From Planctomycetota bacterium (GTDB taxonomy: Bacteria; Planctomycetota; Planctomycetia; Pirellulales; Pirellulaceae), in assembly GCA_014381825.1 (NCBI GenBank), contig JACNKX010000053.1, positions 120,921 to 184,920 of the forward strand: a DNA stretch of 64,000 nt, in the 5' to 3' direction. The position numbers and the translations under genes are program-made. Shown one piece after another: positions 1-64,000 of the stretch (positions are counted from its first letter, which is position 1; each line of letters starts with the position of its first letter). The notes below the pieces were generated by a model. That model was not told where the DNA came from. It did no database searches and saw only the letters and a list, made by a program, of their open reading frames with translations.

Positions 1-35
1 GCATAGGTGCGGCGACCGATGATCTCTCATCGCAG

Positions 36-2834
36 CTATTCGAGCAGCAGCTCTGCATAGTCGGCTTCCGCACCTTGTTCGGCGAGAAGTCGTCGCATTT
101 CCTTTGCGCCGACGACCCGTTTCCAGGACTCAAGCCAACCCTTTGTCGTGGAGTACACATTGGCGGGGTATCCTGCCACTTGAGAAAGCGTAACGCTCCG
201 CAAGTTGGTATCGATCTGTCGCTGGACAGTGTGATCGGCGTTGCGCTCCGCCCAAAGGTGCCAACGGATCAAGTTGTCGACTAAGGTGCGTGCCTCCGCA
301 GTTTGCCATCGGATGCTTGGGATGAAGAGCGCGCCACCTTGCCACGGTGGTTGTTTGGCCGAGGGCTCGAACTTGAACGCTGCAGCGACCTGTGCTGCGA
401 TCGGTTGGGAGTTGGCGGGCGACTGGCCGAGCGTTGCTATGTAACCGGCAGCGGATCGTCGCGCGCCTGCATCATCCGACTGGAGCATCCCCCGAAGTAG
501 AGGTTCCGCGCCGTCCGACAAGAGTTCGCGACTCAGCGTTTGGGCGAGGATTGACGAGTGGCTCGCGGCGACAAGGCAAGCTTCAAACCGATCCACTCCT
601 TTATCGTCTTCTACTTGCCGACAGAACGCAGTTGCGATCGACCGCGCAAGCTGCGGGTACTCGTTGGCCAAACTGACCATGCTTTGGAACGATTGGGATC
701 GTAGGTACTCGTCGACAACAGCTTGAGTACTCTCAGTGGACAACGCGTCGGCGACGCCTTGTTTGAGGAGCGGTACGCGCCGGCCAAGTGCGAGTAAACT
801 CTCGACTGTTTCGCTTTCTTCCTCTTCGCGCGGCAATCGTCTGAACGCCAACAAGATAGGTCGAGCGAGTTCGGGTTTGTTGCCGACGAGTCGCGACATT
901 TCTTCCAGCTCCTCAGTCGTACTGGCCGCCTGGACCATCGCCGCGGCGGCCCAACTCTGAACGAGTGGCGGCACGGATTCGTGAGAGTGAATTCGCTTCA
1001 AGTAACCCATCGCTTCCGCCCCGCCGATCCGACCAAGCGAGACGATCGCCCAGCCGCGCGTAACTAGATTTGGTGAGCGCGACTGTGCAATCATCGCAGG
1101 AACTGCTCCTTCCCCAAACTGTCCGAGCTGTTCCGATGCGTGCTCCGCGGTGGCGGGATTCCCTAAACGTTTCACGAGCACGTTCAATGTCGGAAGCTTC
1201 TGGTCGTCGCCGCGAACCGCAATTAGTGATGTCGATACGACGACAAGCACAATCGAACTGACAATCGCAGCGCGACGATAATCCGGACGTCGCAGCGCTA
1301 CGATAATTCCCGCTGCGACTGCGGCGATTGCGAAGGTCAACCACGACGAACGAGAACGCGGGGCGGCTGTGCGAGCTTGCTGTTCCTCTTGAGGGACGAT
1401 AGTAGCGAGCACCGGTTCGTCGAGCGGTGGAAGCTGCCCCATGTATGGCGCGCCCTCGACCGGTTCAGCGCGTCCTAGTTTATTAGCGTCGTAGTGTTGC
1501 CGATTGCTTCGCTCAAGCGGCATGTGGTATTCGGCAAATGTAAGATTCTCTCTCGCGAGTACGTCGCGCGGGAAGTCGCCATCAATGACGGTCATCGTCA
1601 TTTCGTCGATGGTCTTCAACGCAGCGCGCGTCACTCGTGCGCGAGTCCTTCTGATTTGCCGCCGCACCGCCTCGTCGATCTCTGTGCCGCGTAGCTCTAA
1701 CGCCTCGTTGATTGTGAAGAGATGCTTCTCGTAGGCTTCACTCTTGCTCTCTAACCGCTTCGTTTTTCCGGCAATGAGGTCTGAGGCGAACAGTTCCGCC
1801 GCGACGCCGTTGTGTGGTTCGGGATCGCGTCGTCTGGCGAGACTAAGCCGTATTGACCTTGGGATGTCGTTGACCGTTCCGCCCACCACTCGAAGCGGAA
1901 GCGGCTTCGTTAGCTGATCGAAGAGCTTGAAGCCTGATATCTGACGACGGACGAACTCTTCGGGAATGTTGCGGATCTTGGAAGGCGTATCGGTTAGCAG
2001 ATAGACGACGTTCCGCAACTCACCGGAATTGTGTACGGACAGGCGCATCGGTACGACCAACTCAGGCGTGTGGAAACGGAACCCCATGGCTTGGACATGG
2101 CCGTCAAACGTTGCGTCATCGGGCAGAGCATTTTCGATTGATCGTTGCCCCGGTTGGGGATCGGACGCGTGTTTCTGCTTGACTTTGGTTTTTACAGCGA
2201 CGAAGCACCATCGTTGTTCTATGTACTCGGGGCATACCGCATCCATGCCGCTTGGATAGACGAATTTGTGATCTTCCATCCATCGTTTGAGCGCCCGATC
2301 ACTGCCTGCTGCAATTACGGCGACTTCGTACATACCGACGGCTTCTTCGCGAATGAGACGAACTTCATCTTTGGGAACCTGAAAGCCAAGGCCGCCGCCA
2401 CCAAATCCACCACCACCACCTCCGAAACCTCCTCCTCCACCAAACCCGCCGCTCCCAAACATTCCTTGCTGTGGTCGAAGATCAACCAGAACTTCCGGTG
2501 GATCAATTGCAGCAGCGATCTGCTCAAAGACATTGTCGGGAACTTTGCGAATTGCCGGAGGCGAGGGGAATGGGATCAACATGCCGAACTCATCGACGTT
2601 CCCAGAGAAACCCGGGCGAAGGACTAACGTTTCAAGTCCTTTTCGGTAGAAGACATACGTCTTTTGTGCTCCGACGCGCTTGATCGAAGTTTGTGCATCG
2701 ATCCGAATGATCGGAGTTTGCGCTACCCACTCGATGGGCGGAACCATTCCGCAGGGATCACCTTTCGCTTTGGGGATCCCGAGTCCCAACAATGCTCCCA
2801 ACATGACAAAACAAACTGCGTGCGAAGATCGCAT
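36..2834 (-). CDS. Secreted/membrane DUF2330-type protein with HEAT-like repeats
   Basis: 932 aa. The ATG is preceded by a strong GGAGG about 7 nt upstream. Residues 1-25 form a signal peptide. The region from about 26 to 330 resembles the DUF2330 family (proline/aromatic-rich start, the phrase DEFGMLIPFP), broken at 124-150 by an almost pure glycine/phenylalanine stretch. Two hydrophobic segments lie near 498-514 and 522-540, followed by about 390 residues of alpha-helical repeats that look like HEAT repeats (for example EGAVPAMIAQ, TRGWAIVSLGRIG). By topology the DUF2330 part would be outside and the HEAT part possibly inside the cell. The biochemical role of DUF2330 is unknown to me. The next gene on the same strand starts about 900 nt upstream, so co-transcription is not clear. 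Confidence 0.85.
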   Translation of the reverse strand: MRSSHAVCFVMLGALLGLGIPKAKGDPCGMVPPIEWVAQTPIIRIDAQTSIKRVGAQKTYVFYRKGLETLVLRPGFSGNVDEFGMLIPFPSPPAIRKVPDNVFEQIAAAIDPPEVLVDLRPQQGMFGSGGFGGGGGFGGGGGGFGGGGLGFQVPKDEVRLIREEAVGMYEVAVIAAGSDRALKRWMEDHKFVYPSGMDAVCPEYIEQRWCFVAVKTKVKQKHASDPQPGQRSIENALPDDATFDGHVQAMGFRFHTPELVVPMRLSVHNSGELRNVVYLLTDTPSKIRNIPEEFVRRQISGFKLFDQLTKPLPLRVVGGTVNDIPRSIRLSLARRRDPEPHNGVAAELFASDLIAGKTKRLESKSEAYEKHLFTINEALELRGTEIDEAVRRQIRRTRARVTRAALKTIDEMTMTVIDGDFPRDVLARENLTFAEYHMPLERSNRQHYDANKLGRAEPVEGAPYMGQLPPLDEPVLATIVPQEEQQARTAAPRSRSSWLTFAIAAVAAGIIVALRRPDYRRAAIVSSIVLVVVSTSLIAVRGDDQKLPTLNVLVKRLGNPATAEHASEQLGQFGEGAVPAMIAQSRSPNLVTRGWAIVSLGRIGGAEAMGYLKRIHSHESVPPLVQSWAAAAMVQAASTTEELEEMSRLVGNKPELARPILLAFRRLPREEEESETVESLLALGRRVPLLKQGVADALSTESTQAVVDEYLRSQSFQSMVSLANEYPQLARSIATAFCRQVEDDKGVDRFEACLVAASHSSILAQTLSRELLSDGAEPLLRGMLQSDDAGARRSAAGYIATLGQSPANSQPIAAQVAAAFKFEPSAKQPPWQGGALFIPSIRWQTAEARTLVDNLIRWHLWAERNADHTVQRQIDTNLRSVTLSQVAGYPANVYSTTKGWLESWKRVVGAKEMRRLLAEQGAEADYAELLLE

Positions 2835-3020
2835 CTCTTCTCCTCCGGCTTAGTTGTTTGCTCCCTGCGGCTCACCCTTCGTCAGTCGAACACGAATGTC
2901 GATTCTTCCTTTCACGTCTTCTTGGCCATTGCTAATCCAGATCGAACTTAGCGTATTCCATGAATTGCTACTCTCTTGAACCGTGAACCACGGTCCTGCC
3001 ACTAAGTGGACGCCCTCGAG

Positions 3021-3728
3021 TCACAACCGCGTCCAGACGTAGTCTCGACCTACTCGCTTCACAGTTCCACTGGCGATCATTGGTTGAACGTCCAGAGTAT
3101 CGAGTACAAACTCGTGCCTTCGATCGAGCGGCACACGCGTACACGGAAGCGATGCTCGAATGGTGCCCGTAGAATCAACGACACGGATCTCAATCTCGGC
3201 GTGATCGCGAGCCAATTCCTGCTTTAGGATTGCAGTGCGAACGGAATCAAGAGGCCGGTATCCTTCGGCTGCCAACAGTCGTGATGCTTGACGGCCAAAG
3301 TACAATAGCTCGTCTTGTGCGGGGCCGGGGCCAGCAATTGGTTCTTCGGAGAAGTCTCGAAGCAAAGATTGAAGTCGAGTCGCCGTCAGCGTTTCTGTTG
3401 GATGCTGACTCGCCGCACAGCCTGACGCGCAAACTTGCGCACCATGCGGGTGAAAGAGCGCTCGTGTTCCTAGATTGAACGCCGGTGATCGTGGACTCGT
3501 CGTTTCCGGCAGCGTGTTAACCGAGACGAGCGGGCCAACTAACGGGTCGGTTTTTGTATGACCAGTTACGACCGGTCGTTGGACAGTTGGTATTACCGCA
3601 ACGTGGAGTTGCCCCGTTCGCTCCGAGAGAAAGATCGAGCTGATTCGAGCTGCCAGCTGATGGCTTGCAGGTATCCCGACACACAAAGCAAGCGGAATGA
3701 GGGCGAGCGTCGCAACCAAGTTGCGCAT
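3021..3728 (-). CDS. Secreted protein of unknown function
   Basis: 235 aa. Good ribosome binding site (AAGGA, 7 nt before ATG). The N-terminus has a short basic start and a hydrophobic stretch (LVATLALIPLALCVGI) consistent with Sec export. Two close cysteines (CASGC) lie near residue 103. I recognise no family. The C-terminal half looks folded, with alternating beta-type segments. It sits alone between the DUF2330 gene and the esterase. The 226 nt upstream hold nothing I can name. Confidence 0.7.
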   Translation of the reverse strand: MRNLVATLALIPLALCVGIPASHQLAARISSIFLSERTGQLHVAVIPTVQRPVVTGHTKTDPLVGPLVSVNTLPETTSPRSPAFNLGTRALFHPHGAQVCASGCAASQHPTETLTATRLQSLLRDFSEEPIAGPGPAQDELLYFGRQASRLLAAEGYRPLDSVRTAILKQELARDHAEIEIRVVDSTGTIRASLPCTRVPLDRRHEFVLDTLDVQPMIASGTVKRVGRDYVWTRL

Positions 3729-3954
3729 GGTGAATCCTTAGTGAGGCGTTTCTCGCACCGAGATCGCACAGCAGAAGTGCTTCGTAAATACTCGGAGGCA
3801 TACGCGACGAATGCAGTTCGTCGCAATTGACGCAAGCGTTGCGTCTCCTCAAAAGAAAGAACATTCCCCTGTTCCGATTAGAACGATAGCGGGCAAGTTG
3901 CAGAATTCAACTTTGGCGTACGCGTTTCCCGAACCGATGTTTGTGGCCCCTCGC

Positions 3955-5046
3955 TCACAGATACGCATCAAACCACTCGTAGAAACGCTGCTCGGCAATC
4001 GGTGGGACGGCGTGGCCTTGTTTGTGATTGAACAGGCCGAGGCGTGCCGGTTCGTCGTAAAGTTTGTAGATCGGTAATGCAGCCTCGACGAACGGCCAAC
4101 TTTTATCGCCGTCTGCGGAATCGCCACCAACTAAAAGGAAAGGTTGCGGAGCGGCTAAGGCGAGTAGTTCGTGCTGTTCGCGAGTGAACTTGGGTGAGTC
4201 AATGCCCTTACCGAGATACCAATCGGCATTCCAGTTCGAGAACTTTGTCCCGACGCCGCCCTCGCTGCTGATCGTGACCTTCACGCGTTCATCGAACGCG
4301 GCGAGGTAGAGGACTTCTTTCGCACCGAGCGAATGGCCGATCGAGCCAATTCGGGTCGTATCGACATTCGGAAGGCTGCAGAGGATGTCGACCGCGACGA
4401 GCGAATCGTGAAGCATCTTGGCCATGCCGGTTGAATTGGGATGTCGCTCATGGAATCGATTGGCCTCGGGCTGAGCGACGATCTTCTCGTTCGTTGGCCA
4501 AAGATAGTTGCGTGGCGAGATAGTGACGCAGCCGCGTTGCGCGAGTTTTAGACCGAAAGCTTTCTCGGGCTTGCCTTCCACTCCGGCGGGTTGGCGGATC
4601 GAGTGATTGACCGTCGAGTGGAAGACTGCGACGCCCGGACATGTGGCCTTCGGCTGAAGCGGTTGTAGGATGTAAGCCTCGGTTGTGATACCCGGTTCGA
4701 CTTCGTAACGCACTCGTTGACGAAGGACTCCCGCGTCACGATCCTCTTCGAGAATTTCGAGCTTGGGAACGCGGTCTCTTTTGGCTGGCATGGGGCCGAG
4801 AAAATCCAGCCACCATTTGCGGATGGCGCTTCGTTCTTGTTGCCATTGCTCCTGCGTCGTGATTGGTTTGCCGTTACGATCGATGATATGAAGCGGCTTT
4901 GCGTCGGCGGGTAGCTGCGTGGGTGGCGTTTGGACTTCGGTGAGCCATGACACTTCCTGCGGCTCGACGGCCGCGGAAGTGATGTGAGGCATCAGTGATG
5001 TTGCGGCGCAAGCGGCAAGAAATCTTCGGCGGTGCAAAGTAGCCAT
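3955..5046 (-). CDS. Secreted alpha/beta hydrolase (acetyl-xylan-esterase / dienelactone-hydrolase type)
   Basis: 363 aa from the ATG at 5046. The N-terminus MATLHRRRFLAACAATSLMP is a twin-arginine-like export signal, which is why I prefer this start over upstream in-frame starts. The nucleophile elbow is GHSLGAKE with Ser239. His345 (QGHAVPP) is the likely catalytic His, and an Asp near 309-314 completes the probable triad. The family cleaves ester bonds, often on carbohydrates; the substrate here is unknown. The start codon lies inside a palindromic repeat (ATGGCTAC is the repeat end), so the leader and first codons are repeat-derived. The DUF1553 gene is immediately upstream on the same strand. 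Confidence 0.85.
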   Translation of the reverse strand: MATLHRRRFLAACAATSLMPHITSAAVEPQEVSWLTEVQTPPTQLPADAKPLHIIDRNGKPITTQEQWQQERSAIRKWWLDFLGPMPAKRDRVPKLEILEEDRDAGVLRQRVRYEVEPGITTEAYILQPLQPKATCPGVAVFHSTVNHSIRQPAGVEGKPEKAFGLKLAQRGCVTISPRNYLWPTNEKIVAQPEANRFHERHPNSTGMAKMLHDSLVAVDILCSLPNVDTTRIGSIGHSLGAKEVLYLAAFDERVKVTISSEGGVGTKFSNWNADWYLGKGIDSPKFTREQHELLALAAPQPFLLVGGDSADGDKSWPFVEAALPIYKLYDEPARLGLFNHKQGHAVPPIAEQRFYEWFDAYL

Positions 5047-5211
5047 CACGTTCCGTCGTGATGAGCCCAACGCGTTCGACGTCGCGTTTTGAGAGAGGTC
5101 GACTATCGAACCAGACTTGCGGGGCGTTGTTTCAGCATTCTGCTTTTGCATTGGTTGCCTGCGATCTGCGAGCGTTATTTTGGGGCTCATCACTCGGAGA
5201 GTGATGGCTAC
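5039..5211. repeat. Paired palindromic element (REPIN-like), copy 1
   Basis: Two inverted half-sites enclose about 115 nt. The left one (5039-5068) reads GTAGCCATCAC...GTGATGAGCCC. The right one (5183-5211), read on the minus strand, is GTAGCCATCACTC TCC GAGTGATGAGCCC. Each half-site is a hairpin with an outer GTAG head. This is the architecture known for REP sequences. The same half-site recurs 18 kb away at 23013-23129 with one mismatch in 29 against the right half-site. The element fills the space between the DUF1553 stop (5213) and the esterase start codon (5046), which it supplies. Confidence 0.85.
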
Positions 5212-5212
5212 A

Positions 5213-7273
5213 TCAGTCGATGTAGATAAACTCGTTGGAATTGAAAAGGGCCAAGCACAGATCCGTGAATGCAGCGGCGGTGTACAGATCGGCCTCGGCG
5301 GGGCAGGGGAGTGGTAGAGCGAGTTTGTCGCGCGAACGTGAACCCTGTTTTAGTTGTGCCGTTTGCTGCATTACAAATTCTTTCAGTAACGTAAGCTCTT
5401 CCTGCTGAGGTTTGCGAGTTAAGACTCGACGAAAGGCCGTCGTTATCGACTGTTCGTCGACCGTGTTTCGCATGGAAAGAACGTCTCCGGCGAGTCGTTG
5501 AGCCGCATCGAGCGAGAAGGCAGAGTTCAACAGTAGCAAGGATTGCGGTGCAGTCGTCGAACGTCCACGCTGCGGGCAACTGGCGTTGGCGTCCGGTCGG
5601 TCGAAGGCATCGAAGATCGGATAGCGCAAGTTGCGACGAGCGAACAGATAGATGCTGCGTCGATAGTAGTCCGATTGTCGCTCGCTAGTCTTCCACTGAT
5701 TCTTGAGCAGTGTTTTTAGGAGTTCGTCAGGGAGCGGTGACATCACGCCAGGGCCATGCCTTGCGTCGTTCAGTGATCCCGACGTGGCGAACATTGCGTC
5801 GCGAATCACTTCTCCCGACAGCCGCTGACGTGAAAAGCGAGAGAGCCAGAGATTGCTTGGATCTTCTTCAATGGACGAGGTCGATGTGGTTTCGTCGCCG
5901 GATTCGTGAGAATTCGGGTTTGCATCCGAAGTCTCACGACTTCGGCTACCACTCGACTGGCGATAAGTCGCTGAACTAACGATCAGACGATGGAGTTGCT
6001 TTAAACTCCAGTTTTGCGCTACCAGCTCGGTCGCGAGCCAATCGAGTAACTCCGGATGCGTTGGTTCGTCGCCGACGATGCCAAAGTCACTCGGTGTTTG
6101 CGACAACCCTTTGCCGAAGTGATGTTGCCAAACTCGATTCGCAATGACGCGTGCGGTCAACGGATTGTTCGAGTCGGTCAACCATCTTGCCAATGCCGTC
6201 CGTCGGCCTGTCGAGTGCGTCGAAGGTGTTGGCGCAAAATCCTGGCCTGAAAGATTGACAATTCGCGGAAAGTTGGGCGCGACTTCGGGCCCCGGTCGTC
6301 GCCAATCGCCACGAATCATGAGATGGCTTACCGGCACGGAGTCCACCTTCTCGGCCAGCGTACTGAGCGACTGATTCTTCTTAACGTTGATCGCCGGCTC
6401 GAAAATCGCCCGTAACCGGTAAAAGTCCGCCTGACTGACAGGATCGTATTTGTGGTCGTGGCATTGCGCACAACCGACTTGCAAAGCGAGCAATGATCCG
6501 CCGACCGTAGCTGTCAGTTCGTTGAGAACGTTGTGCCGGCGTTCTTCTTGCGAATTGATATCCGGCATGTCGGGCCCCGATAAACAGAAGGACGTAGCGA
6601 TTTGATGCTCTTTGTTTTCGGGAACGATTTCGTCCGCGGCGAGCTGCAGCGAGACGAAACGATCGTATGGCATATCGGCATTCAACGCGTCGATGACCCA
6701 ATCGCGATACTTCCACGCGTCGCTGCGTACTTTGTCGTGCTCGAACCCGTCGGTCTCGGCGAATCTTGCGAGGTCGAGCCAGTGTTGCGCCCAGTGCTCG
6801 CCGAAGTGATGCGACGCGAGAAGTTGATCAACTAGATGCTCGTAGGCATCGTGTGACTGGTCCGCGACAAACGAGTCAACAGCTTCTGGTGACGGTGGCA
6901 GACCGAGCAGATCGAAGTAGAGTCGCCTGATGAGTGTGACGCGATCCGCGGGCGGTTGGGGCGCGAGTTGTTTCGCCCTGAGTATTGACAGGGTGAATTT
7001 GTCCGTCGAGTTCTTCGTCCAGTTGTCCGATTCGAGCTGTGGAACTGTTGGCCGAATGAGTGGTCGAAACGACCAGTGATCGCGATCTTCGGCGCTGACG
7101 GGCGTTTCGATTTGGTTGGGCTCACTGCCTTCCATGCTCGTGCCATAAAACAACGTGGCCGCAGTCGCGATTATGGGTAACCACAGAGAACACGGAATGC
7201 ATCGAGGAAAAGGAAGGTAGTTGAACAAGTTACTTCTCAACTCGGTGTTCTCCGTGAGTTCCGTGGTTACCAA
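5213..7273 (-). CDS. DUF1549/DUF1553 planctomycete secreted protein
   Basis: About 686 aa. Residues from about 65 onward start with DHWSFRPL and carry a DUF1549 domain, a CAQCH heme-type motif with HDHKYDP after it, and then the DUF1553 domain (NRVWQHHFGKGL, RRSIYLFARRN). Many relatives have an extra N-terminal cytochrome domain; this short form lacks it. These genes typically pair with DUF1501 genes, as here (next gene upstream, 14 nt gap), and the pair is common in planctomycetes, often linked to polymer breakdown; the reaction is not established. The start is doubtful: the frame opens with TTG inside a repeat (7176-7271), and the first in-frame ATG is at 7135, after the likely signal peptide. 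A second repeat (5894-5949) lies inside the coding region. Confidence 0.85.
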   Translation of the reverse strand: MVTTELTENTELRSNLFNYLPFPRCIPCSLWLPIIATAATLFYGTSMEGSEPNQIETPVSAEDRDHWSFRPLIRPTVPQLESDNWTKNSTDKFTLSILRAKQLAPQPPADRVTLIRRLYFDLLGLPPSPEAVDSFVADQSHDAYEHLVDQLLASHHFGEHWAQHWLDLARFAETDGFEHDKVRSDAWKYRDWVIDALNADMPYDRFVSLQLAADEIVPENKEHQIATSFCLSGPDMPDINSQEERRHNVLNELTATVGGSLLALQVGCAQCHDHKYDPVSQADFYRLRAIFEPAINVKKNQSLSTLAEKVDSVPVSHLMIRGDWRRPGPEVAPNFPRIVNLSGQDFAPTPSTHSTGRRTALARWLTDSNNPLTARVIANRVWQHHFGKGLSQTPSDFGIVGDEPTHPELLDWLATELVAQNWSLKQLHRLIVSSATYRQSSGSRSRETSDANPNSHESGDETTSTSSIEEDPSNLWLSRFSRQRLSGEVIRDAMFATSGSLNDARHGPGVMSPLPDELLKTLLKNQWKTSERQSDYYRRSIYLFARRNLRYPIFDAFDRPDANASCPQRGRSTTAPQSLLLLNSAFSLDAAQRLAGDVLSMRNTVDEQSITTAFRRVLTRKPQQEELTLLKEFVMQQTAQLKQGSRSRDKLALPLPCPAEADLYTAAAFTDLCLALFNSNEFIYID
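5894..5949. repeat. REPIN-like element inside the DUF1553 coding sequence
   Basis: On the minus strand the element starts GTAGCCGAAGT CGTGAG ACTTCGG (hairpin with GTAG head), has an 8-nt spacer, and ends with the inverted partner. Read from the other side the partner is GTCGCCGGATT CGTGAG AATTCGG, about 20 of 24 positions identical. It encodes the Ser/Arg/Asn-rich stretch GSRSRETSDANPNSHESGDE in a place where relatives have a short linker (after ATYRQSS). Confidence 0.75.
7176..7271. repeat. Inverted repeat of the ACCACGGA type at the DUF1553 gene start
   Basis: Left arm GGTAACCACAGAGAACACGG (7176 on) and right arm, read on the minus strand from 7271, GGTAACCACGGAACTCACGG followed by AGAACACCGAG. 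The arms contain a short, roughly 9-nt direct period (CACGGAGAA). The element lies at the 5' end of the DUF1553 frame, so the first 30 or so codons of that frame are repeat sequence. Confidence 0.7.
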
Positions 7274-7286
7274 GGGCAGAGCTCGT

Positions 7287-8699
7287 CTAGCTCAATACCG
7301 CCTGCAGCACATGAGCCTCTTCCGGGCCAGTCAATCGCTCTTCAAGTCCGTGATTTAAGACGCTGAGATGTTTGTGGTCGATTCCCATTAAATGCAAGAT
7401 CGTGGCATGCAGATCGCGAACATGTACTTTGTCTTCCGCTGCACGTAAACCGATAGCGTCGGTCGCTCCGTGAACGCGACCACCTCGGATTCCGGCCCCG
7501 GCGAGCCAGCAGCTGTAGCCCCAGGGATTGTGATCACGGCCTTTGCCTTGCTCGCTCATTGGCATGCGCCCGAACTCGCCACCCCAAATCACAAGCGTGT
7601 CGTCCAGCATGCCGCGCTGCCGGAGATCATTCAGCAAGCCAGCAATCGGCTTGTCGGTCTGCTCGCAGTATTTTGAGTGGTTCTTTAACACATCATCGTG
7701 GGCGTCCCAACCGACGGTGTCGCCCGAGTAAAGCTGCACGAAGCGGACGCCGCTCTCGAGCATGCGGCGAGCCAGCAAACATTGTTGGCCAAACTCTTTC
7801 GTCTTGGGATCATCGAGTCCGTACAGAGCGTGCGTTTGCGGCGTCTCGCGGCTGATGTCGACTAGTTCAGGGGCCGCGGATTGCATGCGGAAAGCCAACT
7901 CGTACGCCGACACGCGTGCCGCGAGTTCATCGTCGTTCGCTCGCTGTTCGACGTGCCGTCGGTTCAAGTGTTGGACGAGATCAAGAATATTCCGTTGCTG
8001 CTTTGCTGTGATTTGTTTCTGCGGACGTAGATCCAGGATCGGCGTAATGCCCGGACGCATTGTCACGCCCTGGTAGGTTGCTGGAAGAAAGCCGCTGCCC
8101 CACGCCGGTGGCCCGCCTTTCAATCCGCCACCCGGATCCGGCAAGACGACGAACGCGGGCATGTTTTGGTTTTCGCTGCCGAGCCCATATGCCACCCAGC
8201 TGCCGACGCTCGGTTTGCCCATCAAGATGCTGCCTGTGTTCATTTGGTAGACCGACTGTGGGTGATTCACACTGTCGCCATGCATGCTGCGAATTACGAA
8301 CAAGTCATCGGCGCAGTCGGCGATGTGCGGCAGGAAGTCGCTGATCTCGATTCCAGATTGACCGCGCGGTCGGAACGGTTTGATGGGACCAAGCAGCGCG
8401 TTCTTTGCGACATCGCGGCGCGTCATGACTTGGCCGAAGCTTTCGGGCAGCGGCTTGCCAGCGAACTTAGCGAGATCCGGCTTCGGGTCGAACAAGTCGA
8501 CTTGGCTTGGCCCGCCGTGCATGAACAGCCAGATCACTCGTTTGGCTTTTGGCGAGAAGTCTGGGGCGCGTGGCGCGAGTGGACTTTTGGCGGCTTGGAC
8601 TTGCTCGTCGTTAAACAAACCAGCCATGGCAAGCATGCCGGCACCGCCACCTGCTGAGCGGAGGAAAGTTCGTCGTGATGCTTGCGAATCGAATCGCAT
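7287..8699 (-). CDS. DUF1501 family protein, TAT-exported
   Basis: 470 aa from the ATG at 8699 (a TTG precedes it). The N-terminus has SRRTFLRSAGGG followed by a hydrophobic stretch, a twin-arginine signal. The family signature is clear: IWLFMHGGPSQVDLFDPKP near the start, HGDSVNHPQSVYQMNTG, GWDAHDDVLKN and VIWGGEFGRMP. DUF1501 belongs to the alkaline-phosphatase/sulfatase-like fold group; no activity is proven for this family member. It is followed 14 nt later by the DUF1553 gene, the usual partner, so the two are probably one operon. The 186 nt upstream contain no gene. Confidence 0.9.
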   Translation of the reverse strand: MRFDSQASRRTFLRSAGGGAGMLAMAGLFNDEQVQAAKSPLAPRAPDFSPKAKRVIWLFMHGGPSQVDLFDPKPDLAKFAGKPLPESFGQVMTRRDVAKNALLGPIKPFRPRGQSGIEISDFLPHIADCADDLFVIRSMHGDSVNHPQSVYQMNTGSILMGKPSVGSWVAYGLGSENQNMPAFVVLPDPGGGLKGGPPAWGSGFLPATYQGVTMRPGITPILDLRPQKQITAKQQRNILDLVQHLNRRHVEQRANDDELAARVSAYELAFRMQSAAPELVDISRETPQTHALYGLDDPKTKEFGQQCLLARRMLESGVRFVQLYSGDTVGWDAHDDVLKNHSKYCEQTDKPIAGLLNDLRQRGMLDDTLVIWGGEFGRMPMSEQGKGRDHNPWGYSCWLAGAGIRGGRVHGATDAIGLRAAEDKVHVRDLHATILHLMGIDHKHLSVLNHGLEERLTGPEEAHVLQAVLS

Positions 8700-8888
8700 C
8701 AAGAGGACTCACGATGAGGGATGGGCGTCGAGGATGGACGCCTTGGATTATAGCGTGGATGGACAACGATTTGCCACATGCTGCGAGCGAGATCGCTCTT
8801 TCGCGGAGCGAAAGGCCACGTACAAGAAACGCACGGAGCCGGACCTTGCGGGCCGGCTCAGCGTCAGCGAGCTGCGTTGCTGATTGAT

Positions 8889-9611
8889 TTACATGAAGTT
8901 GCAATCCATGCCGAGCCGCATCTTCAGTTCGTCGAACTGCTGATAAAATGTGTCGCTCGAAGAATGCACGTGTTCGGCCTCGGTGATGAACTTGATGTCG
9001 TCTCGGCTGCGAACGCCGTACGATTCGAGAATTCGTTCGAATTCGTCGAGCGGGTTGCCATACACGATTAAGAGTTTGTGTTCGTCGAACTGAACTTCTT
9101 GCGGAATCCCTGGGTTGAGGACAGCGATGCCGGTGCAGCCATCGTTGACCAACAGGTCTTCATAGTCATAGAGTGTGCTCTTCAGCACGGGCACATCGAT
9201 GTGCTCGCGGTACAAGTCGGTGTGGCCACCGCTGTCACGACTGTGACTAGTCTCCAGGACGACGTCGACTTCAACGCCCAGCGGATCGATCAACTCCATG
9301 AAGATCTCGAAGAGGATCTCGTTGGAAGCCGCCGCCATGATTACGGGAACATTGCTCTTGGCCTCTTCGTCGTGATAGACGTCGTGGCGGTATCCTTGTT
9401 CGGGAATGACTTGCAAGTCGTACGAGGGACGAACTGCGTCGGTCAAACGAAACTTTCCGTATCGTTGGACGCCGAGGTGGGCTTCCAATTCGTCTTCGGA
9501 TAGTCGTTCGAAGCTGCTGTTGTTCGACGTCTGGCTCGGGCCCCGCTTCGTTGTGGCGGCTTCGCCTTGCTCGTGGAACACATTCTGAAAGAAGTTTTTT
9601 AGGAAACCCAT
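8889..9611 (-). CDS. Conserved hypothetical protein
   Basis: 240 aa from MGFLKNFFQNVF; the preceding GAGGACA suits either ATG 9611 or ATG 9614. The N-terminus is an amphipathic helix (GFLKNFFQNVF) that could bind a membrane. No signal peptide. The rest is a soluble acidic alpha/beta domain with several His/Asp/Glu residues (HSRDSGGHTDLYREH). I do not recognise the family. It ends 186 nt before the DUF1501 gene on the same strand. Confidence 0.75.
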   Translation of the reverse strand: MGFLKNFFQNVFHEQGEAATTKRGPSQTSNNSSFERLSEDELEAHLGVQRYGKFRLTDAVRPSYDLQVIPEQGYRHDVYHDEEAKSNVPVIMAAASNEILFEIFMELIDPLGVEVDVVLETSHSRDSGGHTDLYREHIDVPVLKSTLYDYEDLLVNDGCTGIAVLNPGIPQEVQFDEHKLLIVYGNPLDEFERILESYGVRSRDDIKFITEAEHVHSSSDTFYQQFDELKMRLGMDCNFM

Positions 9612-10080
9612 CATTGTCCTCGGTGTCATTGTCGGCGAGCGGTGTCAGGGGGGACGGTTTGCCCGTGGTAGGGATTCTCGTTAGTCAAAACGTAGGTTAC
9701 GCTTTCGGTCACCTGACGCAGGGTTTTTGCCAGGAAGCGGGTTGGCTTTATGCCGAACCCCGCTCCATCGACATAATCGCTACAAAGCGATCACCCTGCC
9801 TGTTGTCACGCGATCCATGAACGCCATCCCTTGCACGGTCAACCGTGGTCCGACCCAGCTCGCCAGAACAATCCGATGTCCGACGATGTGACCTCTTACA
9901 CGGGAAGTCTAGCACTCGACTTTTGGTTGGGCGGAACAGATTGCCGTGAACCTGCGAGAATTTCGCTCCAGCAGTTTGCCGGATCGTCAGATCGGGAAAG
10001 GTCAAACGACCAGTTTGGTATATATTACGCGAGCGGAATCGCAGATCGTTTATTCAAGTAATTCATGGAAGGGGATTGCT
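9612..10080. other. Intergenic region with hairpins
   Basis: Divergent gene starts flank this 470-nt stretch, so it should hold promoters for both, though I cannot point to convincing -35/-10 boxes. Visible structures are a GC-rich hairpin around 9737-9765 (GCGGGTTGGC / GCCGAACCCCGC) and a small one at about 9777-9792 (ATCGCT ACAA AGCGAT). No gene seen. Confidence 0.4.
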
Positions 10081-11691
10081 GTGCCGCTGAGTCTTCTTTG
10101 CCAGCCAAAACGTGCCAAAGCGCTACTGCTTTGTTTTTTCATTGTTTCGGTGGTTATCGGTGCGGGTTGTGACCAGCCTACTGTTGCGCCGCCTGTCGCC
10201 GAGTCGGTCACTACTCAATCTTCGGAATCAACGCTGTCGCCCACCGTTTCAAGCGATGTCAACTCAGATCACGCAATACAACGCGAACTCATTCGCGAGT
10301 CCTGGGAACTGGTATCGGTGAGCGGAGCGAAAGTCGGATACTCGCATTTCGAAGAGTTTGCGACACAGCTTGGCGATCAGCCCGTGCGAGAACTGGTCAG
10401 TAGTAACGAGATATCAATGCAGCGGTTTGGCCAAACGGTGAGTCAGAGTATCGAGGCAAGGAGCGTTGAGTCGCTCGAAGGTCAGGTTCTGCGGTTTGGA
10501 TCGAAATTGCTGTCCGGACCGTCCGAGTTGACGATCAAGGGCGAGTATCGCGACGGCAAGATGCTGATCGAAACCGGATCCCTCGGCAAGACGCAGTCGT
10601 CGTCGCTCGCTTGGGATCCCAAGTGGGGAGGCTTCTTCGCTGACCAACAGTCAATGAAGAAGAGTCCGATGAAACCCGGCGAGGAGCGAACGATCGTCGC
10701 GCTGTTTCCGGGGACGGCGCAAGCTGGCGGGATTGAGCTGAAGGCCAAGCAAATGGAGTCCGTGAGGTTGCTGAGCGAAGAACGCGAGTTGCTCCGGATT
10801 GAAAGTTCGATGGCGATTGCTGGAACGAAGATCAATTCTATACTCTGGGTGGACGATGCCGGCGAAGTCCTCAAGATGTCTGTCCCGGGTATAAATCATG
10901 AATCATTCAGGACAACAAAAGAGCTCGCCCTTCGTCCGGCAGATAAAGTTGAATTCGACTTAGGTACGCAAACAGTCGTCAAAGTCGAAAAACCGATCCG
11001 TACACCACATGCGACGACTCGTATTGTTTACCGTGCTCGACTTTCCAATGGCTCGCCGTCGGAAACGTTCTCGAATTGCCGATCACAGACCGTTACGAAA
11101 ACAGGTGACCGTTCGGCAGAGATTGTCGTGCGCGCCATACGGCCCAAGAGTGAAGTGATTGCCGATAGTGATTCTGGCGAGCCGACGGAGGCCGATGTCC
11201 AGCCAAATAACCTTATTCAAAGCGACGACGGAGCGATTGTCCGTCTCGCGGAACGTTTCGGCGAAGGAGTGACCGATCCTTGGGAGCTGGCGATGACTTT
11301 CGAGGCAGGCGTGCGAGACTATGTTCACAGCAAGAATTTTTCGCAAGCGATCAGTTCCGCTGCCGACGTCGTCCGTTCGGGCGAAGGCGATTGCACGGAA
11401 CATGCTGTTCTGCTCGCGGCTCTCTGTCGCGCCAAGGGGATTCCGGCGCGGGTTGCCATCGGCCTCGTCTACTATGGTCCCGTCCAGGGCTTTGCCTATC
11501 ACATGTGGAACGAAGTTTGGATCGCGGATGGCTGGGTGCCTATCGATGCGACTCTGGGGCTCGGAGGTATCGGAGCGGGCCACATTAAGATCGCCGATTC
11601 CGATCTGAATTCGGCCAGTCCTGTCAGCGCGCTGCTGCCCGTTGTCGAAGTCCTCGGGCAGCTAGAGCTTGATATCGTGTCGGTCGAGTGA
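10081..11691 (+). CDS. Transglutaminase-like lipoprotein
   Basis: 536 aa from GTG at 10081, chosen because GGAAGGGG lies 6 nt upstream and the lipoprotein signal follows directly (hydrophobic segment, then VVIGAGC with Cys30). The C-terminal 150 residues are a transglutaminase-like domain with the expected triad: Cys in GEGDCTEHAVLLAALCRAKG, His in AYHMWNEVW, Asp in VPIDATLG. The middle part is a beta-rich region without a name. Such domains act as cysteine peptidases or crosslinkers; the substrate is unknown. The gene ends 268 nt before the ubiquitin-like locus on the same strand; whether it belongs to it is uncertain. Confidence 0.85.
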   Translation: MPLSLLCQPKRAKALLLCFFIVSVVIGAGCDQPTVAPPVAESVTTQSSESTLSPTVSSDVNSDHAIQRELIRESWELVSVSGAKVGYSHFEEFATQLGDQPVRELVSSNEISMQRFGQTVSQSIEARSVESLEGQVLRFGSKLLSGPSELTIKGEYRDGKMLIETGSLGKTQSSSLAWDPKWGGFFADQQSMKKSPMKPGEERTIVALFPGTAQAGGIELKAKQMESVRLLSEERELLRIESSMAIAGTKINSILWVDDAGEVLKMSVPGINHESFRTTKELALRPADKVEFDLGTQTVVKVEKPIRTPHATTRIVYRARLSNGSPSETFSNCRSQTVTKTGDRSAEIVVRAIRPKSEVIADSDSGEPTEADVQPNNLIQSDDGAIVRLAERFGEGVTDPWELAMTFEAGVRDYVHSKNFSQAISSAADVVRSGEGDCTEHAVLLAALCRAKGIPARVAIGLVYYGPVQGFAYHMWNEVWIADGWVPIDATLGLGGIGAGHIKIADSDLNSASPVSALLPVVEVLGQLELDIVSVE

Positions 11692-11959
11692 GCTTGGCTT
11701 AGAGCGGACTGTGCCCGCCATCTCGGAAGGTGGGGACGCACTCTACGCACTTTCGCGTTAACTCCTCTTGTAGCCAACAAGTTAGGTTAATTCTCCGCAA
11801 CTTGGATTCCGTATCTACGTCGGCTAAGATATTTCTCGGCAGAACGAATACCCATCAGAAATCCGAACGCCTGGATCGTCCATGATTGTAGTGGCTGTTG
11901 TCATGGGGCGTTTCAGTACGGTTTGGCATCTAGTCATATCTTAAAGGTGGAGCTGAACG

Positions 11960-12286
11960 ATGGCTGAGCAAGATCCGAACACCGAGGAATCGGGCGCGGA
12001 ACGCAAAGGAACGCGAGTGACATTCTTGGACCAGACCGGTGCCAAGTCAGTCGAAGCCGTGATCGCAGATACCGTAACGGTGAAGCGAATTCTGCCGAAC
12101 ATCATCACCAAGATGAATTTGCCAGTGATGGGCCCCGATGGCCAGCCGATGAGCTACAGCCTTGACCACAAGGAAGGCGGCAAGCGGTTGCACGAAGATC
12201 AAACTCTGGTCGAGGCCGTCGTTGGCGATGGCGATCACTTGATTGTCTATCCGGAAATTGTCGCGGGAGGCGCGGTCGAGGGTTGA
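11960..12286 (+). CDS. Ubiquitin-like protein (Ubl), first gene of the conjugation locus
   Basis: 108 aa. Strong ribosome binding site (GGTGGAG, 7 nt). Residues 1-17 are a polar, probably disordered tail. Residues 18-100 follow the beta-grasp pattern of YukD-like ubiquitin relatives: two strands (RVTFLDQ, SVEAVIAD), helix (TVKRILPNIITKM), the strand SYSLDHKEGG, the phrase LHEDQTLVEAVVGDGDHLIV, and a C-terminal tail. The tail ends IVAGGAVEG: Gly-Gly at 103-104 and a single terminal Gly108. Either Gly108 is used directly, or a JAMM peptidase removes AVEG to expose Gly-Gly. The E2, E1 and JAMM genes downstream support a role as the conjugated modifier. Confidence 0.88.
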   Translation: MAEQDPNTEESGAERKGTRVTFLDQTGAKSVEAVIADTVTVKRILPNIITKMNLPVMGPDGQPMSYSLDHKEGGKRLHEDQTLVEAVVGDGDHLIVYPEIVAGGAVEG

Positions 12287-12367
12287 GAGACAAGAGTCAG
12301 GAGCCGGAAAAAGTCGCGGAATCGCCGCCGACTCTGGCCTTAGACTCTCCGCTCTTGACTCTCCGCC
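12287..12367. repeat. Inverted GACTCT-type repeat between Ubl and E2
   Basis: The repeat begins directly after the Ubl stop codon. The left arm carries GAGACAAGAGTCAGGAGCC; the right arm has three units of about 14 nt beginning GACTCT (GACTCTGGCCTTA, GACTCTCCGCTCTT, GACTCTCCGCC). The arms are roughly complementary and can fold back. It ends 8 nt before the E2 ATG, which has no visible Shine-Dalgarno sequence. Confidence 0.6.
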
Positions 12368-12374
12368 AACTGCT

Positions 12375-13022
12375 ATGCGTGAATCACCTCGTATTCGCCG
12401 ATTGCGAACAGACCTCAAAGCTTTGGAACAGCTTCGTGAGGAAAGTTCGATCATAGAGTTTGAGGTAGCCAGAACAACGCACGACGCTCCGCCGGAATCG
12501 TACTCCATCACGTTTCGAGGCAATGGGCTTTGGCGAGCGGACTCGTCGTCTGACGTCTTTGTCCGCGAACAACATATTGTCCACATTCATCTCGGAGCTG
12601 CCTATCCACGGATGATGCCGGAGCTAGCTTGGAAGACTCCGATCTTTCACCCCAATATTTCTGGTAGCGGCGTCGTTTGTCTCGGTGGGTATGGAACACA
12701 TTGGGTTCCAAGTCTGAATCTCGACGAGTTGTGCGGCATGTTATGGGACATGATCCGCTACCAAAATTATGATGTCGAAAGTCCCTATAACCGTGAAGCG
12801 GCTTTATGGGCCAAGACGCAACGAAGTTTACGGTTGCCGGTGGACGACCGACCAATTCGAGATCGAATCGCTGGTGTGGCACCGACAATACAGGAGTCAG
12901 CGAGGCCACCGATTACTGCGGTCCCAGTGAAGGAGCCTGACGTACTTTTCATCGATGGTGAAGAAGTCGTCGAAGCCGAAGTCGTTGAATCCAGTAGCGA
13001 AGACATTCTGTTTATCGACTAG
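12375..13022 (+). CDS. E2-like ubiquitin-conjugating protein with catalytic Cys
   Basis: 215 aa from the ATG at 12375; an upstream in-frame extension would overlap the Ubl gene and is repeat-coded. UBC-like fold: ITFRGNG (strand), AAYPRMMPELAWKTPIFHPN with HPN at 92-94, then Cys102 in GVVCLGG at the place of the E2 active-site Cys, and THWVPSLNLDELCGMLWDMI. This fits the family pattern HPN...G-x-x-CL...W-x-P. A linker from about 152 leads to a disordered acidic tail with two copies of a hydrophobic motif, DVLFIDGE (189-196) and DILFID (210-215), also found in the second E2-like protein. It should accept the Ubl from the E1 as a thioester. Confidence 0.88.
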   Translation: MRESPRIRRLRTDLKALEQLREESSIIEFEVARTTHDAPPESYSITFRGNGLWRADSSSDVFVREQHIVHIHLGAAYPRMMPELAWKTPIFHPNISGSGVVCLGGYGTHWVPSLNLDELCGMLWDMIRYQNYDVESPYNREAALWAKTQRSLRLPVDDRPIRDRIAGVAPTIQESARPPITAVPVKEPDVLFIDGEEVVEAEVVESSSEDILFID

Positions 13023-13097
13023 TTGCAATACTGCGAGAGGAAATAGACGGTTCGGTGATCGGTTCTTCGCTCATTGCCCTCCACTCCCAGCTCTCTC

Positions 13098-13637
13098 ATG
13101 ATCGAACCGCTTCCCAAAACAGCGCCTGCTCCATGTGGTTCGCCTGACCGGTCCGTGATCGGAACGATCCACGACGATGCGTTACCAATCTACATCCGTG
13201 AAGCAACGCTTGAACAGATCCTCGACTACTCGGAAAACGATACGTCGCAAGAGATCGGCGGGTTCCTGCTGGGCGGGTTGCACGTTGACGAAACTGAATA
13301 CATCGAGATTCGCCACTTCTTGCCTGCGTGCGATGCCCGTTCGCGAATGGCTTCGCTCACATTCACTCACAAAACCTGGGCGCGGCTCACTCGTGATGTC
13401 GACGAGCAGTTCCCTGATGAAGTGGTCCTCGGTTGGCACCATACGCATCCCAACTTCGGAATCTTCCTCTCCGCGTATGACTTGTTCATCCATCGGCACT
13501 TTTTCAGCGAGCCTTGGCAAGTCGCGTTGGTAGTCGATCCGCATCGGCAGGAATTCGGATTCTTTCAATGGCGGCAGGATCAAGTCGTCGATTGCGGATT
13601 CATCTGCGTGTCCGAACCACAGGCGGCAACTTCATGA
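13098..13637 (+). CDS. JAB1/MPN/Mov34 (JAMM) metallopeptidase, soluble
   Basis: 179 aa from ATG 13098 (a TTG at 13074 would add 8 residues; neither has a clear ribosome binding site). The JAMM zinc signature is complete: Glu52 (QEIGGFLLGG), His115 and His117 in GWHHTHPNFGIFLSAYD, Ser125 and Asp128. Known JAMM enzymes cleave isopeptide or peptide bonds after ubiquitin-like tails. No signal peptide or membrane segment. Its stop overlaps the E1 start in ATGA, so the two are likely translated together. It shares FTHKTWA and DPHRQEFGFFQW with the membrane JAMM two genes downstream, so the two are paralogs. Confidence 0.9.
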   Translation: MIEPLPKTAPAPCGSPDRSVIGTIHDDALPIYIREATLEQILDYSENDTSQEIGGFLLGGLHVDETEYIEIRHFLPACDARSRMASLTFTHKTWARLTRDVDEQFPDEVVLGWHHTHPNFGIFLSAYDLFIHRHFFSEPWQVALVVDPHRQEFGFFQWRQDQVVDCGFICVSEPQAATS

Positions 13638-14800
13638 GCGATGCCCCACTTATCATTGATGACGATGATCGTTATTCACGCCTGCGGCTGATTGCGTGGT
13701 GGGAACAAGATAAGTTGGCGGCGGCGAAAGTTCTCGTTGTTGGGGCCGGCGCGCTCGGCAATGAAGTGCTAAAGAACGTCGCTTTGTTGGGCGTCGGGCA
13801 AGTCTACGTCGTCGACTTCGACGAGATCGAGGAGTCGAACCTTACACGGTCGGTCTTGTTCCGGCACAAGGATTGTGGCCGACCGAAGGCGGAAGCCGCA
13901 GCCGAGGCCGTGCGTGACATCAATCCCGACACCAAAGTCGTACCGATGTTTGCGAACATCATGACCGACGTCGGGCTTGGTTTGTTCCGCGACGTCGATG
14001 TCGTGATCGGTTGTCTGGACAATCGCGAAGCACGCTTGTGGGTTAATCGTCAATGTTGGAAAGTCAACACGCCGTGGATCGATGGCGGGATTCAAGAGAT
14101 CAACGGAGTCGTCAAAGTCTTCGCTCCGCCGGACAGCGCTTGTTACGAATGTGCGATGACGGAGAATGACTACCGATTGATCAATCTTCGTTATAGTTGC
14201 CCCTTGCTGCGACGAGAGGACATGCTGGCTGGCAAAGTTCCCACCGCACCAACGATTTCGTCAATCATCGCAGGCATGCAAGTGCAGGAAGCTCTTAAAT
14301 TGATTCACGGGATGCCGGTTGAATCGGGGGTGGCTTGCGTCTTCAACGGAATTACCAATCAGTTTTATAAGACGTCGTTTCAACGACGCGACGATTGTCT
14401 AAGTCACGAAACGTATCCTGACGCGATCGAACTTCCACTAGCGGCGGAGACTCACACCGCAAACGATTTGTTTGCAGCACTAGCCGCAAAGTGCGAAATT
14501 AATGGTTCGATGCGATTGGAGCTGGATCGCGATCTCGTCGTGTCAACATCATGTATGGCTTGCCAAATCGAACAGCGGATTATGAAACCCCAGCAACTGG
14601 TGGGCGGGCAGCACGCCATTTGCGGCGAGTGTGGTCAAACGGCGAAGCCGATATTAAAACACTCCATCGAATCTGAATCTGAATTGGCGCGAGAAACACT
14701 CGCGGCGTTGGGTGTGCCTCGTTACGACATCGTTCGTGTGGAGACAACTGCTGGTGAAAGGCTAGTGTTGCTAAATGGCGATATGGCCGAAGTTATATGA
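13634..14800 (+). CDS. E1-like (ThiF/MoeB/UBA type) activating enzyme
   Basis: 388 aa from ATG 13634. Rossmann-type adenylation domain with GAGALG (37-42), DFD (61-63), NLTRSVLF, GRPKAE (Lys85) and LDNREARLWVNR. CYEC (170-173) corresponds to the first half of the zinc site of this family. Cys189 in NLRYSCPLL sits before PTAPTISSIIAGMQVQEALKL, where ThiF-type proteins carry the catalytic Cys, so I propose Cys189 as the thioester residue. Four further cysteines (307, 310, 330, 333; CMAC and CGEC) can bind zinc. The C-terminal 45 residues may be an E2-binding domain. Both ends overlap neighbours by ATGA (JAMM before, membrane JAMM after). Confidence 0.92.
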   Translation: MSDAPLIIDDDDRYSRLRLIAWWEQDKLAAAKVLVVGAGALGNEVLKNVALLGVGQVYVVDFDEIEESNLTRSVLFRHKDCGRPKAEAAAEAVRDINPDTKVVPMFANIMTDVGLGLFRDVDVVIGCLDNREARLWVNRQCWKVNTPWIDGGIQEINGVVKVFAPPDSACYECAMTENDYRLINLRYSCPLLRREDMLAGKVPTAPTISSIIAGMQVQEALKLIHGMPVESGVACVFNGITNQFYKTSFQRRDDCLSHETYPDAIELPLAAETHTANDLFAALAAKCEINGSMRLELDRDLVVSTSCMACQIEQRIMKPQQLVGGQHAICGECGQTAKPILKHSIESESELARETLAALGVPRYDIVRVETTAGERLVLLNGDMAEVI

Positions 14801-16155
14801 GCAACGAACTCGACATCCAATTCGGCGATCTCGAAGAAGCAGAGCCCGAAGTGCGTCTGCGCCCTGACGGGAATAAGCACTTCGCGGTCGTACCTGTCTA
14901 CTCGCCAAGCGAAGGCGAACTGCCGATCTTCGTCGATCTCGATGCCATGCGCGACATGGAAGAACACGCGCTAGACGACACGGGCGTCGAGCTGGGCGGA
15001 GTGATGCTCGGTGGTCAGTATGAAGACGACCAGGGCCGTCCGTTTGTGTTGGTGACCGACAGCTTACGCGCGAAGCATTACGAGAGTACCAAGGGAAGTT
15101 TCAAGTTCACGCACGACACGTGGGCGCAGATCACTCGCGAACGCGACGAGTTTCCCGAAGAACTACAGATGGTAGGTTGGTACCACACTCACCCCGATTG
15201 GGGCGTGTTTTTGTCCGGGATGGACATGTTCATTTGCGACAACTTCTTTAACAAAGATCTGGATGTCGCTTTGGTCATCGACCCGTGTCGCCAGGATCGC
15301 GGCTTCTTTCAATGGACGGGAAACGTTGAACAACGAGTGCGTCGCACCGACGGGTTTTACTTGGTTGCATCGCGCTTTCGGCAGTATGAATTGGACGAAT
15401 ACGTAACATATATGGAAGGGAACGTTGCCATGTCCGGCGATCCTCGATTTTCTAGAGCGTCTTCTGGTTCCGCACCGATCGTCAACGTCGGCGGACAGCC
15501 GGCCTGGCAGACCGTGGCGGTACTCGGAATGCTGACGATGCAGTTCTGTTTTTTGATGCTGATCGCAATGCGAATGTTCAATCCGGTCGAGCCAGTAGCT
15601 AATTCACAGCCATCGAAAGACGTCGCAGCTTTGCAAGCAAGCATCGAACGTCTAGGGGAAGTGAATCGTCGCGAATCCGAGATTGATGCAAAAGTCGAAG
15701 TTCTCGATCGCGTGGTTGGCCAATGGGACGGAACGCCAGACCGCATGTTACGTTCGCTATCGGAAAAGACGAGCGAGTCGAAAGAATTGCGAGAGGGCGT
15801 ACGGGCGCACGAGGCACTGGAACGTGAACTGGATGCGACAGTCGCGGGTTTGAATTCACAACTCGAAGATGCTAAAGGACGCGAGCGAATTCTGGAGAAA
15901 GAAATCGCTGTTTTCAAAGCGAAGAGCCGCGAAGATCAAGCGAGTCTTGCTGGCTTGGAAAAGCGACTTGCCGCGCTGGAAAAGCCAGCCGAGAAGGTTG
16001 CGTTGGCGGTCGAAGACGCATCCGAAACGAAATGGGACACTAAATTGCTTATCGGCATCGCAGGGTTCGTTGTCGTCGCACTTGTCGTTGCCGCATTCAT
16101 ATTTCCAAGGCGTGAAGCCGAAGAAGAGTTTGTTTCCGAGGAAGATAACGAGTGA
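14797..16155 (+). CDS. Membrane JAMM metallopeptidase with coiled coil between two membrane segments
   Basis: 452 aa. The JAMM domain lies at about 40-195 with a full site: Glu65 (VELGGVMLGG), His130 and His132 in GWYHTHPDWGVFLSGMD, Ser140, Asp143. A hydrophobic segment follows at about 238-259 (VAVLGMLTMQFCFLMLIAM). Residues 273-398 are a charged heptad-like coiled coil, and a second segment lies at 417-436 (LLIGIAGFVVVALVVAAFIF) with a short acidic tail. If the JAMM domain is cytoplasmic, the coiled coil would be on the other side of the membrane. A likely role is removal of Ubl from membrane-linked targets. The start overlaps the E1 stop (ATGA). Confidence 0.9.
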   Translation: MSNELDIQFGDLEEAEPEVRLRPDGNKHFAVVPVYSPSEGELPIFVDLDAMRDMEEHALDDTGVELGGVMLGGQYEDDQGRPFVLVTDSLRAKHYESTKGSFKFTHDTWAQITRERDEFPEELQMVGWYHTHPDWGVFLSGMDMFICDNFFNKDLDVALVIDPCRQDRGFFQWTGNVEQRVRRTDGFYLVASRFRQYELDEYVTYMEGNVAMSGDPRFSRASSGSAPIVNVGGQPAWQTVAVLGMLTMQFCFLMLIAMRMFNPVEPVANSQPSKDVAALQASIERLGEVNRRESEIDAKVEVLDRVVGQWDGTPDRMLRSLSEKTSESKELREGVRAHEALERELDATVAGLNSQLEDAKGRERILEKEIAVFKAKSREDQASLAGLEKRLAALEKPAEKVALAVEDASETKWDTKLLIGIAGFVVVALVVAAFIFPRREAEEEFVSEEDNE

Positions 16156-16252
16156 ACGAATACAGCTAGGACGCCCCGTTAAACGAACGATTGAAATATC
16201 AAACACAAAGTAAACTCGCCACCTACCGGCGGCCTGATGAGGATACATTTCA

Positions 16253-16936
16253 GTGAGTGACAAACGCGAAGAACGTCTGATCGCGGAACTCGAATCGCTT
16301 CGAGCCTTGAAGAAAACGAGTTCGATTTTTGATTTCGAGTCGACCGGTGAAGCGCCTGATCGATATATGATCCTGTTTCGTGGTAATGGCATCACCCGCG
16401 ATACAGCCGCGGATGCCGAGATCGAAACGGTCGATCTGCATAAGATTGAACTGCGCCTGCCGTATTCCTACCCGCAACGTTCGCCGGACATCCGCTGGAC
16501 AACACCGATTCTACATCCGAACGTGTCGTTTAGCGGCTTCATCAACGTGAAAGATATCGGTTTACCCTGGGACAAAGACCTGGGGCTTGACGTCCTTTGT
16601 GAGCGGCTTTGGGATGTTGCTCGGCTGGCGTATTTGAACGTCGATCAAGCAGCCAATTACTCAGCGAAGAACTGGTTTGAAGATGAGTGCGATATCGAGT
16701 TGCCTGTTGATTCTCGACCCCTTCGCGACAAAAACGCTCCGACCGGGTCGAACGTCATACGCTATCAGAGGAAGGGCACCAACGGCGCAAAAACCGCGGA
16801 ATCTAAGGCCGGACAAGAAGTCTTCTTCATCGGTGAGGACACTCCGACGCCCGATATGCCAAAGCCAGTACGCCGAATGCCGGTTCGCCGTCCGCCACCT
16901 AATGATAACGATGTGCTTTATATTGGTGATGAGTAA
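16253..16936 (+). CDS. E2-like protein lacking the catalytic Cys (UEV-like)
   Basis: 227 aa, GTG start with TGAGGA about 10 nt upstream. It aligns along its length with the first E2: LFRGNG, SYPQRSPDIRWTTPILHPN (HPN at 88-90), LDVLCERLWDVARL, and LPVDSRPLRD. The residue aligned with the catalytic Cys is Asn98 (GFINVKD), so it should not form a Ubl thioester. In eukaryotes, Cys-less E2 variants (UEV, such as Mms2) act as partners of active E2s. The disordered tail again carries two acidic-hydrophobic motifs, EVFFIGED (189-196) and DVLYIGDE (220-227). It is separated from the membrane JAMM by 97 nt. Confidence 0.88.
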   Translation: MSDKREERLIAELESLRALKKTSSIFDFESTGEAPDRYMILFRGNGITRDTAADAEIETVDLHKIELRLPYSYPQRSPDIRWTTPILHPNVSFSGFINVKDIGLPWDKDLGLDVLCERLWDVARLAYLNVDQAANYSAKNWFEDECDIELPVDSRPLRDKNAPTGSNVIRYQRKGTNGAKTAESKAGQEVFFIGEDTPTPDMPKPVRRMPVRRPPPNDNDVLYIGDE

Positions 16937-17080
16937 GAAGACGAAGGATTGAGGGTAGAAGGCAGAAGTGATATGTGCTGACTGAGTCTGAGCTAAAACT
17001 GTTGCAATACTTGAGTTCTACCGACATGCTAAACGTCGACTACTTATTCCTCCTTTAGTCTTTCTCCTTCAACCTTCTTT
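16937..17080. repeat. Inverted purine/pyrimidine repeat between E2-variant and RING genes
   Basis: The left side, starting at the TAA stop, is purine-rich (GAAGACGAAGGATTGAGGG, then AGAAGGCAGAAG). The right side, just before the next ATG, is its pyrimidine-rich counterpart (TTCCTCCTTTAGTCTTTCTC, then CTTCAACCTTCTTT). The arms are imperfectly complementary and the element occupies the entire gap. A GGAGG-like sequence exists only on the opposite strand, so the RING gene start has no obvious ribosome binding site. Confidence 0.6.
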
Positions 17081-17965
17081 ATGGAATGTCTCGTCGTATT
17101 CTTCGGATTGCTCGCTTTCGTCACGTTCGCGATACGTGCTGCGTCAGGCGGAGAATCGGGGGGCCGACGTCGTCGTAGCTATCATCAAGCCGCGAAACAA
17201 TTCTCAGGACGATTCACTCCGGGTGGTTTCTTTGGTCAGCCGACCGTGCGTCTTCGGTACGGCGATACAGTCGCAGTGCTTACGGAGGCATCCTCACGAA
17301 GTCCGCATCCAGGTCGTTGTACGCAGTTGCAGATCAACTGGTCCGACACGCGGTTCCGTGCCGAGATCACATGTCATCTGAATGCAGATCGCACAACCGT
17401 CTTTGATCCGATGCAGACAATCGAGTCTGGCGACTCAGCGTTTGATCGTCGCTTGGTGATTCGAGGAACAGACGAGGACGAGGTCAGACGTTTTCTGAGT
17501 GATGGTGTTCGCTGGCAAATCATTCGATTGTTAGAGCTTGCAGGTGACGAGCATCTGTACATCTTGGTTGGTAGCGGACACATCTGCATTCAGAAACCGC
17601 GACTGATTCGTTCATTCGCGGCGCTAAAACCCTTTATCGAGCGTTCACTTGAACTCTACGATCAAGCCATGATCACGCGTGCGGTGGGCATCGATTTCGT
17701 CGACAACGGCGAGGCGGTGACGCTGGAACACGTGATTTGCAAAGTCTGCGGCGAAGAGATCGAAGGGCACGAGATGGTGTACTGTCAGCGGTGCAAGACA
17801 CCACATCACGGCGAATGCTGGCAATACACGGGTTCCTGCTCGGTCTATGGTTGTTTGGAGAAGAACTATCGCCGCCCGCAACCTGCGGCAGCAACCGGTG
17901 AGCCGAGCAAGGATGTTGTTCGGGAGTCAAACATTGCAAACCGTACGAAGGGACTGTCGTCGTGA
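17081..17965 (+). CDS. Membrane-anchored RING-like zinc-finger protein 1 (candidate E3)
   Basis: 294 aa. An N-terminal membrane segment (about 3-19) is followed by GGRRRR, which by the positive-inside rule puts the rest in the cytoplasm. A middle domain (about 33-205; QLQINWSDTRFRAEIT, FDRRLVIRG) vaguely resembles DUF3137. The C-terminal finger has C220, C223, C235, C238, H243, C246, C253, C258, spaced C-x2-C-x11-C-x2-C-x4-H-x2-C-x6-C-x4-C, consistent with a cross-braced RING- or PHD-like site with two zincs. RING fingers in ubiquitin systems hold the E2; a role as E3 is inferred from context. The stop overlaps the next start in GTGA. Confidence 0.8.
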   Translation: MECLVVFFGLLAFVTFAIRAASGGESGGRRRRSYHQAAKQFSGRFTPGGFFGQPTVRLRYGDTVAVLTEASSRSPHPGRCTQLQINWSDTRFRAEITCHLNADRTTVFDPMQTIESGDSAFDRRLVIRGTDEDEVRRFLSDGVRWQIIRLLELAGDEHLYILVGSGHICIQKPRLIRSFAALKPFIERSLELYDQAMITRAVGIDFVDNGEAVTLEHVICKVCGEEIEGHEMVYCQRCKTPHHGECWQYTGSCSVYGCLEKNYRRPQPAAATGEPSKDVVRESNIANRTKGLSS

Positions 17966-18825
17966 AAGACGCGGTCAGTGTGGCCTTTTTCGTCACGATC
18001 GCGATCGTGATCATCGCGTACATCGTTGGTTCACAAGTTCGTTTAAAAAGCCAGCTTCGTCATAGTTACCAGCGACTCGCTCAACGCTTTCAGGGGCGCT
18101 GCCACAATATTGGGTTGTGGGATCGTCCGAGCGTCGATTTCGTTCATAAGAACGCCCACGTGTTGGTGGAAATTTTTTCCACTGGCGGAAAGCATGCAAA
18201 ATACTACACGCAACTAAGGATCAGTTGGCCAGACAGTCGCTTTCGATGTGAGGTTTACCCGGAGGGGGTACTTTCGCGAGTAGGCAAATTCCTTGGGATG
18301 GGCGACGTCGAGATCGGATCACCGCGCTTTGATGCGGATTACGTAATCGCGGGAAGTGACGTTCGCGAACTTCAGGAGTTTCTGACGCCCCCGGTCCAGC
18401 ATTGCATCAACGAACTTCGAGCGTTTGGTCGCGAGTACCAATCGTTTCGTGGCTATGACGACCGGTATCATTCCCGCCAAGGAGACATCTACTTTGCTGT
18501 AAACGGGGGGCAAATGCAGATCAAGAAGCTCGGCTACTTGCGCGACTATGGTCAGTTGGAGCGATTCGTACTCCTATCGCTCGCCCTTTACGATCAGTCG
18601 CTCGTCACATCCGCCAAAGGCATAGAATTTGTTGAGACCAAGCCGACGGCAACACTCAGCCTGGCCGAGGCGATTTGTCAGATCTGTGGCGAGATGGTGA
18701 AGCTAGACGCCGTCTTCTGCCGTACCTGCAAGACGCCTCATCACAAAGACTGCTGGGAGTACTACGGTGCGTGTTCAACGTATGGCTGTGGGCAGCGACG
18801 ATTCTTGGTACAGCGTAAGCAATGA
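17962..18825 (+). CDS. Membrane-anchored RING-like zinc-finger protein 2 (candidate E3)
   Basis: 287 aa, GTG start overlapping the stop of its paralog. N-terminal membrane segment at about 5-23 (VSVAFFVTIAIVIIAYIVG) followed by basic residues (RLKSQLRHSYQR). The middle domain repeats the pattern of RING 1 (QLRISWPDSRFRCEVY, SPRFDADYVIAG). The finger has C239, C242, C253, C256, H261, C264, C271, C276, with KTPHHKDCWEYYGACSTYGC matching KTPHHGECWQYTGSCSVYGC in RING 1. Tandem divergent RING paralogs suggest a heterodimer, which is inference. It ends 10 nt from the convergent VIT/vWA gene. Confidence 0.8.
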   Translation: MKDAVSVAFFVTIAIVIIAYIVGSQVRLKSQLRHSYQRLAQRFQGRCHNIGLWDRPSVDFVHKNAHVLVEIFSTGGKHAKYYTQLRISWPDSRFRCEVYPEGVLSRVGKFLGMGDVEIGSPRFDADYVIAGSDVRELQEFLTPPVQHCINELRAFGREYQSFRGYDDRYHSRQGDIYFAVNGGQMQIKKLGYLRDYGQLERFVLLSLALYDQSLVTSAKGIEFVETKPTATLSLAEAICQICGEMVKLDAVFCRTCKTPHHKDCWEYYGACSTYGCGQRRFLVQRKQ

Positions 18826-18835
18826 GAATGTACGA

Positions 18836-21800
18836 TCAGTTTTTAATCGTGACCGTCGACAGATCACGCTTCTCTTTCTGGTTGCTGAGCGTGACCGTCT
18901 TCTTCTCGACCAACTCTTGCTTGTCTCCAAAGTCCTTGTAGACCGTGATGTAGACCTTGGTGCGAACCTTCGTTCGATTCGCGTCGCTGCCAAAGTAATT
19001 CGCCATGATTTTGTAGTCGCCACGTTTTGCCTTAGGCAAAGTGTACATCTCGGGCCCGAGCCCTTCGGTAACATCGTGAGTGACGTGGCCGCCGATGCGA
19101 GTCGTGGGGTGATTGTAGAAGCACTCTTCGCCCGTCGGTTCGAGGACGTGTAGATCGACATCCGTGCGGTCTGTGTTCCACATCATGGTGATCACGAGGT
19201 CCGCGTTGTTAATTGGCGTTTGTCCGGCCAGCGACTCGAACCGTGCTTTAGCATATTCGGGAGCGTGACTCGACAGTTCGCCTTGATTGATGCGTCGCAA
19301 CAGCCGCAGGTATTCGACGCCAGCGATGTCGCGGATGTCTTTGTAGCGATCGTGCCAGCGTGCGTTAACGGCCACTTCGTAGTAGACCATCGCCAGATCC
19401 GCATGCCCGATATCGGCAAGGCATTGAGCCATGGCGATATAGGATTGCGGTTCGTAAGGTCGCATCGAAGCGACTCGCCGTAGCAGCGGAAACGCTTGTC
19501 CGCCGAGGTCCCATTCGATGGCCGAGTACGCGACGTCGCGCGTCAGCACCGGATCGCCCGGATTCTGTTCGATCAAGCTGCTGAGCATTCTCAACCCGTT
19601 TGCCGCACCGTGCTGCTTAAGAAGTTGATTTGCTTGTGCCGTCACCGCGTCATATTCGAGCTTGCCGCTATCGAGCTGCTCAATGAACTCTTTCGCAAAG
19701 TCGCCTCGCTTGTGCGATTCGCAGCTCAGACGAGCTGGCTCGACGTCGAAAGCCGACTGCGGGAGCCGATCGATCGCTAGTCGCAGCGCTGTTGGCAGCT
19801 CGAATTGAAAACCGGCTGTGTTCTGAAGCTTGTCGAGCCAAGCGACGACGTTCGCCTTGGCATCACCAAGTTGCTCTGACAACTCGTCGAGCTTTTGGGT
19901 GATTAGATCCGCGGAAGGAGTGCTGCGAACGACGAACAGGTCGTCTTCGGGCTTGATGTTAAACCGCTGATAGTCCGCTTCACTTTCCAACATCAGCAGC
20001 GAGCACGTTTGTCGCGTTACGCGGAAGTGGCGAGCGTAGGCGACAGAAATGTCTTCCAGCGAGCTGCCGAGGTCTTCGAGTTGCCCGACGGCGACTTGGC
20101 CGTAGGCGCGCGCCGCAAGATCCGATTCCACGACTCGCTCGAACTCGACCGAAAGGTGCTTCTGCTCGTCCCCACGCGACGCGGTCATCAAAACTTCTGC
20201 GTCTGGATCGCCACGTCCGACGAGCAACAGCGACTGGCCGGGATAGATATACTGTGGTCGTCCAGCGACTAACAGGTCAGACCCGCCAGCCATCGATACG
20301 TCGGTCAGCTTCCAAGGACGGCTACGATGTGCCGTTGCGGCGTTCGCGACTTCGTCTTCGTTGATGATCGAGAAGACTGCACCTCCGGTCTCACGCGTGA
20401 GATGTTCGAGCGTTGTGGTCGAAGTGCCTGCCATGCCGGTTTTGTAAGCGATTAGAGTCTGACCAGCCGTGAAGCTCTTGCTTAACTGATGCGGATTCAT
20501 TTCGCCCCAGGTCACGGCCCCGTCGCTGAGCAAAAACAAATCACGCGAAGCGGACTTCTTCTCATCTTTCTTGGCCCATGATGGAGCGGTTGCCTCGCGT
20601 ATCGCTTGACGGAGGTCGGTGGCTCCTTCCAGCGAGAGCGAATGACAATACGTCATCAAGGCATCGACGTTTTCGGGCGTATTGTCGACATCGGCTTCTT
20701 TCCACCAATGCGAATCAATGCTGAAGAACAAGACGGAGAATTGCTTCATCGTCTCGCGGTTCTTTGTTAACACCGACTCGAGAAGGTTGAGCCAGATGTT
20801 GAACTTGTCTGGTCGTGAACTGAGCGAAGTGTCGACCAAGAAGGTCGCACGCTCGGCTCCTGCCTGCATTTCGCCCGCGGGAAGCTTGGGCGTGACCCGA
20901 GCCGCGAAGAATTTGCCTGCTTGCGGATCGCTTCCCTCGAGCAAGACGGGACCAGTGCCGGCGTAGCGAAGTTCGATCGAGCTGTCTTTCACTTCGTTGA
21001 AGTGATAATACGCCCGCCCGCCCGAGACAAAGGGGCGAGTCGTCGGTCGGATGTCGGCCGAAGTGCCCGGCAACGCCGATACGTTGAGATCGACCATACA
21101 CTGCGCGACGTCTTCAGGTAGATCGAGTTGATAGACCAAGTCGTCGCCCACTTGTTGAAGGTCCACATCGTAGCCAACGACGATGCGATGCAGCTTCTTT
21201 GGCATCAGCGGGAAGACGCGAGCGTTGAACATGCCGGCACCGGACCACTCGACCAGAGCCGGATCAACGCGACGGCGAACCGTCTCGCTGTAAGCATGAG
21301 CAGCCTTCTCGCGTGGAACAACGCGAGCTTCTTTCACCTTGCTCCAGCTGCCTTCACGAGCTTCGAGAATCCCCTTGGGACTTAAACCCGCGGCGCGAAC
21401 CAATTCGCCATTCAAGAAACCTTTGCTGGCGAGTTGATCCACCTGCGGACGATACTCGTAAGCTGATTCGCCGAAGGCAAAGTAGTACAACGACGCATCG
21501 TTAGGCAGACGCAGCTTGAAATTGCCTTCCACTTGCTGCGATCGGTCGTTGAAGTAATACAAGTCGAGCAGCACGCGAGCACGAAAGCCATCCACCATCA
21601 CATTGGCCTGCATCCCTTCCATCAACAACTCGTCGCGGTCGCCGACGATGAGACGTGAGGCGTTGGGTGTTGCTTGAGCGCGACGCCATGTTCGCTGTGG
21701 AGCGTTTTGCTTCTTGCCAGCCATCCGATCGAGCCGCTCGGCGAGTTTCCTCTCGGTATCGACGCTACGAAGATCGATAGCAGCTGGATCCCCGTTAATC

Positions 21801-22996
21801 GCCGCGTCCGGTTCTAGAACGCCACTTTCATTAGGATCGGCCAACATCGCTAATAGATCTGACACCGACTTTTGCGAGCGATCTTCTGCGATGACTCCAT
21901 TTTCATCAACCGATGACCTCGAAACATCTGCCCTAAGGCCCTTTCCGCCGGTAAGTCGTCCTCGCTCGATACTCTCTTGCTCACGTTCATCTGTCGACGA
22001 GGAGGGATCGACACGTCGAATCGCTGGCACGCCATCGACGGGCTCGCCAAACATTGCCTCGCCGCGACCAGACGTTCTGCCCTCGCTACTCGATTCGGCG
22101 GCCCTATCCTCAGCCCCACTGTCAAAGCCCAAGCCAGCACGGAGCCGATCGGTCTCTAAGTTGGAAACGTCAAATCGTGGGCTCGACTCGTCGGAATCCA
22201 TCAACTCTGGCTGACGCGAGTTGAGAAATGTGTTATCGCCTGGCGCGACGCTCGAATCAAACCCACCCATTGCTGGTGCCGTTCGCCCAGAACTCTTTTC
22301 GGCAAAACTGAGATCGGAGCTTTCATCCTGGTTGAGATCTTGATTCGCGGCATTCAGTTTGCGGATTTGTTCCAGCACGTTCTGTGGAAGATCGCGATAG
22401 TTCAATGATTCGCTAGGAAGATCAGCCGACGACGCGTCACCATAAAGTTCCGTCAGGAGCCGCTCACCTTCGACATGCTCTTCCACGTCATCGGGGTGCG
22501 GCGAACGGACCGCGCCTGAATCGAGATACACCGCATCGTCAGCTAAATAGTGCCCGCTGGGGAGACTCTGCGAAGCGGAAGGCTTTTCTGCAGGTGCGAC
22601 CATTTGGCTGACATCGCGCCATGCGGTCCTGGTCGAATACTGAACCGCGGAAAAGAAAAGTAGTGCGACGAGGAGCGACGCGGCGACTGAAGCGGTCGCG
22701 ATCGTGATGACACGGCGACGACGGCGGCTGCCCTTCGCACGTGTCGAATGATCAACAAGTTCGATCGAGCCTACCGCTGACTGTTCCTGAATCGCACGGC
22801 GGTGTTCAGCCGTCAACGCTGGGCCAGAATCGATTCGCAGGCTGTCCTCGAACATTGCAGCCGATTGTCGTATCGACTCGACCTCGGCCTGCAACTCGGG
22901 TGATGCCGTGAGCGCTGATTCGATTTCCGCGCGATCGGCGTCGCCGAGTTCGCCGAGGACGTAAGCCGTCAAGCGTGGGTCATCTGAGTTAATCAT
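18836..22996 (-). CDS. Large membrane protein: anti-sigma-like N-terminus, VIT, vWA, TPR and YfaP/DUF2135-like domains
   Basis: 1386 aa from ATG 22996, chosen because GGAG lies 8 nt upstream and the protein then begins MINSDDPRLTAYVLGELGD, typical of planctomycete anti-sigma-like proteins. Earlier GTG/ATG codons at 23023/23020 lie in a repeat. Order: cytoplasmic anti-sigma-like segment (first 75 residues), membrane span (ITIATASVAASLLVALLFFSA), a long low-complexity linker, a VIT domain (MVDGFRARVLLDLYYFND), a vWA domain with DTSLSS as a MIDAS-like start, TPR-like helices, and a C-terminal domain beginning MMWNTDRTDVDLHVLEPTGE that resembles YfaP/DUF2135. The ECF sigma gene lies just upstream. 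A role as sensor that restrains the sigma factor is inferred. Confidence 0.85.
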   Translation of the reverse strand: MINSDDPRLTAYVLGELGDADRAEIESALTASPELQAEVESIRQSAAMFEDSLRIDSGPALTAEHRRAIQEQSAVGSIELVDHSTRAKGSRRRRRVITIATASVAASLLVALLFFSAVQYSTRTAWRDVSQMVAPAEKPSASQSLPSGHYLADDAVYLDSGAVRSPHPDDVEEHVEGERLLTELYGDASSADLPSESLNYRDLPQNVLEQIRKLNAANQDLNQDESSDLSFAEKSSGRTAPAMGGFDSSVAPGDNTFLNSRQPELMDSDESSPRFDVSNLETDRLRAGLGFDSGAEDRAAESSSEGRTSGRGEAMFGEPVDGVPAIRRVDPSSSTDEREQESIERGRLTGGKGLRADVSRSSVDENGVIAEDRSQKSVSDLLAMLADPNESGVLEPDAAINGDPAAIDLRSVDTERKLAERLDRMAGKKQNAPQRTWRRAQATPNASRLIVGDRDELLMEGMQANVMVDGFRARVLLDLYYFNDRSQQVEGNFKLRLPNDASLYYFAFGESAYEYRPQVDQLASKGFLNGELVRAAGLSPKGILEAREGSWSKVKEARVVPREKAAHAYSETVRRRVDPALVEWSGAGMFNARVFPLMPKKLHRIVVGYDVDLQQVGDDLVYQLDLPEDVAQCMVDLNVSALPGTSADIRPTTRPFVSGGRAYYHFNEVKDSSIELRYAGTGPVLLEGSDPQAGKFFAARVTPKLPAGEMQAGAERATFLVDTSLSSRPDKFNIWLNLLESVLTKNRETMKQFSVLFFSIDSHWWKEADVDNTPENVDALMTYCHSLSLEGATDLRQAIREATAPSWAKKDEKKSASRDLFLLSDGAVTWGEMNPHQLSKSFTAGQTLIAYKTGMAGTSTTTLEHLTRETGGAVFSIINEDEVANAATAHRSRPWKLTDVSMAGGSDLLVAGRPQYIYPGQSLLLVGRGDPDAEVLMTASRGDEQKHLSVEFERVVESDLAARAYGQVAVGQLEDLGSSLEDISVAYARHFRVTRQTCSLLMLESEADYQRFNIKPEDDLFVVRSTPSADLITQKLDELSEQLGDAKANVVAWLDKLQNTAGFQFELPTALRLAIDRLPQSAFDVEPARLSCESHKRGDFAKEFIEQLDSGKLEYDAVTAQANQLLKQHGAANGLRMLSSLIEQNPGDPVLTRDVAYSAIEWDLGGQAFPLLRRVASMRPYEPQSYIAMAQCLADIGHADLAMVYYEVAVNARWHDRYKDIRDIAGVEYLRLLRRINQGELSSHAPEYAKARFESLAGQTPINNADLVITMMWNTDRTDVDLHVLEPTGEECFYNHPTTRIGGHVTHDVTEGLGPEMYTLPKAKRGDYKIMANYFGSDANRTKVRTKVYITVYKDFGDKQELVEKKTVTLSNQKEKRDLSTVTIKN

Positions 22997-23012
22997 TTCA
23001 GGTTCTCCGAAA

Positions 23013-23129
23013 GTAGCCATCACTCTCCGAGTGATAAGCCCTTGAAGTTTGAGTTGGAATGGCTTGAGTTATTTTCCTGCTTGACGATGGGTTCCCGAAG
23101 GGGCTCTTCTCTCGGAGAGAGATGGCTAC
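23013..23129. repeat. Paired palindromic element (REPIN-like), copy 2
   Basis: The left half-site (23013-23041) reads GTAGCCATCACTC TCC GAGTGATAAGCCC. The right one (23101-23129), read on the minus strand, is GTAGCCATCTCTC TCC GAGAGAAGAGCCC. The left half differs from the one at 5183-5211 by a single base in 29. The two halves enclose about 60 nt. The TAG in the right half-site is the stop codon of the sigma factor gene; the left half-site holds potential start codons of the VIT/vWA gene. Confidence 0.85.
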
Positions 23130-23644
23130 GTTGTTACACCAAGTTCGACGCGCAGTTTTTTGATGGCGGTATGTATGAGGTACCCGACGTTGCTGGCTGA
23201 TAGCTCAGTGACGGCTGCAATCTCTTTGTAGCTCAGGCCGTGCTGGAACTTCAATCGCACGACTTCGCGTTGGTTTTCCGTCAGCTTGTCGACGAACTCC
23301 AGGACGCGATCGGTTGTGTCCTGCTGTTCAGTGACGACCGTTTGATCCGTGTCGCGACTCTCTTGAACGGTCGCTTGCTCGGCTGTCATCGATCTCATAC
23401 GTGACTCCTTGCGTCGTATATCCAACGCCCGATTCCGGCAGACTGTGTACAGCCACTCGACGAGATGTCCATCGAGCTGCTGGCGATCCTGCTTGCACAG
23501 CCGCAGGAAAGTGTCCTGGGCGACATCGCGACCGCGCTCCAAATCGCCGGTAATCTGGGCAGCATAGCGCACGAGCGGACGCTCGAATTTTTCGACGACC
23601 GTGTTGATCCAGTCGCTAGTCGCGCTGTGCTCGTTGCTGCTCAT
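23126..23644 (-). CDS. ECF-type RNA polymerase sigma factor
   Basis: 172 aa. Start ATG preceded by GGAGGGAA. Sigma region 2 is at about 22-85 (AAQITGDLERGRDVAQDTFLRLCK, LVEWLYTVCRNRALDIRRKESR) and region 4 at about 118-168 (LTENQREVVRLKFQHGLSYKEIAAVTELSASNVGYLIHTAIKKLR). The next gene on the strand encodes a membrane protein with an anti-sigma-like N-terminus, the usual partner arrangement. Its stop codon TAG lies inside the palindromic element. Targets are unknown. Confidence 0.93.
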   Translation of the reverse strand: MSSNEHSATSDWINTVVEKFERPLVRYAAQITGDLERGRDVAQDTFLRLCKQDRQQLDGHLVEWLYTVCRNRALDIRRKESRMRSMTAEQATVQESRDTDQTVVTEQQDTTDRVLEFVDKLTENQREVVRLKFQHGLSYKEIAAVTELSASNVGYLIHTAIKKLRVELGVTT

Positions 23645-23896
23645 TTCCCTCCGCCGGAGCTGGCTTCAGTGAATAAGACGACGCAGCCGCGTGTTAATTA
23701 GGAAGAAAGTTGAAAAAGATTTAGAGAGATTGTACCGAGCGCTACTGGATTGGGTGACGTCAGCGGCTTTTGAATTGACGTCAGCCTTGCGGTGGGAAGG
23801 CGTCGCGACCGGCGCTGGGTAGGATCGGAGAAGTGATTCTCCGTGTTGCGCTGTCGGGCAAGGCCGCCTTGGCGGTCGTGATCCCTCAATAAACCG
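23645..23896. other. Intergenic region upstream of the sigma factor gene
   Basis: Should contain the sigma factor promoter on the minus strand. I see no convincing -35/-10 boxes. No gene recognised. The stretch is followed by the long inverted repeat at 23897-23957. Confidence 0.3.
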
Positions 23897-23957
23897 AACG
23901 GGCACGTGATTCTGACAACTGACTGCCCCGTCGTTGTCAGAGTATCACGCGCCCGTT
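23897..23957. repeat. Long inverted repeat (hairpin) after the coiled-coil gene
   Basis: Left arm AACGGGCACGTGAT then CTGACAAC; right arm GTTGTCAG then ATCACGCGCCCGTT. The arms pair over about 22 bp with one mismatch and a small bulge around a 13-nt loop. It lies 30 nt beyond the stop codon of the 729-residue minus-strand frame, so it may end its transcript, but there is no T-run as in standard terminators. It could also be another mobile palindrome. Confidence 0.65.
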
Positions 23958-23986
23958 GCGAGGGGGGCGTTAACAGGTGATCTCGT

Positions 23987-26170
23987 TTATGCCAGCAGGT
24001 TAAGTCCGTTGCTTCCTAGTCCGCCGTTTCCACCGCCAAAGCGAGCGGAAACAGAATTCAAGCGGGACTGGACGCCTCGAAGTTTGTTGCCTGTGTTACC
24101 GGCCCCAACGACGCCAATCAGCTTGTCGAGTGCTCCGTTGCCGACTTTCGCCGCCGCGTTGAACAGACCGAGTGAGCGGTGTGAGAGGCCCTGACCCTGG
24201 CCGAGTAAGTCGAGCTTGTTGATCACAGCTCCCAGCTGACCACCGAGGCCACCGAGCTTGTCATTTAGGACCGCTATCTGTTCAGTCGATTGCTCGGAAA
24301 GTGTTTTCAGTGCAGTCGTCACTTCGTCCAGCTTCTCCAGCAGAGCGTTGGATTCGGCTTCGTGTTGAGCCTTGAGGTCATTGAACTGCTTGTTAAAGTC
24401 GTCCTTTAAATCCTTGACGGTCGCACTAAGCTGCGAGTCGTTGCTGACCTCGACTTCTTTGATGACTTCTTTCAATTCCGTGATGGCAGTCGTGAGATCC
24501 TCGGAAACGTCATTAACTTGATCGCCAAGCTGATCGCCGATATCGTTCAGCTTGCTATCGACATCGTCAAATCGATCGTTGACGCTGCTTTCTAGGTCAT
24601 CGATCTTTTGGTCGGTTTTGTCCAAGCGATCATCGACGGCATTGCCTAGATCGTCGATTTTCTGATCGGTCTTGTCGAGCCGGTCGTCCACCGCGCTGCC
24701 CAGGTCGTCGATCTTTTGATCCGTCTTGTCGAATCGATCATCCACCTTACCTTCGAGGTCATCGATTCGCGTGTTCACTTTCTTTCCAAGATCGTCAATT
24801 CGGCCGTTGGTTTCTTTGGAGTGGGCGTCTACTTTGTCGCTGAGATTGTCGATCTTCTTGTCGGTATTACCAAGACGATCGGTCAGATCGCTCTGCACGT
24901 TATCGATCTTATCGCTGAGACCCTTGTCACGAATCGCACTATCGCGATTCGATTGATCAACCTTGTCGCTGACGTCTTCGAACTTTTGGTTGACGTTTTC
25001 GTCAGTTACGTCCAGTCGTTTGCCGACGGTGGTCACTGCGTCGTCGATCTTAGTCCCGAGTCCTTCGATTTGCTTATTCGCGTCACCGGCAAAACTGTCG
25101 AACTTCGCCCCGAGATCATCGACCTTGCGACCGTTCTCCTGCGACTTGCCAAGCGCCTTGCCGACTTGATCGGCAACCTCTTTCGTCTGCTTGGTCAGAG
25201 CCTTGATCGCCTCTTTGTCTCCACCGCCTTCGAGAGTGGAAGATAGTTTGTCGGATAGCTCGCCAAATTTGGTGTTCAAGTCGTCAAGCTTTTTGCCATT
25301 CGCGTCTGCTTTGGCATCGACGCCCGACACTTTCGAGGCGACGCCCTTCAATGCGTCGCCGACGCTGGAGAACTCCTTTGCTAGCCGGTCAATTTTGTCG
25401 CCGTTAGCTCGCGTTGCCCGCGTGTTGTTGTCGACGCTGCTCTTCACGCCCGACAGACCCTGTTCGACGCCTGTAAGTCGCTTTTCAAGAGCTTCGATTT
25501 GTTTGCTGTCTACTCCACTCCCGCCGCCGGTTGGGCTTGAGATCTTCGTGAGCTTCGCCGAATCGACGAACAACGAACCGCCGTCTTTGCTTGAGATTTC
25601 GAACTCGAGTTTCGAGCCTTCGGTTACTGTAAATCGCTTTTTGATCGTTGTGAATCCTTCCGAGTTTCCGCTAAAGACCTGGCTTGAGCTCGCATCTTTC
25701 ACTCGGTGCTTATCATCGACAATGTCTTTGCCGTTGACCTCGATCTCGATTTCGACCGTGTCATCGCCGCGTGTGGTGAAACTTCCAGCGACTTGAACTT
25801 CAAGTTCATAGGTGCCTGCTTCGAGTTTGATGTCGTCGCGAGTTTCGAGTTCTGTTCCCGTTCTTCCATTCGCAGCCAGATAAGCAACGCCATTGCCGCG
25901 GACGTTCAGAACGATGGCGGAGCCGCTTTCGACCTTGAATTGTCCCGTGTCTCGACTAGTGCTGAGATAGTTTCGAGTATTGCTAGAATCGAACGTCTCT
26001 TCAAAGACCTTTGTCTTGCTTTGTTTAGAGCTGTTGTCGTTCTTCTTGTTATCCTTGGCCTTGTCGTCACGGTCGGCTTGTCCGGCGCGGTCCGATCGAT
26101 TGTTGTTGCGAGCACGCACGACTTGCGAGTAGTTGCCACGTGAGTAGCCATATCCGGAAATGCTCGACAT
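23987..26170 (-). CDS. Large coiled-coil repeat protein
   Basis: 727 aa from ATG 26170 with GGAG 7 nt upstream. No signal peptide. It begins MSSISGYGYSRGNYSQVVRA, then a charged linker, then a beta-sandwich-like domain at about 55-210 (carbohydrate-binding-like in appearance: AGTYELEVQVAGSF, SLFVDSAKLTKI). Residues from about 225 to 650 are a long coiled coil dense in D-L-x-x-K-x-D patterns. At about 470-545 it has four near-perfect 18-residue repeats of the type KIDDLGNAVDDRLDKTDQ. The C-terminal 90 residues are Gly/Leu-rich. It looks like a fibrous structural or surface protein; the export route is unknown. Confidence 0.8.
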   Translation of the reverse strand: MSSISGYGYSRGNYSQVVRARNNNRSDRAGQADRDDKAKDNKKNDNSSKQSKTKVFEETFDSSNTRNYLSTSRDTGQFKVESGSAIVLNVRGNGVAYLAANGRTGTELETRDDIKLEAGTYELEVQVAGSFTTRGDDTVEIEIEVNGKDIVDDKHRVKDASSSQVFSGNSEGFTTIKKRFTVTEGSKLEFEISSKDGGSLFVDSAKLTKISSPTGGGSGVDSKQIEALEKRLTGVEQGLSGVKSSVDNNTRATRANGDKIDRLAKEFSSVGDALKGVASKVSGVDAKADANGKKLDDLNTKFGELSDKLSSTLEGGGDKEAIKALTKQTKEVADQVGKALGKSQENGRKVDDLGAKFDSFAGDANKQIEGLGTKIDDAVTTVGKRLDVTDENVNQKFEDVSDKVDQSNRDSAIRDKGLSDKIDNVQSDLTDRLGNTDKKIDNLSDKVDAHSKETNGRIDDLGKKVNTRIDDLEGKVDDRFDKTDQKIDDLGSAVDDRLDKTDQKIDDLGNAVDDRLDKTDQKIDDLESSVNDRFDDVDSKLNDIGDQLGDQVNDVSEDLTTAITELKEVIKEVEVSNDSQLSATVKDLKDDFNKQFNDLKAQHEAESNALLEKLDEVTTALKTLSEQSTEQIAVLNDKLGGLGGQLGAVINKLDLLGQGQGLSHRSLGLFNAAAKVGNGALDKLIGVVGAGNTGNKLRGVQSRLNSVSARFGGGNGGLGSNGLNLLA
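24580..24770. repeat. 54-nt tandem repeats within the coiled-coil gene
   Basis: About three and a half units of 54 nt, each encoding 18 residues (IDDLGxAVDDRLDKTDQK). The DNA copies differ mainly at third codon positions, so the repeat is kept at protein level rather than being a fresh duplication. Confidence 0.7.
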
Positions 26171-26487
26171 GTTCAATCTCCAATAAGATGTTTGCGGCAG
26201 GTGTGGTGCGCGCAGTCCCAGACCACGTTGTCACCACCATGTCCCCACGACCCTGCTGCCTTGTGTGAATACCCCAGCGAATGCTGATGGAGGAGAGATG
26301 AGTTCGGCCTCCATTTAAACAAATAGGTCGATTTCCCTTCGAAGTCAAATAACTACGAGGGAATTCGCAGACGGTCTTGGTGCGAGCGGCGGGCCGTTCT
26401 GGTGGCAAGATCGGATTCGGTGTAGAACTGTCTCGACTTGCTTTAATCGAAATACTATTCCCGGTTAATGATGAACAGGAGTTTTCA
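26171..26487. other. Divergent intergenic region
   Basis: Lies between the coiled-coil gene (minus) and the CDGSH gene (plus), so it should hold both promoters. I see no clear boxes and no repeat. Confidence 0.3.
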
Positions 26488-26706
26488 ATGTCTGAAGTGA
26501 AAGTCAATATTCGCGATAACGGACCGCTGCTAGTCGAAGGTCCGTTCAAACTAGTCGACGGCGACGGCAACGAGTATCAACTGCCTGCCGACAAGCCTGC
26601 GTTTGCCCTCTGTCGCTGTGGCGCTTCCTCAAATCGACCGTTCTGTGATGGAGCCCATAAAACGGCGGGATTCAATTGTTCCGCTCGCGCACCGAGTGAC
26701 TCCTAG
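26488..26706 (+). CDS. CDGSH iron-sulfur domain protein
   Basis: 72 aa, ATG with AGGAG 6 nt upstream. The C-terminal half carries CRCGASSNRPFCDGAH, matching the CDGSH motif (C-x-C-x2-S-x3-P-x-C-D-G-A-H), which binds a 2Fe-2S cluster through three Cys and one His. The N-terminal part (VNIRDNGPLLVEGPFKLVDGDG) is typical of the small bacterial single-motif form. The family functions in redox or cluster transfer; the partner is unknown. It stands alone. Confidence 0.92.
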   Translation: MSEVKVNIRDNGPLLVEGPFKLVDGDGNEYQLPADKPAFALCRCGASSNRPFCDGAHKTAGFNCSARAPSDS

Positions 26707-26913
26707 TCGCACTGCGCAGATGTGATGGTGCGGCTGCAACGTTCATTGACAAGTTTTCCCCATCTAGCGGTTGCTGTGAGTCACTCTAATCCGTTGGCAA
26801 AATAGGGCGGTTCTAACGATCGTACGATGGCCCTTTTAATGCACGGATCAATTGTTACTTTGGATGCTCTCGCACCCAGGAATCTATTAAACGAGTGAAA
26901 AGGAAGTCGCCTC

Positions 26914-27786
26914 ATGGACGACGTCAGCCAAGCCGCAAATCAGGGAATTCTCGATCAAGAGAACTCGCTCGCCGAAACCGAACTTGATGCCGCTTCTCGG
27001 CCTTTCGTGGGGCAGTGGAACCAGTTGGTCAGCACCACGAACTGGGCGAAGGGACGAATTATTTTCGATTGGCGCGAGGCGCTTATCGAAGCACAGGCTC
27101 CCGCGATTGAATACTCGGACGAAGCTTGGGGTCGACGCGTCGGTAATGTGACGGGCCAGCATGTGGGGCGTCTGCGGCGAGTCTATCAGCGGTTTGGGAG
27201 TGTGACCGAACAATACGACCACCTGTTCTGGAGCCACTTTCAGGCCGCACTCGATTGGGAAGATGCTGAGATGTGGCTGGAGGGAGCGACTCAAAACTCC
27301 TGGTCCGTATCGCAGATGCGTCGTACGCGTTGGGAAACATTGGGCGCTGTCGAAGCCGATCGTCCGCGCGACCAAGACATTGTTGTCAGCGAAGTTGATG
27401 AAGATGTTGAGCCAGCACTTGATCAGGCCGACAAGCCATCGAATTCGTCGAGGGCGAGTGGCGATGTACAAAGCTCGCCGCTTCATGAGGGCTCCGACTT
27501 TGGCGACGAAGACGGACCAGCTGTCGCCGGCACGGTGTCAGCGGATTCGGGGGCTTCGATTTATGCCGATGACGACGCGCGCGAGACGATCGAGTTTGTT
27601 CGTCCGTTCGAGAACTTGGGCGAGTTGCCAGATGATTTGGCGGAAGCGTTCGATGCCTTCAAGCTGGCGATCTTGCATCACAAACAGGAAAGTTGGGAAC
27701 AGATCTCGCGAGACGATGTCTTGGCCAGCCTCGACGCGTTGAAAGAACTAGCCCTCGCTCCCTCCGCGGATGATGCTCCGTTCTGA
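26914..27786 (+). CDS. Conserved hypothetical protein, helical N-terminal domain
   Basis: 290 aa, ATG preceded by AGGAAG at 7 nt. Residues 25-150 are helical and rich in Trp, Arg and Glu (WGRRVGNVTGQHVGRLRRVY, HLFWSHFQAALDWEDAEMWL, SWSVSQMRRTRW), somewhat like helical domains in plasmid partition or KfrA-type proteins. Residues 155-225 are acidic and disordered. The last 65 residues form helices again (ELPDDLAEAFDAFKLAIL). No signal peptide. I do not recognise the family. Confidence 0.75.
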   Translation: MDDVSQAANQGILDQENSLAETELDAASRPFVGQWNQLVSTTNWAKGRIIFDWREALIEAQAPAIEYSDEAWGRRVGNVTGQHVGRLRRVYQRFGSVTEQYDHLFWSHFQAALDWEDAEMWLEGATQNSWSVSQMRRTRWETLGAVEADRPRDQDIVVSEVDEDVEPALDQADKPSNSSRASGDVQSSPLHEGSDFGDEDGPAVAGTVSADSGASIYADDDARETIEFVRPFENLGELPDDLAEAFDAFKLAILHHKQESWEQISRDDVLASLDALKELALAPSADDAPF

Positions 27787-27819
27787 TTCTGAAGTTCCAG
27801 CACGGGCTGCGTTCGCTTG

Positions 27820-28788
27820 TTACTGGCCGACATCCACGCGTACCATCTCGTTCAGGAAGATACGACGGATGGCGTCGTACCCGCGATCGTTGGGATCTTC
27901 GATGTTGTCGTAGTACCAGTAAGTTGGATCGTCGGCGTCGTAGGTACGCCGCCAGAACTGGCGACAGTGCGAACCGTGCCCTAAGAAAGTCGCATGCAGC
28001 GGAACGTGGTAGACGTTCGCTCGTGCCGTGGCGCATGTGTGAATGACATTGTTGTATTCGGCGTGAATTGCCAGTCCGTCGGGCCAATCGGGCAGAAAGA
28101 CGCTCGGCGCGTCGCCGACGCCATCGGTCGGGTCGTAAATGTCCGCCAGGAACACGTGGCAGCCGCCGGAAAACCGCTCGTCTAACAGATCGAGCATGCT
28201 GTTCAAGCGACCGCGGAAATTTTCGATCCAGGGTTTGGCCTGCTGCAACGTCGCTCCGTACATGGCTCCTTCCTTCGGAGCCGACCGTCCGTAGTTATGA
28301 ATCAGATCGTTGCCACCGGTCGTGATCACAACGATTCCAAGCGTCTGGTCATCTTGCGGCTCGAGGCGTTCTTTTAGTACTTCGAAGTGTTGAAGTGACG
28401 TACTTCCTGAGATGGCGGCGTTTTGGGCAGTGAGATTCGGAAGCACGTCCGAAAGGCAAAGTCCCTGCATCCCAACGAACTCGTCCGGCGGATTACGAAC
28501 CAATCGATTGAAATACGTGTGACTCGGTGACTTTGCTCCAAGGCCCGCCGTCACGCTGTCGCCCAACCCGAAGAGCAAGACCTTTTGGGTCGTCCACCGC
28601 TGCCTAAACGGCTCTCGCGAAACGAGCGGCCCGGCTGGCCCCTCACCAACCGGACGCCACTGGCAAAAGACGATATATGCCACCGCCGAGGCGATAAGAA
28701 CACTCCCGACAAGTATTAGCCAGCCCAGTCGCCGTTGTCGGGGCCTCGCAGATTTTGGGACGCGTTCATGCACAATGTCACCGATCAC
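27820..28788 (-). CDS. Membrane-anchored SGNH/GDSL-type hydrolase
   Basis: 322 aa, GTG start. A membrane segment at about 21-42 (LGWLILVGSVLIASAVAYIVF) anchors the catalytic domain outside. Block I is LLFGLGDSVTAGLG (Ser nucleophile in GDS), block III is TTGGNDLIHNYG, and block V is probably in DPNDRGYDAIRRIF, where the usual DxxH appears altered. SGNH enzymes are esterases or lipases; the substrate is unknown. It converges with the hypothetical gene before it. Confidence 0.85.
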   Translation of the reverse strand: MIGDIVHERVPKSARPRQRRLGWLILVGSVLIASAVAYIVFCQWRPVGEGPAGPLVSREPFRQRWTTQKVLLFGLGDSVTAGLGAKSPSHTYFNRLVRNPPDEFVGMQGLCLSDVLPNLTAQNAAISGSTSLQHFEVLKERLEPQDDQTLGIVVITTGGNDLIHNYGRSAPKEGAMYGATLQQAKPWIENFRGRLNSMLDLLDERFSGGCHVFLADIYDPTDGVGDAPSVFLPDWPDGLAIHAEYNNVIHTCATARANVYHVPLHATFLGHGSHCRQFWRRTYDADDPTYWYYDNIEDPNDRGYDAIRRIFLNEMVRVDVGQ

Positions 28789-29081
28789 TCTCGAAAATGC
28801 CAGCGAATTTTACCATGCGTCCACGCGTAACGTCATAGAATGTCGGTTAGTTCGTCGAGTAACTACCCGCTGATCGCGACCGCAGCGTTCATGAATCTTA
28901 TCTCGGAACTCGGCTTTGCACGATTGCACATGGGCGCGGTAAAGTAGTAGGTGACAGTTTGACGTTGTCGGTGGGTTGGCCACCCATTTTCTTACACTAG
29001 CATTCTTACACTAGCACTTCGCTTCGGTAAGCCAGATAGACGTCGAACGCCCCCGGAACAGAATTGTGAGATAACCCGCAT
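28789..29081. other. Intergenic region with a 14-bp tandem duplication
   Basis: Divergent promoter region between the SGNH hydrolase and the pseudokinase gene. At about 28990-29017 TTCTTACACTAGCA occurs twice in direct succession. No gene seen. Confidence 0.4.
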
Positions 29082-31964
29082 ATGTCGGCTTCGATCCCCG
29101 ATTTTTGGAAGTTAGTTCTTGACAGTAAATTGTTGACGCGCGAACAGTGTCAACACTTGGCGACAAGTTACGGTAGTTCGCAGGGCGCGACGGCTGATGT
29201 CAACGCTCTGGCCAAGTGGTTGGTCGCGCAAAATGTTCTGAGTCGTTATCAGGCGACGATCTTGTTGGCGGGGCGTCCTGGGCCGTTTGCTTATGGCGAC
29301 TACAAAGTCTACGACCGCGTAGAGAGCGGTCGGCTCTCCGGCTGGTTCCGCGCAGTGCATGCCGGAACAAACCACCCGGTGATGCTCAAGTTCCTCTCCG
29401 GATCCGCGGCACAAGACCCTAACCTGTGGGCCTATATTGTCGGTACGATTGCAGCGACTGCTCACCCGAATCTTGTGCGGTTTTACGAAGCCGTGGACTT
29501 AGGGTCGTATAAGTTCCTGGTCGCGGAAGATCTGCGAGGGCAAACGCTCGCCGAGTCCGTTCAAGCGTCAGGAGCTTTACCAGCCGATGAAGCGTCACGA
29601 GTATCCCAGCTCGCGGCGAACGCGTTGGCTCACTTGCATCAGCATGGGCGACCGCATGGAGATCCGCGATCGGCGAACATGTGGTTGGAAGCGACGGGGA
29701 ACGTTAAGCTGATTTATGAGGCGGATGTTCCCGCCACCGCTCCAAATTTGGCTCAACCCGACGAAGGCGTAGTCGCCCAAGGCGATTACCTCGCGCCGGA
29801 GTTTATGCAAGCCGGGAAGTCGCCTGATCATTTGACGGACGTCTATGCGATCGGTTGCTCGATGTACGAGCTAGTTTCAGGCACGCCACCATTCGCAGGT
29901 GGAACGCTTCCGGAGAAGATGCAGCGTCACGCGACCGAAGCGATTCAGCCGCTCGAAGCCTTCGGCGCACCAGAGCCAGTTGGCCAAGCGGTTGCGTATA
30001 TGATGGCAAAGAACCCTGCAGTTCGATATCAACAGGCGACGGCAGTTGTGGAGCAACTTGGCCAGTTCGTTGGCACAGCGCAGGCGAACTACAAGCCAAC
30101 TGCGGCACCGGCGACGGCGCAAAACTACGAAACGTGGTTGCAACAGAAAGCGACTGTGGCCGCGACACCCGTAGTGCAATCGGTCGTAGCGCAGCCACAG
30201 CCAGCCGCTCCGGTTAATGTCGCGGCTGCGCCTCGAAAGTCTGGCAGCTCCAGTTCGCTGACGGCACAGCGAAAGGCGCGAGCCAAGGCGCGGCAAAGGA
30301 ACAACCTCATCATGCTCGGAGTTGCAGGTGGCGTTGCCCTCTTGTTGCTGATCGGTGGCGGGATTGTCCTTTCGAATTTGGGGGGCGATGACGAACCAGT
30401 TGTGCCCGACAACGAAGTGGTCCAAGTAGTTCCCGATCCGGTTCCCGTTGAGCCAACAAACGATGGCGGAGATGGCGAACCAACCACCGGCGATCCCGAC
30501 ACGCCCGCAGGAGACAGTGTCGGACAAGTTGTCGAAGATGACGGACAGCTTCTTTGGGCATCGCCAACGCAAGGGCAACCCATTGAATTGAAGTATGTGC
30601 CGAACGGCGCGCGTATCTATCTCGTCGTTCGACCGTCGGAAATGCTTTCGGAGCCCGAAGGCGAGCGAGTATTGAAAGCATTAGGCCCGGAGTTCGAAGC
30701 GGCTCGCGCTGCTTGGGAAGCGGCCGCCGGAGTTAGCCTTGTCGATGTCGAACGATTAACGATTGCCGCTTATCCAAATAGTGGCGCATCACCAAAGTAT
30801 TGCTCCGTCGTCCAACTGCGAAGTCCGAGCGAGCAGGACGCGCTGCTTTCAAAGTTGGGTAATCCGGCGGCTGTTGCTGACTTGAGTTCCGTATTTCAGA
30901 AGGGAAGTACGGCTTATTACATTCCGAGCGATGCTAACGGCCAAACATTCGTCATGGGTCCGTTGGAGCCAGAGATTCGAGATGTTGCAACCGGGGCTCC
31001 GCTGTTGATGCAGCGAGAACTCGGACGATTGTTACAAGCATCGGACGCCGATCACCACGTGACAATTCTGTTTGCGAGAGATTTCTTTCGGGGCGATGGC
31101 AAGCTCTTGTTTGATGGCGAGAAAAAAAGAGCGCTCGATCAGCTTGAATGGTTCTTTGGAACAGGGTTAAAGGCTGGCATGGTTGGTTTGCACTTTGGCG
31201 AACCGTTCTATTTCGAGATGCGAGCGCAGAACGATGTCACGATTGACCCTGTCACTTTGGCCACGAATCTACGAACACGAGCGGACGAAATTCCGACGAT
31301 GATGGAAGATTATTTGATCACGCTCAATCCGCCACCGTATTGGGCTCGCGTCAAAGCTCGGATGCGCGATATGGTTTACGAGTTGCAAGCACGGACGCGA
31401 AGTGGTGTCGATGGGGATCAAGCGATGATCAATGGTGTGTTGCCAGGTGTCGCAGCACATAATCTTGCCTTTGGTGGCGAGATGTTGTTAACGCTCGCAC
31501 CCGGTGGATCGTCCGCGATGGGCGGCGGCGTTTCGGCGGTCAAGCCGATGCCCAAGACGATTGAAGAGTTGCTGAATAGCCCAGTAACACTGGGCTTCGG
31601 CAGCAATGACATGGTGATCGCAATGCAGGAGTTGGAGGGAGCGGTCAAAGATACGTTTGCTAGTCTGCCGTTTCAATTCAAAGTCACGATTATGGGAACG
31701 CATTTGCAGTTGGAAGGCATCACAAAGAACCAGCGAATCAACGACTTTGACATGAGAGACGCCAAGCTTTCCGATATTCTCACCTCGATGGTTAGCAAGG
31801 CAAATCCAATCACAACGGTCAAAGATCCTTCCGAGACCGATCAAAAGCTCATTTGGGTGGTTGCTCCCGATCCGTCGAATCCGTCGAATAAGATTGTCTT
31901 AATCACGACACGAAAGTCAGCCGATGGAAACTATACTTTGCCAGAAGTATTTCGCCCTCAGTAG
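29082..31964 (+). CDS. Membrane pseudokinase with large extracytoplasmic domain
   Basis: 960 aa. Residues 1-65 are the helical extension also found before the kinase at 46504-48114. Residues 75-335 have a Ser/Thr kinase fold with degraded motifs: no glycine-rich loop (ESGRLSGWFRAV), Lys103 kept (VMLKFL), the catalytic loop changed to HGDPRSANMW (192-201), and no DFG (IYEADV). The C-lobe is recognisable (GDYLAPEF, DVYAIGCSMYELVSGTPPF). A membrane span at about 406-430 (LGVAGGVALLLLIGGGIVL) leads to about 500 residues of unknown fold outside. It probably binds rather than phosphorylates, perhaps passing a signal across the membrane. Confidence 0.85.
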   Translation: MSASIPDFWKLVLDSKLLTREQCQHLATSYGSSQGATADVNALAKWLVAQNVLSRYQATILLAGRPGPFAYGDYKVYDRVESGRLSGWFRAVHAGTNHPVMLKFLSGSAAQDPNLWAYIVGTIAATAHPNLVRFYEAVDLGSYKFLVAEDLRGQTLAESVQASGALPADEASRVSQLAANALAHLHQHGRPHGDPRSANMWLEATGNVKLIYEADVPATAPNLAQPDEGVVAQGDYLAPEFMQAGKSPDHLTDVYAIGCSMYELVSGTPPFAGGTLPEKMQRHATEAIQPLEAFGAPEPVGQAVAYMMAKNPAVRYQQATAVVEQLGQFVGTAQANYKPTAAPATAQNYETWLQQKATVAATPVVQSVVAQPQPAAPVNVAAAPRKSGSSSSLTAQRKARAKARQRNNLIMLGVAGGVALLLLIGGGIVLSNLGGDDEPVVPDNEVVQVVPDPVPVEPTNDGGDGEPTTGDPDTPAGDSVGQVVEDDGQLLWASPTQGQPIELKYVPNGARIYLVVRPSEMLSEPEGERVLKALGPEFEAARAAWEAAAGVSLVDVERLTIAAYPNSGASPKYCSVVQLRSPSEQDALLSKLGNPAAVADLSSVFQKGSTAYYIPSDANGQTFVMGPLEPEIRDVATGAPLLMQRELGRLLQASDADHHVTILFARDFFRGDGKLLFDGEKKRALDQLEWFFGTGLKAGMVGLHFGEPFYFEMRAQNDVTIDPVTLATNLRTRADEIPTMMEDYLITLNPPPYWARVKARMRDMVYELQARTRSGVDGDQAMINGVLPGVAAHNLAFGGEMLLTLAPGGSSAMGGGVSAVKPMPKTIEELLNSPVTLGFGSNDMVIAMQELEGAVKDTFASLPFQFKVTIMGTHLQLEGITKNQRINDFDMRDAKLSDILTSMVSKANPITTVKDPSETDQKLIWVVAPDPSNPSNKIVLITTRKSADGNYTLPEVFRPQ

Positions 31965-32054
31965 AAGAGTCGGTAGAATAGATACGTCAGGTGGCATCCA
32001 GCATCGGGTTCAAGAATAGATCGCAAGCGCGGAGCCCAGGAAAGCTGAAATCGC

Positions 32055-34346
32055 GTGGAACCGTTCTCAATCGCATGTACAACTTGCCAAGCTCGCCTCC
32101 GAGTGCGAGATGAATCCGTTATTGGGCAGATCCTGACCTGTCCGAAATGCGGCAGTATGGTGTTGGTCGAACCAGCCGCTGCGGTGACCGATACGCCTGA
32201 GGACGCAGGCTCCGCAACAGCGCAAGCTCCGTCGCCCGCGCAGGAAGCGTCACCCTCGACTGCTGACGTAACCAGCGCCAGTTTCGACGATGCGGCTGAC
32301 TTGTTTAATGAGCAAGCGTCGAACCCATCCACCGAATTGCCTGATCTGACGGAGACCGTCGAAGATATCTCCGTCCAAGGGCGAGCAAATTCTCCAGCTG
32401 AAGCGGACAGCAGCGAGACGGGAGATGTTGGGAGCTGGCAAGAGGACCCGGACACGAGTCACGACTTGGACGACGTTGCTTTAGCTGAGCAGTCGCCGCC
32501 GCCGCGTCCCGCAGCCGACGAAGTCCTACTTCCGGACGCAGAATGGACGTCGGCATCGACCGTTCAATGGCGCAATCGCATCCTGACCGGTATAGCCGCG
32601 GTGGTTGGGGTCGTTCTTGCCTTGATGCTGTTCATTGTGTTCGGTGGAAGTGACGAGCAATCGACCACCGCGTTGGGTCCCGGAACGGCAGAAATCCAAC
32701 CAAGCAGCGATGCAGTTTCCGATGACTCGATTGTTGCAGATTCACCACCTCCCGATGCTCCCACCGGAGTAGACGTCGAGAGTTCTGATCAGAATGCAAT
32801 TGAAAGCGACAGTTCCGCCGTCGTGCCTCACCATGTTGGGCCGGAAGACTCGTCCTCGCCACCGATCGCAGGCGTCGTCGAACCACTAGCGCCGGAGACA
32901 ACGGGAGCAGAGCCGCTACCTGACCCGATCGAAGCGGCACCAGGCCCGCCGACAACCGACGAGCCGCCGGGGTTGACTCCGAAGGAACCGACGAAGGATG
33001 CGCCGGCGACCGGCGGCGAACCAAGTCCTTTGTCCGAGACTCTTCGGGATTTCGGGGCGTTGTTGGAGGAACCTGCACCGCCAGCGATTCCCATGCCAGC
33101 GGTTGATGCCGAGTTGCCGAGCGCTTTAGATGCTGATGAGACAGATGAAGAGCCGGTCGTTCGCCGCCCGGGACCTCGCGTCGTCGAACTTGACGATCGC
33201 TTGAACGATCCCGTGGCGCAAATCGAATTTAAGGGTGTTCCGTTAGCCAACTTCTTGAGATTCGCTTCCGATTACAGCACGATTCCGATCACGCTCGACG
33301 CAGATATTTTGCGCTGGGCGCATGTCTCGCCGAGTACTCTGGTGAAGCTCAACGCGACCGATACGACCATTGCCGAGATGCTGACGCAAGGACTTGCCCC
33401 ACTGGGATTTGAGTATCGAACCGAGGCGGACCAGCTGTTTGTCACTCGCCGTTCGAGAGACGAAAGCGGCGTTCGCACGGTAACTTTCAAGGTCGAGGAT
33501 CTTGTTGGTGACGGCGCGGAAGCACTGCAGCAGTTTGCGGCCCAGATTATGAACTTCGTCGAGCCAGAGACTTGGTCGGGACGCGGCGGGATTGGAACGA
33601 TCACGTTGCGCGAACGCGAGTTAGTCATCGAACAACACGAGACGGTTCAGTTCGAGATTCTCGGCTTTTGCGAAACGCTTCGGGTTGCCCGTGGGCTCAA
33701 GACACGCAGCCCCTACGACGCGTCGATGTTTCGTTTAGCGACTCGCAACGATCGGACTCGCGACAAGCTTGCAAAGTCCGTGACTTTGACTTATATCCGT
33801 CCGGCTCCACTCGACCGGATCGTCGATCGACTGGCGAAGTCGTCCGAGTTGCAGATTCTTATCGATTGGCGCGCCTTGGCTGACGTTGGGTGGAGTCCTG
33901 ATGCGGAACTACGTTTCTCGGTCGCGGACCTGCCGATAACAAAGGCCTTGACGATGCTGCTTGATCCAATGGAATTAACCTACCGCGTTGTCGATGAATC
34001 GACATTGCAAATCACAACACCCGCCGTTTTGGAATCGCGATTGGAGGTCGAATTCTATCACATTGCAAAGCTCGAAGGTGATGGCTCGATGCTCGTTGAT
34101 TCTGCTCGCGAAGCGTTAGGGATCGCGATTTTTCAGGACTCCGGCGAAAGCGGACGTTTGGCATTTGACGCGCAAAGTAGTTGTCTGCTGGCGCGCCTGA
34201 ACCAGGGCCAGCAAGTTGAACTTCAAGCTTGGCTTGCTGCACCGCCTGAAGCTCTGACAACCTCGACGACCGTTGGGACCACTATTCCGACGTCGACTGT
34301 CGAATCTCGTATCGTTCCAGCTTCCGGTCGAGCGTCGAACGATTGA
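32055..34346 (+). CDS. Zinc-ribbon membrane protein with STN/secretin-like domains
   Basis: 763 aa, GTG start. The N-terminus is a zinc ribbon (CTTC...CPKC, residues 8-34). A long acidic, Pro/Ser-rich region follows, with a membrane span at about 178-198 (LTGIAAVVGVVLALMLFIVFGG). The C-terminal 370 residues contain two regions like secretin N-terminal (STN) domains: EFKGVPLANFLRFASDYSTIPI and VADLPITKALTMLLDPMELTYRV. Similar proteins occur in planctomycetes; I do not know their role. It starts 90 nt after the pseudokinase gene, so one operon is likely. Its last 65 nt overlap the end of the convergent regulator gene. Confidence 0.75.
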   Translation: MEPFSIACTTCQARLRVRDESVIGQILTCPKCGSMVLVEPAAAVTDTPEDAGSATAQAPSPAQEASPSTADVTSASFDDAADLFNEQASNPSTELPDLTETVEDISVQGRANSPAEADSSETGDVGSWQEDPDTSHDLDDVALAEQSPPPRPAADEVLLPDAEWTSASTVQWRNRILTGIAAVVGVVLALMLFIVFGGSDEQSTTALGPGTAEIQPSSDAVSDDSIVADSPPPDAPTGVDVESSDQNAIESDSSAVVPHHVGPEDSSSPPIAGVVEPLAPETTGAEPLPDPIEAAPGPPTTDEPPGLTPKEPTKDAPATGGEPSPLSETLRDFGALLEEPAPPAIPMPAVDAELPSALDADETDEEPVVRRPGPRVVELDDRLNDPVAQIEFKGVPLANFLRFASDYSTIPITLDADILRWAHVSPSTLVKLNATDTTIAEMLTQGLAPLGFEYRTEADQLFVTRRSRDESGVRTVTFKVEDLVGDGAEALQQFAAQIMNFVEPETWSGRGGIGTITLRERELVIEQHETVQFEILGFCETLRVARGLKTRSPYDASMFRLATRNDRTRDKLAKSVTLTYIRPAPLDRIVDRLAKSSELQILIDWRALADVGWSPDAELRFSVADLPITKALTMLLDPMELTYRVVDESTLQITTPAVLESRLEVEFYHIAKLEGDGSMLVDSAREALGIAIFQDSGESGRLAFDAQSSCLLARLNQGQQVELQAWLAAPPEALTTSTTVGTTIPTSTVESRIVPASGRASND

Positions 34347-36201
34347 TGCCTAAGATGCGGGCTGCTTCTCGCTTGTTCCAGTTCGTCCACTTCAGTGTCC
34401 GCGAGATGTGTTCGCTCTCGATGTCTTCCAATGCGACAGGTTCGTAACGAAGCATCGGGTCCTCTGCCAACCAAGCTCGCGGTTCGGCGGCGGACATGAG
34501 CTGAATGTCCGACTCAAGGATTTCAGCTCCTTCGGAAAGAACGACGGCCCGCTCGATCACGTTACGCAATTCGCGAACATTACCGGGCCATTCGTGCCGT
34601 GTCAGCTTCTTCATGGCGGCGTCCGATAACGTCAGGTTGGTATGCCCTATGCGTAGGCAACATCGATCGAGGAAATGATTCGCGAGCAACGTGACGTCCG
34701 ATGCGTGATCTCGCAGTGGCGATACTTGCAGCTCAAGGATCTGAAGACGGAAGAACAAGTCCTTGCGGAAATGTCCTTCCTCAACAGCTGCCTCCAGATC
34801 ACGATTCGTCGCCGCCACGACTCGCACGTCGACGTTGATATTCGTGTTGCCGCCAACTCGCTCAAAGGGATGGCCTTCGAGCACTCGAAGGAATTTGGCC
34901 TGGATGGTCAGCGACATTTCGCCGACTTCGTCCAGAAACAGAGTGCCTTGATCGGCTTGTTCGAACTTGCCGATCTTCTTATCCGTTGCACCAGTAAACG
35001 ACCCACGTTCGTGACCGAACAGTTCGCTTTCCAAGAGACTTTCGGTTAAGGCAGCGCAGTTCAAACAAACGAAAGGCTGCTCGCGCCGATTGCTGTTGAA
35101 GTGAATCGCGCGTGCAACCAACTCTTTGCCAACGCCACTCTCCCCACGCACCAAAGCCGTAGCGTCGGACGACGCGACACGAGCAATTGTGTCGCGCAGT
35201 GCTTTCATGGCCTGGCTGTTGCCAATCAAATCGCTTTCGATCTCCAACAGTCGGCGCAGCGAGCGATTTTCATCGAAAGCTTGTTCTAGTTTGCCAGTGA
35301 GATGATCCTTTTCGCTAAGGTTCGGGAGCGTGACGGCAAACTGGTCGGCAACCGCCAACGCGTACTCCAGCTTCTCGGCATCCATCGGCGTCGTCGTATT
35401 GAGCGAATAGAGATGAAGCAATCCTCGAATTGATTCGCCTTGGCGAATCGGCGCACAAATGACACTTTGAGCTTGCATGTCGCTGAGCGTTTGGAAGTCG
35501 TTGTCGCTTACGGACGCCCCGAGATCTAACGCCAGGATCGCTTGCCCCTCCGTCAACGCAAGACGCGAGAGAGCTGTTGATACTTTGTGGTAGGGAGCAT
35601 CGTCCGGTGCCTGATAGGAGATGATTCGTAATCCATTTGGGTCGGTTCGGTCGGGCGTCTCTGCAGGAAAAAGAAGCACCGCGCCGATGTCTGCATCAAC
35701 GGACTGCAGCAACTGTCCCAAGACCGTGTCTGACAAGTCTCGTAAGCTCGTCGCAGATACCATTCGTACGACCAATTGATACAGCGCTGCGAACGCGCCT
35801 CGTACCGACTCGCGAGAGTCTGAACCGAGATGGCTTTCGGTCAGATAACGTGACGACGACTTACGCTCAAGGATCTGCGGGCCACAGTCATCATTGGTGT
35901 CGCCCTTCGTCGACGGATCAACTCCCGTGGCGTCGACTGTCTGGTCTAGCGGTTTGGAGATGTCTGTCGTGAACAACAACTCCATCCCACCGATTCGAAT
36001 GACGTCGCCATCATTAATGAGAATTCGTTCCGAGACCCGGTTGCCGTTGACATGTGTACCGTTACGGCTGTTTAGATCGCGAACCACCCATTCGTTTGCC
36101 TCGCACGAAAGTTCGCATTGCCGACGGCTGCACTTCTCCTCGTGCAAGATGATCCGATTCGAAGGATCGCGACCGATGGTCGTCACAACGTTGCTCGGCA
36201 A
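34282..36201 (-). CDS. FHA-GAF sigma-54-dependent transcription activator
   Basis: As drawn (TTG 36201) 639 aa, but the coding frame continues upstream to ATG 36303 and is broken by TGA at 36202-36204. Domains: FHA (TIGRDPSNRIIL, CSRRQCEL, DLNSRNGTHVNG), GAF at about 140-290, a sigma-54 AAA+ domain with Walker A GESGVGKE, GSFTGATD (sigma-54 contact loop), FLDEVGEM, and R-finger region RVVAATNRDLE, and a Fis-type helix-turn-helix at the end (NKREAARILGINRSTLDRKL). It would activate sigma-54 promoters on a phosphothreonine-type or ligand signal. The FHA domain lacks its first strand if translation begins at TTG. Confidence 0.85.
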   Translation of the reverse strand: MPSNVVTTIGRDPSNRIILHEEKCSRRQCELSCEANEWVVRDLNSRNGTHVNGNRVSERILINDGDVIRIGGMELLFTTDISKPLDQTVDATGVDPSTKGDTNDDCGPQILERKSSSRYLTESHLGSDSRESVRGAFAALYQLVVRMVSATSLRDLSDTVLGQLLQSVDADIGAVLLFPAETPDRTDPNGLRIISYQAPDDAPYHKVSTALSRLALTEGQAILALDLGASVSDNDFQTLSDMQAQSVICAPIRQGESIRGLLHLYSLNTTTPMDAEKLEYALAVADQFAVTLPNLSEKDHLTGKLEQAFDENRSLRRLLEIESDLIGNSQAMKALRDTIARVASSDATALVRGESGVGKELVARAIHFNSNRREQPFVCLNCAALTESLLESELFGHERGSFTGATDKKIGKFEQADQGTLFLDEVGEMSLTIQAKFLRVLEGHPFERVGGNTNINVDVRVVAATNRDLEAAVEEGHFRKDLFFRLQILELQVSPLRDHASDVTLLANHFLDRCCLRIGHTNLTLSDAAMKKLTRHEWPGNVRELRNVIERAVVLSEGAEILESDIQLMSAAEPRAWLAEDPMLRYEPVALEDIESEHISRTLKWTNWNKREAARILGINRSTLDRKLERYEIRQSTSE

Positions 36202-36303
36202 TCAGAAAATGTCGCGCCAAGCTCCTTCATTGCGCGCAACGATGAACGCCTCGTCGCCACTGCGACTGTTCGTTTGCTCTCCGTCGTCGACCGCTGGTGA
36301 CAT
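36202..36303 (-). pseudogene. 5' end of the FHA regulator gene, separated by an in-frame TGA
   Basis: 33 codons from ATG 36303: the start MSPAVDDGEQTNSRSGDE, then AFIVARNEGAWRDIF, then TGA, then LPSNVVTTIGRDPSNRI in the same frame. The AFIVARNE...WRDIF segment looks like the first strand of an FHA domain, and the stop stands where an Arg (CGA) would fit. So the gene may have one nonsense change, or this is a sequencing error. Confidence 0.65.
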
Positions 36304-36411
36304 ACGTTGATTCGTGCATGGTGAAGGGAATCTGCATGTCTAAGCTAAGAGATTGCACAGCGTTCGGCAAGTTCACGAGGTTTAGTAAAGTACCTTGCAG
36401 GCCAGAGCCAC

Positions 36412-37245
36412 TTACGAATTTGCCGGTTCGGCGAGACTGGCAGCAGCCGCACGGATCGAGACGTCGTGTCGTTGGCGTTCGAGAAAGAAGCTGACCCGTG
36501 AATAGCCACAGCTTTCGAGCAGCAGTAACGCCTCGTCATATCGATCCCCAACGCGGCCTGGCTCGTGGGCATCCGAGCCGATGCACACGGGGATTTGGCG
36601 AGCCGACATCTCGACAAGCATCTCGGGGAACGGATTCATTTCGGCGATCAACTTATTTGCGCCTGAAGTGTTCAGTTCCATCGCCATTCCCGTTTTGGCG
36701 ATCCGGTCCAGCGCCCGCCGGATATCATCCATGATTTGTGACGGTTCCCAATTGTCAGCCGTCATGTTCTTGATCAGGTCAGGATGGGCGAGGCAATCAA
36801 ACAGTCCTGTCTCGGCAGCATCTGCAAGGAGCCGAAAGTAAGTGCGTTGCACTTCCGTGGGATCATCATCCCAATAACGCAATCGAAACTCATCGATCTG
36901 TGGATGAACTGAACCCAGTACGGAATGAAAGTCGGCCGAGTTGAGTTGCTGTTCGAGCCAAGTCTCATATCCAGTGAAGTAGTCCGCTTCGAGACCGAGA
37001 CGCACGTCGACACGTCCAGACCACTCCTCTCGGGTTTGGGCAACGAGATCGACATACTCGCCGAGTTGGTCGGGACTCATGCGAACGCGAGCTGAAAACC
37101 CATCCGGCATCGGATTGTGGCAGGTAACCAAGAGTCCGCGCAACCCTCGAGCCTCGGCGACTGCCGCGTACTCGCTGGGCGTGCCGACCGCGTGTTTACA
37201 AAGCGGCGTATGCGAGTGTGATTCAAAGAGCAGAGGCTCGGACAT
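36412..37245 (-). CDS. PHP-domain histidinol-phosphatase-like phosphatase
   Basis: 277 aa. PHP metal-binding motifs are all visible: HSHTPLCKHA at the start, TCHNPMPDG, LGLEADYF, GSVHPQID, AHPDLIKN, and GSDAHEPGRVGDRYDEA near the end. The length fits HisJ/HisK-type histidinol-phosphatase, which releases phosphate from histidinol phosphate in histidine synthesis. No other his genes are nearby, so a different phosphate ester is possible. It is a single gene, with the restriction-modification gene divergent. Confidence 0.88.
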   Translation of the reverse strand: MSEPLLFESHSHTPLCKHAVGTPSEYAAVAEARGLRGLLVTCHNPMPDGFSARVRMSPDQLGEYVDLVAQTREEWSGRVDVRLGLEADYFTGYETWLEQQLNSADFHSVLGSVHPQIDEFRLRYWDDDPTEVQRTYFRLLADAAETGLFDCLAHPDLIKNMTADNWEPSQIMDDIRRALDRIAKTGMAMELNTSGANKLIAEMNPFPEMLVEMSARQIPVCIGSDAHEPGRVGDRYDEALLLLESCGYSRVSFFLERQRHDVSIRAAAASLAEPANS

Positions 37246-37546
37246 AAATGATCTCCGTCGGGATTCGAGTGGTATGCAGCGTACCGTCTCGTAAGGATAG
37301 CTTGAGAATTCGCATTGAGCGAGGCCGTGCGATTCGAGTTCAAACCGCGAGACGCGATGGCAAACTGCAGAAGGCGATGTGTTGAACAGCTGACGAGGGG
37401 GGTGATTGGATAAACGAACAGATATTACAATCGGCCATCAGCGTGTTCGCACTCGACAAGGTGCTGTGTGTGGCCGAAGCAGTTTGGAACGACGGCCGCG
37501 AGGTTGCGACTCGTTCACCCAGTCAAACGGAAACGTTCCGAGGACC
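37246..37546. other. Intergenic region, divergent
   Basis: 300 nt between the PHP gene and the restriction-modification gene. An open frame extends upstream of the RM start from TTG 37406 but has no family-like content, so I treat it as non-coding leader. No repeat or clear promoter seen. Confidence 0.3.
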
Positions 37547-40500
37547 ATGGCTAGAACTCTCTTTCCTAACGACCCACCAGTCGCGCTGCGTCAAGCGAAG
37601 ACCGATCGGCTGATTCTGGCGAGGTTCCTCAAGGATGCTGCATCCGATAAGCGACTCGATGAAAATCAGTTTCGCGAAGCCCATACGGTACTCGTGAAAT
37701 GGGCTGATCTGGAGAGTTCGGGGCGTCTCGCAAAACTCAATGAAACTCAAATGCAAGGCGAGTTTCTGGCCGAAGTCTTCGGTGAGGCGCTTGGTTACGC
37801 TGGCCCGCTCGGAGGAGTTGAAACTTGGCATCGCCTTCAGCACCATGCGATTGCTGGGCAAATACCGGACGCCGTATTGGGATTCTTTCGAGATGGACAA
37901 AGTCACAAGCCGCTAGCCGTGATCGAATTGAAGGGGCCGGGTGTTCATCTCGACCGTGATCGCAGCAACGGTCGAACCGCTGTTGATCAATGCTGGGATT
38001 ATCTCGTCAATACGCCGCCCGAATGCCGCTGGGGCATCGTTTCGAACATCGTTAGTTTCCGCCTCTACGAGCGAAATTCGACGAAACGTGCTTACGAGCA
38101 TTTCACGCTGAAGTCATTGCGAGACTTCGAGACATTCAAGCAGTTTTATGTCTTGTTTCATCGTCAAGGATTGATCGACGAGTCGTTGCTGGGGCCGCCA
38201 CGCGCCGTTGCGTTACTGAAGAATTCGGTGGAGCGACAACGAGCGGTCAGTGATCAACTTTACGAGGCCTACTCGCACAATCGCACTGAGTTGATTTCGC
38301 ATTTGCACTTCAAGCTGAAGCACTCGCTGGACGATGCGATCGAAATGGCTCAACGTCTGTTCGATCGGATCATGTTCATTGCCTTCTGTGAAGATCGGCA
38401 CCTGCTGCCCGAGAAGACGATTCCCAAAGCCTACACGGTAGCGGGCTTTCACGCGGTGACGAATCCGCGCTGGCAGAACTTCAAGCACTTATTTCGCTTC
38501 ATCGACAGCGGTAACGACACTCACGGGATTCCAAAATACAACGGCGGGTTGTTTGCGCCACATGCAGTTGACGAGTTGGAGTTGCCTGACGATCCCTGGA
38601 CAAGATTCTTTCGGTCGATCAGCACCTACGATTTCGCCGATGAAGTCAACCTCGACGTCTTGGGACACTTATTCGAGCGTTCCATCACCGAATTAGAAAA
38701 GCTCAAGGAGTCGGGCTTATTTGGCGGAGATGCCGAAAAGACGCAGCAGTACGCCGCCATGCCTCAGTCGGCCAAGCGAAAACAGCTTGGTATTTACTAC
38801 ACGCCTTCAGAACTGACAAGCCGCATCGTGCAGTACGCGGTCGAAGAATTGATCGCCCAGCGGTTTGCTGTCGCAGCGTCCGAGTTCGGTATTTCCGAAG
38901 ACGAATCGCGACGGGGTACCGCGCCAGAGGATGCTGGATACTGGCGGCGCTGCCTTAACACTCTGCAGGATCTAAAAATCGTCGATCCTGCTTGCGGGAG
39001 CGGTGCGTTTTTGTTTCAGGCATATAACGTCTTGGAACTACGCTATCACGAAGTCATTGGCCATCTTGAACAGGCGGGCGAACCAGACACAAAGGAATTG
39101 GCCGATCAAGTTCCTCAATTTATTCTGCAGGAAAATCTGTACGGCGTTGATCTCTCGCCTGAAGCCGTCGAGATCACGCAATTAGCGCTTTGGATTCGCT
39201 CGGCAACGACGGGTCACACGCTGGCCACGCTCTCCGAAAACATCGTTCAGGGAAACTCGCTGGTTCACGATTCAGCGGTGCATCCAGCGGGCTTCGACTG
39301 GAGAGAACGGTTTCCTGGTGTGTTCAACCGCGACGAAAGCGGGTTCGATTGTGTTGTCGGCAATCCACCCTGGGAGCGGATCAAGTTGCAAAACCGCGAG
39401 TTCTTCTCGCTGCCGGCACCTGAGATTCTGGCGACCACGAACGCAGCAAAACAGCGTCAGGCGATCGCCGATCTTGAAGAGTCAAATCCGACACTGTTCA
39501 AACAATACCAAAGTGCCTACGACGCTTCGCATGAACTTCTTGATTACTGCCGAAAGTCCGGGGCCTATCCGCTGACCGGACGCGGCGACATCAATACTTA
39601 CGCCGTTTTCACCGAGCTTGCCAACGATCTTGTTTCGCCACAAGGGCGCGTCGGTTTGCTCGTGCCGTCGGGGATTGCGTTCGACAATACGACAAGACTG
39701 CTCTTCGCCGAGATCGCCGAATCGAATCGCCTGATTCGGCTTTACGATTTCGAGAACAAAAAAATCTACTTCTCGGACGTGCATGCGTCGTTCAAGTACT
39801 GCATTCTCAACTTTGGCGGTTCGCAGATGACGACGTCGCAAGCTGACTACATTTTCTTTGTCCATCGCGTCGAGGAATTGGAAGATCGCGCGCGGCACAT
39901 CGCGCTAAACGGCGAAGACATTCACCTTGTGAATCCCAACACGCGTACCTGTCCGATCTTTCGCACTCGCCGTGATGCCGAGATCACGAAGTCAATCTAC
40001 CGACGAATACCAGTGCTCGTCGATGAAGGTCGAGAAGGGCCAACGGGCAATCCGTGGGGTCAGTCGTTTAAGCGAATGTTCGATCAGTCGAACGATGCCG
40101 AACTGTTCCGTGACTCCCAATCGTTGCAAGGCGAAGGTTTCGTCGTGGACGGAACGCAATTCGTGAAAGGTGAACACCGCTATCTGCAACTCTATGAAGC
40201 AAAGATGTTTCGGCCGTATGACCATCGATTCGGCTCGGCTTTTGACGACACGTCAAATTGGACGAACCAAGGCCAAACAGCCGAGACAACTTTGGTGCAA
40301 CACCAGAACCCAGAATTCCGCGTTTCGCCGCGCTGGTGGGTCGACAAAGAACACGTCATCTCAGCGCTCTCGCCATCTCGGCCGCCTGCGCTCCTGACGT
40401 TTCGTGACATCACGCGAGCAACGGACCATCGCACGTTCATTGCAACAATGCTGCCGCTTGCGGCTGTCATCCACAAGGCACCCGTAATCAGGACGTCGAC

Positions 40501-41002
40501 GGAACCTCACCGTGAACTTTGCTTGCTCGCTAACCTCAATTCGATTCCGCTGGACTTCTGCACGAAACAAAAGTCGGGCGGCATCTCGCTCACATTTTTC
40601 ATCGTTAAACAACTTCCCGTCCTGCCGCCTGACACTTACGACAAACCATGCCCGTGGGAGCGACATACGACACTCGAATCGTGGATCAGCGAGCGAGTAC
40701 TCAAGCTCACCTGTACGGCCGAAGACATGCTTCCGTTGGCCGAGGCCTGCGACTTCACTAGCGGCAGCTTCCAATCGGAATACGGCGGCAGGCTGAACAA
40801 GTGGGACGAAGCCGAGCGGGCCGAGTTGAGGGCCGAACTCGACGCGGCCTTCTTTCACCTGTACGGCATCGGCCGCGACGATGTGGAGTACATCCTCTCT
40901 ACCTTCAAAGGTATCCACGACCAACGGACGCTCTTGCCCGGGCATGTCAGCGTCGCCGAGCGAATTGTTCAGAAGTATGCCGAAATGTCGTTTCCCAGTT
41001 GA
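37547..41002 (+). CDS. Single-chain restriction endonuclease/adenine methyltransferase (type IIG-like)
   Basis: 1151 aa from ATG 37547 (GAGG just upstream). The N-terminal nuclease domain is of the PD-(D/E)xK type: Asp108 in QIPDAVLGFF, then Glu127-Lys129 in LAVIELKG. A helical linker follows, then the N6-adenine methyltransferase: YYTPSEL near 417, DPACGSGAFLF (motif I) near 479, GNPPWERIK (motif IV) near 604. The rest includes a target-recognition region. This resembles Eco57I/TaqI-like type IIG enzymes, which cut and modify with one protein. No separate specificity or helicase gene is adjacent. It would protect against foreign DNA; the site is unknown. Confidence 0.9.
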   Translation: MARTLFPNDPPVALRQAKTDRLILARFLKDAASDKRLDENQFREAHTVLVKWADLESSGRLAKLNETQMQGEFLAEVFGEALGYAGPLGGVETWHRLQHHAIAGQIPDAVLGFFRDGQSHKPLAVIELKGPGVHLDRDRSNGRTAVDQCWDYLVNTPPECRWGIVSNIVSFRLYERNSTKRAYEHFTLKSLRDFETFKQFYVLFHRQGLIDESLLGPPRAVALLKNSVERQRAVSDQLYEAYSHNRTELISHLHFKLKHSLDDAIEMAQRLFDRIMFIAFCEDRHLLPEKTIPKAYTVAGFHAVTNPRWQNFKHLFRFIDSGNDTHGIPKYNGGLFAPHAVDELELPDDPWTRFFRSISTYDFADEVNLDVLGHLFERSITELEKLKESGLFGGDAEKTQQYAAMPQSAKRKQLGIYYTPSELTSRIVQYAVEELIAQRFAVAASEFGISEDESRRGTAPEDAGYWRRCLNTLQDLKIVDPACGSGAFLFQAYNVLELRYHEVIGHLEQAGEPDTKELADQVPQFILQENLYGVDLSPEAVEITQLALWIRSATTGHTLATLSENIVQGNSLVHDSAVHPAGFDWRERFPGVFNRDESGFDCVVGNPPWERIKLQNREFFSLPAPEILATTNAAKQRQAIADLEESNPTLFKQYQSAYDASHELLDYCRKSGAYPLTGRGDINTYAVFTELANDLVSPQGRVGLLVPSGIAFDNTTRLLFAEIAESNRLIRLYDFENKKIYFSDVHASFKYCILNFGGSQMTTSQADYIFFVHRVEELEDRARHIALNGEDIHLVNPNTRTCPIFRTRRDAEITKSIYRRIPVLVDEGREGPTGNPWGQSFKRMFDQSNDAELFRDSQSLQGEGFVVDGTQFVKGEHRYLQLYEAKMFRPYDHRFGSAFDDTSNWTNQGQTAETTLVQHQNPEFRVSPRWWVDKEHVISALSPSRPPALLTFRDITRATDHRTFIATMLPLAAVIHKAPVIRTSTEPHRELCLLANLNSIPLDFCTKQKSGGISLTFFIVKQLPVLPPDTYDKPCPWERHTTLESWISERVLKLTCTAEDMLPLAEACDFTSGSFQSEYGGRLNKWDEAERAELRAELDAAFFHLYGIGRDDVEYILSTFKGIHDQRTLLPGHVSVAERIVQKYAEMSFPS

Positions 41003-41057
41003 AGCTGCTGGTGTCCTTGCGGAAGGTGAGCCTGCTTTGGGGTAGACGCTGAATTCG

Positions 41058-42326
41058 CTAGCCAAGAACTTCCGCGATGCGGAGCAGTTGGTTGTATTTC
41101 GCTAAACGTTCGCTTCGCACGATCGATCCGATCTTAATTTGTTCGGCGGCGACGCCTACGGCCAAGTCGGCAATGGTTGTGTCCTCGGTTTCACCGCTGC
41201 GGGCTGACACGACTAAAGAATATCCGGCCTCACGAGCCACTTCGATCGCGCGAAGGGCTTCGGTGAGCGTGCCGATTTGATTGACTTTGATCAGGACACT
41301 GTTGCCAACACCCAGTTCGATCCCTTTTGCAATGCGACGCTCGTTCGTCGTGAAGAGGTCGTCGCCGACCAGTTGAATTCGATCGCCTAGTCGCTGAGTT
41401 AGCGTTCGCCAGCCGTCCCAATCCTCTTCGGCCAAACCATCTTCGATGCTGGTGATGGGGAACTCGTCTACCCAGGCTTCAAGTCGATCGATCATTTCAG
41501 CACCCGTCAGCGTCGTGTCTCGTTCCGTGACCAACCGATAAGTGCCGTCGTTCTGGAGAAAATGCGTCGCCGCGACGTCGAGCGCGATCGTGACGTCGTC
41601 ACCAGGACGAAGCCGTGCCGCTTCGATCGCTTGAACGACGAATGCCACTGCTTGGCGATTGCTTTCGAGACGCGGGCCATAGCCTCCTTCGTCGCCTACC
41701 AGGCGCCCTTCGAATCCCGACTTTGTAAGCAAATCGCCCAGCCGCCGATACACGCGGACAATCCACTCCAAACCAGTTCGATAATCTGGTGCTCCGCGAG
41801 GCGCGATCAAGACATCTTGAAAGTCGAGATTCCCGCCAGCGTGGAGGCCGCCGGAGATCATGTTGGTCATTGGGAGTGGGAGAGTAGGTGGGAGGTTAGA
41901 AGCGGAAGAAGGGAGGAGGTTGTTGATATGGCGGTACAGTGGGATCTGTTGCGAAGCAGCTGCGGCATGCGCAACCGCGAGTGAGACGCCGAGGAGCGCG
42001 TTGCCGCCGAGTTGCGACTTCTGCGGTGATGAATCGAGTCGTAAGAGTTCGGTGTCGATTGCTTGCTGATCGGTCGCGTCTTGTCCAACTAGGGCGGGAG
42101 CTAGTGTCTTATTGACGTTGTCGACAGCTTGTCCGACGCCTTGCCCGTCGAACCATGCAACCTGCGTGTCACGAAGTTCCAACGCCTCCGCAGCACCTGT
42201 ACTCGCGCCTGAGGGAACGATGGCGCGACCGAATGCTTTATTCGCGCAGGTTACTTCAACTTCGACCGTTGGCTTGCCTCGGCTGTCCAGGACTTCGCGG
42301 GCGTGGATCTTTGAGATGCTGCTCAC
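41058..42326 (-). CDS. Enolase-family protein, divergent
   Basis: 422 aa from GTG 42326, chosen because it matches the usual enolase start (SSISKIHAREVLDSRGKPT) and gives a GTGA overlap with the upstream kinase gene. Most active-site residues are present: His162, Glu213 (GDEGGYGP), metal ligands Asp250, Glu295, Asp322, and Lys347 and Lys398. Two differ: the Glu of HADNNVDIQE is Asp171 (LDFQDV), and the His of SHRSGE is Ala375 (SARSGETED). Residues 136-152 (low-complexity Pro/Ser/Leu) are coded by a purine-rich repeat-like stretch. It may be a true enolase with reduced or altered specificity; translational coupling to a small-molecule kinase hints at a different pathway. Confidence 0.85.
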   Translation of the reverse strand: MSSISKIHAREVLDSRGKPTVEVEVTCANKAFGRAIVPSGASTGAAEALELRDTQVAWFDGQGVGQAVDNVNKTLAPALVGQDATDQQAIDTELLRLDSSPQKSQLGGNALLGVSLAVAHAAAASQQIPLYRHINNLLPSSASNLPPTLPLPMTNMISGGLHAGGNLDFQDVLIAPRGAPDYRTGLEWIVRVYRRLGDLLTKSGFEGRLVGDEGGYGPRLESNRQAVAFVVQAIEAARLRPGDDVTIALDVAATHFLQNDGTYRLVTERDTTLTGAEMIDRLEAWVDEFPITSIEDGLAEEDWDGWRTLTQRLGDRIQLVGDDLFTTNERRIAKGIELGVGNSVLIKVNQIGTLTEALRAIEVAREAGYSLVVSARSGETEDTTIADLAVGVAAEQIKIGSIVRSERLAKYNQLLRIAEVLG

Positions 42327-43375
42327 AGTTGGTGATTCCTTCGTAGTGACGAACGGATGTGGTTCATAACGTCGTCGAACGACGCTTCTGAAGCGAGCAG
42401 CATGCATCGAGCACACTCTCGAACTTGGGCTCGTGCCGACTCGCTGAGATAATCGACCTGGCTCTTTCCGTCGATGCGAGCCAACATGCACGCCGCGAGG
42501 TTTTCCGCCGCTCGCTGCTCAATCGCCGGCAGCTCGCCATTCGACACGAGCCTACTAAACTCATCGGAGTACGCCGATCGGAAGGCATCGATCAACGCCA
42601 AGTAAGTCGAAGATTCATCGCCAGCTCGGAAAGCCTTTAGCACCAGATGACTCAGAAAAAAACCGATGTCGAATGCCGGATCACCGAAGTGTCCGACTTC
42701 GAAGTCGATCAAGACAAGTCCGTGTTCGTGAACGAGCAGGTTCTTCGGGCTGAAATCGCCGTGTACCAGGCAGTGGATTGAAGAATCAAGCGAGTCTGTT
42801 AAGCGATCGATTGCCGGAACAAGATCAGTGTGGACGCGAGCGACTTCTCGGTAGTAAGGATCGACACGCAGATCGTGAAAGAATTGTCGATCGTGCAAGC
42901 TGTTTGGAATCAAGCGGCCGTTCCAAGTGCCACCGTGCAGTCGGCCCATCAGCCAGCCGCACGAATGAGCAACGTCTTCGATGATCTCGCCTCGCAACAA
43001 TCGTTGCTTCCATGTTTCATGATTCGCGACGGCGGACATGCCGTATAGAAAGTTGTCTGTGTCCGTGAAGAGGACGTCGGGAGTCGCGATTGGAACACGT
43101 GGGGTCGTGGAAGAATCCGTCAGCAACTGCGTGCAGACACGCATCGTTTCGACTTCGCGCCAGATTCGCTCAACGCTGCAAAACCACGGGGCAGCGACTC
43201 GCAACTGTTCGCGAGCCTGCTTTAAGACAAAGTCCGATTCGGTCGAACGCGTCACATAAAGAACGAAGTTCGACACACCGCCCGGTAACTCGCGAACCGA
43301 GACATCTTCGTTGGGTAAAAGCCGCCCCTGCTCTTGGAGGTAAGCTGCTGCGGAGTGCTCGTCGATTAACTGCAT
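42323..43375 (-). CDS. Aminoglycoside-phosphotransferase-fold small-molecule kinase
   Basis: 350 aa from ATG 43375 (a TTG 21 nt earlier is less likely). Motifs of the APH/choline kinase/MTR kinase fold: FVLKQARE (ATP-binding Lys), CLVHGDFSPKNLLV (catalytic loop with Asp), VLIDFEVGHFGDPAFDIGF (metal-binding Asp). The N-terminus (LPGGVSNFVLYVT, then WFCSVERIWREVE) recalls 5-methylthioribose kinase. The substrate cannot be told from sequence. The stop overlaps the enolase-like start in GTGA, so both are made together. Confidence 0.8.
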   Translation of the reverse strand: MQLIDEHSAAAYLQEQGRLLPNEDVSVRELPGGVSNFVLYVTRSTESDFVLKQAREQLRVAAPWFCSVERIWREVETMRVCTQLLTDSSTTPRVPIATPDVLFTDTDNFLYGMSAVANHETWKQRLLRGEIIEDVAHSCGWLMGRLHGGTWNGRLIPNSLHDRQFFHDLRVDPYYREVARVHTDLVPAIDRLTDSLDSSIHCLVHGDFSPKNLLVHEHGLVLIDFEVGHFGDPAFDIGFFLSHLVLKAFRAGDESSTYLALIDAFRSAYSDEFSRLVSNGELPAIEQRAAENLAACMLARIDGKSQVDYLSESARAQVRECARCMLLASEASFDDVMNHIRSSLRRNHQL

Positions 43376-43414
43376 CGCGCCAGTATATCGCGCCAAGCGA
43401 GAACGGGACGTGGT

Positions 43415-45289
43415 CTAACGACTTCGCCCAGCCGTTCTAGCCCAAATCTCCGCGACCTTCTCTGGGCTTGCTCCGTAGCTGTTGACGAACAGCTTGTTGA
43501 AATCCTCTCCGGCTCGCAGACCATCAATAATGGCATTGAACCGCTTCGAGTCTTTCATCAAACCGGTGACAAAGCTAAAGCTGGCGATGTCCGAGTCCTC
43601 GGGAGGCAGCTTGCCGGTCAAGAAGTCTGCGGGTTTGGTCATCTTCGCTAGTGCTGGTCCCAAGCCGCTCTTCCAAGCTGCGACGCGAGGGTCTTTTGCG
43701 GCGAGACGTGATGCAGCAACGCGGGCGCATCCCTCAGAGAACCAACGCGGCGGATTGTTCAAGCTGGCCATGTAGGTCCCGGCGATCTGTTGAGCGATCA
43801 AGCCATCAAGCGTGTAGGACGCATCGTTTGGCGGAATGATGGCACCGTATGCGTCGATGATGCTGAAATTCCAATGTCCGCGCCACTCTTTAGGCAACTC
43901 GCGTTTCTCGACCATCTGTCCGAACTCGCTGTAGTCGTAACGCTGTTTGAACAGAAACAACGACATGCGGCCTTTGATTAACGGTTCGTTGGAACGTGCG
44001 CCAAACATCGGAGCGACTTTCGGCGTCAGCTCTTCGGCCTTCTTGCCATATTCCTCCAGCGTTGCCGGGCCGACGTTGCCAACCACGAAAAAGTTCTTTG
44101 TCTCGAATTGGTCGGCCTTGGCGTTCGCCATCCCAAGATTCCAGTTCTTTAACGCGAGTTCCATCCGATCCGCACTGAGTTGCTCGTGGGTAGAGTTCCT
44201 TGCTTTGTCCAACGCGGCGACTTGATCGATGTCCATGTTGGGATTCGGTCCGTCGAACGTCGCTCCTTCAGCAATCCATTTCTCGAACTTCGCGATGACA
44301 GCGTCGGAGAGCGCCGGGCGTCCCATCGGCATCTGCGGCTCGCCACCCTCGCCTTTGAGACGCTGGATAATCAAACTGTTTGCTGGCTGACGAGCGATGA
44401 AAGGAACACCACTGTCGCCGCCGCGCAACATGCGTTGAAATGAAGTCATGTTCAGGTTGCCGCGAGCGTTGCGAACATTGACGTGACAGCCGAAGCAGTT
44501 GGCGGAAAGCGCAGGCGCAATGTCTCGCGCGAAGCTGACCGACTCGTTTCCAGTCGCAGCGACCACGGTTGCAGTCGGCGTGGGCGTGTTGCCGCCAGCT
44601 GTTGCGAACATATTCAGATTGTCCTGCGGGCTCTCGCCGTCATACTTTGCCCCGGCAGCGATCCAGTTCTTTAATGACGTAAACTCTTGAGGTGTGAGAC
44701 TGCCGCCTCGCGGCATGTCTCCGCTCTCGATGACTTCGACGATACGGCTGCCGGCAGGATCATTCGGAAAAATCACGACGCCTGTCTCCGACCCTTGCAT
44801 CAGCGCGGCGTAGTTCGCCATGTTGAACTTGCCCCGTGTTCCATCGACGTGACACTTGCCACACTTGGCGACTAACATCGGCGCAACGTCTTTCACGAAA
44901 CTTGATCCGCCACCGGCGGGCGAAGGGCTTGGCATCGGCGCTGCAGGTTTAAGCTCGGGTAGCGGTGGCAGCTCGATGCCTTCCAATTCAAGCAAGGCGT
45001 GTGTACGCACGAACTTCTTGTGCAGGTCTTCCAACGCGCGGAGGACGTCGGCGTCGCCGCTGGCGGCAAGTTTCTCGAATCGAGCGTGAAGTTCAGCGAG
45101 CCCTTCGGCCGATTTCGCGAATTGATCGCGCCCGAACAGACTGGTGGATTTGTTCAACGCAATCGAGACAGCGGTTAACTCGCTTCGTTGCTCAGGGCTA
45201 ATAGCGGCATCAACCGGAGCGGCGATGCTGCAAAGCACTACGAAGGCCGCGAAAAGGCTTGTGAGCGTCGACAACTTTCGAGAGATCAT
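43415..45289 (-). CDS. Secreted protein with two cytochrome-c-like domains
   Basis: 624 aa. Signal peptide at 1-28 (LTSLFAAFVVLCSIAAPVDA). Two planctomycete cytochrome-c-type domains each carry a heme motif: SFVKDVAPMLVAKCGKCHVDG and SFARDIAPALSANCFGCHVNV, with possible distal Met ligands in SGDMPRGG and EPQMPMGRP. A helical domain of about 60 residues precedes them. The C-terminal 270 residues resemble DUF1570-like putative peptidase domains (RYDYSEFGQ, GLIAQQIAGTYMASLNNPPRWFSEGCARV) but without a clear HExxH. It probably acts in electron transfer or wall processing outside the cell. Confidence 0.85.
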   Translation of the reverse strand: MISRKLSTLTSLFAAFVVLCSIAAPVDAAISPEQRSELTAVSIALNKSTSLFGRDQFAKSAEGLAELHARFEKLAASGDADVLRALEDLHKKFVRTHALLELEGIELPPLPELKPAAPMPSPSPAGGGSSFVKDVAPMLVAKCGKCHVDGTRGKFNMANYAALMQGSETGVVIFPNDPAGSRIVEVIESGDMPRGGSLTPQEFTSLKNWIAAGAKYDGESPQDNLNMFATAGGNTPTPTATVVAATGNESVSFARDIAPALSANCFGCHVNVRNARGNLNMTSFQRMLRGGDSGVPFIARQPANSLIIQRLKGEGGEPQMPMGRPALSDAVIAKFEKWIAEGATFDGPNPNMDIDQVAALDKARNSTHEQLSADRMELALKNWNLGMANAKADQFETKNFFVVGNVGPATLEEYGKKAEELTPKVAPMFGARSNEPLIKGRMSLFLFKQRYDYSEFGQMVEKRELPKEWRGHWNFSIIDAYGAIIPPNDASYTLDGLIAQQIAGTYMASLNNPPRWFSEGCARVAASRLAAKDPRVAAWKSGLGPALAKMTKPADFLTGKLPPEDSDIASFSFVTGLMKDSKRFNAIIDGLRAGEDFNKLFVNSYGASPEKVAEIWARTAGRSR

Positions 45290-45444
45290 GTCCGTCCTTT
45301 CATCGATGATACTGGCCCAACTGGTGGGTCGAACTTCGATTATAAAGCAACATGCAAGCTAACGACAGGTTTGTTGAATCGTCCGCAAGCCTGCTGCTGT
45401 GTTAGAACGAACGGAAGCGACGAAAGTACTCACGTAGCAGTGGG

Positions 45445-46143
45445 TTACTTGTTTCTGTGCCGACGCCGTGACGAGGAATTGCGGCGGCTCTTCCTCCGGC
45501 CACGATATCCGTACTCGATGGCGAACCACTCGGCAAAACGCTCGCGGTCGCGATAGCCGGTGTTTCTTTCGTCGAGAAGATGTCCCAACTCGTGAATTAG
45601 TACATTGTTAAGATAGAAGTCGCGGATCGTCGCTGGGGTCCAAGTCAGCCGCCAGAACGAGCCTCCCTGATGCCCCCACTTCCCGCCGAAGAGCCGAGTT
45701 TCATGGTATTCCGCCGGTCGCGGGGGCCGCCCGAAGTACTCGACGAGTTCGGATTCAACCGGGTACAGGTAAAGTGCTCGTCCCCATTGCATGCCGTAAC
45801 ACGGAAAAGATCGCTTTTTCCGCGTCATGCGGCTCAGCTGGACCACTTGAACTGGGGCTGTGAACTTGGCGGGTAGGTCACTTAATCGTTGGCGAATGTC
45901 AGTTTCGGAGACTACGTGCCGATAGCCCGGCCCTGGTTCCTGAGTTACGACGTCGAATGAGTCGGTGCATCGCTCATGTGGTTCATACCAGTCTTCGGGT
46001 GGAATGAAAGGCCCGTGATCTTGGCCGACACGCCCGCGTGAACGTTTAGCGACGGCGATCGATTTTTGGATAGCCTTTGGCAAAGCCGTCGTCGATCGCC
46101 GCGAGTTTCGGTTCTTCAAATTCGCTGTCGGACGTCGTTTCAT
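45445..46143 (-). CDS. Basic protein with HELGH metallopeptidase-like motif
   Basis: 232 aa from ATG 46143 (GAGG 9 nt upstream). The end contains VLIHELGHLLDERNTGYRDRERFAEWFAIEYGY, an HExxH zinc motif with a downstream Glu (FAEWFA), as in minimal zincin peptidases. The N- and C-termini are very basic (TAIL: RGRRKSRRNSSSRRRHRNK), suggesting nucleic acid or ribosome contact. No signal peptide. Family unknown; could be a small housekeeping peptidase or a relative of SprT-like proteins. Confidence 0.75.
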   Translation of the reverse strand: MKRRPTANLKNRNSRRSTTALPKAIQKSIAVAKRSRGRVGQDHGPFIPPEDWYEPHERCTDSFDVVTQEPGPGYRHVVSETDIRQRLSDLPAKFTAPVQVVQLSRMTRKKRSFPCYGMQWGRALYLYPVESELVEYFGRPPRPAEYHETRLFGGKWGHQGGSFWRLTWTPATIRDFYLNNVLIHELGHLLDERNTGYRDRERFAEWFAIEYGYRGRRKSRRNSSSRRRHRNK

Positions 46144-46503
46144 GGTAAGCGACCTCACGGATTTGCAAATGCGGTTCCTTGGGTGACACCAAGAGACATC
46201 CGTTCAGAAACAACGCCACCAATTCGATCCGTCAGTCGAAAGAACCCGGGAAAAGACCGATCTCAAACCCCATAAAAAGCCTAGGGGAAAAACCAGTGGA
46301 AAAACTAGTGAACATCGTAAGTCGCTGTTGTAGTGTGACTTGCGGTTTTTGAAGTGCGACTTACGTCGACGAAGCAGCTGTTCAAATGGGCGATTTAGCG
46401 AGAATGCTTAGACCCGATTCCGAGAGCCAAACGCCCGAACGCGAGTCCTTCAAGCCCATCGTGACGACCGCAGAGGGGCACCGAGTGAGTTTATCGCGCC
46501 GCG
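46144..46503. other. Intergenic region with a 10-bp inverted repeat
   Basis: Lies upstream of the HELGH gene (minus strand). CGTAAGTCGC (46316-46325) and GCGACTTACG (46356-46365) are perfect inverted copies 30 nt apart, with a related TGTGACTTGCG between them. This could be an operator pair. A 50-codon open frame (46386 on) overlaps the kinase gene end and I do not trust it. Confidence 0.4.
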
Positions 46504-48114
46504 TTACGCGGTACTCTCGCGATACGGTGAAGAAGGTATTGGGTTAGGCTTCTCGGGTGTATCACCCGTATCACCGGACGACGCCAGCACGGCAATGATT
46601 ACAACAACGACGACAATACCAGCGGCGATGGCTCCCCAGGCCCAGACCGGCAGCGGCTGCTTTCTGGCTGCCTTCGATTTCTTGGCCGAACGGCTTCCAC
46701 GACCGCGAACGCGCGAAGCGACTGATCGCTCGGCTTCGATTCCCAAGTTAAGTGTTCCGCTGTCGTCGTAAGGCGTAATCGGCGAATCGTCGTCAATGAT
46801 TTGGACTTCCAGTGCGTCGTCGAGATCCTCCGCGTTCGCTTGGCTCACTACTGTGCCACGATCTCGGTCCGATGCAGTGTCTTCCAAGGCGGCGTTGAAA
46901 GGCGCACTCTCGCTCGCTGCTGAACTTGCTTGGGATGTAGTATTGCTATCGACCCCCGAGTTTCCGGTCGCCGAGATATCATCGCCGACGCGCGAACGAC
47001 GACCGCCCGCCGAATCGGCGACCGTCCCCGCCGTCACCTGCTGAACCGATCGCGCTGTGGCTGCATCAGTTGCGCTCGTTCGACTCGCGCGCCAGGCTTC
47101 GAGGTCAGTTACAACTTCGCTGCACGACTGATAGCGGCTGTCGGCCTTCTTCTGAATCATCTTTACACAGATTTCGACCAGCTCGCGTGGACAGTCGGGA
47201 CGATCATCACGGATGTCTGGCGGCATTTGGGTCTGATGCCGTGCGATTCGTTGAGCGAGTGTGCCTTCGTTGAACGGGGCGTGTCCAGTGAGGGTGAAAT
47301 AGAAGGTGCAACCAAGTCCGTAGATGTCAGCTCGCCCGTCGACCTCGTGGCTGTTGATGGCTTGTTCGGGAGCAAGATAGTCAGCCGTTCCAAGTACGTT
47401 CTCGTTATGTTGAATGGTGAGCGACGCACTTTCATCTTCGGCGAACAGTGCCAGTCCAAGATCGAGAATCTTGACGACTCCTTCCTCGTCGACGAGTAAA
47501 TTGGCGGGTTTGACGTCGCGGTGGATCAGGCCTTCTTGGTGTGAATAAGCGAGCCCAAGAGCTGCTTGCGATATGTAATCAGCCGCCTGCTCATAGCTCA
47601 GCGCTCCCTGATCGTTCACGATGTTCTGAAGGTCCTCGCCTTTTACAAACTCCATGACGAGATAGTGCGTGTCCCCCGCGTTATCGACGTCGTAGGCTCG
47701 GACGACGTTGGGATGTTCAAGGGCCGCGGTCGCCTGTGCTTCGCGATGGAACCGCTCCAAGTAGGACGAGTCCCCGATACGGCTTTTCGGCAACACTTTG
47801 ATCGCACGTTGGCGGCGCATCAACATGTGTTCCGCCAAATAGACGCTACTCATTCCGCCCGTCCCGATGTGCCCGAGCAGCTTGTACTTGCCGAGAAAGA
47901 ACCCTTTGTATTTGCGGTCGAACAGCTTGCCGCAGTGCCAATCCGTTAGCAGTCCGTCTTTGACCAAACAGTCTGCGACGACTTCGGTATCCGTCGGCAT
48001 TTGGCCGTCGTGTTCGGACTTGCACTTCAGCAGCGTCGCGCGAAGCTCGTCGGGATCAACCAACTTGCTCCGTTGAACGAGTTCGAGAAAGTTCTTTACG
48101 CTGGGCGTGGCCAT
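46504..48114 (-). CDS. Membrane Ser/Thr protein kinase (PknB-like)
   Basis: 536 aa. Residues 1-70 are the helical extension shared with the pseudokinase at 29082. Kinase domain at 76-330: glycine loop [12 protein letters not shown], Lys106 (RAIKVL), catalytic loop [10 protein letters not shown] (198 on), DLG in place of DFG (218-220), [10 protein letters not shown], and [20 protein letters not shown] Ser/Asp-rich linker leads to a membrane span at about 494-516 ([21 protein letters not shown]) and a short tail outside. It should be active. Targets may include FHA proteins such as the one at 34282; this is inference. Confidence 0.93.
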
Positions 48115-48358
48115 TCGATTGTGGACCGCCTGAAGGCACTGCTGTTAGCGTGGACAGAATACCAATGAGTTTGCAACTAGCCTCAGATTATCAGGGATCG
48201 TGTGAGAATACCAGCTTCAGCCCCGCCACGTAAACCTCTCGCCGCTTGTGTTCGGCCGCAGATTTGTCAGAATCTCTGGTCCGCTCGTTGAAGCGGCTGC
48301 CGGATCTAGCGAGCTGAATTCCCGCGAGCTGATTCTGGCCATCGGAATACAGGCTTGA

Positions 48359-48592
48359 ATGTCGACTCACGAAACGATTCTTTACACTCGCCAGGGCTGC
48401 CACTTGTGTGATGACGCCCACGAGATTCTTCGGCGGCATGGCTTGGTGCCGCGGTCCGTTGATATCGATTGCGACCCAGAGCTCGTGGCGAAGTACACCG
48501 AGTGCGTGCCCGTTGTCGTTATCGACGGTCAGGAACGCTTTCGTGGCCGGGTGAACGAAATCCTGTTGAGACGATTGTTAAGCGGGCGTTAA
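48359..48592 (+). CDS. Glutaredoxin-like protein
   Basis: 77 aa with the redox motif GCHLCDD (Cys14, Cys17) after the strand TILYTR, and the cis-proline phrase CVPVVVIDG. This is the short glutaredoxin-like (DUF836-type) form. It precedes the glycosyltransferase by 21 nt and the ThiO gene further on; the three likely form one operon. Confidence 0.88.
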   Translation: MSTHETILYTRQGCHLCDDAHEILRRHGLVPRSVDIDCDPELVAKYTECVPVVVIDGQERFRGRVNEILLRRLLSGR

Positions 48593-48613
48593 TCTTCGCG
48601 AAGGACTTAAGCC

Positions 48614-49273
48614 TTGGACTGTTTCGGAATGTTTGCGAAATACTGGGAACTGGGCGAAGTTAAAACGCGGCTCGCGGCGACACTGGGTAACGACTCGGCA
48701 AGTGAAATCTATCGCAGTTTCGTCTCAACTCTGGTGCAACGGTTCAGCCATCGTGCCGATCGACGCGTATTGTGTTTCACCCCAGAGGAGCACGCGGACT
48801 CATTCCGTGCGTTCGCCGGCCAGGACTGGATCATTCAATCACAGTCAACCGGTGACCTTGGTTCGCGAATGACGTCGTTTTTTGATTCCTGCTTCCGCGA
48901 GGACGCAGAACGAGTGGTGTTGATCGGTTCGGACAGCCCGTCGATGCCGGTCGAATATGTCGATTCGGCTTTTGGTCTTCTCCGCGAAACTGATGTGGTC
49001 TTGGGGCCTACGGACGATGGAGGTTACTACCTGGTTGGCGTGTCCCGAGCTGGGACGGCCATCTTCGAAGATATCGATTGGAGTACGCCCCGCGTGTGGG
49101 AGCAAACGATTGCGCGGATAGGCGAGTTGAGGTTGTCTTACGAATCGTTGCCACAGTGGTACGATGTAGACGAATCAGCAGATTTGGAGCGACTGCGAAA
49201 CGAACTCTTGCAGATCGCGAACGACGACCCGGCGTTAAGTGAATTACTCGCCGCAATCAACCGTATTCTTTGA
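48614..49273 (+). CDS. DUF2064/TIGR04282-type glycosyltransferase
   Basis: 219 aa, TTG start with AAGGA 8 nt upstream. It begins LDCFGMFAKYWELGEVKTRLA, corresponding to the family start (MAKxPxxGxVKTRL). Later motifs VLIGSDSPSMP and VLGPTDDGGYYLVG are typical of this GT-A nucleotide-sugar transferase group, which is often linked to arsenosugar or lipid modification. The Asp pair in GSDSP should bind the metal. The substrate here is unknown. Confidence 0.85.
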   Translation: MDCFGMFAKYWELGEVKTRLAATLGNDSASEIYRSFVSTLVQRFSHRADRRVLCFTPEEHADSFRAFAGQDWIIQSQSTGDLGSRMTSFFDSCFREDAERVVLIGSDSPSMPVEYVDSAFGLLRETDVVLGPTDDGGYYLVGVSRAGTAIFEDIDWSTPRVWEQTIARIGELRLSYESLPQWYDVDESADLERLRNELLQIANDDPALSELLAAINRIL

Positions 49274-49285
49274 CTCGAGTTCCAC

Positions 49286-50413
49286 GTGTCAGCTTCTTCA
49301 GTACCGGATTGTTTGATCGTCGGCGGCGGCGTCATTGGGCTTTCGCTGGCATATGAGCTGGCGAATCATGGTGCGACGGTCGAAGTAATCGATCGCGGTC
49401 CGATCGGTCGAGAAGCTTCTTGGGCTGGCGCGGGGATCTTGCCGCCGGCGAATCTCGCGACGGCGATTGATCCGCTCGATCGATTGCGAGCACTGAGCCA
49501 CCAGTTGTATCGTGAATGGTCCGATCGCCTGCGTGAAGAGACCGGCATCGACAACGGATACCGCGAATGCGGCGGCTTGTACTTGGCTCGTAGCGTCGGC
49601 GAAGTTGCCTCGCTGCACGCCTTCGCGGCGATGCTGCGTGAGCTAGAAATCGAGATCGAACGGTTGTCGCTCGCCGAGGTGGCCGAGATGGAACCAGCGC
49701 TTCGCGAACTCGCCACCGGTGAACTAGAGGCGGCATATTCATTGCCGGGCGAAGCTCAGCTCCGCAACCCAGATCATCTGCGAGCCCTCGCGTTGGCATG
49801 TGGCCAGCTTGGCGTTCAGATTCGGTCAAATTGCGAGGCGACAGGGTTCGACTACTCTAACGGACGTATGACTGGAGTGCGTACAAACACCGGTTCGCTG
49901 CACGCGGATCGATATTGCCTCGCGTCGGGTGCCTGGACTCAACAGCTGTTAAAGCAGCTCGGCGTTACGACCGGCATCATGCCGATTCGTGGCCAGATGG
50001 TATTGTTCAAATGCGATACTCCTCCGTTTAGTCGCGTGCTGAATGAAGGGCCTCGTTATCTGGTCCCGCGCGACGACGGTCGTGTGTTGGTTGGTTCGAC
50101 CGAGGAAGAAGCCGGCTTCGATAAGAGTACGACCGAAGAGGCCATCGACGAGTTAGCTGCCCTCGCTCGGCAACTCGTGCCAGCATTGCGAGCAGCACCG
50201 ATCGAGAACAGTTGGGCAGGACTTCGTCCCGGCTCGTTCGACGGCTTCCCCTACATCGGCCAGATGCCGGGGCTCGATAATGCCTTCGCGGCGGCCGGCC
50301 ATTATCGTAGCGGCCTGCACATGTCTCCCGGGACGGCGGTCGTGTTGCGCCAGCTGATACTCGGCGAAGAGCCAGCAATTGATCTGACCCCGTTTCGTGT
50401 CGGGCGAGGATAG
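49286..50413 (+). CDS. thiO: Glycine oxidase ThiO-like FAD amine oxidase
   Basis: 375 aa, GTG start, 12 nt after the glycosyltransferase. DAO-type flavoprotein: FAD motif CLIVGGGVIGLSLAYELANHG, GREASWAGAGIL, RGQMVLFK, and the C-terminal ENSWAGLRPGSFDGFPYIG with AAGHYRSGLHMSPGTA. ThiO makes the imine intermediate for the thiazole half of thiamine. No other thiamine gene is near, so an oxidase for another small amine is possible. It converges with the zinc-ribbon gene. Confidence 0.85.
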   Translation: MSASSVPDCLIVGGGVIGLSLAYELANHGATVEVIDRGPIGREASWAGAGILPPANLATAIDPLDRLRALSHQLYREWSDRLREETGIDNGYRECGGLYLARSVGEVASLHAFAAMLRELEIEIERLSLAEVAEMEPALRELATGELEAAYSLPGEAQLRNPDHLRALALACGQLGVQIRSNCEATGFDYSNGRMTGVRTNTGSLHADRYCLASGAWTQQLLKQLGVTTGIMPIRGQMVLFKCDTPPFSRVLNEGPRYLVPRDDGRVLVGSTEEEAGFDKSTTEEAIDELAALARQLVPALRAAPIENSWAGLRPGSFDGFPYIGQMPGLDNAFAAAGHYRSGLHMSPGTAVVLRQLILGEEPAIDLTPFRVGRG

Positions 50414-50434
50414 ATCGGCCCGTGTAAACAGCTG

Positions 50435-50896
50435 CTATTGCTCTTCGTTCTGCGCCTCAAGGATCGCACGGAAAAAGAGCATGACTTGACCGGGTGTCAC
50501 ATTCGCTCGCATTGCCGTGTCTTGCGCGACGGTTTCGAGTTCTTCTCCGGAATCGATTCGTGTAAAGAATTGTTCCATGTGCGGATTCAGACGCTCCACG
50601 TCCGCCTCGGTAAGCGTCGGAGCAGTCGCACCCAGTGGAACTGCTGGCATCGTCAGACAAAAGATGTAACGGAAGATGTTATTCAAGACAAAGAACGGTG
50701 CCACGATGAATGAGATTATTCCGAGCCAGCCGATCAGCACGGTAATCCCGGTATAGCTCCAAAACGTGCTATGGATGCACGACTTGCAGAGATTTCCCTC
50801 CATGCTCCGCGAGAACCGCATCACCAGAGCGCCGATATTTTGATAGAAGGCAACGTACTTCGTGGGTGCTTCAATGCCACACTTTTGACAGAACAT
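50435..50896 (-). CDS. Small zinc-ribbon membrane protein
   Basis: 153 aa from MFCQKCGIEAPTKYV (ATG 50896). Zinc ligands CQKC at the start and CKSC near residue 38. A hydrophobic region of about 45 residues follows (TGITVLIGWLGIISFIVAPFFVLNNIF). The tail is soluble and acidic. Such small zinc-ribbon membrane proteins are common in planctomycetes; function unknown. Confidence 0.75.
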   Translation of the reverse strand: MFCQKCGIEAPTKYVAFYQNIGALVMRFSRSMEGNLCKSCIHSTFWSYTGITVLIGWLGIISFIVAPFFVLNNIFRYIFCLTMPAVPLGATAPTLTEADVERLNPHMEQFFTRIDSGEELETVAQDTAMRANVTPGQVMLFFRAILEAQNEEQ

Positions 50897-51056
50897 GAGT
50901 CGAACCCCATTGCGTTCGGATGTGAGAGATGGCTCGAACGCTATCGTAGCCAAGATGGGTCGACCGAAACAAGTCAGCGCAGATTCAGGATTCTACCGGA
51001 ACTGCGCAGGCTTGTTTCAACCTACTCGTGTACCATCAAGCACTCTGCGACGCAAT

Positions 51057-51944
51057 TCATTGAAATCGCACGGACAGGCCTGTGCCGACGAAGTAATCGT
51101 CGGCTGCGTCGTTCAAGCCGACACCAGCTCGGATGTCCCACTGGACGTCATCCGTGATCAAGTAGGTGAAGCCGCCGTTGAAGTAGTGTTGCGGCTTGGC
51201 GGTGTCGGCGCTGGACGGAAAGAGAGCGAACCATTCGGTGTACCCGCCGAAACGATCCGTCAACGTATAGGCGGCTGTCCAGGATTGAGCAAATTCGGTG
51301 TAAGAAGCTGTTGTTGTTTCGTCAATTGCTCGGTTGAATTGCGTGCTACCCGCAGTCGAGATGACATCGTTGATTTCCCACCCGTAGATCCAGTTGACAC
51401 CTCCCAGTACTTCGTCGGCGCTGAACGCATTGTGTCCAGTCGGGACGGTCATTTGCGGGATGATGGCCATCTCTGGCAACAGACATTCTTGTGGCGTGAG
51501 GGCGATCTTGAAGCCGAGGTACAAGTCTTCCGAACCCGAAACGCCCGCACCGTTGACTTCTTCATTTGCGTAGTTCCACGCGACGCGAAGCTCAAGCCAT
51601 TCAGCGAATATGCCATACCGCAGCAGCGTCTCGGGATAGGAATTTCCGATCGTTTGGTCCGTCCCGTCGTTGTCGAAGGTGTACGTGTAGCCAAACTCCA
51701 ATTGCCCCACACCGCGTCCAACCGTCGAGCTGGCTTCTGTGAAGTCCGGTCGATCGGTAACCAGCGGTGCGCTCAAGTCGGGTCCGCCACCGAAACTGTT
51801 TCCATTACTCCATTGCAGCAGCGTTCCTGGCGAGCATCCGGTACATCCATCGACCCACAGACGCTCCTCGCCGCGAAGCAACTGGGCGGGCAGTAGTGCA
51901 AGAACCGTGATGCCGATTAATGACGCTAGTTTGTTCGTTGACAT
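51057..51944 (-). CDS. Outer-membrane beta-barrel (phenol MetA-pathway / transporter-like family)
   Basis: 295 aa from ATG 51944. Signal peptide at 1-25. The family phrase LVTDRPDFTEASSTVGRGVG is followed by alternating amphipathic strands (QLEFGYTYTFDN, LELRVAWNYANEE, DLYLGFKIAL) and the protein ends in Phe-Gln after a typical terminal strand (VGTGLSVRFQ). The family is annotated as an outer-membrane protein linked to aromatic degradation; here the transported substrate is unknown. It follows the PqiB-like gene on the same strand with 221 nt between. Confidence 0.8.
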   Translation of the reverse strand: MSTNKLASLIGITVLALLPAQLLRGEERLWVDGCTGCSPGTLLQWSNGNSFGGGPDLSAPLVTDRPDFTEASSTVGRGVGQLEFGYTYTFDNDGTDQTIGNSYPETLLRYGIFAEWLELRVAWNYANEEVNGAGVSGSEDLYLGFKIALTPQECLLPEMAIIPQMTVPTGHNAFSADEVLGGVNWIYGWEINDVISTAGSTQFNRAIDETTTASYTEFAQSWTAAYTLTDRFGGYTEWFALFPSSADTAKPQHYFNGGFTYLITDDVQWDIRAGVGLNDAADDYFVGTGLSVRFQ

Positions 51945-52049
51945 CGGTTTCACATCCTGTCGTTTGATAATAGAAGTTCTGATTCGCGGCGCACGTGCCT
52001 TCCACCGACTAGTTCATTCATCGGAACTTGCGAGAGCGATTCACCTGAG

Positions 52050-52075
52050 AGATCGTCTTTTTGATCCATCAAAAA
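52050..52075. promoter_or_regulatory. Palindrome upstream of the outer-membrane gene
   Basis: TTTTTGAT CC ATCAAAAA is an 8-bp stem with a 2-nt centre, AT-rich and about 110 nt before the outer-membrane gene start on the minus strand. It could be an operator. It is not a normal terminator because the stem has little GC. Confidence 0.35.
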
Positions 52076-52165
52076 AACAGTTTCGGCTTGCAGGCACTTG
52101 AGTCTTCCCTACAGCCCGCAAAGCTTCACTCGTGAGAGAAGGAGACGACCAATGCGGCTACCACT

Positions 52166-54004
52166 CTACTGATCGGAAGCCGCCGGAGCGAATGCGATGT
52201 GCGCCATGCCGTGATCGACAACTAGTAACCCTAAAACCGCACCGTCGGCGCGCGAAACGACGCACGAACCGTGAAGCTGGGGGCTGATCGAGAATGAAGA
52301 CGCAACATCCCATTCGCCGATGCCAGGCGTTGAGGTAAGACGATTCGTCGGAATCGGAAAGCTCGATTCGGCAGACTCCGTAAGAATGAAGACTTCTTCG
52401 ATAGAACTTGGTTGTCGAAGTTGCTCCACGGGCCAGGGGCGTGTGTCTTTCAAGGCAGCGTCCAGCCGCAGTGTTGCAAGTTTTCCGTACAGTTCGATGC
52501 GTTCGGCGCTGACTGAGAATTGCTGGCCAACCAACTGAAGACTAGCCGCACCGTCGATAGCGCTCTCTGGCGGAATTAGTAGATCGGCGGGGCCAAGTAA
52601 TTGGTTGGTGGACAACGCTAACAACCACCCTTCGCGTTGTCGTGATCGACTCAGCCCGAGTCGCTTCTCTTTCCAAATCAATGCGGCACGCGTGGGATGT
52701 GGCAACATCATTGCCTCGGGTAGCTCGATCGATCCGAGCGGAATGTGTGGCTGCCAACTTGTCCAAGTGCCTTCGTCGAATCCATCGTCTCGCTTGCTTA
52801 GCAACGTAAAGCGATGACCTGTACTCACCGGTTTGCCGGGAGTATCGGGCGTCGCCAGCGAAACGCCTCCGGCCGCGATTGTCTCCAGCGTTTCAGCACT
52901 CAACTCAAAACCGCCGCTGATGCTGAAGTTCGCCTTGACACCACTCGTGCTCCAGAAAACAGTGTTGTCGCGAATGATCCGCGTGAATGCTGGTTGGATG
53001 TAGGCGCGAGCTTCGATTCGCGACGCGTCAGGCGAAAGACCAAGCGAGACGACTTGCCCGACTTTGTGCCCACGATAAAGAACGGGTGCTCCCGTCCGAA
53101 GGCCTCGCCGGTGAACACCTTCCAGGGTAATCTCAAGGCCACCCTCCGATCGCTCGGTTGTCGTCCGCGCCGATTCGAGGCCGTCAAACGATGTAAGCAA
53201 CTCGGCATCGTCAGGGCCAGGTACGACTGCGATGTAGCGGCCGCCGACGATCGTATCCAGGCCGCGAATGCCGGTGAGACTTACATCAGGACGTTCGATC
53301 CAGAACAGGCTTCCGGCACGCGCGAGATCCTGGGCACTTTGGACGAGTCGCACGTTGACAGTAACGCCGGACAGTTCGTCGTTCAGGTCGACGTTTGAGA
53401 CTTCGCCGACGACGATGCCGCGGTGTCTCAACTCGTCGCCAATTTGGAGACCGTGTCCGTCACGAAAGTGAATCTGAATCTCGCGAACATGCGAGTCAAG
53501 AACCATCAGCGGCGATTCGTCTCCGTCGAAAACAAACTTTGCCGCCGCGTCGGCGTCACCGGGCAGGATGCCGAGATACTTCGCACCGACAACTGTTTCC
53601 AGCCCGCTGACGCGGGCCAAGCTGAGTCGCGGTCGCTCGATCCAGAACCGACTACCTTCACGCGCCAGACCGGATGCTGCTGACTCGAGGACAATATCGA
53701 CGACGACGGTTCCAAGATCATTGTCCAGCTTTACCGAGATGACTTCGCCCACCTCGATCCCACGATGACGAAGCGCGTCGCCCGGTTTGATGCCGTGACC
53801 TTGTTGGAATCGGACTGCGATGTGCGTCCCGCGGTTGCGGTTGGCCGAAGCAAACAGGATCACCGCGACGACCAGACAGATTCCCGTCACAATCCACAGG
53901 CGGCTGGAATGGCGTCGAATCGATGCTGCGATGTTCCCGCCTTCTTGGATCTGGGCGTTCGGGAACTGTGAATCAGGAAGCGGATCTTCAGGAACTGGGC
54001 TCAC
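52166..54004 (-). CDS. pqiB: PqiB-like MCE-domain protein
   Basis: 612 aa from GTG 54004, chosen because GGGAGGAGC lies just upstream and the start overlaps the PqiA stop (GTGA). One N-terminal membrane span (LWIVTGICLVVAVILFASA). Three MCE domains follow, each opening with GxxIKPGDALRHRGIEVGEV-like phrases (GHGIKPGDALRHRGIEVG, GHGLQIGDELRHRGIVVG, RRGLRTGAPVLYRGHKVG). MCE proteins form tunnels for lipid movement between membranes. The C-terminal 200 residues are not a recognised domain. Confidence 0.88.
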   Translation of the reverse strand: MSPVPEDPLPDSQFPNAQIQEGGNIAASIRRHSSRLWIVTGICLVVAVILFASANRNRGTHIAVRFQQGHGIKPGDALRHRGIEVGEVISVKLDNDLGTVVVDIVLESAASGLAREGSRFWIERPRLSLARVSGLETVVGAKYLGILPGDADAAAKFVFDGDESPLMVLDSHVREIQIHFRDGHGLQIGDELRHRGIVVGEVSNVDLNDELSGVTVNVRLVQSAQDLARAGSLFWIERPDVSLTGIRGLDTIVGGRYIAVVPGPDDAELLTSFDGLESARTTTERSEGGLEITLEGVHRRGLRTGAPVLYRGHKVGQVVSLGLSPDASRIEARAYIQPAFTRIIRDNTVFWSTSGVKANFSISGGFELSAETLETIAAGGVSLATPDTPGKPVSTGHRFTLLSKRDDGFDEGTWTSWQPHIPLGSIELPEAMMLPHPTRAALIWKEKRLGLSRSRQREGWLLALSTNQLLGPADLLIPPESAIDGAASLQLVGQQFSVSAERIELYGKLATLRLDAALKDTRPWPVEQLRQPSSIEEVFILTESAESSFPIPTNRLTSTPGIGEWDVASSFSISPQLHGSCVVSRADGAVLGLLVVDHGMAHIAFAPAASDQ

Positions 54005-54660
54005 CGCTGCTCCTCCCAAATGGCGTGGGGGTCAAACGACATCGACGCGAACATGCTCATCGCAACGCAAAGAACGAACGCTACGACCGCCGGTCCGAAG
54101 TTGAATTCCACCACATCGCCGAGTTTGACGAGCATCACCAGGAACGCAAGTAGCATCACGTCCATCATGCTCCATTTACCGGCGTATTCCATGACACGAT
54201 AGGTCACTGCCTTGTGCCGACGCTGCAGCAGACCGAGCAGGCTCAGTTCAAGCAACATCACGATCTTGACCAGTGGAAAAATGATCGAAAAGACGAGAAC
54301 GATGATACCGACAAACCAATCGCCGTGGGTAAGCATTTCAATCGTTCCGAAAAGCAAGCTCGATTCGTTATGTTGTCCGAGTCGCTCCATCTCCAGAATT
54401 GGCAACAGCGTCGCTGGCCAAAACAGGATGAACGCACCAAGTGCCATCGCGGCAGTTCTGCTCGCGGCGAGTTGACCACCACTTGTTCGCTGGATCGTTG
54501 CTTGGCAGCGCGTACACGTTGCGAACTGAGTGTGTTCCAAGTGCGGGACACGGTGAATCAATCCACAGCAGTGACAAGCTCGCAAGTTGCCCATTCGTCG
54601 TGGTCTCGATGCTGGTTGTGTCACGAGGGCATGCCACCCTACAATACCGCCGCGTTTCAT
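54001..54660 (-). CDS. pqiA: PqiA-like membrane protein (single-domain form)
   Basis: 219 aa. CHCCG...CTRC zinc-ribbon-like cysteines (about 29-54), then about four membrane spans (MALGAFILFWPATLLPILEM, GIIVLVFSIIFPLVKIVML, SMMDVMLLAFLVMLVKLGD, GPAVVAFVLCVAMSMFASM). This is one PqiA unit; the E. coli protein has two. The next gene is PqiB-like and overlaps it, the known PqiAB pairing for envelope lipid transport. The start could also be ATG 54594 (MGNLRACHCCG). Confidence 0.85.
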   Translation of the reverse strand: MKRGGIVGWHALVTQPASRPRRMGNLRACHCCGLIHRVPHLEHTQFATCTRCQATIQRTSGGQLAASRTAAMALGAFILFWPATLLPILEMERLGQHNESSLLFGTIEMLTHGDWFVGIIVLVFSIIFPLVKIVMLLELSLLGLLQRRHKAVTYRVMEYAGKWSMMDVMLLAFLVMLVKLGDVVEFNFGPAVVAFVLCVAMSMFASMSFDPHAIWEEQR

Positions 54661-54702
54661 CTTATATGATTTCAGCGACAGGATTCTAGGGTTATCTCAC
54701 TG

Positions 54703-55995
54703 ATGGCAGTTGACACACCGGCACGCATCGCAGTACTCGGCGCTGGACCGATCGGTCTTGAAGCAGCGCTTTATGCTCGCTTTCTTGGCTACGACGTTGA
54801 TATCTACGAGCGTGGAAACGTCGCCGATAATATCTTGCGGTGGGGGCACGTGCGGATGTTCAGTCCCTTCGGGATGAATCGCTCGACGCTGGGGCTGGCA
54901 GCTTTGCGGGCGCAAGACAGAGGTTATGAGCCGCCCAGCGACGACGAGTTTCTCACAGGATTAGAGTATGCGGATCGGTACTTGCTGCCGTTGTCGCAGA
55001 CGGATTTGTTGGCCGACCACTTGAAGTTAGGAATCGAAGTCGTTGGCGTGGGTCGCCCGGAGTTGTTGAAGGGAGAAGAGATTGGGACCGATGAGAGAAT
55101 TGACTCGGACTTTCGAATTCTCTGCCGCGATCGTGCGGGAGCCGAATTTGTTGCCGCGGCGGAAGTCGTCATCGACACCACGGGAGTCTTCGGCAATCCG
55201 AACTGGGCAGGGGAGGGCGGGCTGCCCGCGATCGGCGAAAAGACCGTTCGGGATCGAATCGAGTACGGCGTGCCTGACGTTCTGGGTTCTGCCCGATCGC
55301 AGTATGCAAATCGCAAGACGCTAGTCATCGGTGCCGGTTATTCCGCCGCGACAACAGTCGTTGGGTTGGCCAAACTCGCAGAAGAAGCACCCGACACGCA
55401 TGTCACATGGATCGTGCGACAGACGAATGAAGCGGAGCCAATCTCACCGGTTAACGACGACCGATTGCCCGAGCGGGCGGCGTTAACGGTCGAAGCAAAC
55501 CGTCTCGCCTCAGGGGCATCGCCAAACGCAACGTTCAAATCGGGGACGAATCTGCATTCAGTTAAATACGATGAAGCGACGGGTAAGTTCCGTGTCAGGC
55601 TTGCTGCTGAAGGCGAGGTCGGGGAAGCCACCGCTGCCGAGTTCGACGCAATTGTCGCAAACGTTGGCTGCCGCCCGGTCAACCGCATTTATCAAGAACT
55701 TCAGATTCACGAGTGCTACGCAACTGGCGGACCGATGAAACTCGCCGTCGCGCTTCAAGGATCTAGCTCGGGAGATTGTCTAACTCAAACAACTCACGGG
55801 CCTCAGTCGCTGGTGACTCCTGAGCCGGACTTCTACATTCTTGGAGCCAAAAGCTACGGCAGGAATCCTAATTTCCTGGTTTCGATTGGTCGCGAACAGG
55901 TTCGTGATCTCTTTACGATCATTGGCGATCGCGAAGATCTTGACCTCTATAAGACGGCGGTCTCGTTGCCGAGTGGTGAAGTCGATGACCAGTGA
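54703..55995 (+). CDS. FAD-dependent oxidoreductase (flavoprotein monooxygenase-like)
   Basis: 430 aa. An FAD-binding fingerprint opens the protein (IAVLGAGPIGLEAALYARFLGYDVDIYE), and a second nucleotide motif lies mid-protein (TLVIGAGYSAATTVVGLAKL), as in flavin monooxygenases and related enzymes that use NAD(P)H. GVFGNPNW is similar to the linking motif of this class. The end phrase FYILGAKSYGRNPNFLVSIGREQV is conserved-looking. Its last 11 nt overlap the radical SAM gene, so the two act together. Substrate unknown. Confidence 0.82.
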   Translation: MAVDTPARIAVLGAGPIGLEAALYARFLGYDVDIYERGNVADNILRWGHVRMFSPFGMNRSTLGLAALRAQDRGYEPPSDDEFLTGLEYADRYLLPLSQTDLLADHLKLGIEVVGVGRPELLKGEEIGTDERIDSDFRILCRDRAGAEFVAAAEVVIDTTGVFGNPNWAGEGGLPAIGEKTVRDRIEYGVPDVLGSARSQYANRKTLVIGAGYSAATTVVGLAKLAEEAPDTHVTWIVRQTNEAEPISPVNDDRLPERAALTVEANRLASGASPNATFKSGTNLHSVKYDEATGKFRVRLAAEGEVGEATAAEFDAIVANVGCRPVNRIYQELQIHECYATGGPMKLAVALQGSSSGDCLTQTTHGPQSLVTPEPDFYILGAKSYGRNPNFLVSIGREQVRDLFTIIGDREDLDLYKTAVSLPSGEVDDQ

Positions 55996-56881
55996 CGCGC
56001 CCGCCATTTCGTTATCGCATCTCGATCACTTGTGGTTTCAGGTGGCGGGGACTCTATGCAATCTGACATGCCACCATTGCTTTATTAGCTGTAGCCCCAA
56101 GAATCGAGCGTTTGAATACTTGTCTCTAGCGGAGGTGAAGCGGAGACTTGACGAATCGGCGCCGCTTGGCGTGAAGGAATATTACTTCACCGGTGGCGAA
56201 CCGTTTCTCAATCCAGAGATGGTTCCAATCCTCTGCGAAACGCTGACTTACGGCCCCGCGACGGTGCTCACGAACGGAACGGTCTTCAAGGACGAGTGGC
56301 TCGCTAGATTGCGCGATGCGGAGTCGCAGAGTCTGTACTCGTTGGAGTTTCGCGTCTCGATTGACGGCTTCTCATCTGAGACGAATGATCCAATTCGTGG
56401 CGAGGGGACGTTTGAGCGAGCCATGCGTGGTGTCGTCCAACTTGTCGAGCATGACTTCTTGCCGATCATCACGGCGTCACGAACGTGGCCAGACGAAGAA
56501 GAACTGCAAGTAGTCGGAAGTTTCGAGCGGATGTTAAAGCAAGCCGGTTATTCGCGTCCTCGACTGAAGATCTTACCGACGTTGCAACTGGGGGCGGAAG
56601 AGCAGCGAACATGTGGCTATCGGGGCACCGAGCGTGTGACGCAAGAGATGATGGCCGATTATGATGCTTCACTCTTAGTTTGTGAGCACAGTCGCATCGT
56701 GACCGATCGCGGCGTTCACGTCTGTCCCATCCTGATCGAGTCGGAGGATTCGTTGCTAGGCGAGAGCCTCGAAGCATCTTCGATTCCGTTTCGTTTGAAA
56801 CATGGAGCTTGCTTGACGTGTTATCAGTATGGAGCCATTTGCTCGAACGCTTCGAGCGGATCGGTTGCAAGGTCGTCGTGA
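55985..56881 (+). CDS. Radical SAM enzyme
   Basis: 298 aa from ATG 55985, which overlaps the upstream stop. The cluster motif is CNLTCHHC (C-x3-C-x2-C) and is followed by YYFTGGEPFLNPEM, the SAM-binding GGE phrase. RVSIDGF is the usual beta-strand motif. Seven or so Cys near the C-terminus (CGYRG, CEHSR, HVCPILIE, HGACLTCYQYGAIC) suggest one or more auxiliary iron-sulfur clusters, as in SPASM-type enzymes. The pairing with a flavoprotein suggests a modification pathway, which I cannot name. Confidence 0.88.
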   Translation: MTSDAPAISLSHLDHLWFQVAGTLCNLTCHHCFISCSPKNRAFEYLSLAEVKRRLDESAPLGVKEYYFTGGEPFLNPEMVPILCETLTYGPATVLTNGTVFKDEWLARLRDAESQSLYSLEFRVSIDGFSSETNDPIRGEGTFERAMRGVVQLVEHDFLPIITASRTWPDEEELQVVGSFERMLKQAGYSRPRLKILPTLQLGAEEQRTCGYRGTERVTQEMMADYDASLLVCEHSRIVTDRGVHVCPILIESEDSLLGESLEASSIPFRLKHGACLTCYQYGAICSNASSGSVARSS

Positions 56882-56915
56882 GTTAATCCTCGCACCAGTC
56901 CTTTCGCCGGTCTTG

Positions 56916-56984
56916 CTACTTCTCGAAGTTGTCGCGTTTGCTGGCGAGGAGTCGCTCCTTCGACCCCTTGGTTTGCTTTATGGG
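56916..56984 (-). pseudogene. Remnant of an ArfB C-terminus
   Basis: On the minus strand the codons read PIKQTKGSKERLLASKRD then NFEK and a stop. The intact ArfB at 58859-59281 ends PTRPTKGSKERRLAGKREKS, so TKGSKER-LA-KR is shared. Only this tail is recognisable; no GGQ region remains. It looks like decayed duplication. Confidence 0.55.
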
Positions 56985-57165
56985 GCATTGTTCGAGAAAA
57001 AGAGCAATGCCTCCACACGCGTTCGGCCCCACGCGTGTTCGGCATTGGTTCCAGTGATTCCGATTGATGCGTCCGACACAAAACCTTACAGCGGCAGCTT
57101 CGGTTCACGTAGTTGTTCGGCAGGACATCAGCATTCGACTGGATGCCGCAGCGGTGAATGGTGCT

Positions 57166-57792
57166 TCAATGGCTTTGAGTGGATGGAGTCTTTTCTTGTG
57201 TTCCAGTTTTCTTTTCGAGTTTAACTAAACGCAACATGTCGTCGACGTATGAATCAGCCGGGCCCCTCACCCAGCCAAAGTACCTCGCTTTATAAAACAT
57301 GGTCATCTCGAGCCGAGCGTAGGGTCTGGTGCTGAGTTGCGCGTTCTGGCTGACCCACGTTCCATCGGTAAAGAAAATAATGTTGTTGTTCACAATGGCC
57401 GGTAGACGCCGACCGTCCTCGATCACAAACACGCGGTTGTCGGGCGACACGATGATCTGAAGATGAGGTCCAGGTGGCTCTCCTGCGATGGGCGGTCCTT
57501 GAAAATTGTACGCGCCGGCATATTGTTTGATGTCATCAACTGCGGCGTCGCAGACGATTCCACCGTAGCATCTGGCTCCGTAGAAGTCCCCGCGCTTATC
57601 CGGTTGTTCGTGTGCTTTCTTGTAGTCAGCCCATTGAGCGCGAATGAATGACTTGGTCGCTGGGTGCCATGTGTCGCTGGAAAGTTGTTCTTCGATCTCC
57701 GCATCAAGCTCTGCGAAGACATCTTTTGCTTCCTGGGCCGAGGCGGCCCTGGAAAGTGCGAAAACAACACCGAGAACGAACAGTCGATTCAT
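57166..57792 (-). CDS. Secreted protein of unknown function
   Basis: 208 aa from ATG 57792, chosen because AAGGAG lies 6 nt upstream and a signal peptide follows (MNRLFVLGVVFALSRAASA). The rest is a soluble domain with CYGGIVC and a beta-rich end (RPYARLEMTMFYKARYFGWV). I do not recognise the family. It is expressed from its own promoter region of about 400 nt. Confidence 0.75.
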   Translation of the reverse strand: MNRLFVLGVVFALSRAASAQEAKDVFAELDAEIEEQLSSDTWHPATKSFIRAQWADYKKAHEQPDKRGDFYGARCYGGIVCDAAVDDIKQYAGAYNFQGPPIAGEPPGPHLQIIVSPDNRVFVIEDGRRLPAIVNNNIIFFTDGTWVSQNAQLSTRPYARLEMTMFYKARYFGWVRGPADSYVDDMLRLVKLEKKTGTQEKTPSTQSH

Positions 57793-58193
57793 TGCATACT
57801 CCTTTGGCATCACCACGCGCCCACGGTGCGGCTTCCTATACAGACGTCCGAGAAGGTGGTTTGGTTTCAATATTTTCGCCGAACGGTTGAGGTAACGTGG
57901 TGCGAGGAGAAGATTCAGATGCTCAAACCAAACAGCGCGAGTACTCACGTTCAACGAATTGTTTGCCGCGATGAGTATCGCAGGACGAGCCACCACGCCG
58001 CAAGGTGCCAATATCACGATAGCAATCCGTGCCAACATGAGCAGTCATTATTGATCTCGATTGTCTGAATGGGCTGTTGGTTGCGAAGCAGCGGGAGTGC
58101 GTACAGAGATGAATTGAACGCCGACCAATTCAGTTCAGTAGGCTGGGTCGCGACCCAGCGCAAGCTGAGAATAAAGCTGGGTTGCAACCCAGC
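57793..58193. other. Intergenic region ending in a palindromic element
   Basis: About 400 nt upstream of the secreted protein gene. The open frame reaching into it has no coding character. The palindromic element at 58138-58197 lies at its far end. Otherwise nothing recognised. Confidence 0.35.
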
Positions 58194-58197
58194 CTAC
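58138..58197. repeat. Paired palindromic element (GTAGGCTGGGT type)
   Basis: Two hairpins, CTGGGTCGCGACCCAG and CTGGGTTGCAACCCAG, are joined by about 18 nt and lie in inverted order with outer ends GTAGGC and GCCTAC. The TAG inside the right end (58194-58196) is the stop codon of the TPR gene. Confidence 0.85.
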
Positions 58198-58772
58198 GCA
58201 ACTTCGATTTCAAGTGCGGTTGTCACATCTTTCAAGGCCTCAATGGCATTGGCGTAGTCGTTGTCAATTTCGATCGCTTTCTCAAAGCACACTTTCGCAT
58301 CTGCAAGACGGCCTTGCCCACGCAACACAAGACCAAGATTGTGGTACGCCTCATCAATGAGTCCTTCAGGGCATTGTGTGGCTAAGCGATGAGTCCTTTC
58401 AGCATCTGTGAGCTTGCCTTGTCGTGCCTGTACTGCCCCGAGAAAGATGTAGCTTGCCGATTCTCCCGGATCAGTATCGATTGCTTGTTGATATGCGATT
58501 TCCGCTTCGAGCAAAGCACCGCGGTATCTATGCAGATGGCCGAGCTGATTATAAATGCCCCATCGGCTGTCGGGAAAACGTTCGAGCGCGTTGTTGTAGA
58601 CGGCGATTGCTTCATCGAATCGTGTCATCTTGTAGAGCATGGTCGCGTAGTCGTGAATGACGGAGAGGTCATCTGGGTTGTCGCGCAGCCACTGCTGGCA
58701 GAGCAGGACGCAAGTCGCAGCCTGATCGTTGTTGTAAGCTTCGCGTATTGCTTTAGGAGGAAGTAAACTCAT
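58194..58772 (-). CDS. TPR-repeat protein
   Basis: 192 aa with about four tetratricopeptide repeats (for example LSVIHDYATMLYKMTRFDEA, WGIYNQLGHLHRYRGALLEA, EAYHNLGLVLRGQGRLADA). No signal peptide. TPRs bind other proteins; no partner is evident. The last codons before the stop run into a palindromic element. Confidence 0.88.
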   Translation of the reverse strand: MSLLPPKAIREAYNNDQAATCVLLCQQWLRDNPDDLSVIHDYATMLYKMTRFDEAIAVYNNALERFPDSRWGIYNQLGHLHRYRGALLEAEIAYQQAIDTDPGESASYIFLGAVQARQGKLTDAERTHRLATQCPEGLIDEAYHNLGLVLRGQGRLADAKVCFEKAIEIDNDYANAIEALKDVTTALEIEVA

Positions 58773-58858
58773 TTAGCGGCAGAACGATTCCATGAAACTC
58801 CGTGGTTTGGGCGGAGTCGGTTATTGTTGGCTGACTTGGCCGGTGACCTCCTCTATCT

Positions 58859-59281
58859 TTACTCACTGCCCCAACTCTTGCGTCTCTGTTGCTTCTTTTC
58901 GGACTTCTCGCGTTTGCCAGCGAGGCGCCTCTCCTTTGAGCCTTTCGTGGGTCTGGTCGGACGACGCTTTTTAGGCGGCGTGGCCACGGCGATAATCAAG
59001 TCGCGAAGTTTGTTGGTGCAATCAGCGACGTTCCGGCCTTGATCCCGAAATCGCTCGCTATTGATGACGAGAAAGCCTTCTTTGTTAATGCGACGAGGGT
59101 ATTGGGCCAGGAACCGAGCGCGCACATCTTCGGGCATGCTTGGTGACGTTGTGACGTCCCAGTGCAGCGTTACCTTGCTGTTGACCTTATTAACGTTTTG
59201 TCCGCCGGGACCGCCGCTACGAGCAAAGGTAAACGCGAACTCTTTCAGCGGGATCGAGATGCGATGATTGACTTCGAGCAT
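58859..59281 (-). CDS. arfB: Alternative ribosome-rescue factor ArfB (peptidyl-tRNA hydrolase)
   Basis: 140 aa from MLEVNHRISIP (ATG 59281). The GGQ catalytic motif lies in FARSGGPGGQNVNKVNSKV, as in release-factor-like hydrolases. The C-terminal basic tail (KKRRPTRPTKGSKERRLAGK) enters the ribosomal mRNA channel in this family. It frees stalled ribosomes without a stop codon. A fragment like its tail lies at 56916-56984. Confidence 0.92.
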   Translation of the reverse strand: MLEVNHRISIPLKEFAFTFARSGGPGGQNVNKVNSKVTLHWDVTTSPSMPEDVRARFLAQYPRRINKEGFLVINSERFRDQGRNVADCTNKLRDLIIAVATPPKKRRPTRPTKGSKERRLAGKREKSEKKQQRRKSWGSE

Positions 59282-59387
59282 GGAAAGCTTCTTAAAACGC
59301 GAGTAGATTACCGGCACGAAGTCTACGCGAGCCCGGCAAACACGGCTATATTAACTACTGTTTCAGAATTTCGTCGTCCTGCTAATT

Positions 59388-59465
59388 GAGCCGTAGGCGC
59401 TGGCCTCGAGTTCTTCCGACGCTGGGCTACGAACCGCCCATACCCAACGCTAGCGCGTACGGCTC
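59388..59465. repeat. Inverted repeat GAGCCGTA type
   Basis: Arms GAGCCGTAGGCGCTGGC (left) and, on the other strand from the right end, GAGCCGTACGCGCTAGC, identical at 15 of 17 positions, enclose about 40 nt. It ends 18 nt before the start of the PQQ-like gene, so it forms most of its leader. Confidence 0.75.
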
Positions 59466-59483
59466 ATGTAGGGATCAGACGCG

Positions 59484-60947
59484 ATGCAGACACGAAACCT
59501 ATTTCTAATGTTCGCCCTAGTTGCCCTCCTCGGTTGCACAAACGACGGCCCGACAACAGCTGACGCCCAGACGACAAAGGCTGCGCCGAAAGCGCAGCCC
59601 ACAGCATCAGCCAGCTCAGCGGGAGAGTTAACCGATCTGTGGACTCGTAGAAAGGGCGTCGATTGGCCCGATTTCTTGGGGCCAAATCGCGACAGCAAGT
59701 CGCCCGAGACCGGCATCATTTCACCTTGGCCTGAAAAGGGATTGAAGATCGTTTGGCAGCGCGAGTTGCAAACAGGTTATGGCATCGGCAGCATCAGCAA
59801 AGGGCGGATGTACCATTTCGAACGGCAAGACAACAAGGCGACGCTGTTTTGTCTGAAGGCGGAGACGGGCGACGAGCTTTGGCAATTCCAGTATCCCACG
59901 GACTATGAAGATTTGCTCGGATACAACAATGGGCCTCGTTGTTCGCCTGTGATCGATGGAGATCACGTTTACATTTACGGCGCGGAAGGGATGCTGCATT
60001 GTTTGAAGGCGAATGACGGCGAGTTGCTGTGGAAGCTTGATGTAAACACGAAGTACGGTGTAGCGCAAAACTTTTTTGGAGTCGGCAGCACGCCGATCAT
60101 TGAAGGTGGCTTGCTGATTTGCATGGTTGGCGGCAGCCCGCCCGGCAGTCCCGGGCTTTACGAAAGTGGCGGACGCATCGATGGCAATGGGACGGGGATT
60201 GTCGCCTTGGACAAGTTAACTGGCGACGTCAAGTATGAAATCACTGATGAACTTGCCAGCTACTCGTCGCCGCAACTTGCAACGATTAACGGTCGCCGCT
60301 GGTGCTTCATGTTCGCGCGTGGAGGACTGGTTGGTTTTGAACCGGCGAGCGGGAAAGTTGACTTTCAGTATCCGTGGCGATCGCCAAAGCTGGAAAGCGT
60401 TAACGCGGCGGCGCCGGTCGTTGTCGGCAATGAAGTGTTCATTTCCGAGACTTATTCGGTTGGCAGCTCGCTGGTCTCGGTAAAGCCCGGTGGATACGAA
60501 CTTGTTTGGGCGGATGATCCGAATCCTCGCAAACCGAAAGCGATGCTGAATCATTGGAACACCGGAATCTATCTCGACGGCTACTTGTACGCTTGCAGCG
60601 GACGAAATCCGCCGGATGCCGATCTTCGGTGCATCGAATGGAAGACAGGAGACGTTCAGTGGATCGAACAGCTGCCGCCGGAAACTCGTGAGCGATCTTC
60701 GCTGCTATACGTCGACGGACACTTCATTCAGCTAGGCGAATACGGCACTTTGAAGCTGCTTCGTGTGAACCCCGAGCAATATGAACTCGTCTCGGAAATG
60801 GTATTACTTCGTGAGGAAACGAATCCCGTGTTTCAGCCACGACCGTTGCTGAAGTATCCCGCCTGGGCGGCACCGATCGTATCGCACGGATTGCTGTATG
60901 TCCGAGGAGATGATCGGCTGGTCTGTTTGGAGCTGATTCCCGAGTGA
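59484..60947 (+). CDS. PQQ-like beta-propeller lipoprotein
   Basis: 487 aa. A lipoprotein signal precedes Cys18 (ALVALLGC). Propeller blades repeat the pattern GLKIVWQRELQTGYGIGS, ETGDELWQFQYP, NDGELLWKLDVN, GDVQWIEQLP, as in PQQ-like or BamB-like folds. No PQQ ligands are assured. It may be structural or a secreted enzyme. It ends 6 nt from the convergent isomerase gene. Confidence 0.88.
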   Translation: MQTRNLFLMFALVALLGCTNDGPTTADAQTTKAAPKAQPTASASSAGELTDLWTRRKGVDWPDFLGPNRDSKSPETGIISPWPEKGLKIVWQRELQTGYGIGSISKGRMYHFERQDNKATLFCLKAETGDELWQFQYPTDYEDLLGYNNGPRCSPVIDGDHVYIYGAEGMLHCLKANDGELLWKLDVNTKYGVAQNFFGVGSTPIIEGGLLICMVGGSPPGSPGLYESGGRIDGNGTGIVALDKLTGDVKYEITDELASYSSPQLATINGRRWCFMFARGGLVGFEPASGKVDFQYPWRSPKLESVNAAAPVVVGNEVFISETYSVGSSLVSVKPGGYELVWADDPNPRKPKAMLNHWNTGIYLDGYLYACSGRNPPDADLRCIEWKTGDVQWIEQLPPETRERSSLLYVDGHFIQLGEYGTLKLLRVNPEQYELVSEMVLLREETNPVFQPRPLLKYPAWAAPIVSHGLLYVRGDDRLVCLELIPE

Positions 60948-60952
60948 GTCCG

Positions 60953-61765
60953 TTAAGCGACGGCCGACGTGAGATTCTCGAACGCCTCTTTCGAGTGAGC
61001 GATCAATTCGGCGTAGTCCGATGCTTCGATCTCTTCGCCCATTAACTTGACATCGAAGTAGCCGTCATAGCCAGCATGAAGAAGTGACGAGATCATCGTT
61101 TCAAGGGGAACAACGCCTTCGCCCAATCGGCATCGGTCCTGTTCGAGGCCCGGAGGTTGTTTCGCATCGGCCAACTGAACGATGCCGATTCGAGGCGTGA
61201 GTTCGATAAGCCGCTCTAAGATGGTTTCATTGTGACCAAAATGATAGGTATCGAACACAAGCTTCAGTTGTGGCGAGTCGAACTCGTCAAGCAAGCGAAG
61301 CGTTTCATCGATGTCGGTTAGAAACGTCCACTCCGAAGCGCATCGCGCCGGCATTGGCTCGACGGCAAGCGGGACACCAAACTCGCAAGCGACCGGCAGT
61401 AGTCGCTTCAAGGCCTCGGTCAGCAATCGCCTCGCGTGGTTGTTCGTGTGGCCTGCGCGGCTACCGCTGTAAACGATTAGCGACTCAGCTCGCATCTCAG
61501 CGGCGAGCTCGATGGCCGCACAGGCGTCCACGATGCTGTCTTGATGCGATTGTCCGTCGCTTCCTGTAAAGCCACCAGCCCACTGGAGGCTCGATACCGC
61601 TAAGCCGCTATCAATGAGCAGCTCGATTCCCTTTTCATCGCCAAAGTCTGAAAGCTTTTGACGCCAAACGGCCAGTGACTGAATTCCCGCTGCCTTGTAT
61701 TGTTCGACGTCTTCTTCGAACGGCCAGCGGTAGGTTGTTAGTTCGTTAATGGAAAGCCGAGACAT
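60953..61765 (-). CDS. Sugar phosphate isomerase/epimerase (xylose-isomerase-like TIM barrel)
   Basis: 270 aa. The barrel has AVEPMP, LKLVFDTYHFGHN, QLADAKQPPG and GYDGYFDVKLMGEE, the metal-binding positions (Glu, Asp, His, Glu) of the AP_endonuc_2 family. Such enzymes isomerise or epimerise sugars or inositols. No other sugar genes are near to name the substrate. Confidence 0.85.
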   Translation of the reverse strand: MSRLSINELTTYRWPFEEDVEQYKAAGIQSLAVWRQKLSDFGDEKGIELLIDSGLAVSSLQWAGGFTGSDGQSHQDSIVDACAAIELAAEMRAESLIVYSGSRAGHTNNHARRLLTEALKRLLPVACEFGVPLAVEPMPARCASEWTFLTDIDETLRLLDEFDSPQLKLVFDTYHFGHNETILERLIELTPRIGIVQLADAKQPPGLEQDRCRLGEGVVPLETMISSLLHAGYDGYFDVKLMGEEIEASDYAELIAHSKEAFENLTSAVA

Positions 61766-61892
61766 CCGAATGGTCTTCTCTGGAGTCGGATCGTATTGCG
61801 ATGGTGCATCGAGTGACGTGGCGGATTAGTATGCCGAATCAGCTCGGATCTGTAAAGGAAGTGTTAAGACCGATCGACGAGAACGAAACACA

Positions 61893-62795
61893 TCACTCTT
61901 TCGCGGCATCACCAGCCGCGAGATTCCACGCGGTCAGCCACTTCGTCTCGTGGTGCTTCAATTGAAAGTCGTCGGCAAGTCGCTCTTCCATATCGGGAAG
62001 GTGTGCTGCTCCGTAGAAGATAGCAATGCGAGCATGCCCTGCTTCGAGCTGTTGCGTCAGCACTTCGAGTGCGGCCTTGTTCCGTTCGGTCACGATCGTC
62101 GAACCTTCCGGGCCATCGAGAACAGCCGTTGCTGCCTCCATGTCTTCAAACTGTTCCGCCATAACGCGCTTGAGGCGTAACGAACGTTCCTCCGGCTTGG
62201 CGAACAACGCAGATAGTAGCTGTGCGTCGCCACTGCGTGACGGATCACGCGACTGCATAGCGATGCTCTGGCCGAACATACGAAGGAACATTTGCATCAT
62301 GCTTTCACCGCGTTGCGTCATGCTCTTGGTGAACTCCTCAGGCGTCATGTCCGCGTGGACGAAGTTCTTCTTTTCGTAGTCGATGCAATCGAGTTGGAAT
62401 TGGAGTGATAGCATGTTCTTCATCGTCAGCTGCATGAAGCTGACTGGATTCGCCGACCGTGCTCCCGGAGTCGGGGTTGTATCTCGTGGGGCGACCAACT
62501 CGTAAAGAACGACATCGTAGTTCTCAAACGTCTTGTTCAGCTCGTCGTAGTAGGCTTTATCCGCGACGTGGACGGCTCCAATAAGATCAACAACAACTGG
62601 CTTGCCCTGAAGTTTTCCCTGATAGCTCGCGATCGCCGTTTCCAGCGAGACCAATTCCTTGGCGTCATTACGACGGAGGCGGAGGAACTCTCGTTCGGCC
62701 TTTTTCTCGTCAATTGGTGGCGCGGCGAGAACACTCGAAGTGAACAGCGCGAGTAGGACGGCGACCATTGCGGATTGGAGCTGCTTGACGGACAT
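61893..62795 (-). CDS. Secreted TraB/PrgY-like (Tiki-type) protein
   Basis: 300 aa. Signal peptide at 1-24 (MVAVLLALFTSSVLA). The family's metal motifs are visible: DLIGAVHVADKAYYDEL near the start, VVLYELVAP, and FYGAAHLPDMEERL near the end. Members include TraB/PrgY and the Tiki metallopeptidases. A peptidase or pheromone-related role is possible; the substrate is unknown. Confidence 0.82.
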   Translation of the reverse strand: MSVKQLQSAMVAVLLALFTSSVLAAPPIDEKKAEREFLRLRRNDAKELVSLETAIASYQGKLQGKPVVVDLIGAVHVADKAYYDELNKTFENYDVVLYELVAPRDTTPTPGARSANPVSFMQLTMKNMLSLQFQLDCIDYEKKNFVHADMTPEEFTKSMTQRGESMMQMFLRMFGQSIAMQSRDPSRSGDAQLLSALFAKPEERSLRLKRVMAEQFEDMEAATAVLDGPEGSTIVTERNKAALEVLTQQLEAGHARIAIFYGAAHLPDMEERLADDFQLKHHETKWLTAWNLAAGDAAKE

Positions 62796-63308
62796 TGGGA
62801 TCGCCTCGTTGTTCTCAGGGCGCCAATCATCTGCATGATGAATTTATGCACGATGACTTCACGCGATGAATCCACACGACGTGTGGGTTGGAATACGTCA
62901 CAGAAGTATATGCCCACAACAGACAAGAGCAATTCAGGCCGCCCGTTGGAGGGGCGCAAGTGCTTGGAGTTGAAGCACGGGAGTATCGCACTCGCGTTGT
63001 AAGCGGAAAGAGTACCAAGCGTTAATTGCCTATAACTTTCGTAGGTTTCTGCGCCACCTGCGAAAGCGAATTCTTGGGCCTTCATCTGTTTCTGATGCAC
63101 CTGCGAAGACCGCTCTTACGTCCTTTTGCTGGTGCTAGCGTCGCCCTGTGTGACCGCTACTATCGGATTTCTCGGTAAGGGTTACCTTTCTTACTCAACT
63201 TCTGCGACATGCATTTCCGATAACACCGTCACGAGCATCGTCTGCCATGCAGATGAGTTTACGCCATCGTGACCGTTACATCGTCACCGTCGAAGGTGGA
63301 AGAAAGTC
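62796..63308. other. Divergent intergenic region
   Basis: 510 nt between the TraB-like gene and the last gene. Open frames here look random. GAAGGTGGAAG just before 63309 is the ribosome binding site of the last gene. No repeat of the families above and no clear promoter. Confidence 0.35.
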
Positions 63309-64000
63309 ATGTTGCTACGAAAAATTACCGCGTGTTTCGCTACGATCGCCGCCCTCACCCTGCTGGTTCCGCCAGCTAGTGGGCAGAATGAAATCCATCG
63401 AGGTCGACCTTATGTCGATGGGGATGGAAACAACCCTGATCTCTGGCAGCCGTTTGTGGACACGACTGCGTTTCCACACGACATGCAATTCTTTGCGCCT
63501 GCAGAGTTTGGCGAGTTTGGCGATGGGCCGCAGCCGTCGACCGGCTGGTTCGGAGCGGCCGAGCGCATGAACATCCGCATGTCGCGTCCTGATGCCGAGC
63601 CAGCTTCGACCGAAGGTGACTGGACTTGGGGAAATCGCTTCACCCTTGGATACATGAGCCCTGAAAATCACGGTTGGTTTGGCGAGTTCTCACATATCGA
63701 TGGTCCGAACTACTTCAATGTCACTGAAGCGGAACGCGTGAATGTTCTGGAGCCGGACGACGCGATCAACGGCGATCCAGACAATGTTGACCTTCGAGGC
63801 GGTGGCGGCGGGGGGGGCGGGGGGGGGGGGAGGGGAAAAGGGAATGCGAATACGGGGCTGCCCCTGAGGGGCGTGGACAAACAGCTCTCCCAAGATCGGA
63901 GGTACTTCATCCGCGGTAGTGACCACGTGGCGGGGCCAACATTCATTGAGGTTAAACAAGCATTTCGCTGGGGGCAGCGCAACCACCGTGCCCAGGTGCG
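63309..64000 (+). CDS. Outer-membrane-type planctomycete protein, cut by the window end
   Basis: At least 230 aa, open to the last base. Signal peptide at about 1-26 (ITACFATIAALTLLVPPASG). The segment GWFGAAERMNIRMSRPDAEP, then WTWGNRFTLGYMSPENHGWF, resembles planctomycete outer-membrane barrel proteins of the BBP7 type. After DPDNVDLRG comes a run of about ten Gly coded by a poly-G tract (63808-63832), and the frame then continues (GLPLRGVDKQLS, FIEVKQAFRW), so the frame seems intact. The C-terminal part lies beyond the window. Confidence 0.65.
   Translation, partial: MLLRKITACFATIAALTLLVPPASGQNEIHRGRPYVDGDGNNPDLWQPFVDTTAFPHDMQFFAPAEFGEFGDGPQPSTGWFGAAERMNIRMSRPDAEPASTEGDWTWGNRFTLGYMSPENHGWFGEFSHIDGPNYFNVTEAERVNVLEPDDAINGDPDNVDLRGGGGGGGGGGGRGKGNANTGLPLRGVDKQLSQDRRYFIRGSDHVAGPTFIEVKQAFRWGQRNHRAQV

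Follow-up and report, generated by a model that had tools for sequence, protein, structure and literature searches.

The best-studied bacterial ubiquitin-like cascades, Bil, Bub and CBASS, are reportedly linked to defence. Bil and Bub comprise, as does the locus described here, a ubiquitin-like protein (Ubl), an E1, an E2 and a JAB peptidase; to our knowledge neither of them contains a RING. The Bil Ubl resembles ISG15 in having at least two ubiquitin-like domains (excerpt of PMC11354881). According to the available part of PMC13373217, 219 of 544 Bub operons are accompanied by CapW or by CapH and CapP regulators, and protection by Bub is not demonstrated. Operons related to that of Caldiarchaeum are carried by Actinobacteria, Planctomycetes and Acidobacteria (excerpt of PMC4197634, citing Burroughs 2011), and planctomycete operons of this general kind are already in print. 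The original prediction for the present locus, that its layout was undescribed, therefore does not hold as a whole; its RINGs also fall within a curated prokaryotic RING family.

The window (the whole stretch of DNA analysed, 64,000 nucleotides) holds at 11960–18825 eight open reading frames on the + strand, all without internal stops, in the order Ubl, E2, soluble JAMM, E1, membrane JAMM, a Cys-less E2 (E2v), RINGa and RINGb (Table 1). Three of the junctions are overlaps of four bases, the remaining four are gaps of 75–144 bases. Compared with those of the longest frames, starts at 12375 (not 12243) for E2, 13098 for the soluble JAMM and 13634 for E1 agree more closely with the relatives. Matches above the Pfam cut-offs were obtained for all eight proteins, bearing out the prediction that every class of ubiquitin-pathway protein is represented. 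Judged by their sequences, the eight neighbouring genes are relatives of every part of a ubiquitin-tagging machinery: the tag, an E1, an E2, a Cys-less E2, two peptidases and two RINGs. All five classes (Ubl, E1, E2, RING, JAMM) are present in one operon. Because many relatives, mainly Pirellulaceae together with other planctomycetes, carry these genes in an identical order, chance could be ruled out, and the expectation that the genes are kept together was confirmed.

Table 1. Genes of the locus and two neighbouring site markers; numbers after profile names are E-values.
Feature	Position	Strand	Length (aa)	Characteristics
Conserved protein c6	8889..9629	-		Not counted in the system, site marker; in 118/119 family genomes
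Transglutaminase-like neighbour	9946..11691	+		Not counted in the system, site marker; Transglut_core 5.2e-21
Ubl	11960..12286	+	108	Pfam YukD 1.6e-15; predicted ubiquitin fold; tail GAVEG after VAG
E2	12375..13022	+	215	HPN motif; Cys102 (codon 12678-12680); C-terminal DILFID; UQ_con 4.8e-12
JAMMs, soluble JAMM peptidase	13098..13637	+	179	EIGG and HxHx7Sx2D motifs; JAB 1.3e-9
E1	13634..14800	+	388	ThiF adenylation domain, ThiF 9.9e-60; invariant Cys189 (codon 14198-14200)
JAMMm, membrane JAMM	14797..16155	+	452	JAMM domain, TM 240-258, coiled coil, TM 417-435; JAB 3.7e-8
E2v	16253..16936	+	227	Asn98 (codon 16544-16546) at the Cys place; C-terminal DVLYIGDE; UQ_con 1.6e-7
RINGa	17081..17965	+	294	Predicted TM 3-21, middle domain, C4HC3 RING ~17732-17863; Prok-RING_1 9e-10
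RINGb	17962..18825	+	287	Predicted TM 4-22, middle domain 29-219, C4HC3 RING ~18667-18795; Prok-RING_1 5.9e-11

The locus survey (L065–L144) covered the best 80 of 128 loci by Ubl similarity and is thus biased to near relatives. Three loci without a recovered Ubl frame (L089, L091 and L092) were left out of the Ubl counts, and 21 of the 80, with less than 7 kb after Ubl or no recovered Ubl frame, were set aside to give 59 complete loci. Among these 59, a five-gene core of Ubl, E2, E1, JAMM and RING was kept, with E2 in 58, E1 in 58, the membrane JAMM in 55 and a RING in 54.

Of the system's proteins the Ubl is the best conserved; it evolves very slowly, the tag being far more constant than the enzymes. 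It has one domain only, without the repeat of the Bil Ubl. For its AF2 model (pLDDT 80.4, the last block low), Foldseek placed Caldiarchaeum ubiquitin (6fno_D, 1.2e-5) in the first row, level with a ubiquitin variant. Residue 103 (codon 12266–12268), the glycine of VAG upstream of the five-residue tail, aligns at ubiquitin residue 76 (rows 5xpk_A and 4auq_C), at the very end of the model where confidence is low. VAG was kept in 76 of the 77 Ubl relatives from the best 80 of 128 loci.

The predicted catalytic Cys102 of the E2 was kept in all 76 relatives over 150 aa, and the nearest solved structures were E2s such as UBE2E1 and UBE2D2. For the E1 these were UBA7, UBA1 and UBA3; Cys189, present in all 73 rows, that of the window among them, is presumed by analogy to UBA3 to be the candidate catalytic residue, and Cys pairs lie at 170/173, 307/310 and 330/333. 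The HxHx7Sx2D motif of the soluble JAMM was found in all 27 relatives, with the Glu motif recovered by pattern in 19 of these. In the membrane JAMM, HTHPDWGVFLSGMD was read in the sequence itself, and hydropathy predicts at least two transmembrane segments in 48 of 53 full-length relatives; together with the JAB match this upholds the coiled-coil membrane JAMM of the original prediction.

With the whole ubiquitin machinery represented by relatives among the eight genes, these bacteria likely attach tags to proteins at the cell membrane in much the way that eukaryotes do. It is reasonably probable that the locus is a full set for Ubl conjugation and deconjugation, tagging proteins at the inner membrane, with removal by the two JAMMs predicted. 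We infer the following order of catalysis and conjugation. A JAMM would cut the Ubl precursor after Gly103 and expose the VAG end; the E1 would adenylate the Ubl, carry it on Cys189 and pass it to Cys102 of the E2. A membrane-anchored RING, predicted with its N-terminus out and its RING in the cytoplasm, would hold the charged E2 beside clients picked by its middle domain; these would most likely be membrane or nascent membrane proteins. The membrane JAMM would take the tag off. E2v and the soluble JAMM would form an optional, co-inherited module that most likely lengthens and trims tag chains or tunes the E2. A dedicated proteasome was considered and rejected: the PF00227 search gave one match, a frame of 181 aa, the size of HslV, and no match for a second subunit.

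The window locus is an expanded form of the core, carrying E2v and the soluble JAMM. Both genes were present in 20 of the 59 complete loci (from the best 80 of 128), neither in 36 and one in 3. On the E1 tree of complete loci with a usable E1, nine changes were counted for the eight-gene form, at least four of them forced; a single origin was not borne out, the form having come about through several separate changes. (The membrane JAMM tree was built with part of its rows left out.) In our literature search, with Burroughs 2011 outside the comparison, no account was found of the form with E2v and a second JAMM. The Cys-less E2 itself had been correctly foreseen: the active-site stretch was free of Cys in 22 of 22 relatives, so that E2v, like a UEV, combines the UBC fold (UQ_con) with absence of the catalytic Cys. 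One branch parts it from the E2 with support 100/99, in a tree restricted to E2s of this system and built without 27 of the 75 E2 sequences or the E2v of either L085 or L099. That E2v is a scaffold or decoy, docking the E2 or the tag but building no chains, is a serious contender, somewhat short of an even chance, and compatible with the rest of the preferred explanation. Its fast evolution (35% median identity) fits such a role, as do its nearest solved structures, which among the best 60 of 191 rows were Ubc13-type E2s and not UEVs. Its co-inheritance with an intact second JAMM speaks against it, as does Lys42 of the Ubl, found in 21 of 22 loci with E2v versus 7 of 38 without. This enrichment may reflect shared descent, since Ubl columns 87 and 57 separate the two groups about equally; Lys42 as the chain lysine is thus a lead only, and L076 has E2v yet Arg42.

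The pairing of RINGs in the original prediction stood for the window, where there are two, but is not fixed, as loci carry one to three. Another reading, unlikely though worth weighing, is that the RINGs are membrane anchors or tag readers rather than ligases, the E2 conjugating alone or E2v and E2 acting together as ligase. They are the fastest-evolving part of the system (29% median identity), solo RING genes persist without other operon genes nearby, and RING fold scores were modest. However, Prok-RING_1 exceeded the Pfam cut-off in both window proteins and, with E up to 1, matched all 52 of the aligned proteins, the zinc-ligand cysteines were invariant in these, and a RING shares the locus with E2 and E1 in 54 of the 59 complete loci (from the best 80 of 128). 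In RINGa, positive charges follow the predicted transmembrane segment. Structure prediction likens the middle domain to TtfA and, with less certainty, to the translocon subunit CCDC47; a search for a sequence link to either found none, and Foldseek on the RING model gave no match under E 0.2. This predicted likeness favours membrane proteins as clients and makes membrane-based modification, itself a prediction, likelier. A bolder, rather doubtful version is an ERAD-type counterpart, in which membrane RINGs bearing a docking domain of the translocon type would tag faulty or nascent membrane proteins, E2v and E2 would build chains via Lys42, and the soluble JAMM, gained and lost with E2v, would dismantle them.

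Tagging at the membrane was also weighed against a Bil- or Bub-like role in antiphage or stress defence, with phage or host proteins becoming tagged upon infection; this we hold to be quite improbable. The same protein classes occur, the E1 matches the PADLOC E1-E2 and BilD models, and presence is patchy, in 78 of 241 family genomes (one carrier is probably Lignipirellula cremea). However, Ubl lay within 4 kb of the near-universal gene c6 in 29 of the 52 genomes with both genes placed, and c6 stands upstream of Ubl in 45 of 77 loci (from the best 80 of 128). The two shared a contig but lay apart by 11.6 kb in G028, 626 kb in G452 and 2.34 Mb in G451, the last two placing the operon far from the shared site in at least two of the 52, a point in favour of defence; in 20 they were on different contigs, which gives no measure of nearness. 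The idea that all genomes share one fixed site was thus not borne out, the neighbourhood being shared in at least 29 of 52. A defence island was sought in a PADLOC comparison of eight neighbouring genes (gene 23987–26176 left out) and a type IIG RM gene; at E up to 1e-5 only the latter matched, 18.6 kb away. The E1 is nearer to eukaryotic E1s (5.7e-35) than to BubCD (1.4e-9), which matches only from its residue 185; it begins 11 residues ahead of the conserved DRY and so lacks the long stretch ahead of the E1 domain seen in the one solved BubCD chain. The very slow evolution of the Ubl is also unlike an arms race. The transglutaminase was dropped as a ninth component because it adjoins c6 in five stretches lacking all eight genes (L188, L191, L195, L196 and L197). 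A ThiS/MoaD-type sulfur-carrier pathway is highly improbable: the E1 is a member of the ThiF/MoeB superfamily (NCBIfam ThiF 3e-42, far under the cut-off at 144 of 275 bits), but an E2, RINGs and two JAMMs share its operon.

The system is a cascade that includes a RING as well as a second E2 lacking the Cys, at one chromosomal place shared by many genomes. It opens direct tests of how the Cys-less E2 and second JAMM joined the E2-RING core and of whether membrane proteins receive a ubiquitin-like tag in bacteria. In eukaryotes, UBC13-UEV joins an active with a Cys-less E2, alongside JAMM deubiquitinases; the likeness here, the same combination paired with a second JAMM, is one of composition and not a claim of orthology. 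Membrane RING ligases such as MARCH and the ERAD RINGs share C4HC3 zinc ligands and membrane anchoring, whereas the present RINGs have one N-terminal transmembrane segment, a C-x4-C last pair and a predicted TtfA/CCDC47-like domain. Burroughs, Iyer and Aravind reportedly described the Ubl of bacterial RING-E2-E1-JAB-Ubl operons as YukD-like in 2011. These operons have the same classes and the same Prok-RING_1 family, with occurrence in Planctomycetes given in the available part of PMC4197634. The Caldiarchaeum subterraneum operon, as far as the excerpt of PMC5654768 describes it, likewise has a tailed Ubl precursor, E1, E2, RING and an Rpn11-like JAMM, and its ubiquitin is the nearest to our Ubl model, in a tie. 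By the same excerpt, a small RING-finger protein serves as its RING, in contrast to the predicted transmembrane segment and folded middle domain found here, its tag bears a di-glycine motif where ours is predicted to end in Ala-Gly, and E2v and the second JAMM set the present locus apart from it.

Eight consecutive open reading frames, all on the forward strand, were recognised in the window (G000:C60:120921-184920), which belongs to a genome of 9.69 Mb. They encode a ubiquitin-like tag (Ubl), an E1, an E2, a Cys-less E2 paralogue (E2v), a soluble and a membrane JAMM peptidase (JAMMs and JAMMm) and two RING proteins. Three junctions, JAMMs/E1, E1/JAMMm and RINGa/RINGb, overlap by 4 bases and the remaining gaps measure 75–144 bases. 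Because the frames are contiguous and every product matches a Pfam family above its cut-off, the original prediction of eight same-strand ubiquitin-pathway genes is confirmed. For E2, JAMMs and E1 the starts listed are better matched by relatives than those of the longest frames.

Features of the ubiquitin-like locus and its surroundings, in window coordinates
Feature	Position	Strand	Match
c6, conserved neighbour gene	8889–9629	-	
Transglutaminase-like gene	9946–11691	+	
Eight-gene run	11960–18825	+	
Ubl		+	YukD 1.6e-15
E2	start 12375	+	UQ_con 4.8e-12
E2 C-terminal motif DILFID	13002–13019		
JAMMs	start 13098	+	JAB 1.3e-9
E1	start 13634	+	ThiF 9.9e-60
JAMMm		+	JAB 3.7e-8
E2v	 	+	UQ_con 1.6e-7
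E2v C-terminal motif DVLYIGDE	16910–16933		
RINGa, RINGb (last two proteins)		+	Prok-RING_1 9e-10 and 5.9e-11
VIT/VWA protein	18836–23023		
Sigma-factor-like gene	23126–23644		
Type IIG restriction-methylation protein	37406–41002		PADLOC REase_MTase_IIG 3.5e-67

The solved structures closest to E1 are UBA7 (5.7e-35), UBA1 and UBA3; ThiF (2e-26) and BubCD (1.4e-9) match it less well. All 73 rows, the window's among them, keep Cys189, which we take to be the catalytic residue by its likeness to UBA3, and the same holds for Cys170 and Cys173. All 76 E2 relatives of more than 150 aa kept the catalytic-position Cys; a pattern recognised it in 74, and visual inspection did so in L125 and in L071, whose protein has QPN in place of HPN. 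The active-site Cys is absent from E2v in 22 of 22. JAMMs carries the HxHx7Sx2D motif in 27/27 relatives, the search pattern matching the Glu motif in 19/27. E2 and E2v both end their long tails in a short hydrophobic-acidic motif, present within the last 12 residues of 66/77 E2s and 16/22 E2vs and in 3 of 990 other mechanical ORFs of more than 200 aa from the same loci, by a pattern defined post hoc, after inspection of these ends. The motif resembles a SUMO-interacting motif, and its role may be to dock the tag or a partner.

The Ubl profile found 78 positive genomes among 241 of the window's family, counting the window's own, spread over 37 of 68 genera, and 31 among 392 sampled from the phylum. 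A scan of named genomes yielded 128 loci, of which the best 80 were used for locus counts. Their titles are mostly Pirellulaceae, Planctomycetaceae, Planctomycetota or planctomycete genera; Isosphaeraceae (Tautonia, Singulisphaera) account for some, and two are titled merely ‘bacterium’. Three bins among these 80, named Riflebacteria (L130), Wallbacteria (L134) and Abditibacteriales (L127), carry Ubl with operon neighbours, which may reflect transfer or misbinning.

Ubl-E2-E1-JAMMm-RING is the most frequent arrangement, seen in 30 of the same 80 loci; that of the window, with JAMMs and E2v, occurs with one, two or three RINGs in 10, 6 and 3 loci. Of the 59 loci that extend 7 kb or more past Ubl, 58 carry an E2, 58 an E1, 55 a JAMMm and 54 a RING. 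The pair formed by JAMMs and E2v is complete in 20 of these, missing in 36 and represented by one member in three (Fisher p 1.7e-12, a statistic that ignores relatedness). One branch separates E2v from E2 (69 rows, 21 of them E2v; support 100/99), and JAMMs of 26 rows forms a single group (100/99), adjoined by the single JAMM proteins of L130, L134 and L142, with JAMMm on the opposite side of an 86/85 split. An E1 tree was built from 57 rows (complete loci, with a recovered Ubl frame, plus the window). On it, presence or absence of the pair requires nine changes against a shuffled mean of 16.4, and branches with good support force at least four of the nine. If E2v arose once, with which its tree is compatible, the pair would have been lost jointly several times, and a shared task would be favoured. 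Genome G021 has the classes split, with Ubl-E2-JAMMs-E1 at 6.10 Mb (L186) and JAMMm-E2v-RING at 3.55 Mb (L049); a single operon is therefore not required.

Convergent to the operon lies the gene of a 1395-aa VIT/VWA protein, beside the sigma-factor-like gene; it recurs downstream of the operon solely in L065 and L069, both close relatives. The type IIG protein (1198 aa) is encoded 18.6 kb from the operon.

The neighbour gene c6, whose product matches no Pfam family at E ≤ 0.1, is present in 118 of 119 genomes of the family. It lies upstream of Ubl, divergent and less than 3 kb away, in 45 of 77 loci, and the transglutaminase-like gene accompanies 21 of the 77. In 29 of 52 whole genomes no more than 4 kb separates Ubl from c6; in three the two lie farther apart on one contig (11.6 kb, 626 kb and 2.34 Mb), and in 20 they are on different contigs. 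All eight fetched stretches lacking the full operon have c6 adjoining a divergent transglutaminase-like gene: five hold no operon genes (L188, L191, L195, L196, L197) and three, from one genus, continue with just a RING gene (L189, L190, L194). We interpret these placements as a single old site marked by recurrent loss and some relocations, which counts against a freely mobile defence cassette.

A Ubl cascade is very probably encoded here; that it is centred on the membrane is somewhat favoured, and the odds that its clients are membrane proteins are about even. The 20S proteasome is not supported as the fate of tagged proteins, because the genome's one PF00227 match is of HslV size. Chain building by E2v is a lead. 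Lysine occupies Ubl position 42 in 21 of the 22 complete loci with E2v, the window's among them, and in 7 of the 38 without E2v, a division made about equally well by other Ubl columns.

A second, diverged type, whose Ubl ends in or near EITAG, was observed at L052 (1481–8326), L050 (9535–11145) and L187 (6759–7028). L052 also encodes an E1, a JAMM, a RING with a mid-protein zinc domain and an E2 whose active-site stretch is shortened. Solo RING genes, on fetched stretches (some from short contigs) without another operon gene, occur at L041, L042, L044, L045, L048, L051, L053, L055, L056 and L059, and are possibly additional ligases for different clients.

In a literature search whose scope did not extend to Burroughs 2011, neither the module of E2v with a second JAMM nor its co-inheritance was found, and likewise not the Ala-Gly tag of this system, its shared site or the predicted TtfA/CCDC47-like domain of its RING proteins. 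Operons of this kind are already known: relatives of the archaeal operon are placed in Actinobacteria, Planctomycetes and Acidobacteria (PMC4197634, citing Burroughs 2011), complete bacterial operons are mentioned (PMC5654768), and bacterial Ubl-E1-E2-JAB operons are described (Iyer 2006, PMC1779556).
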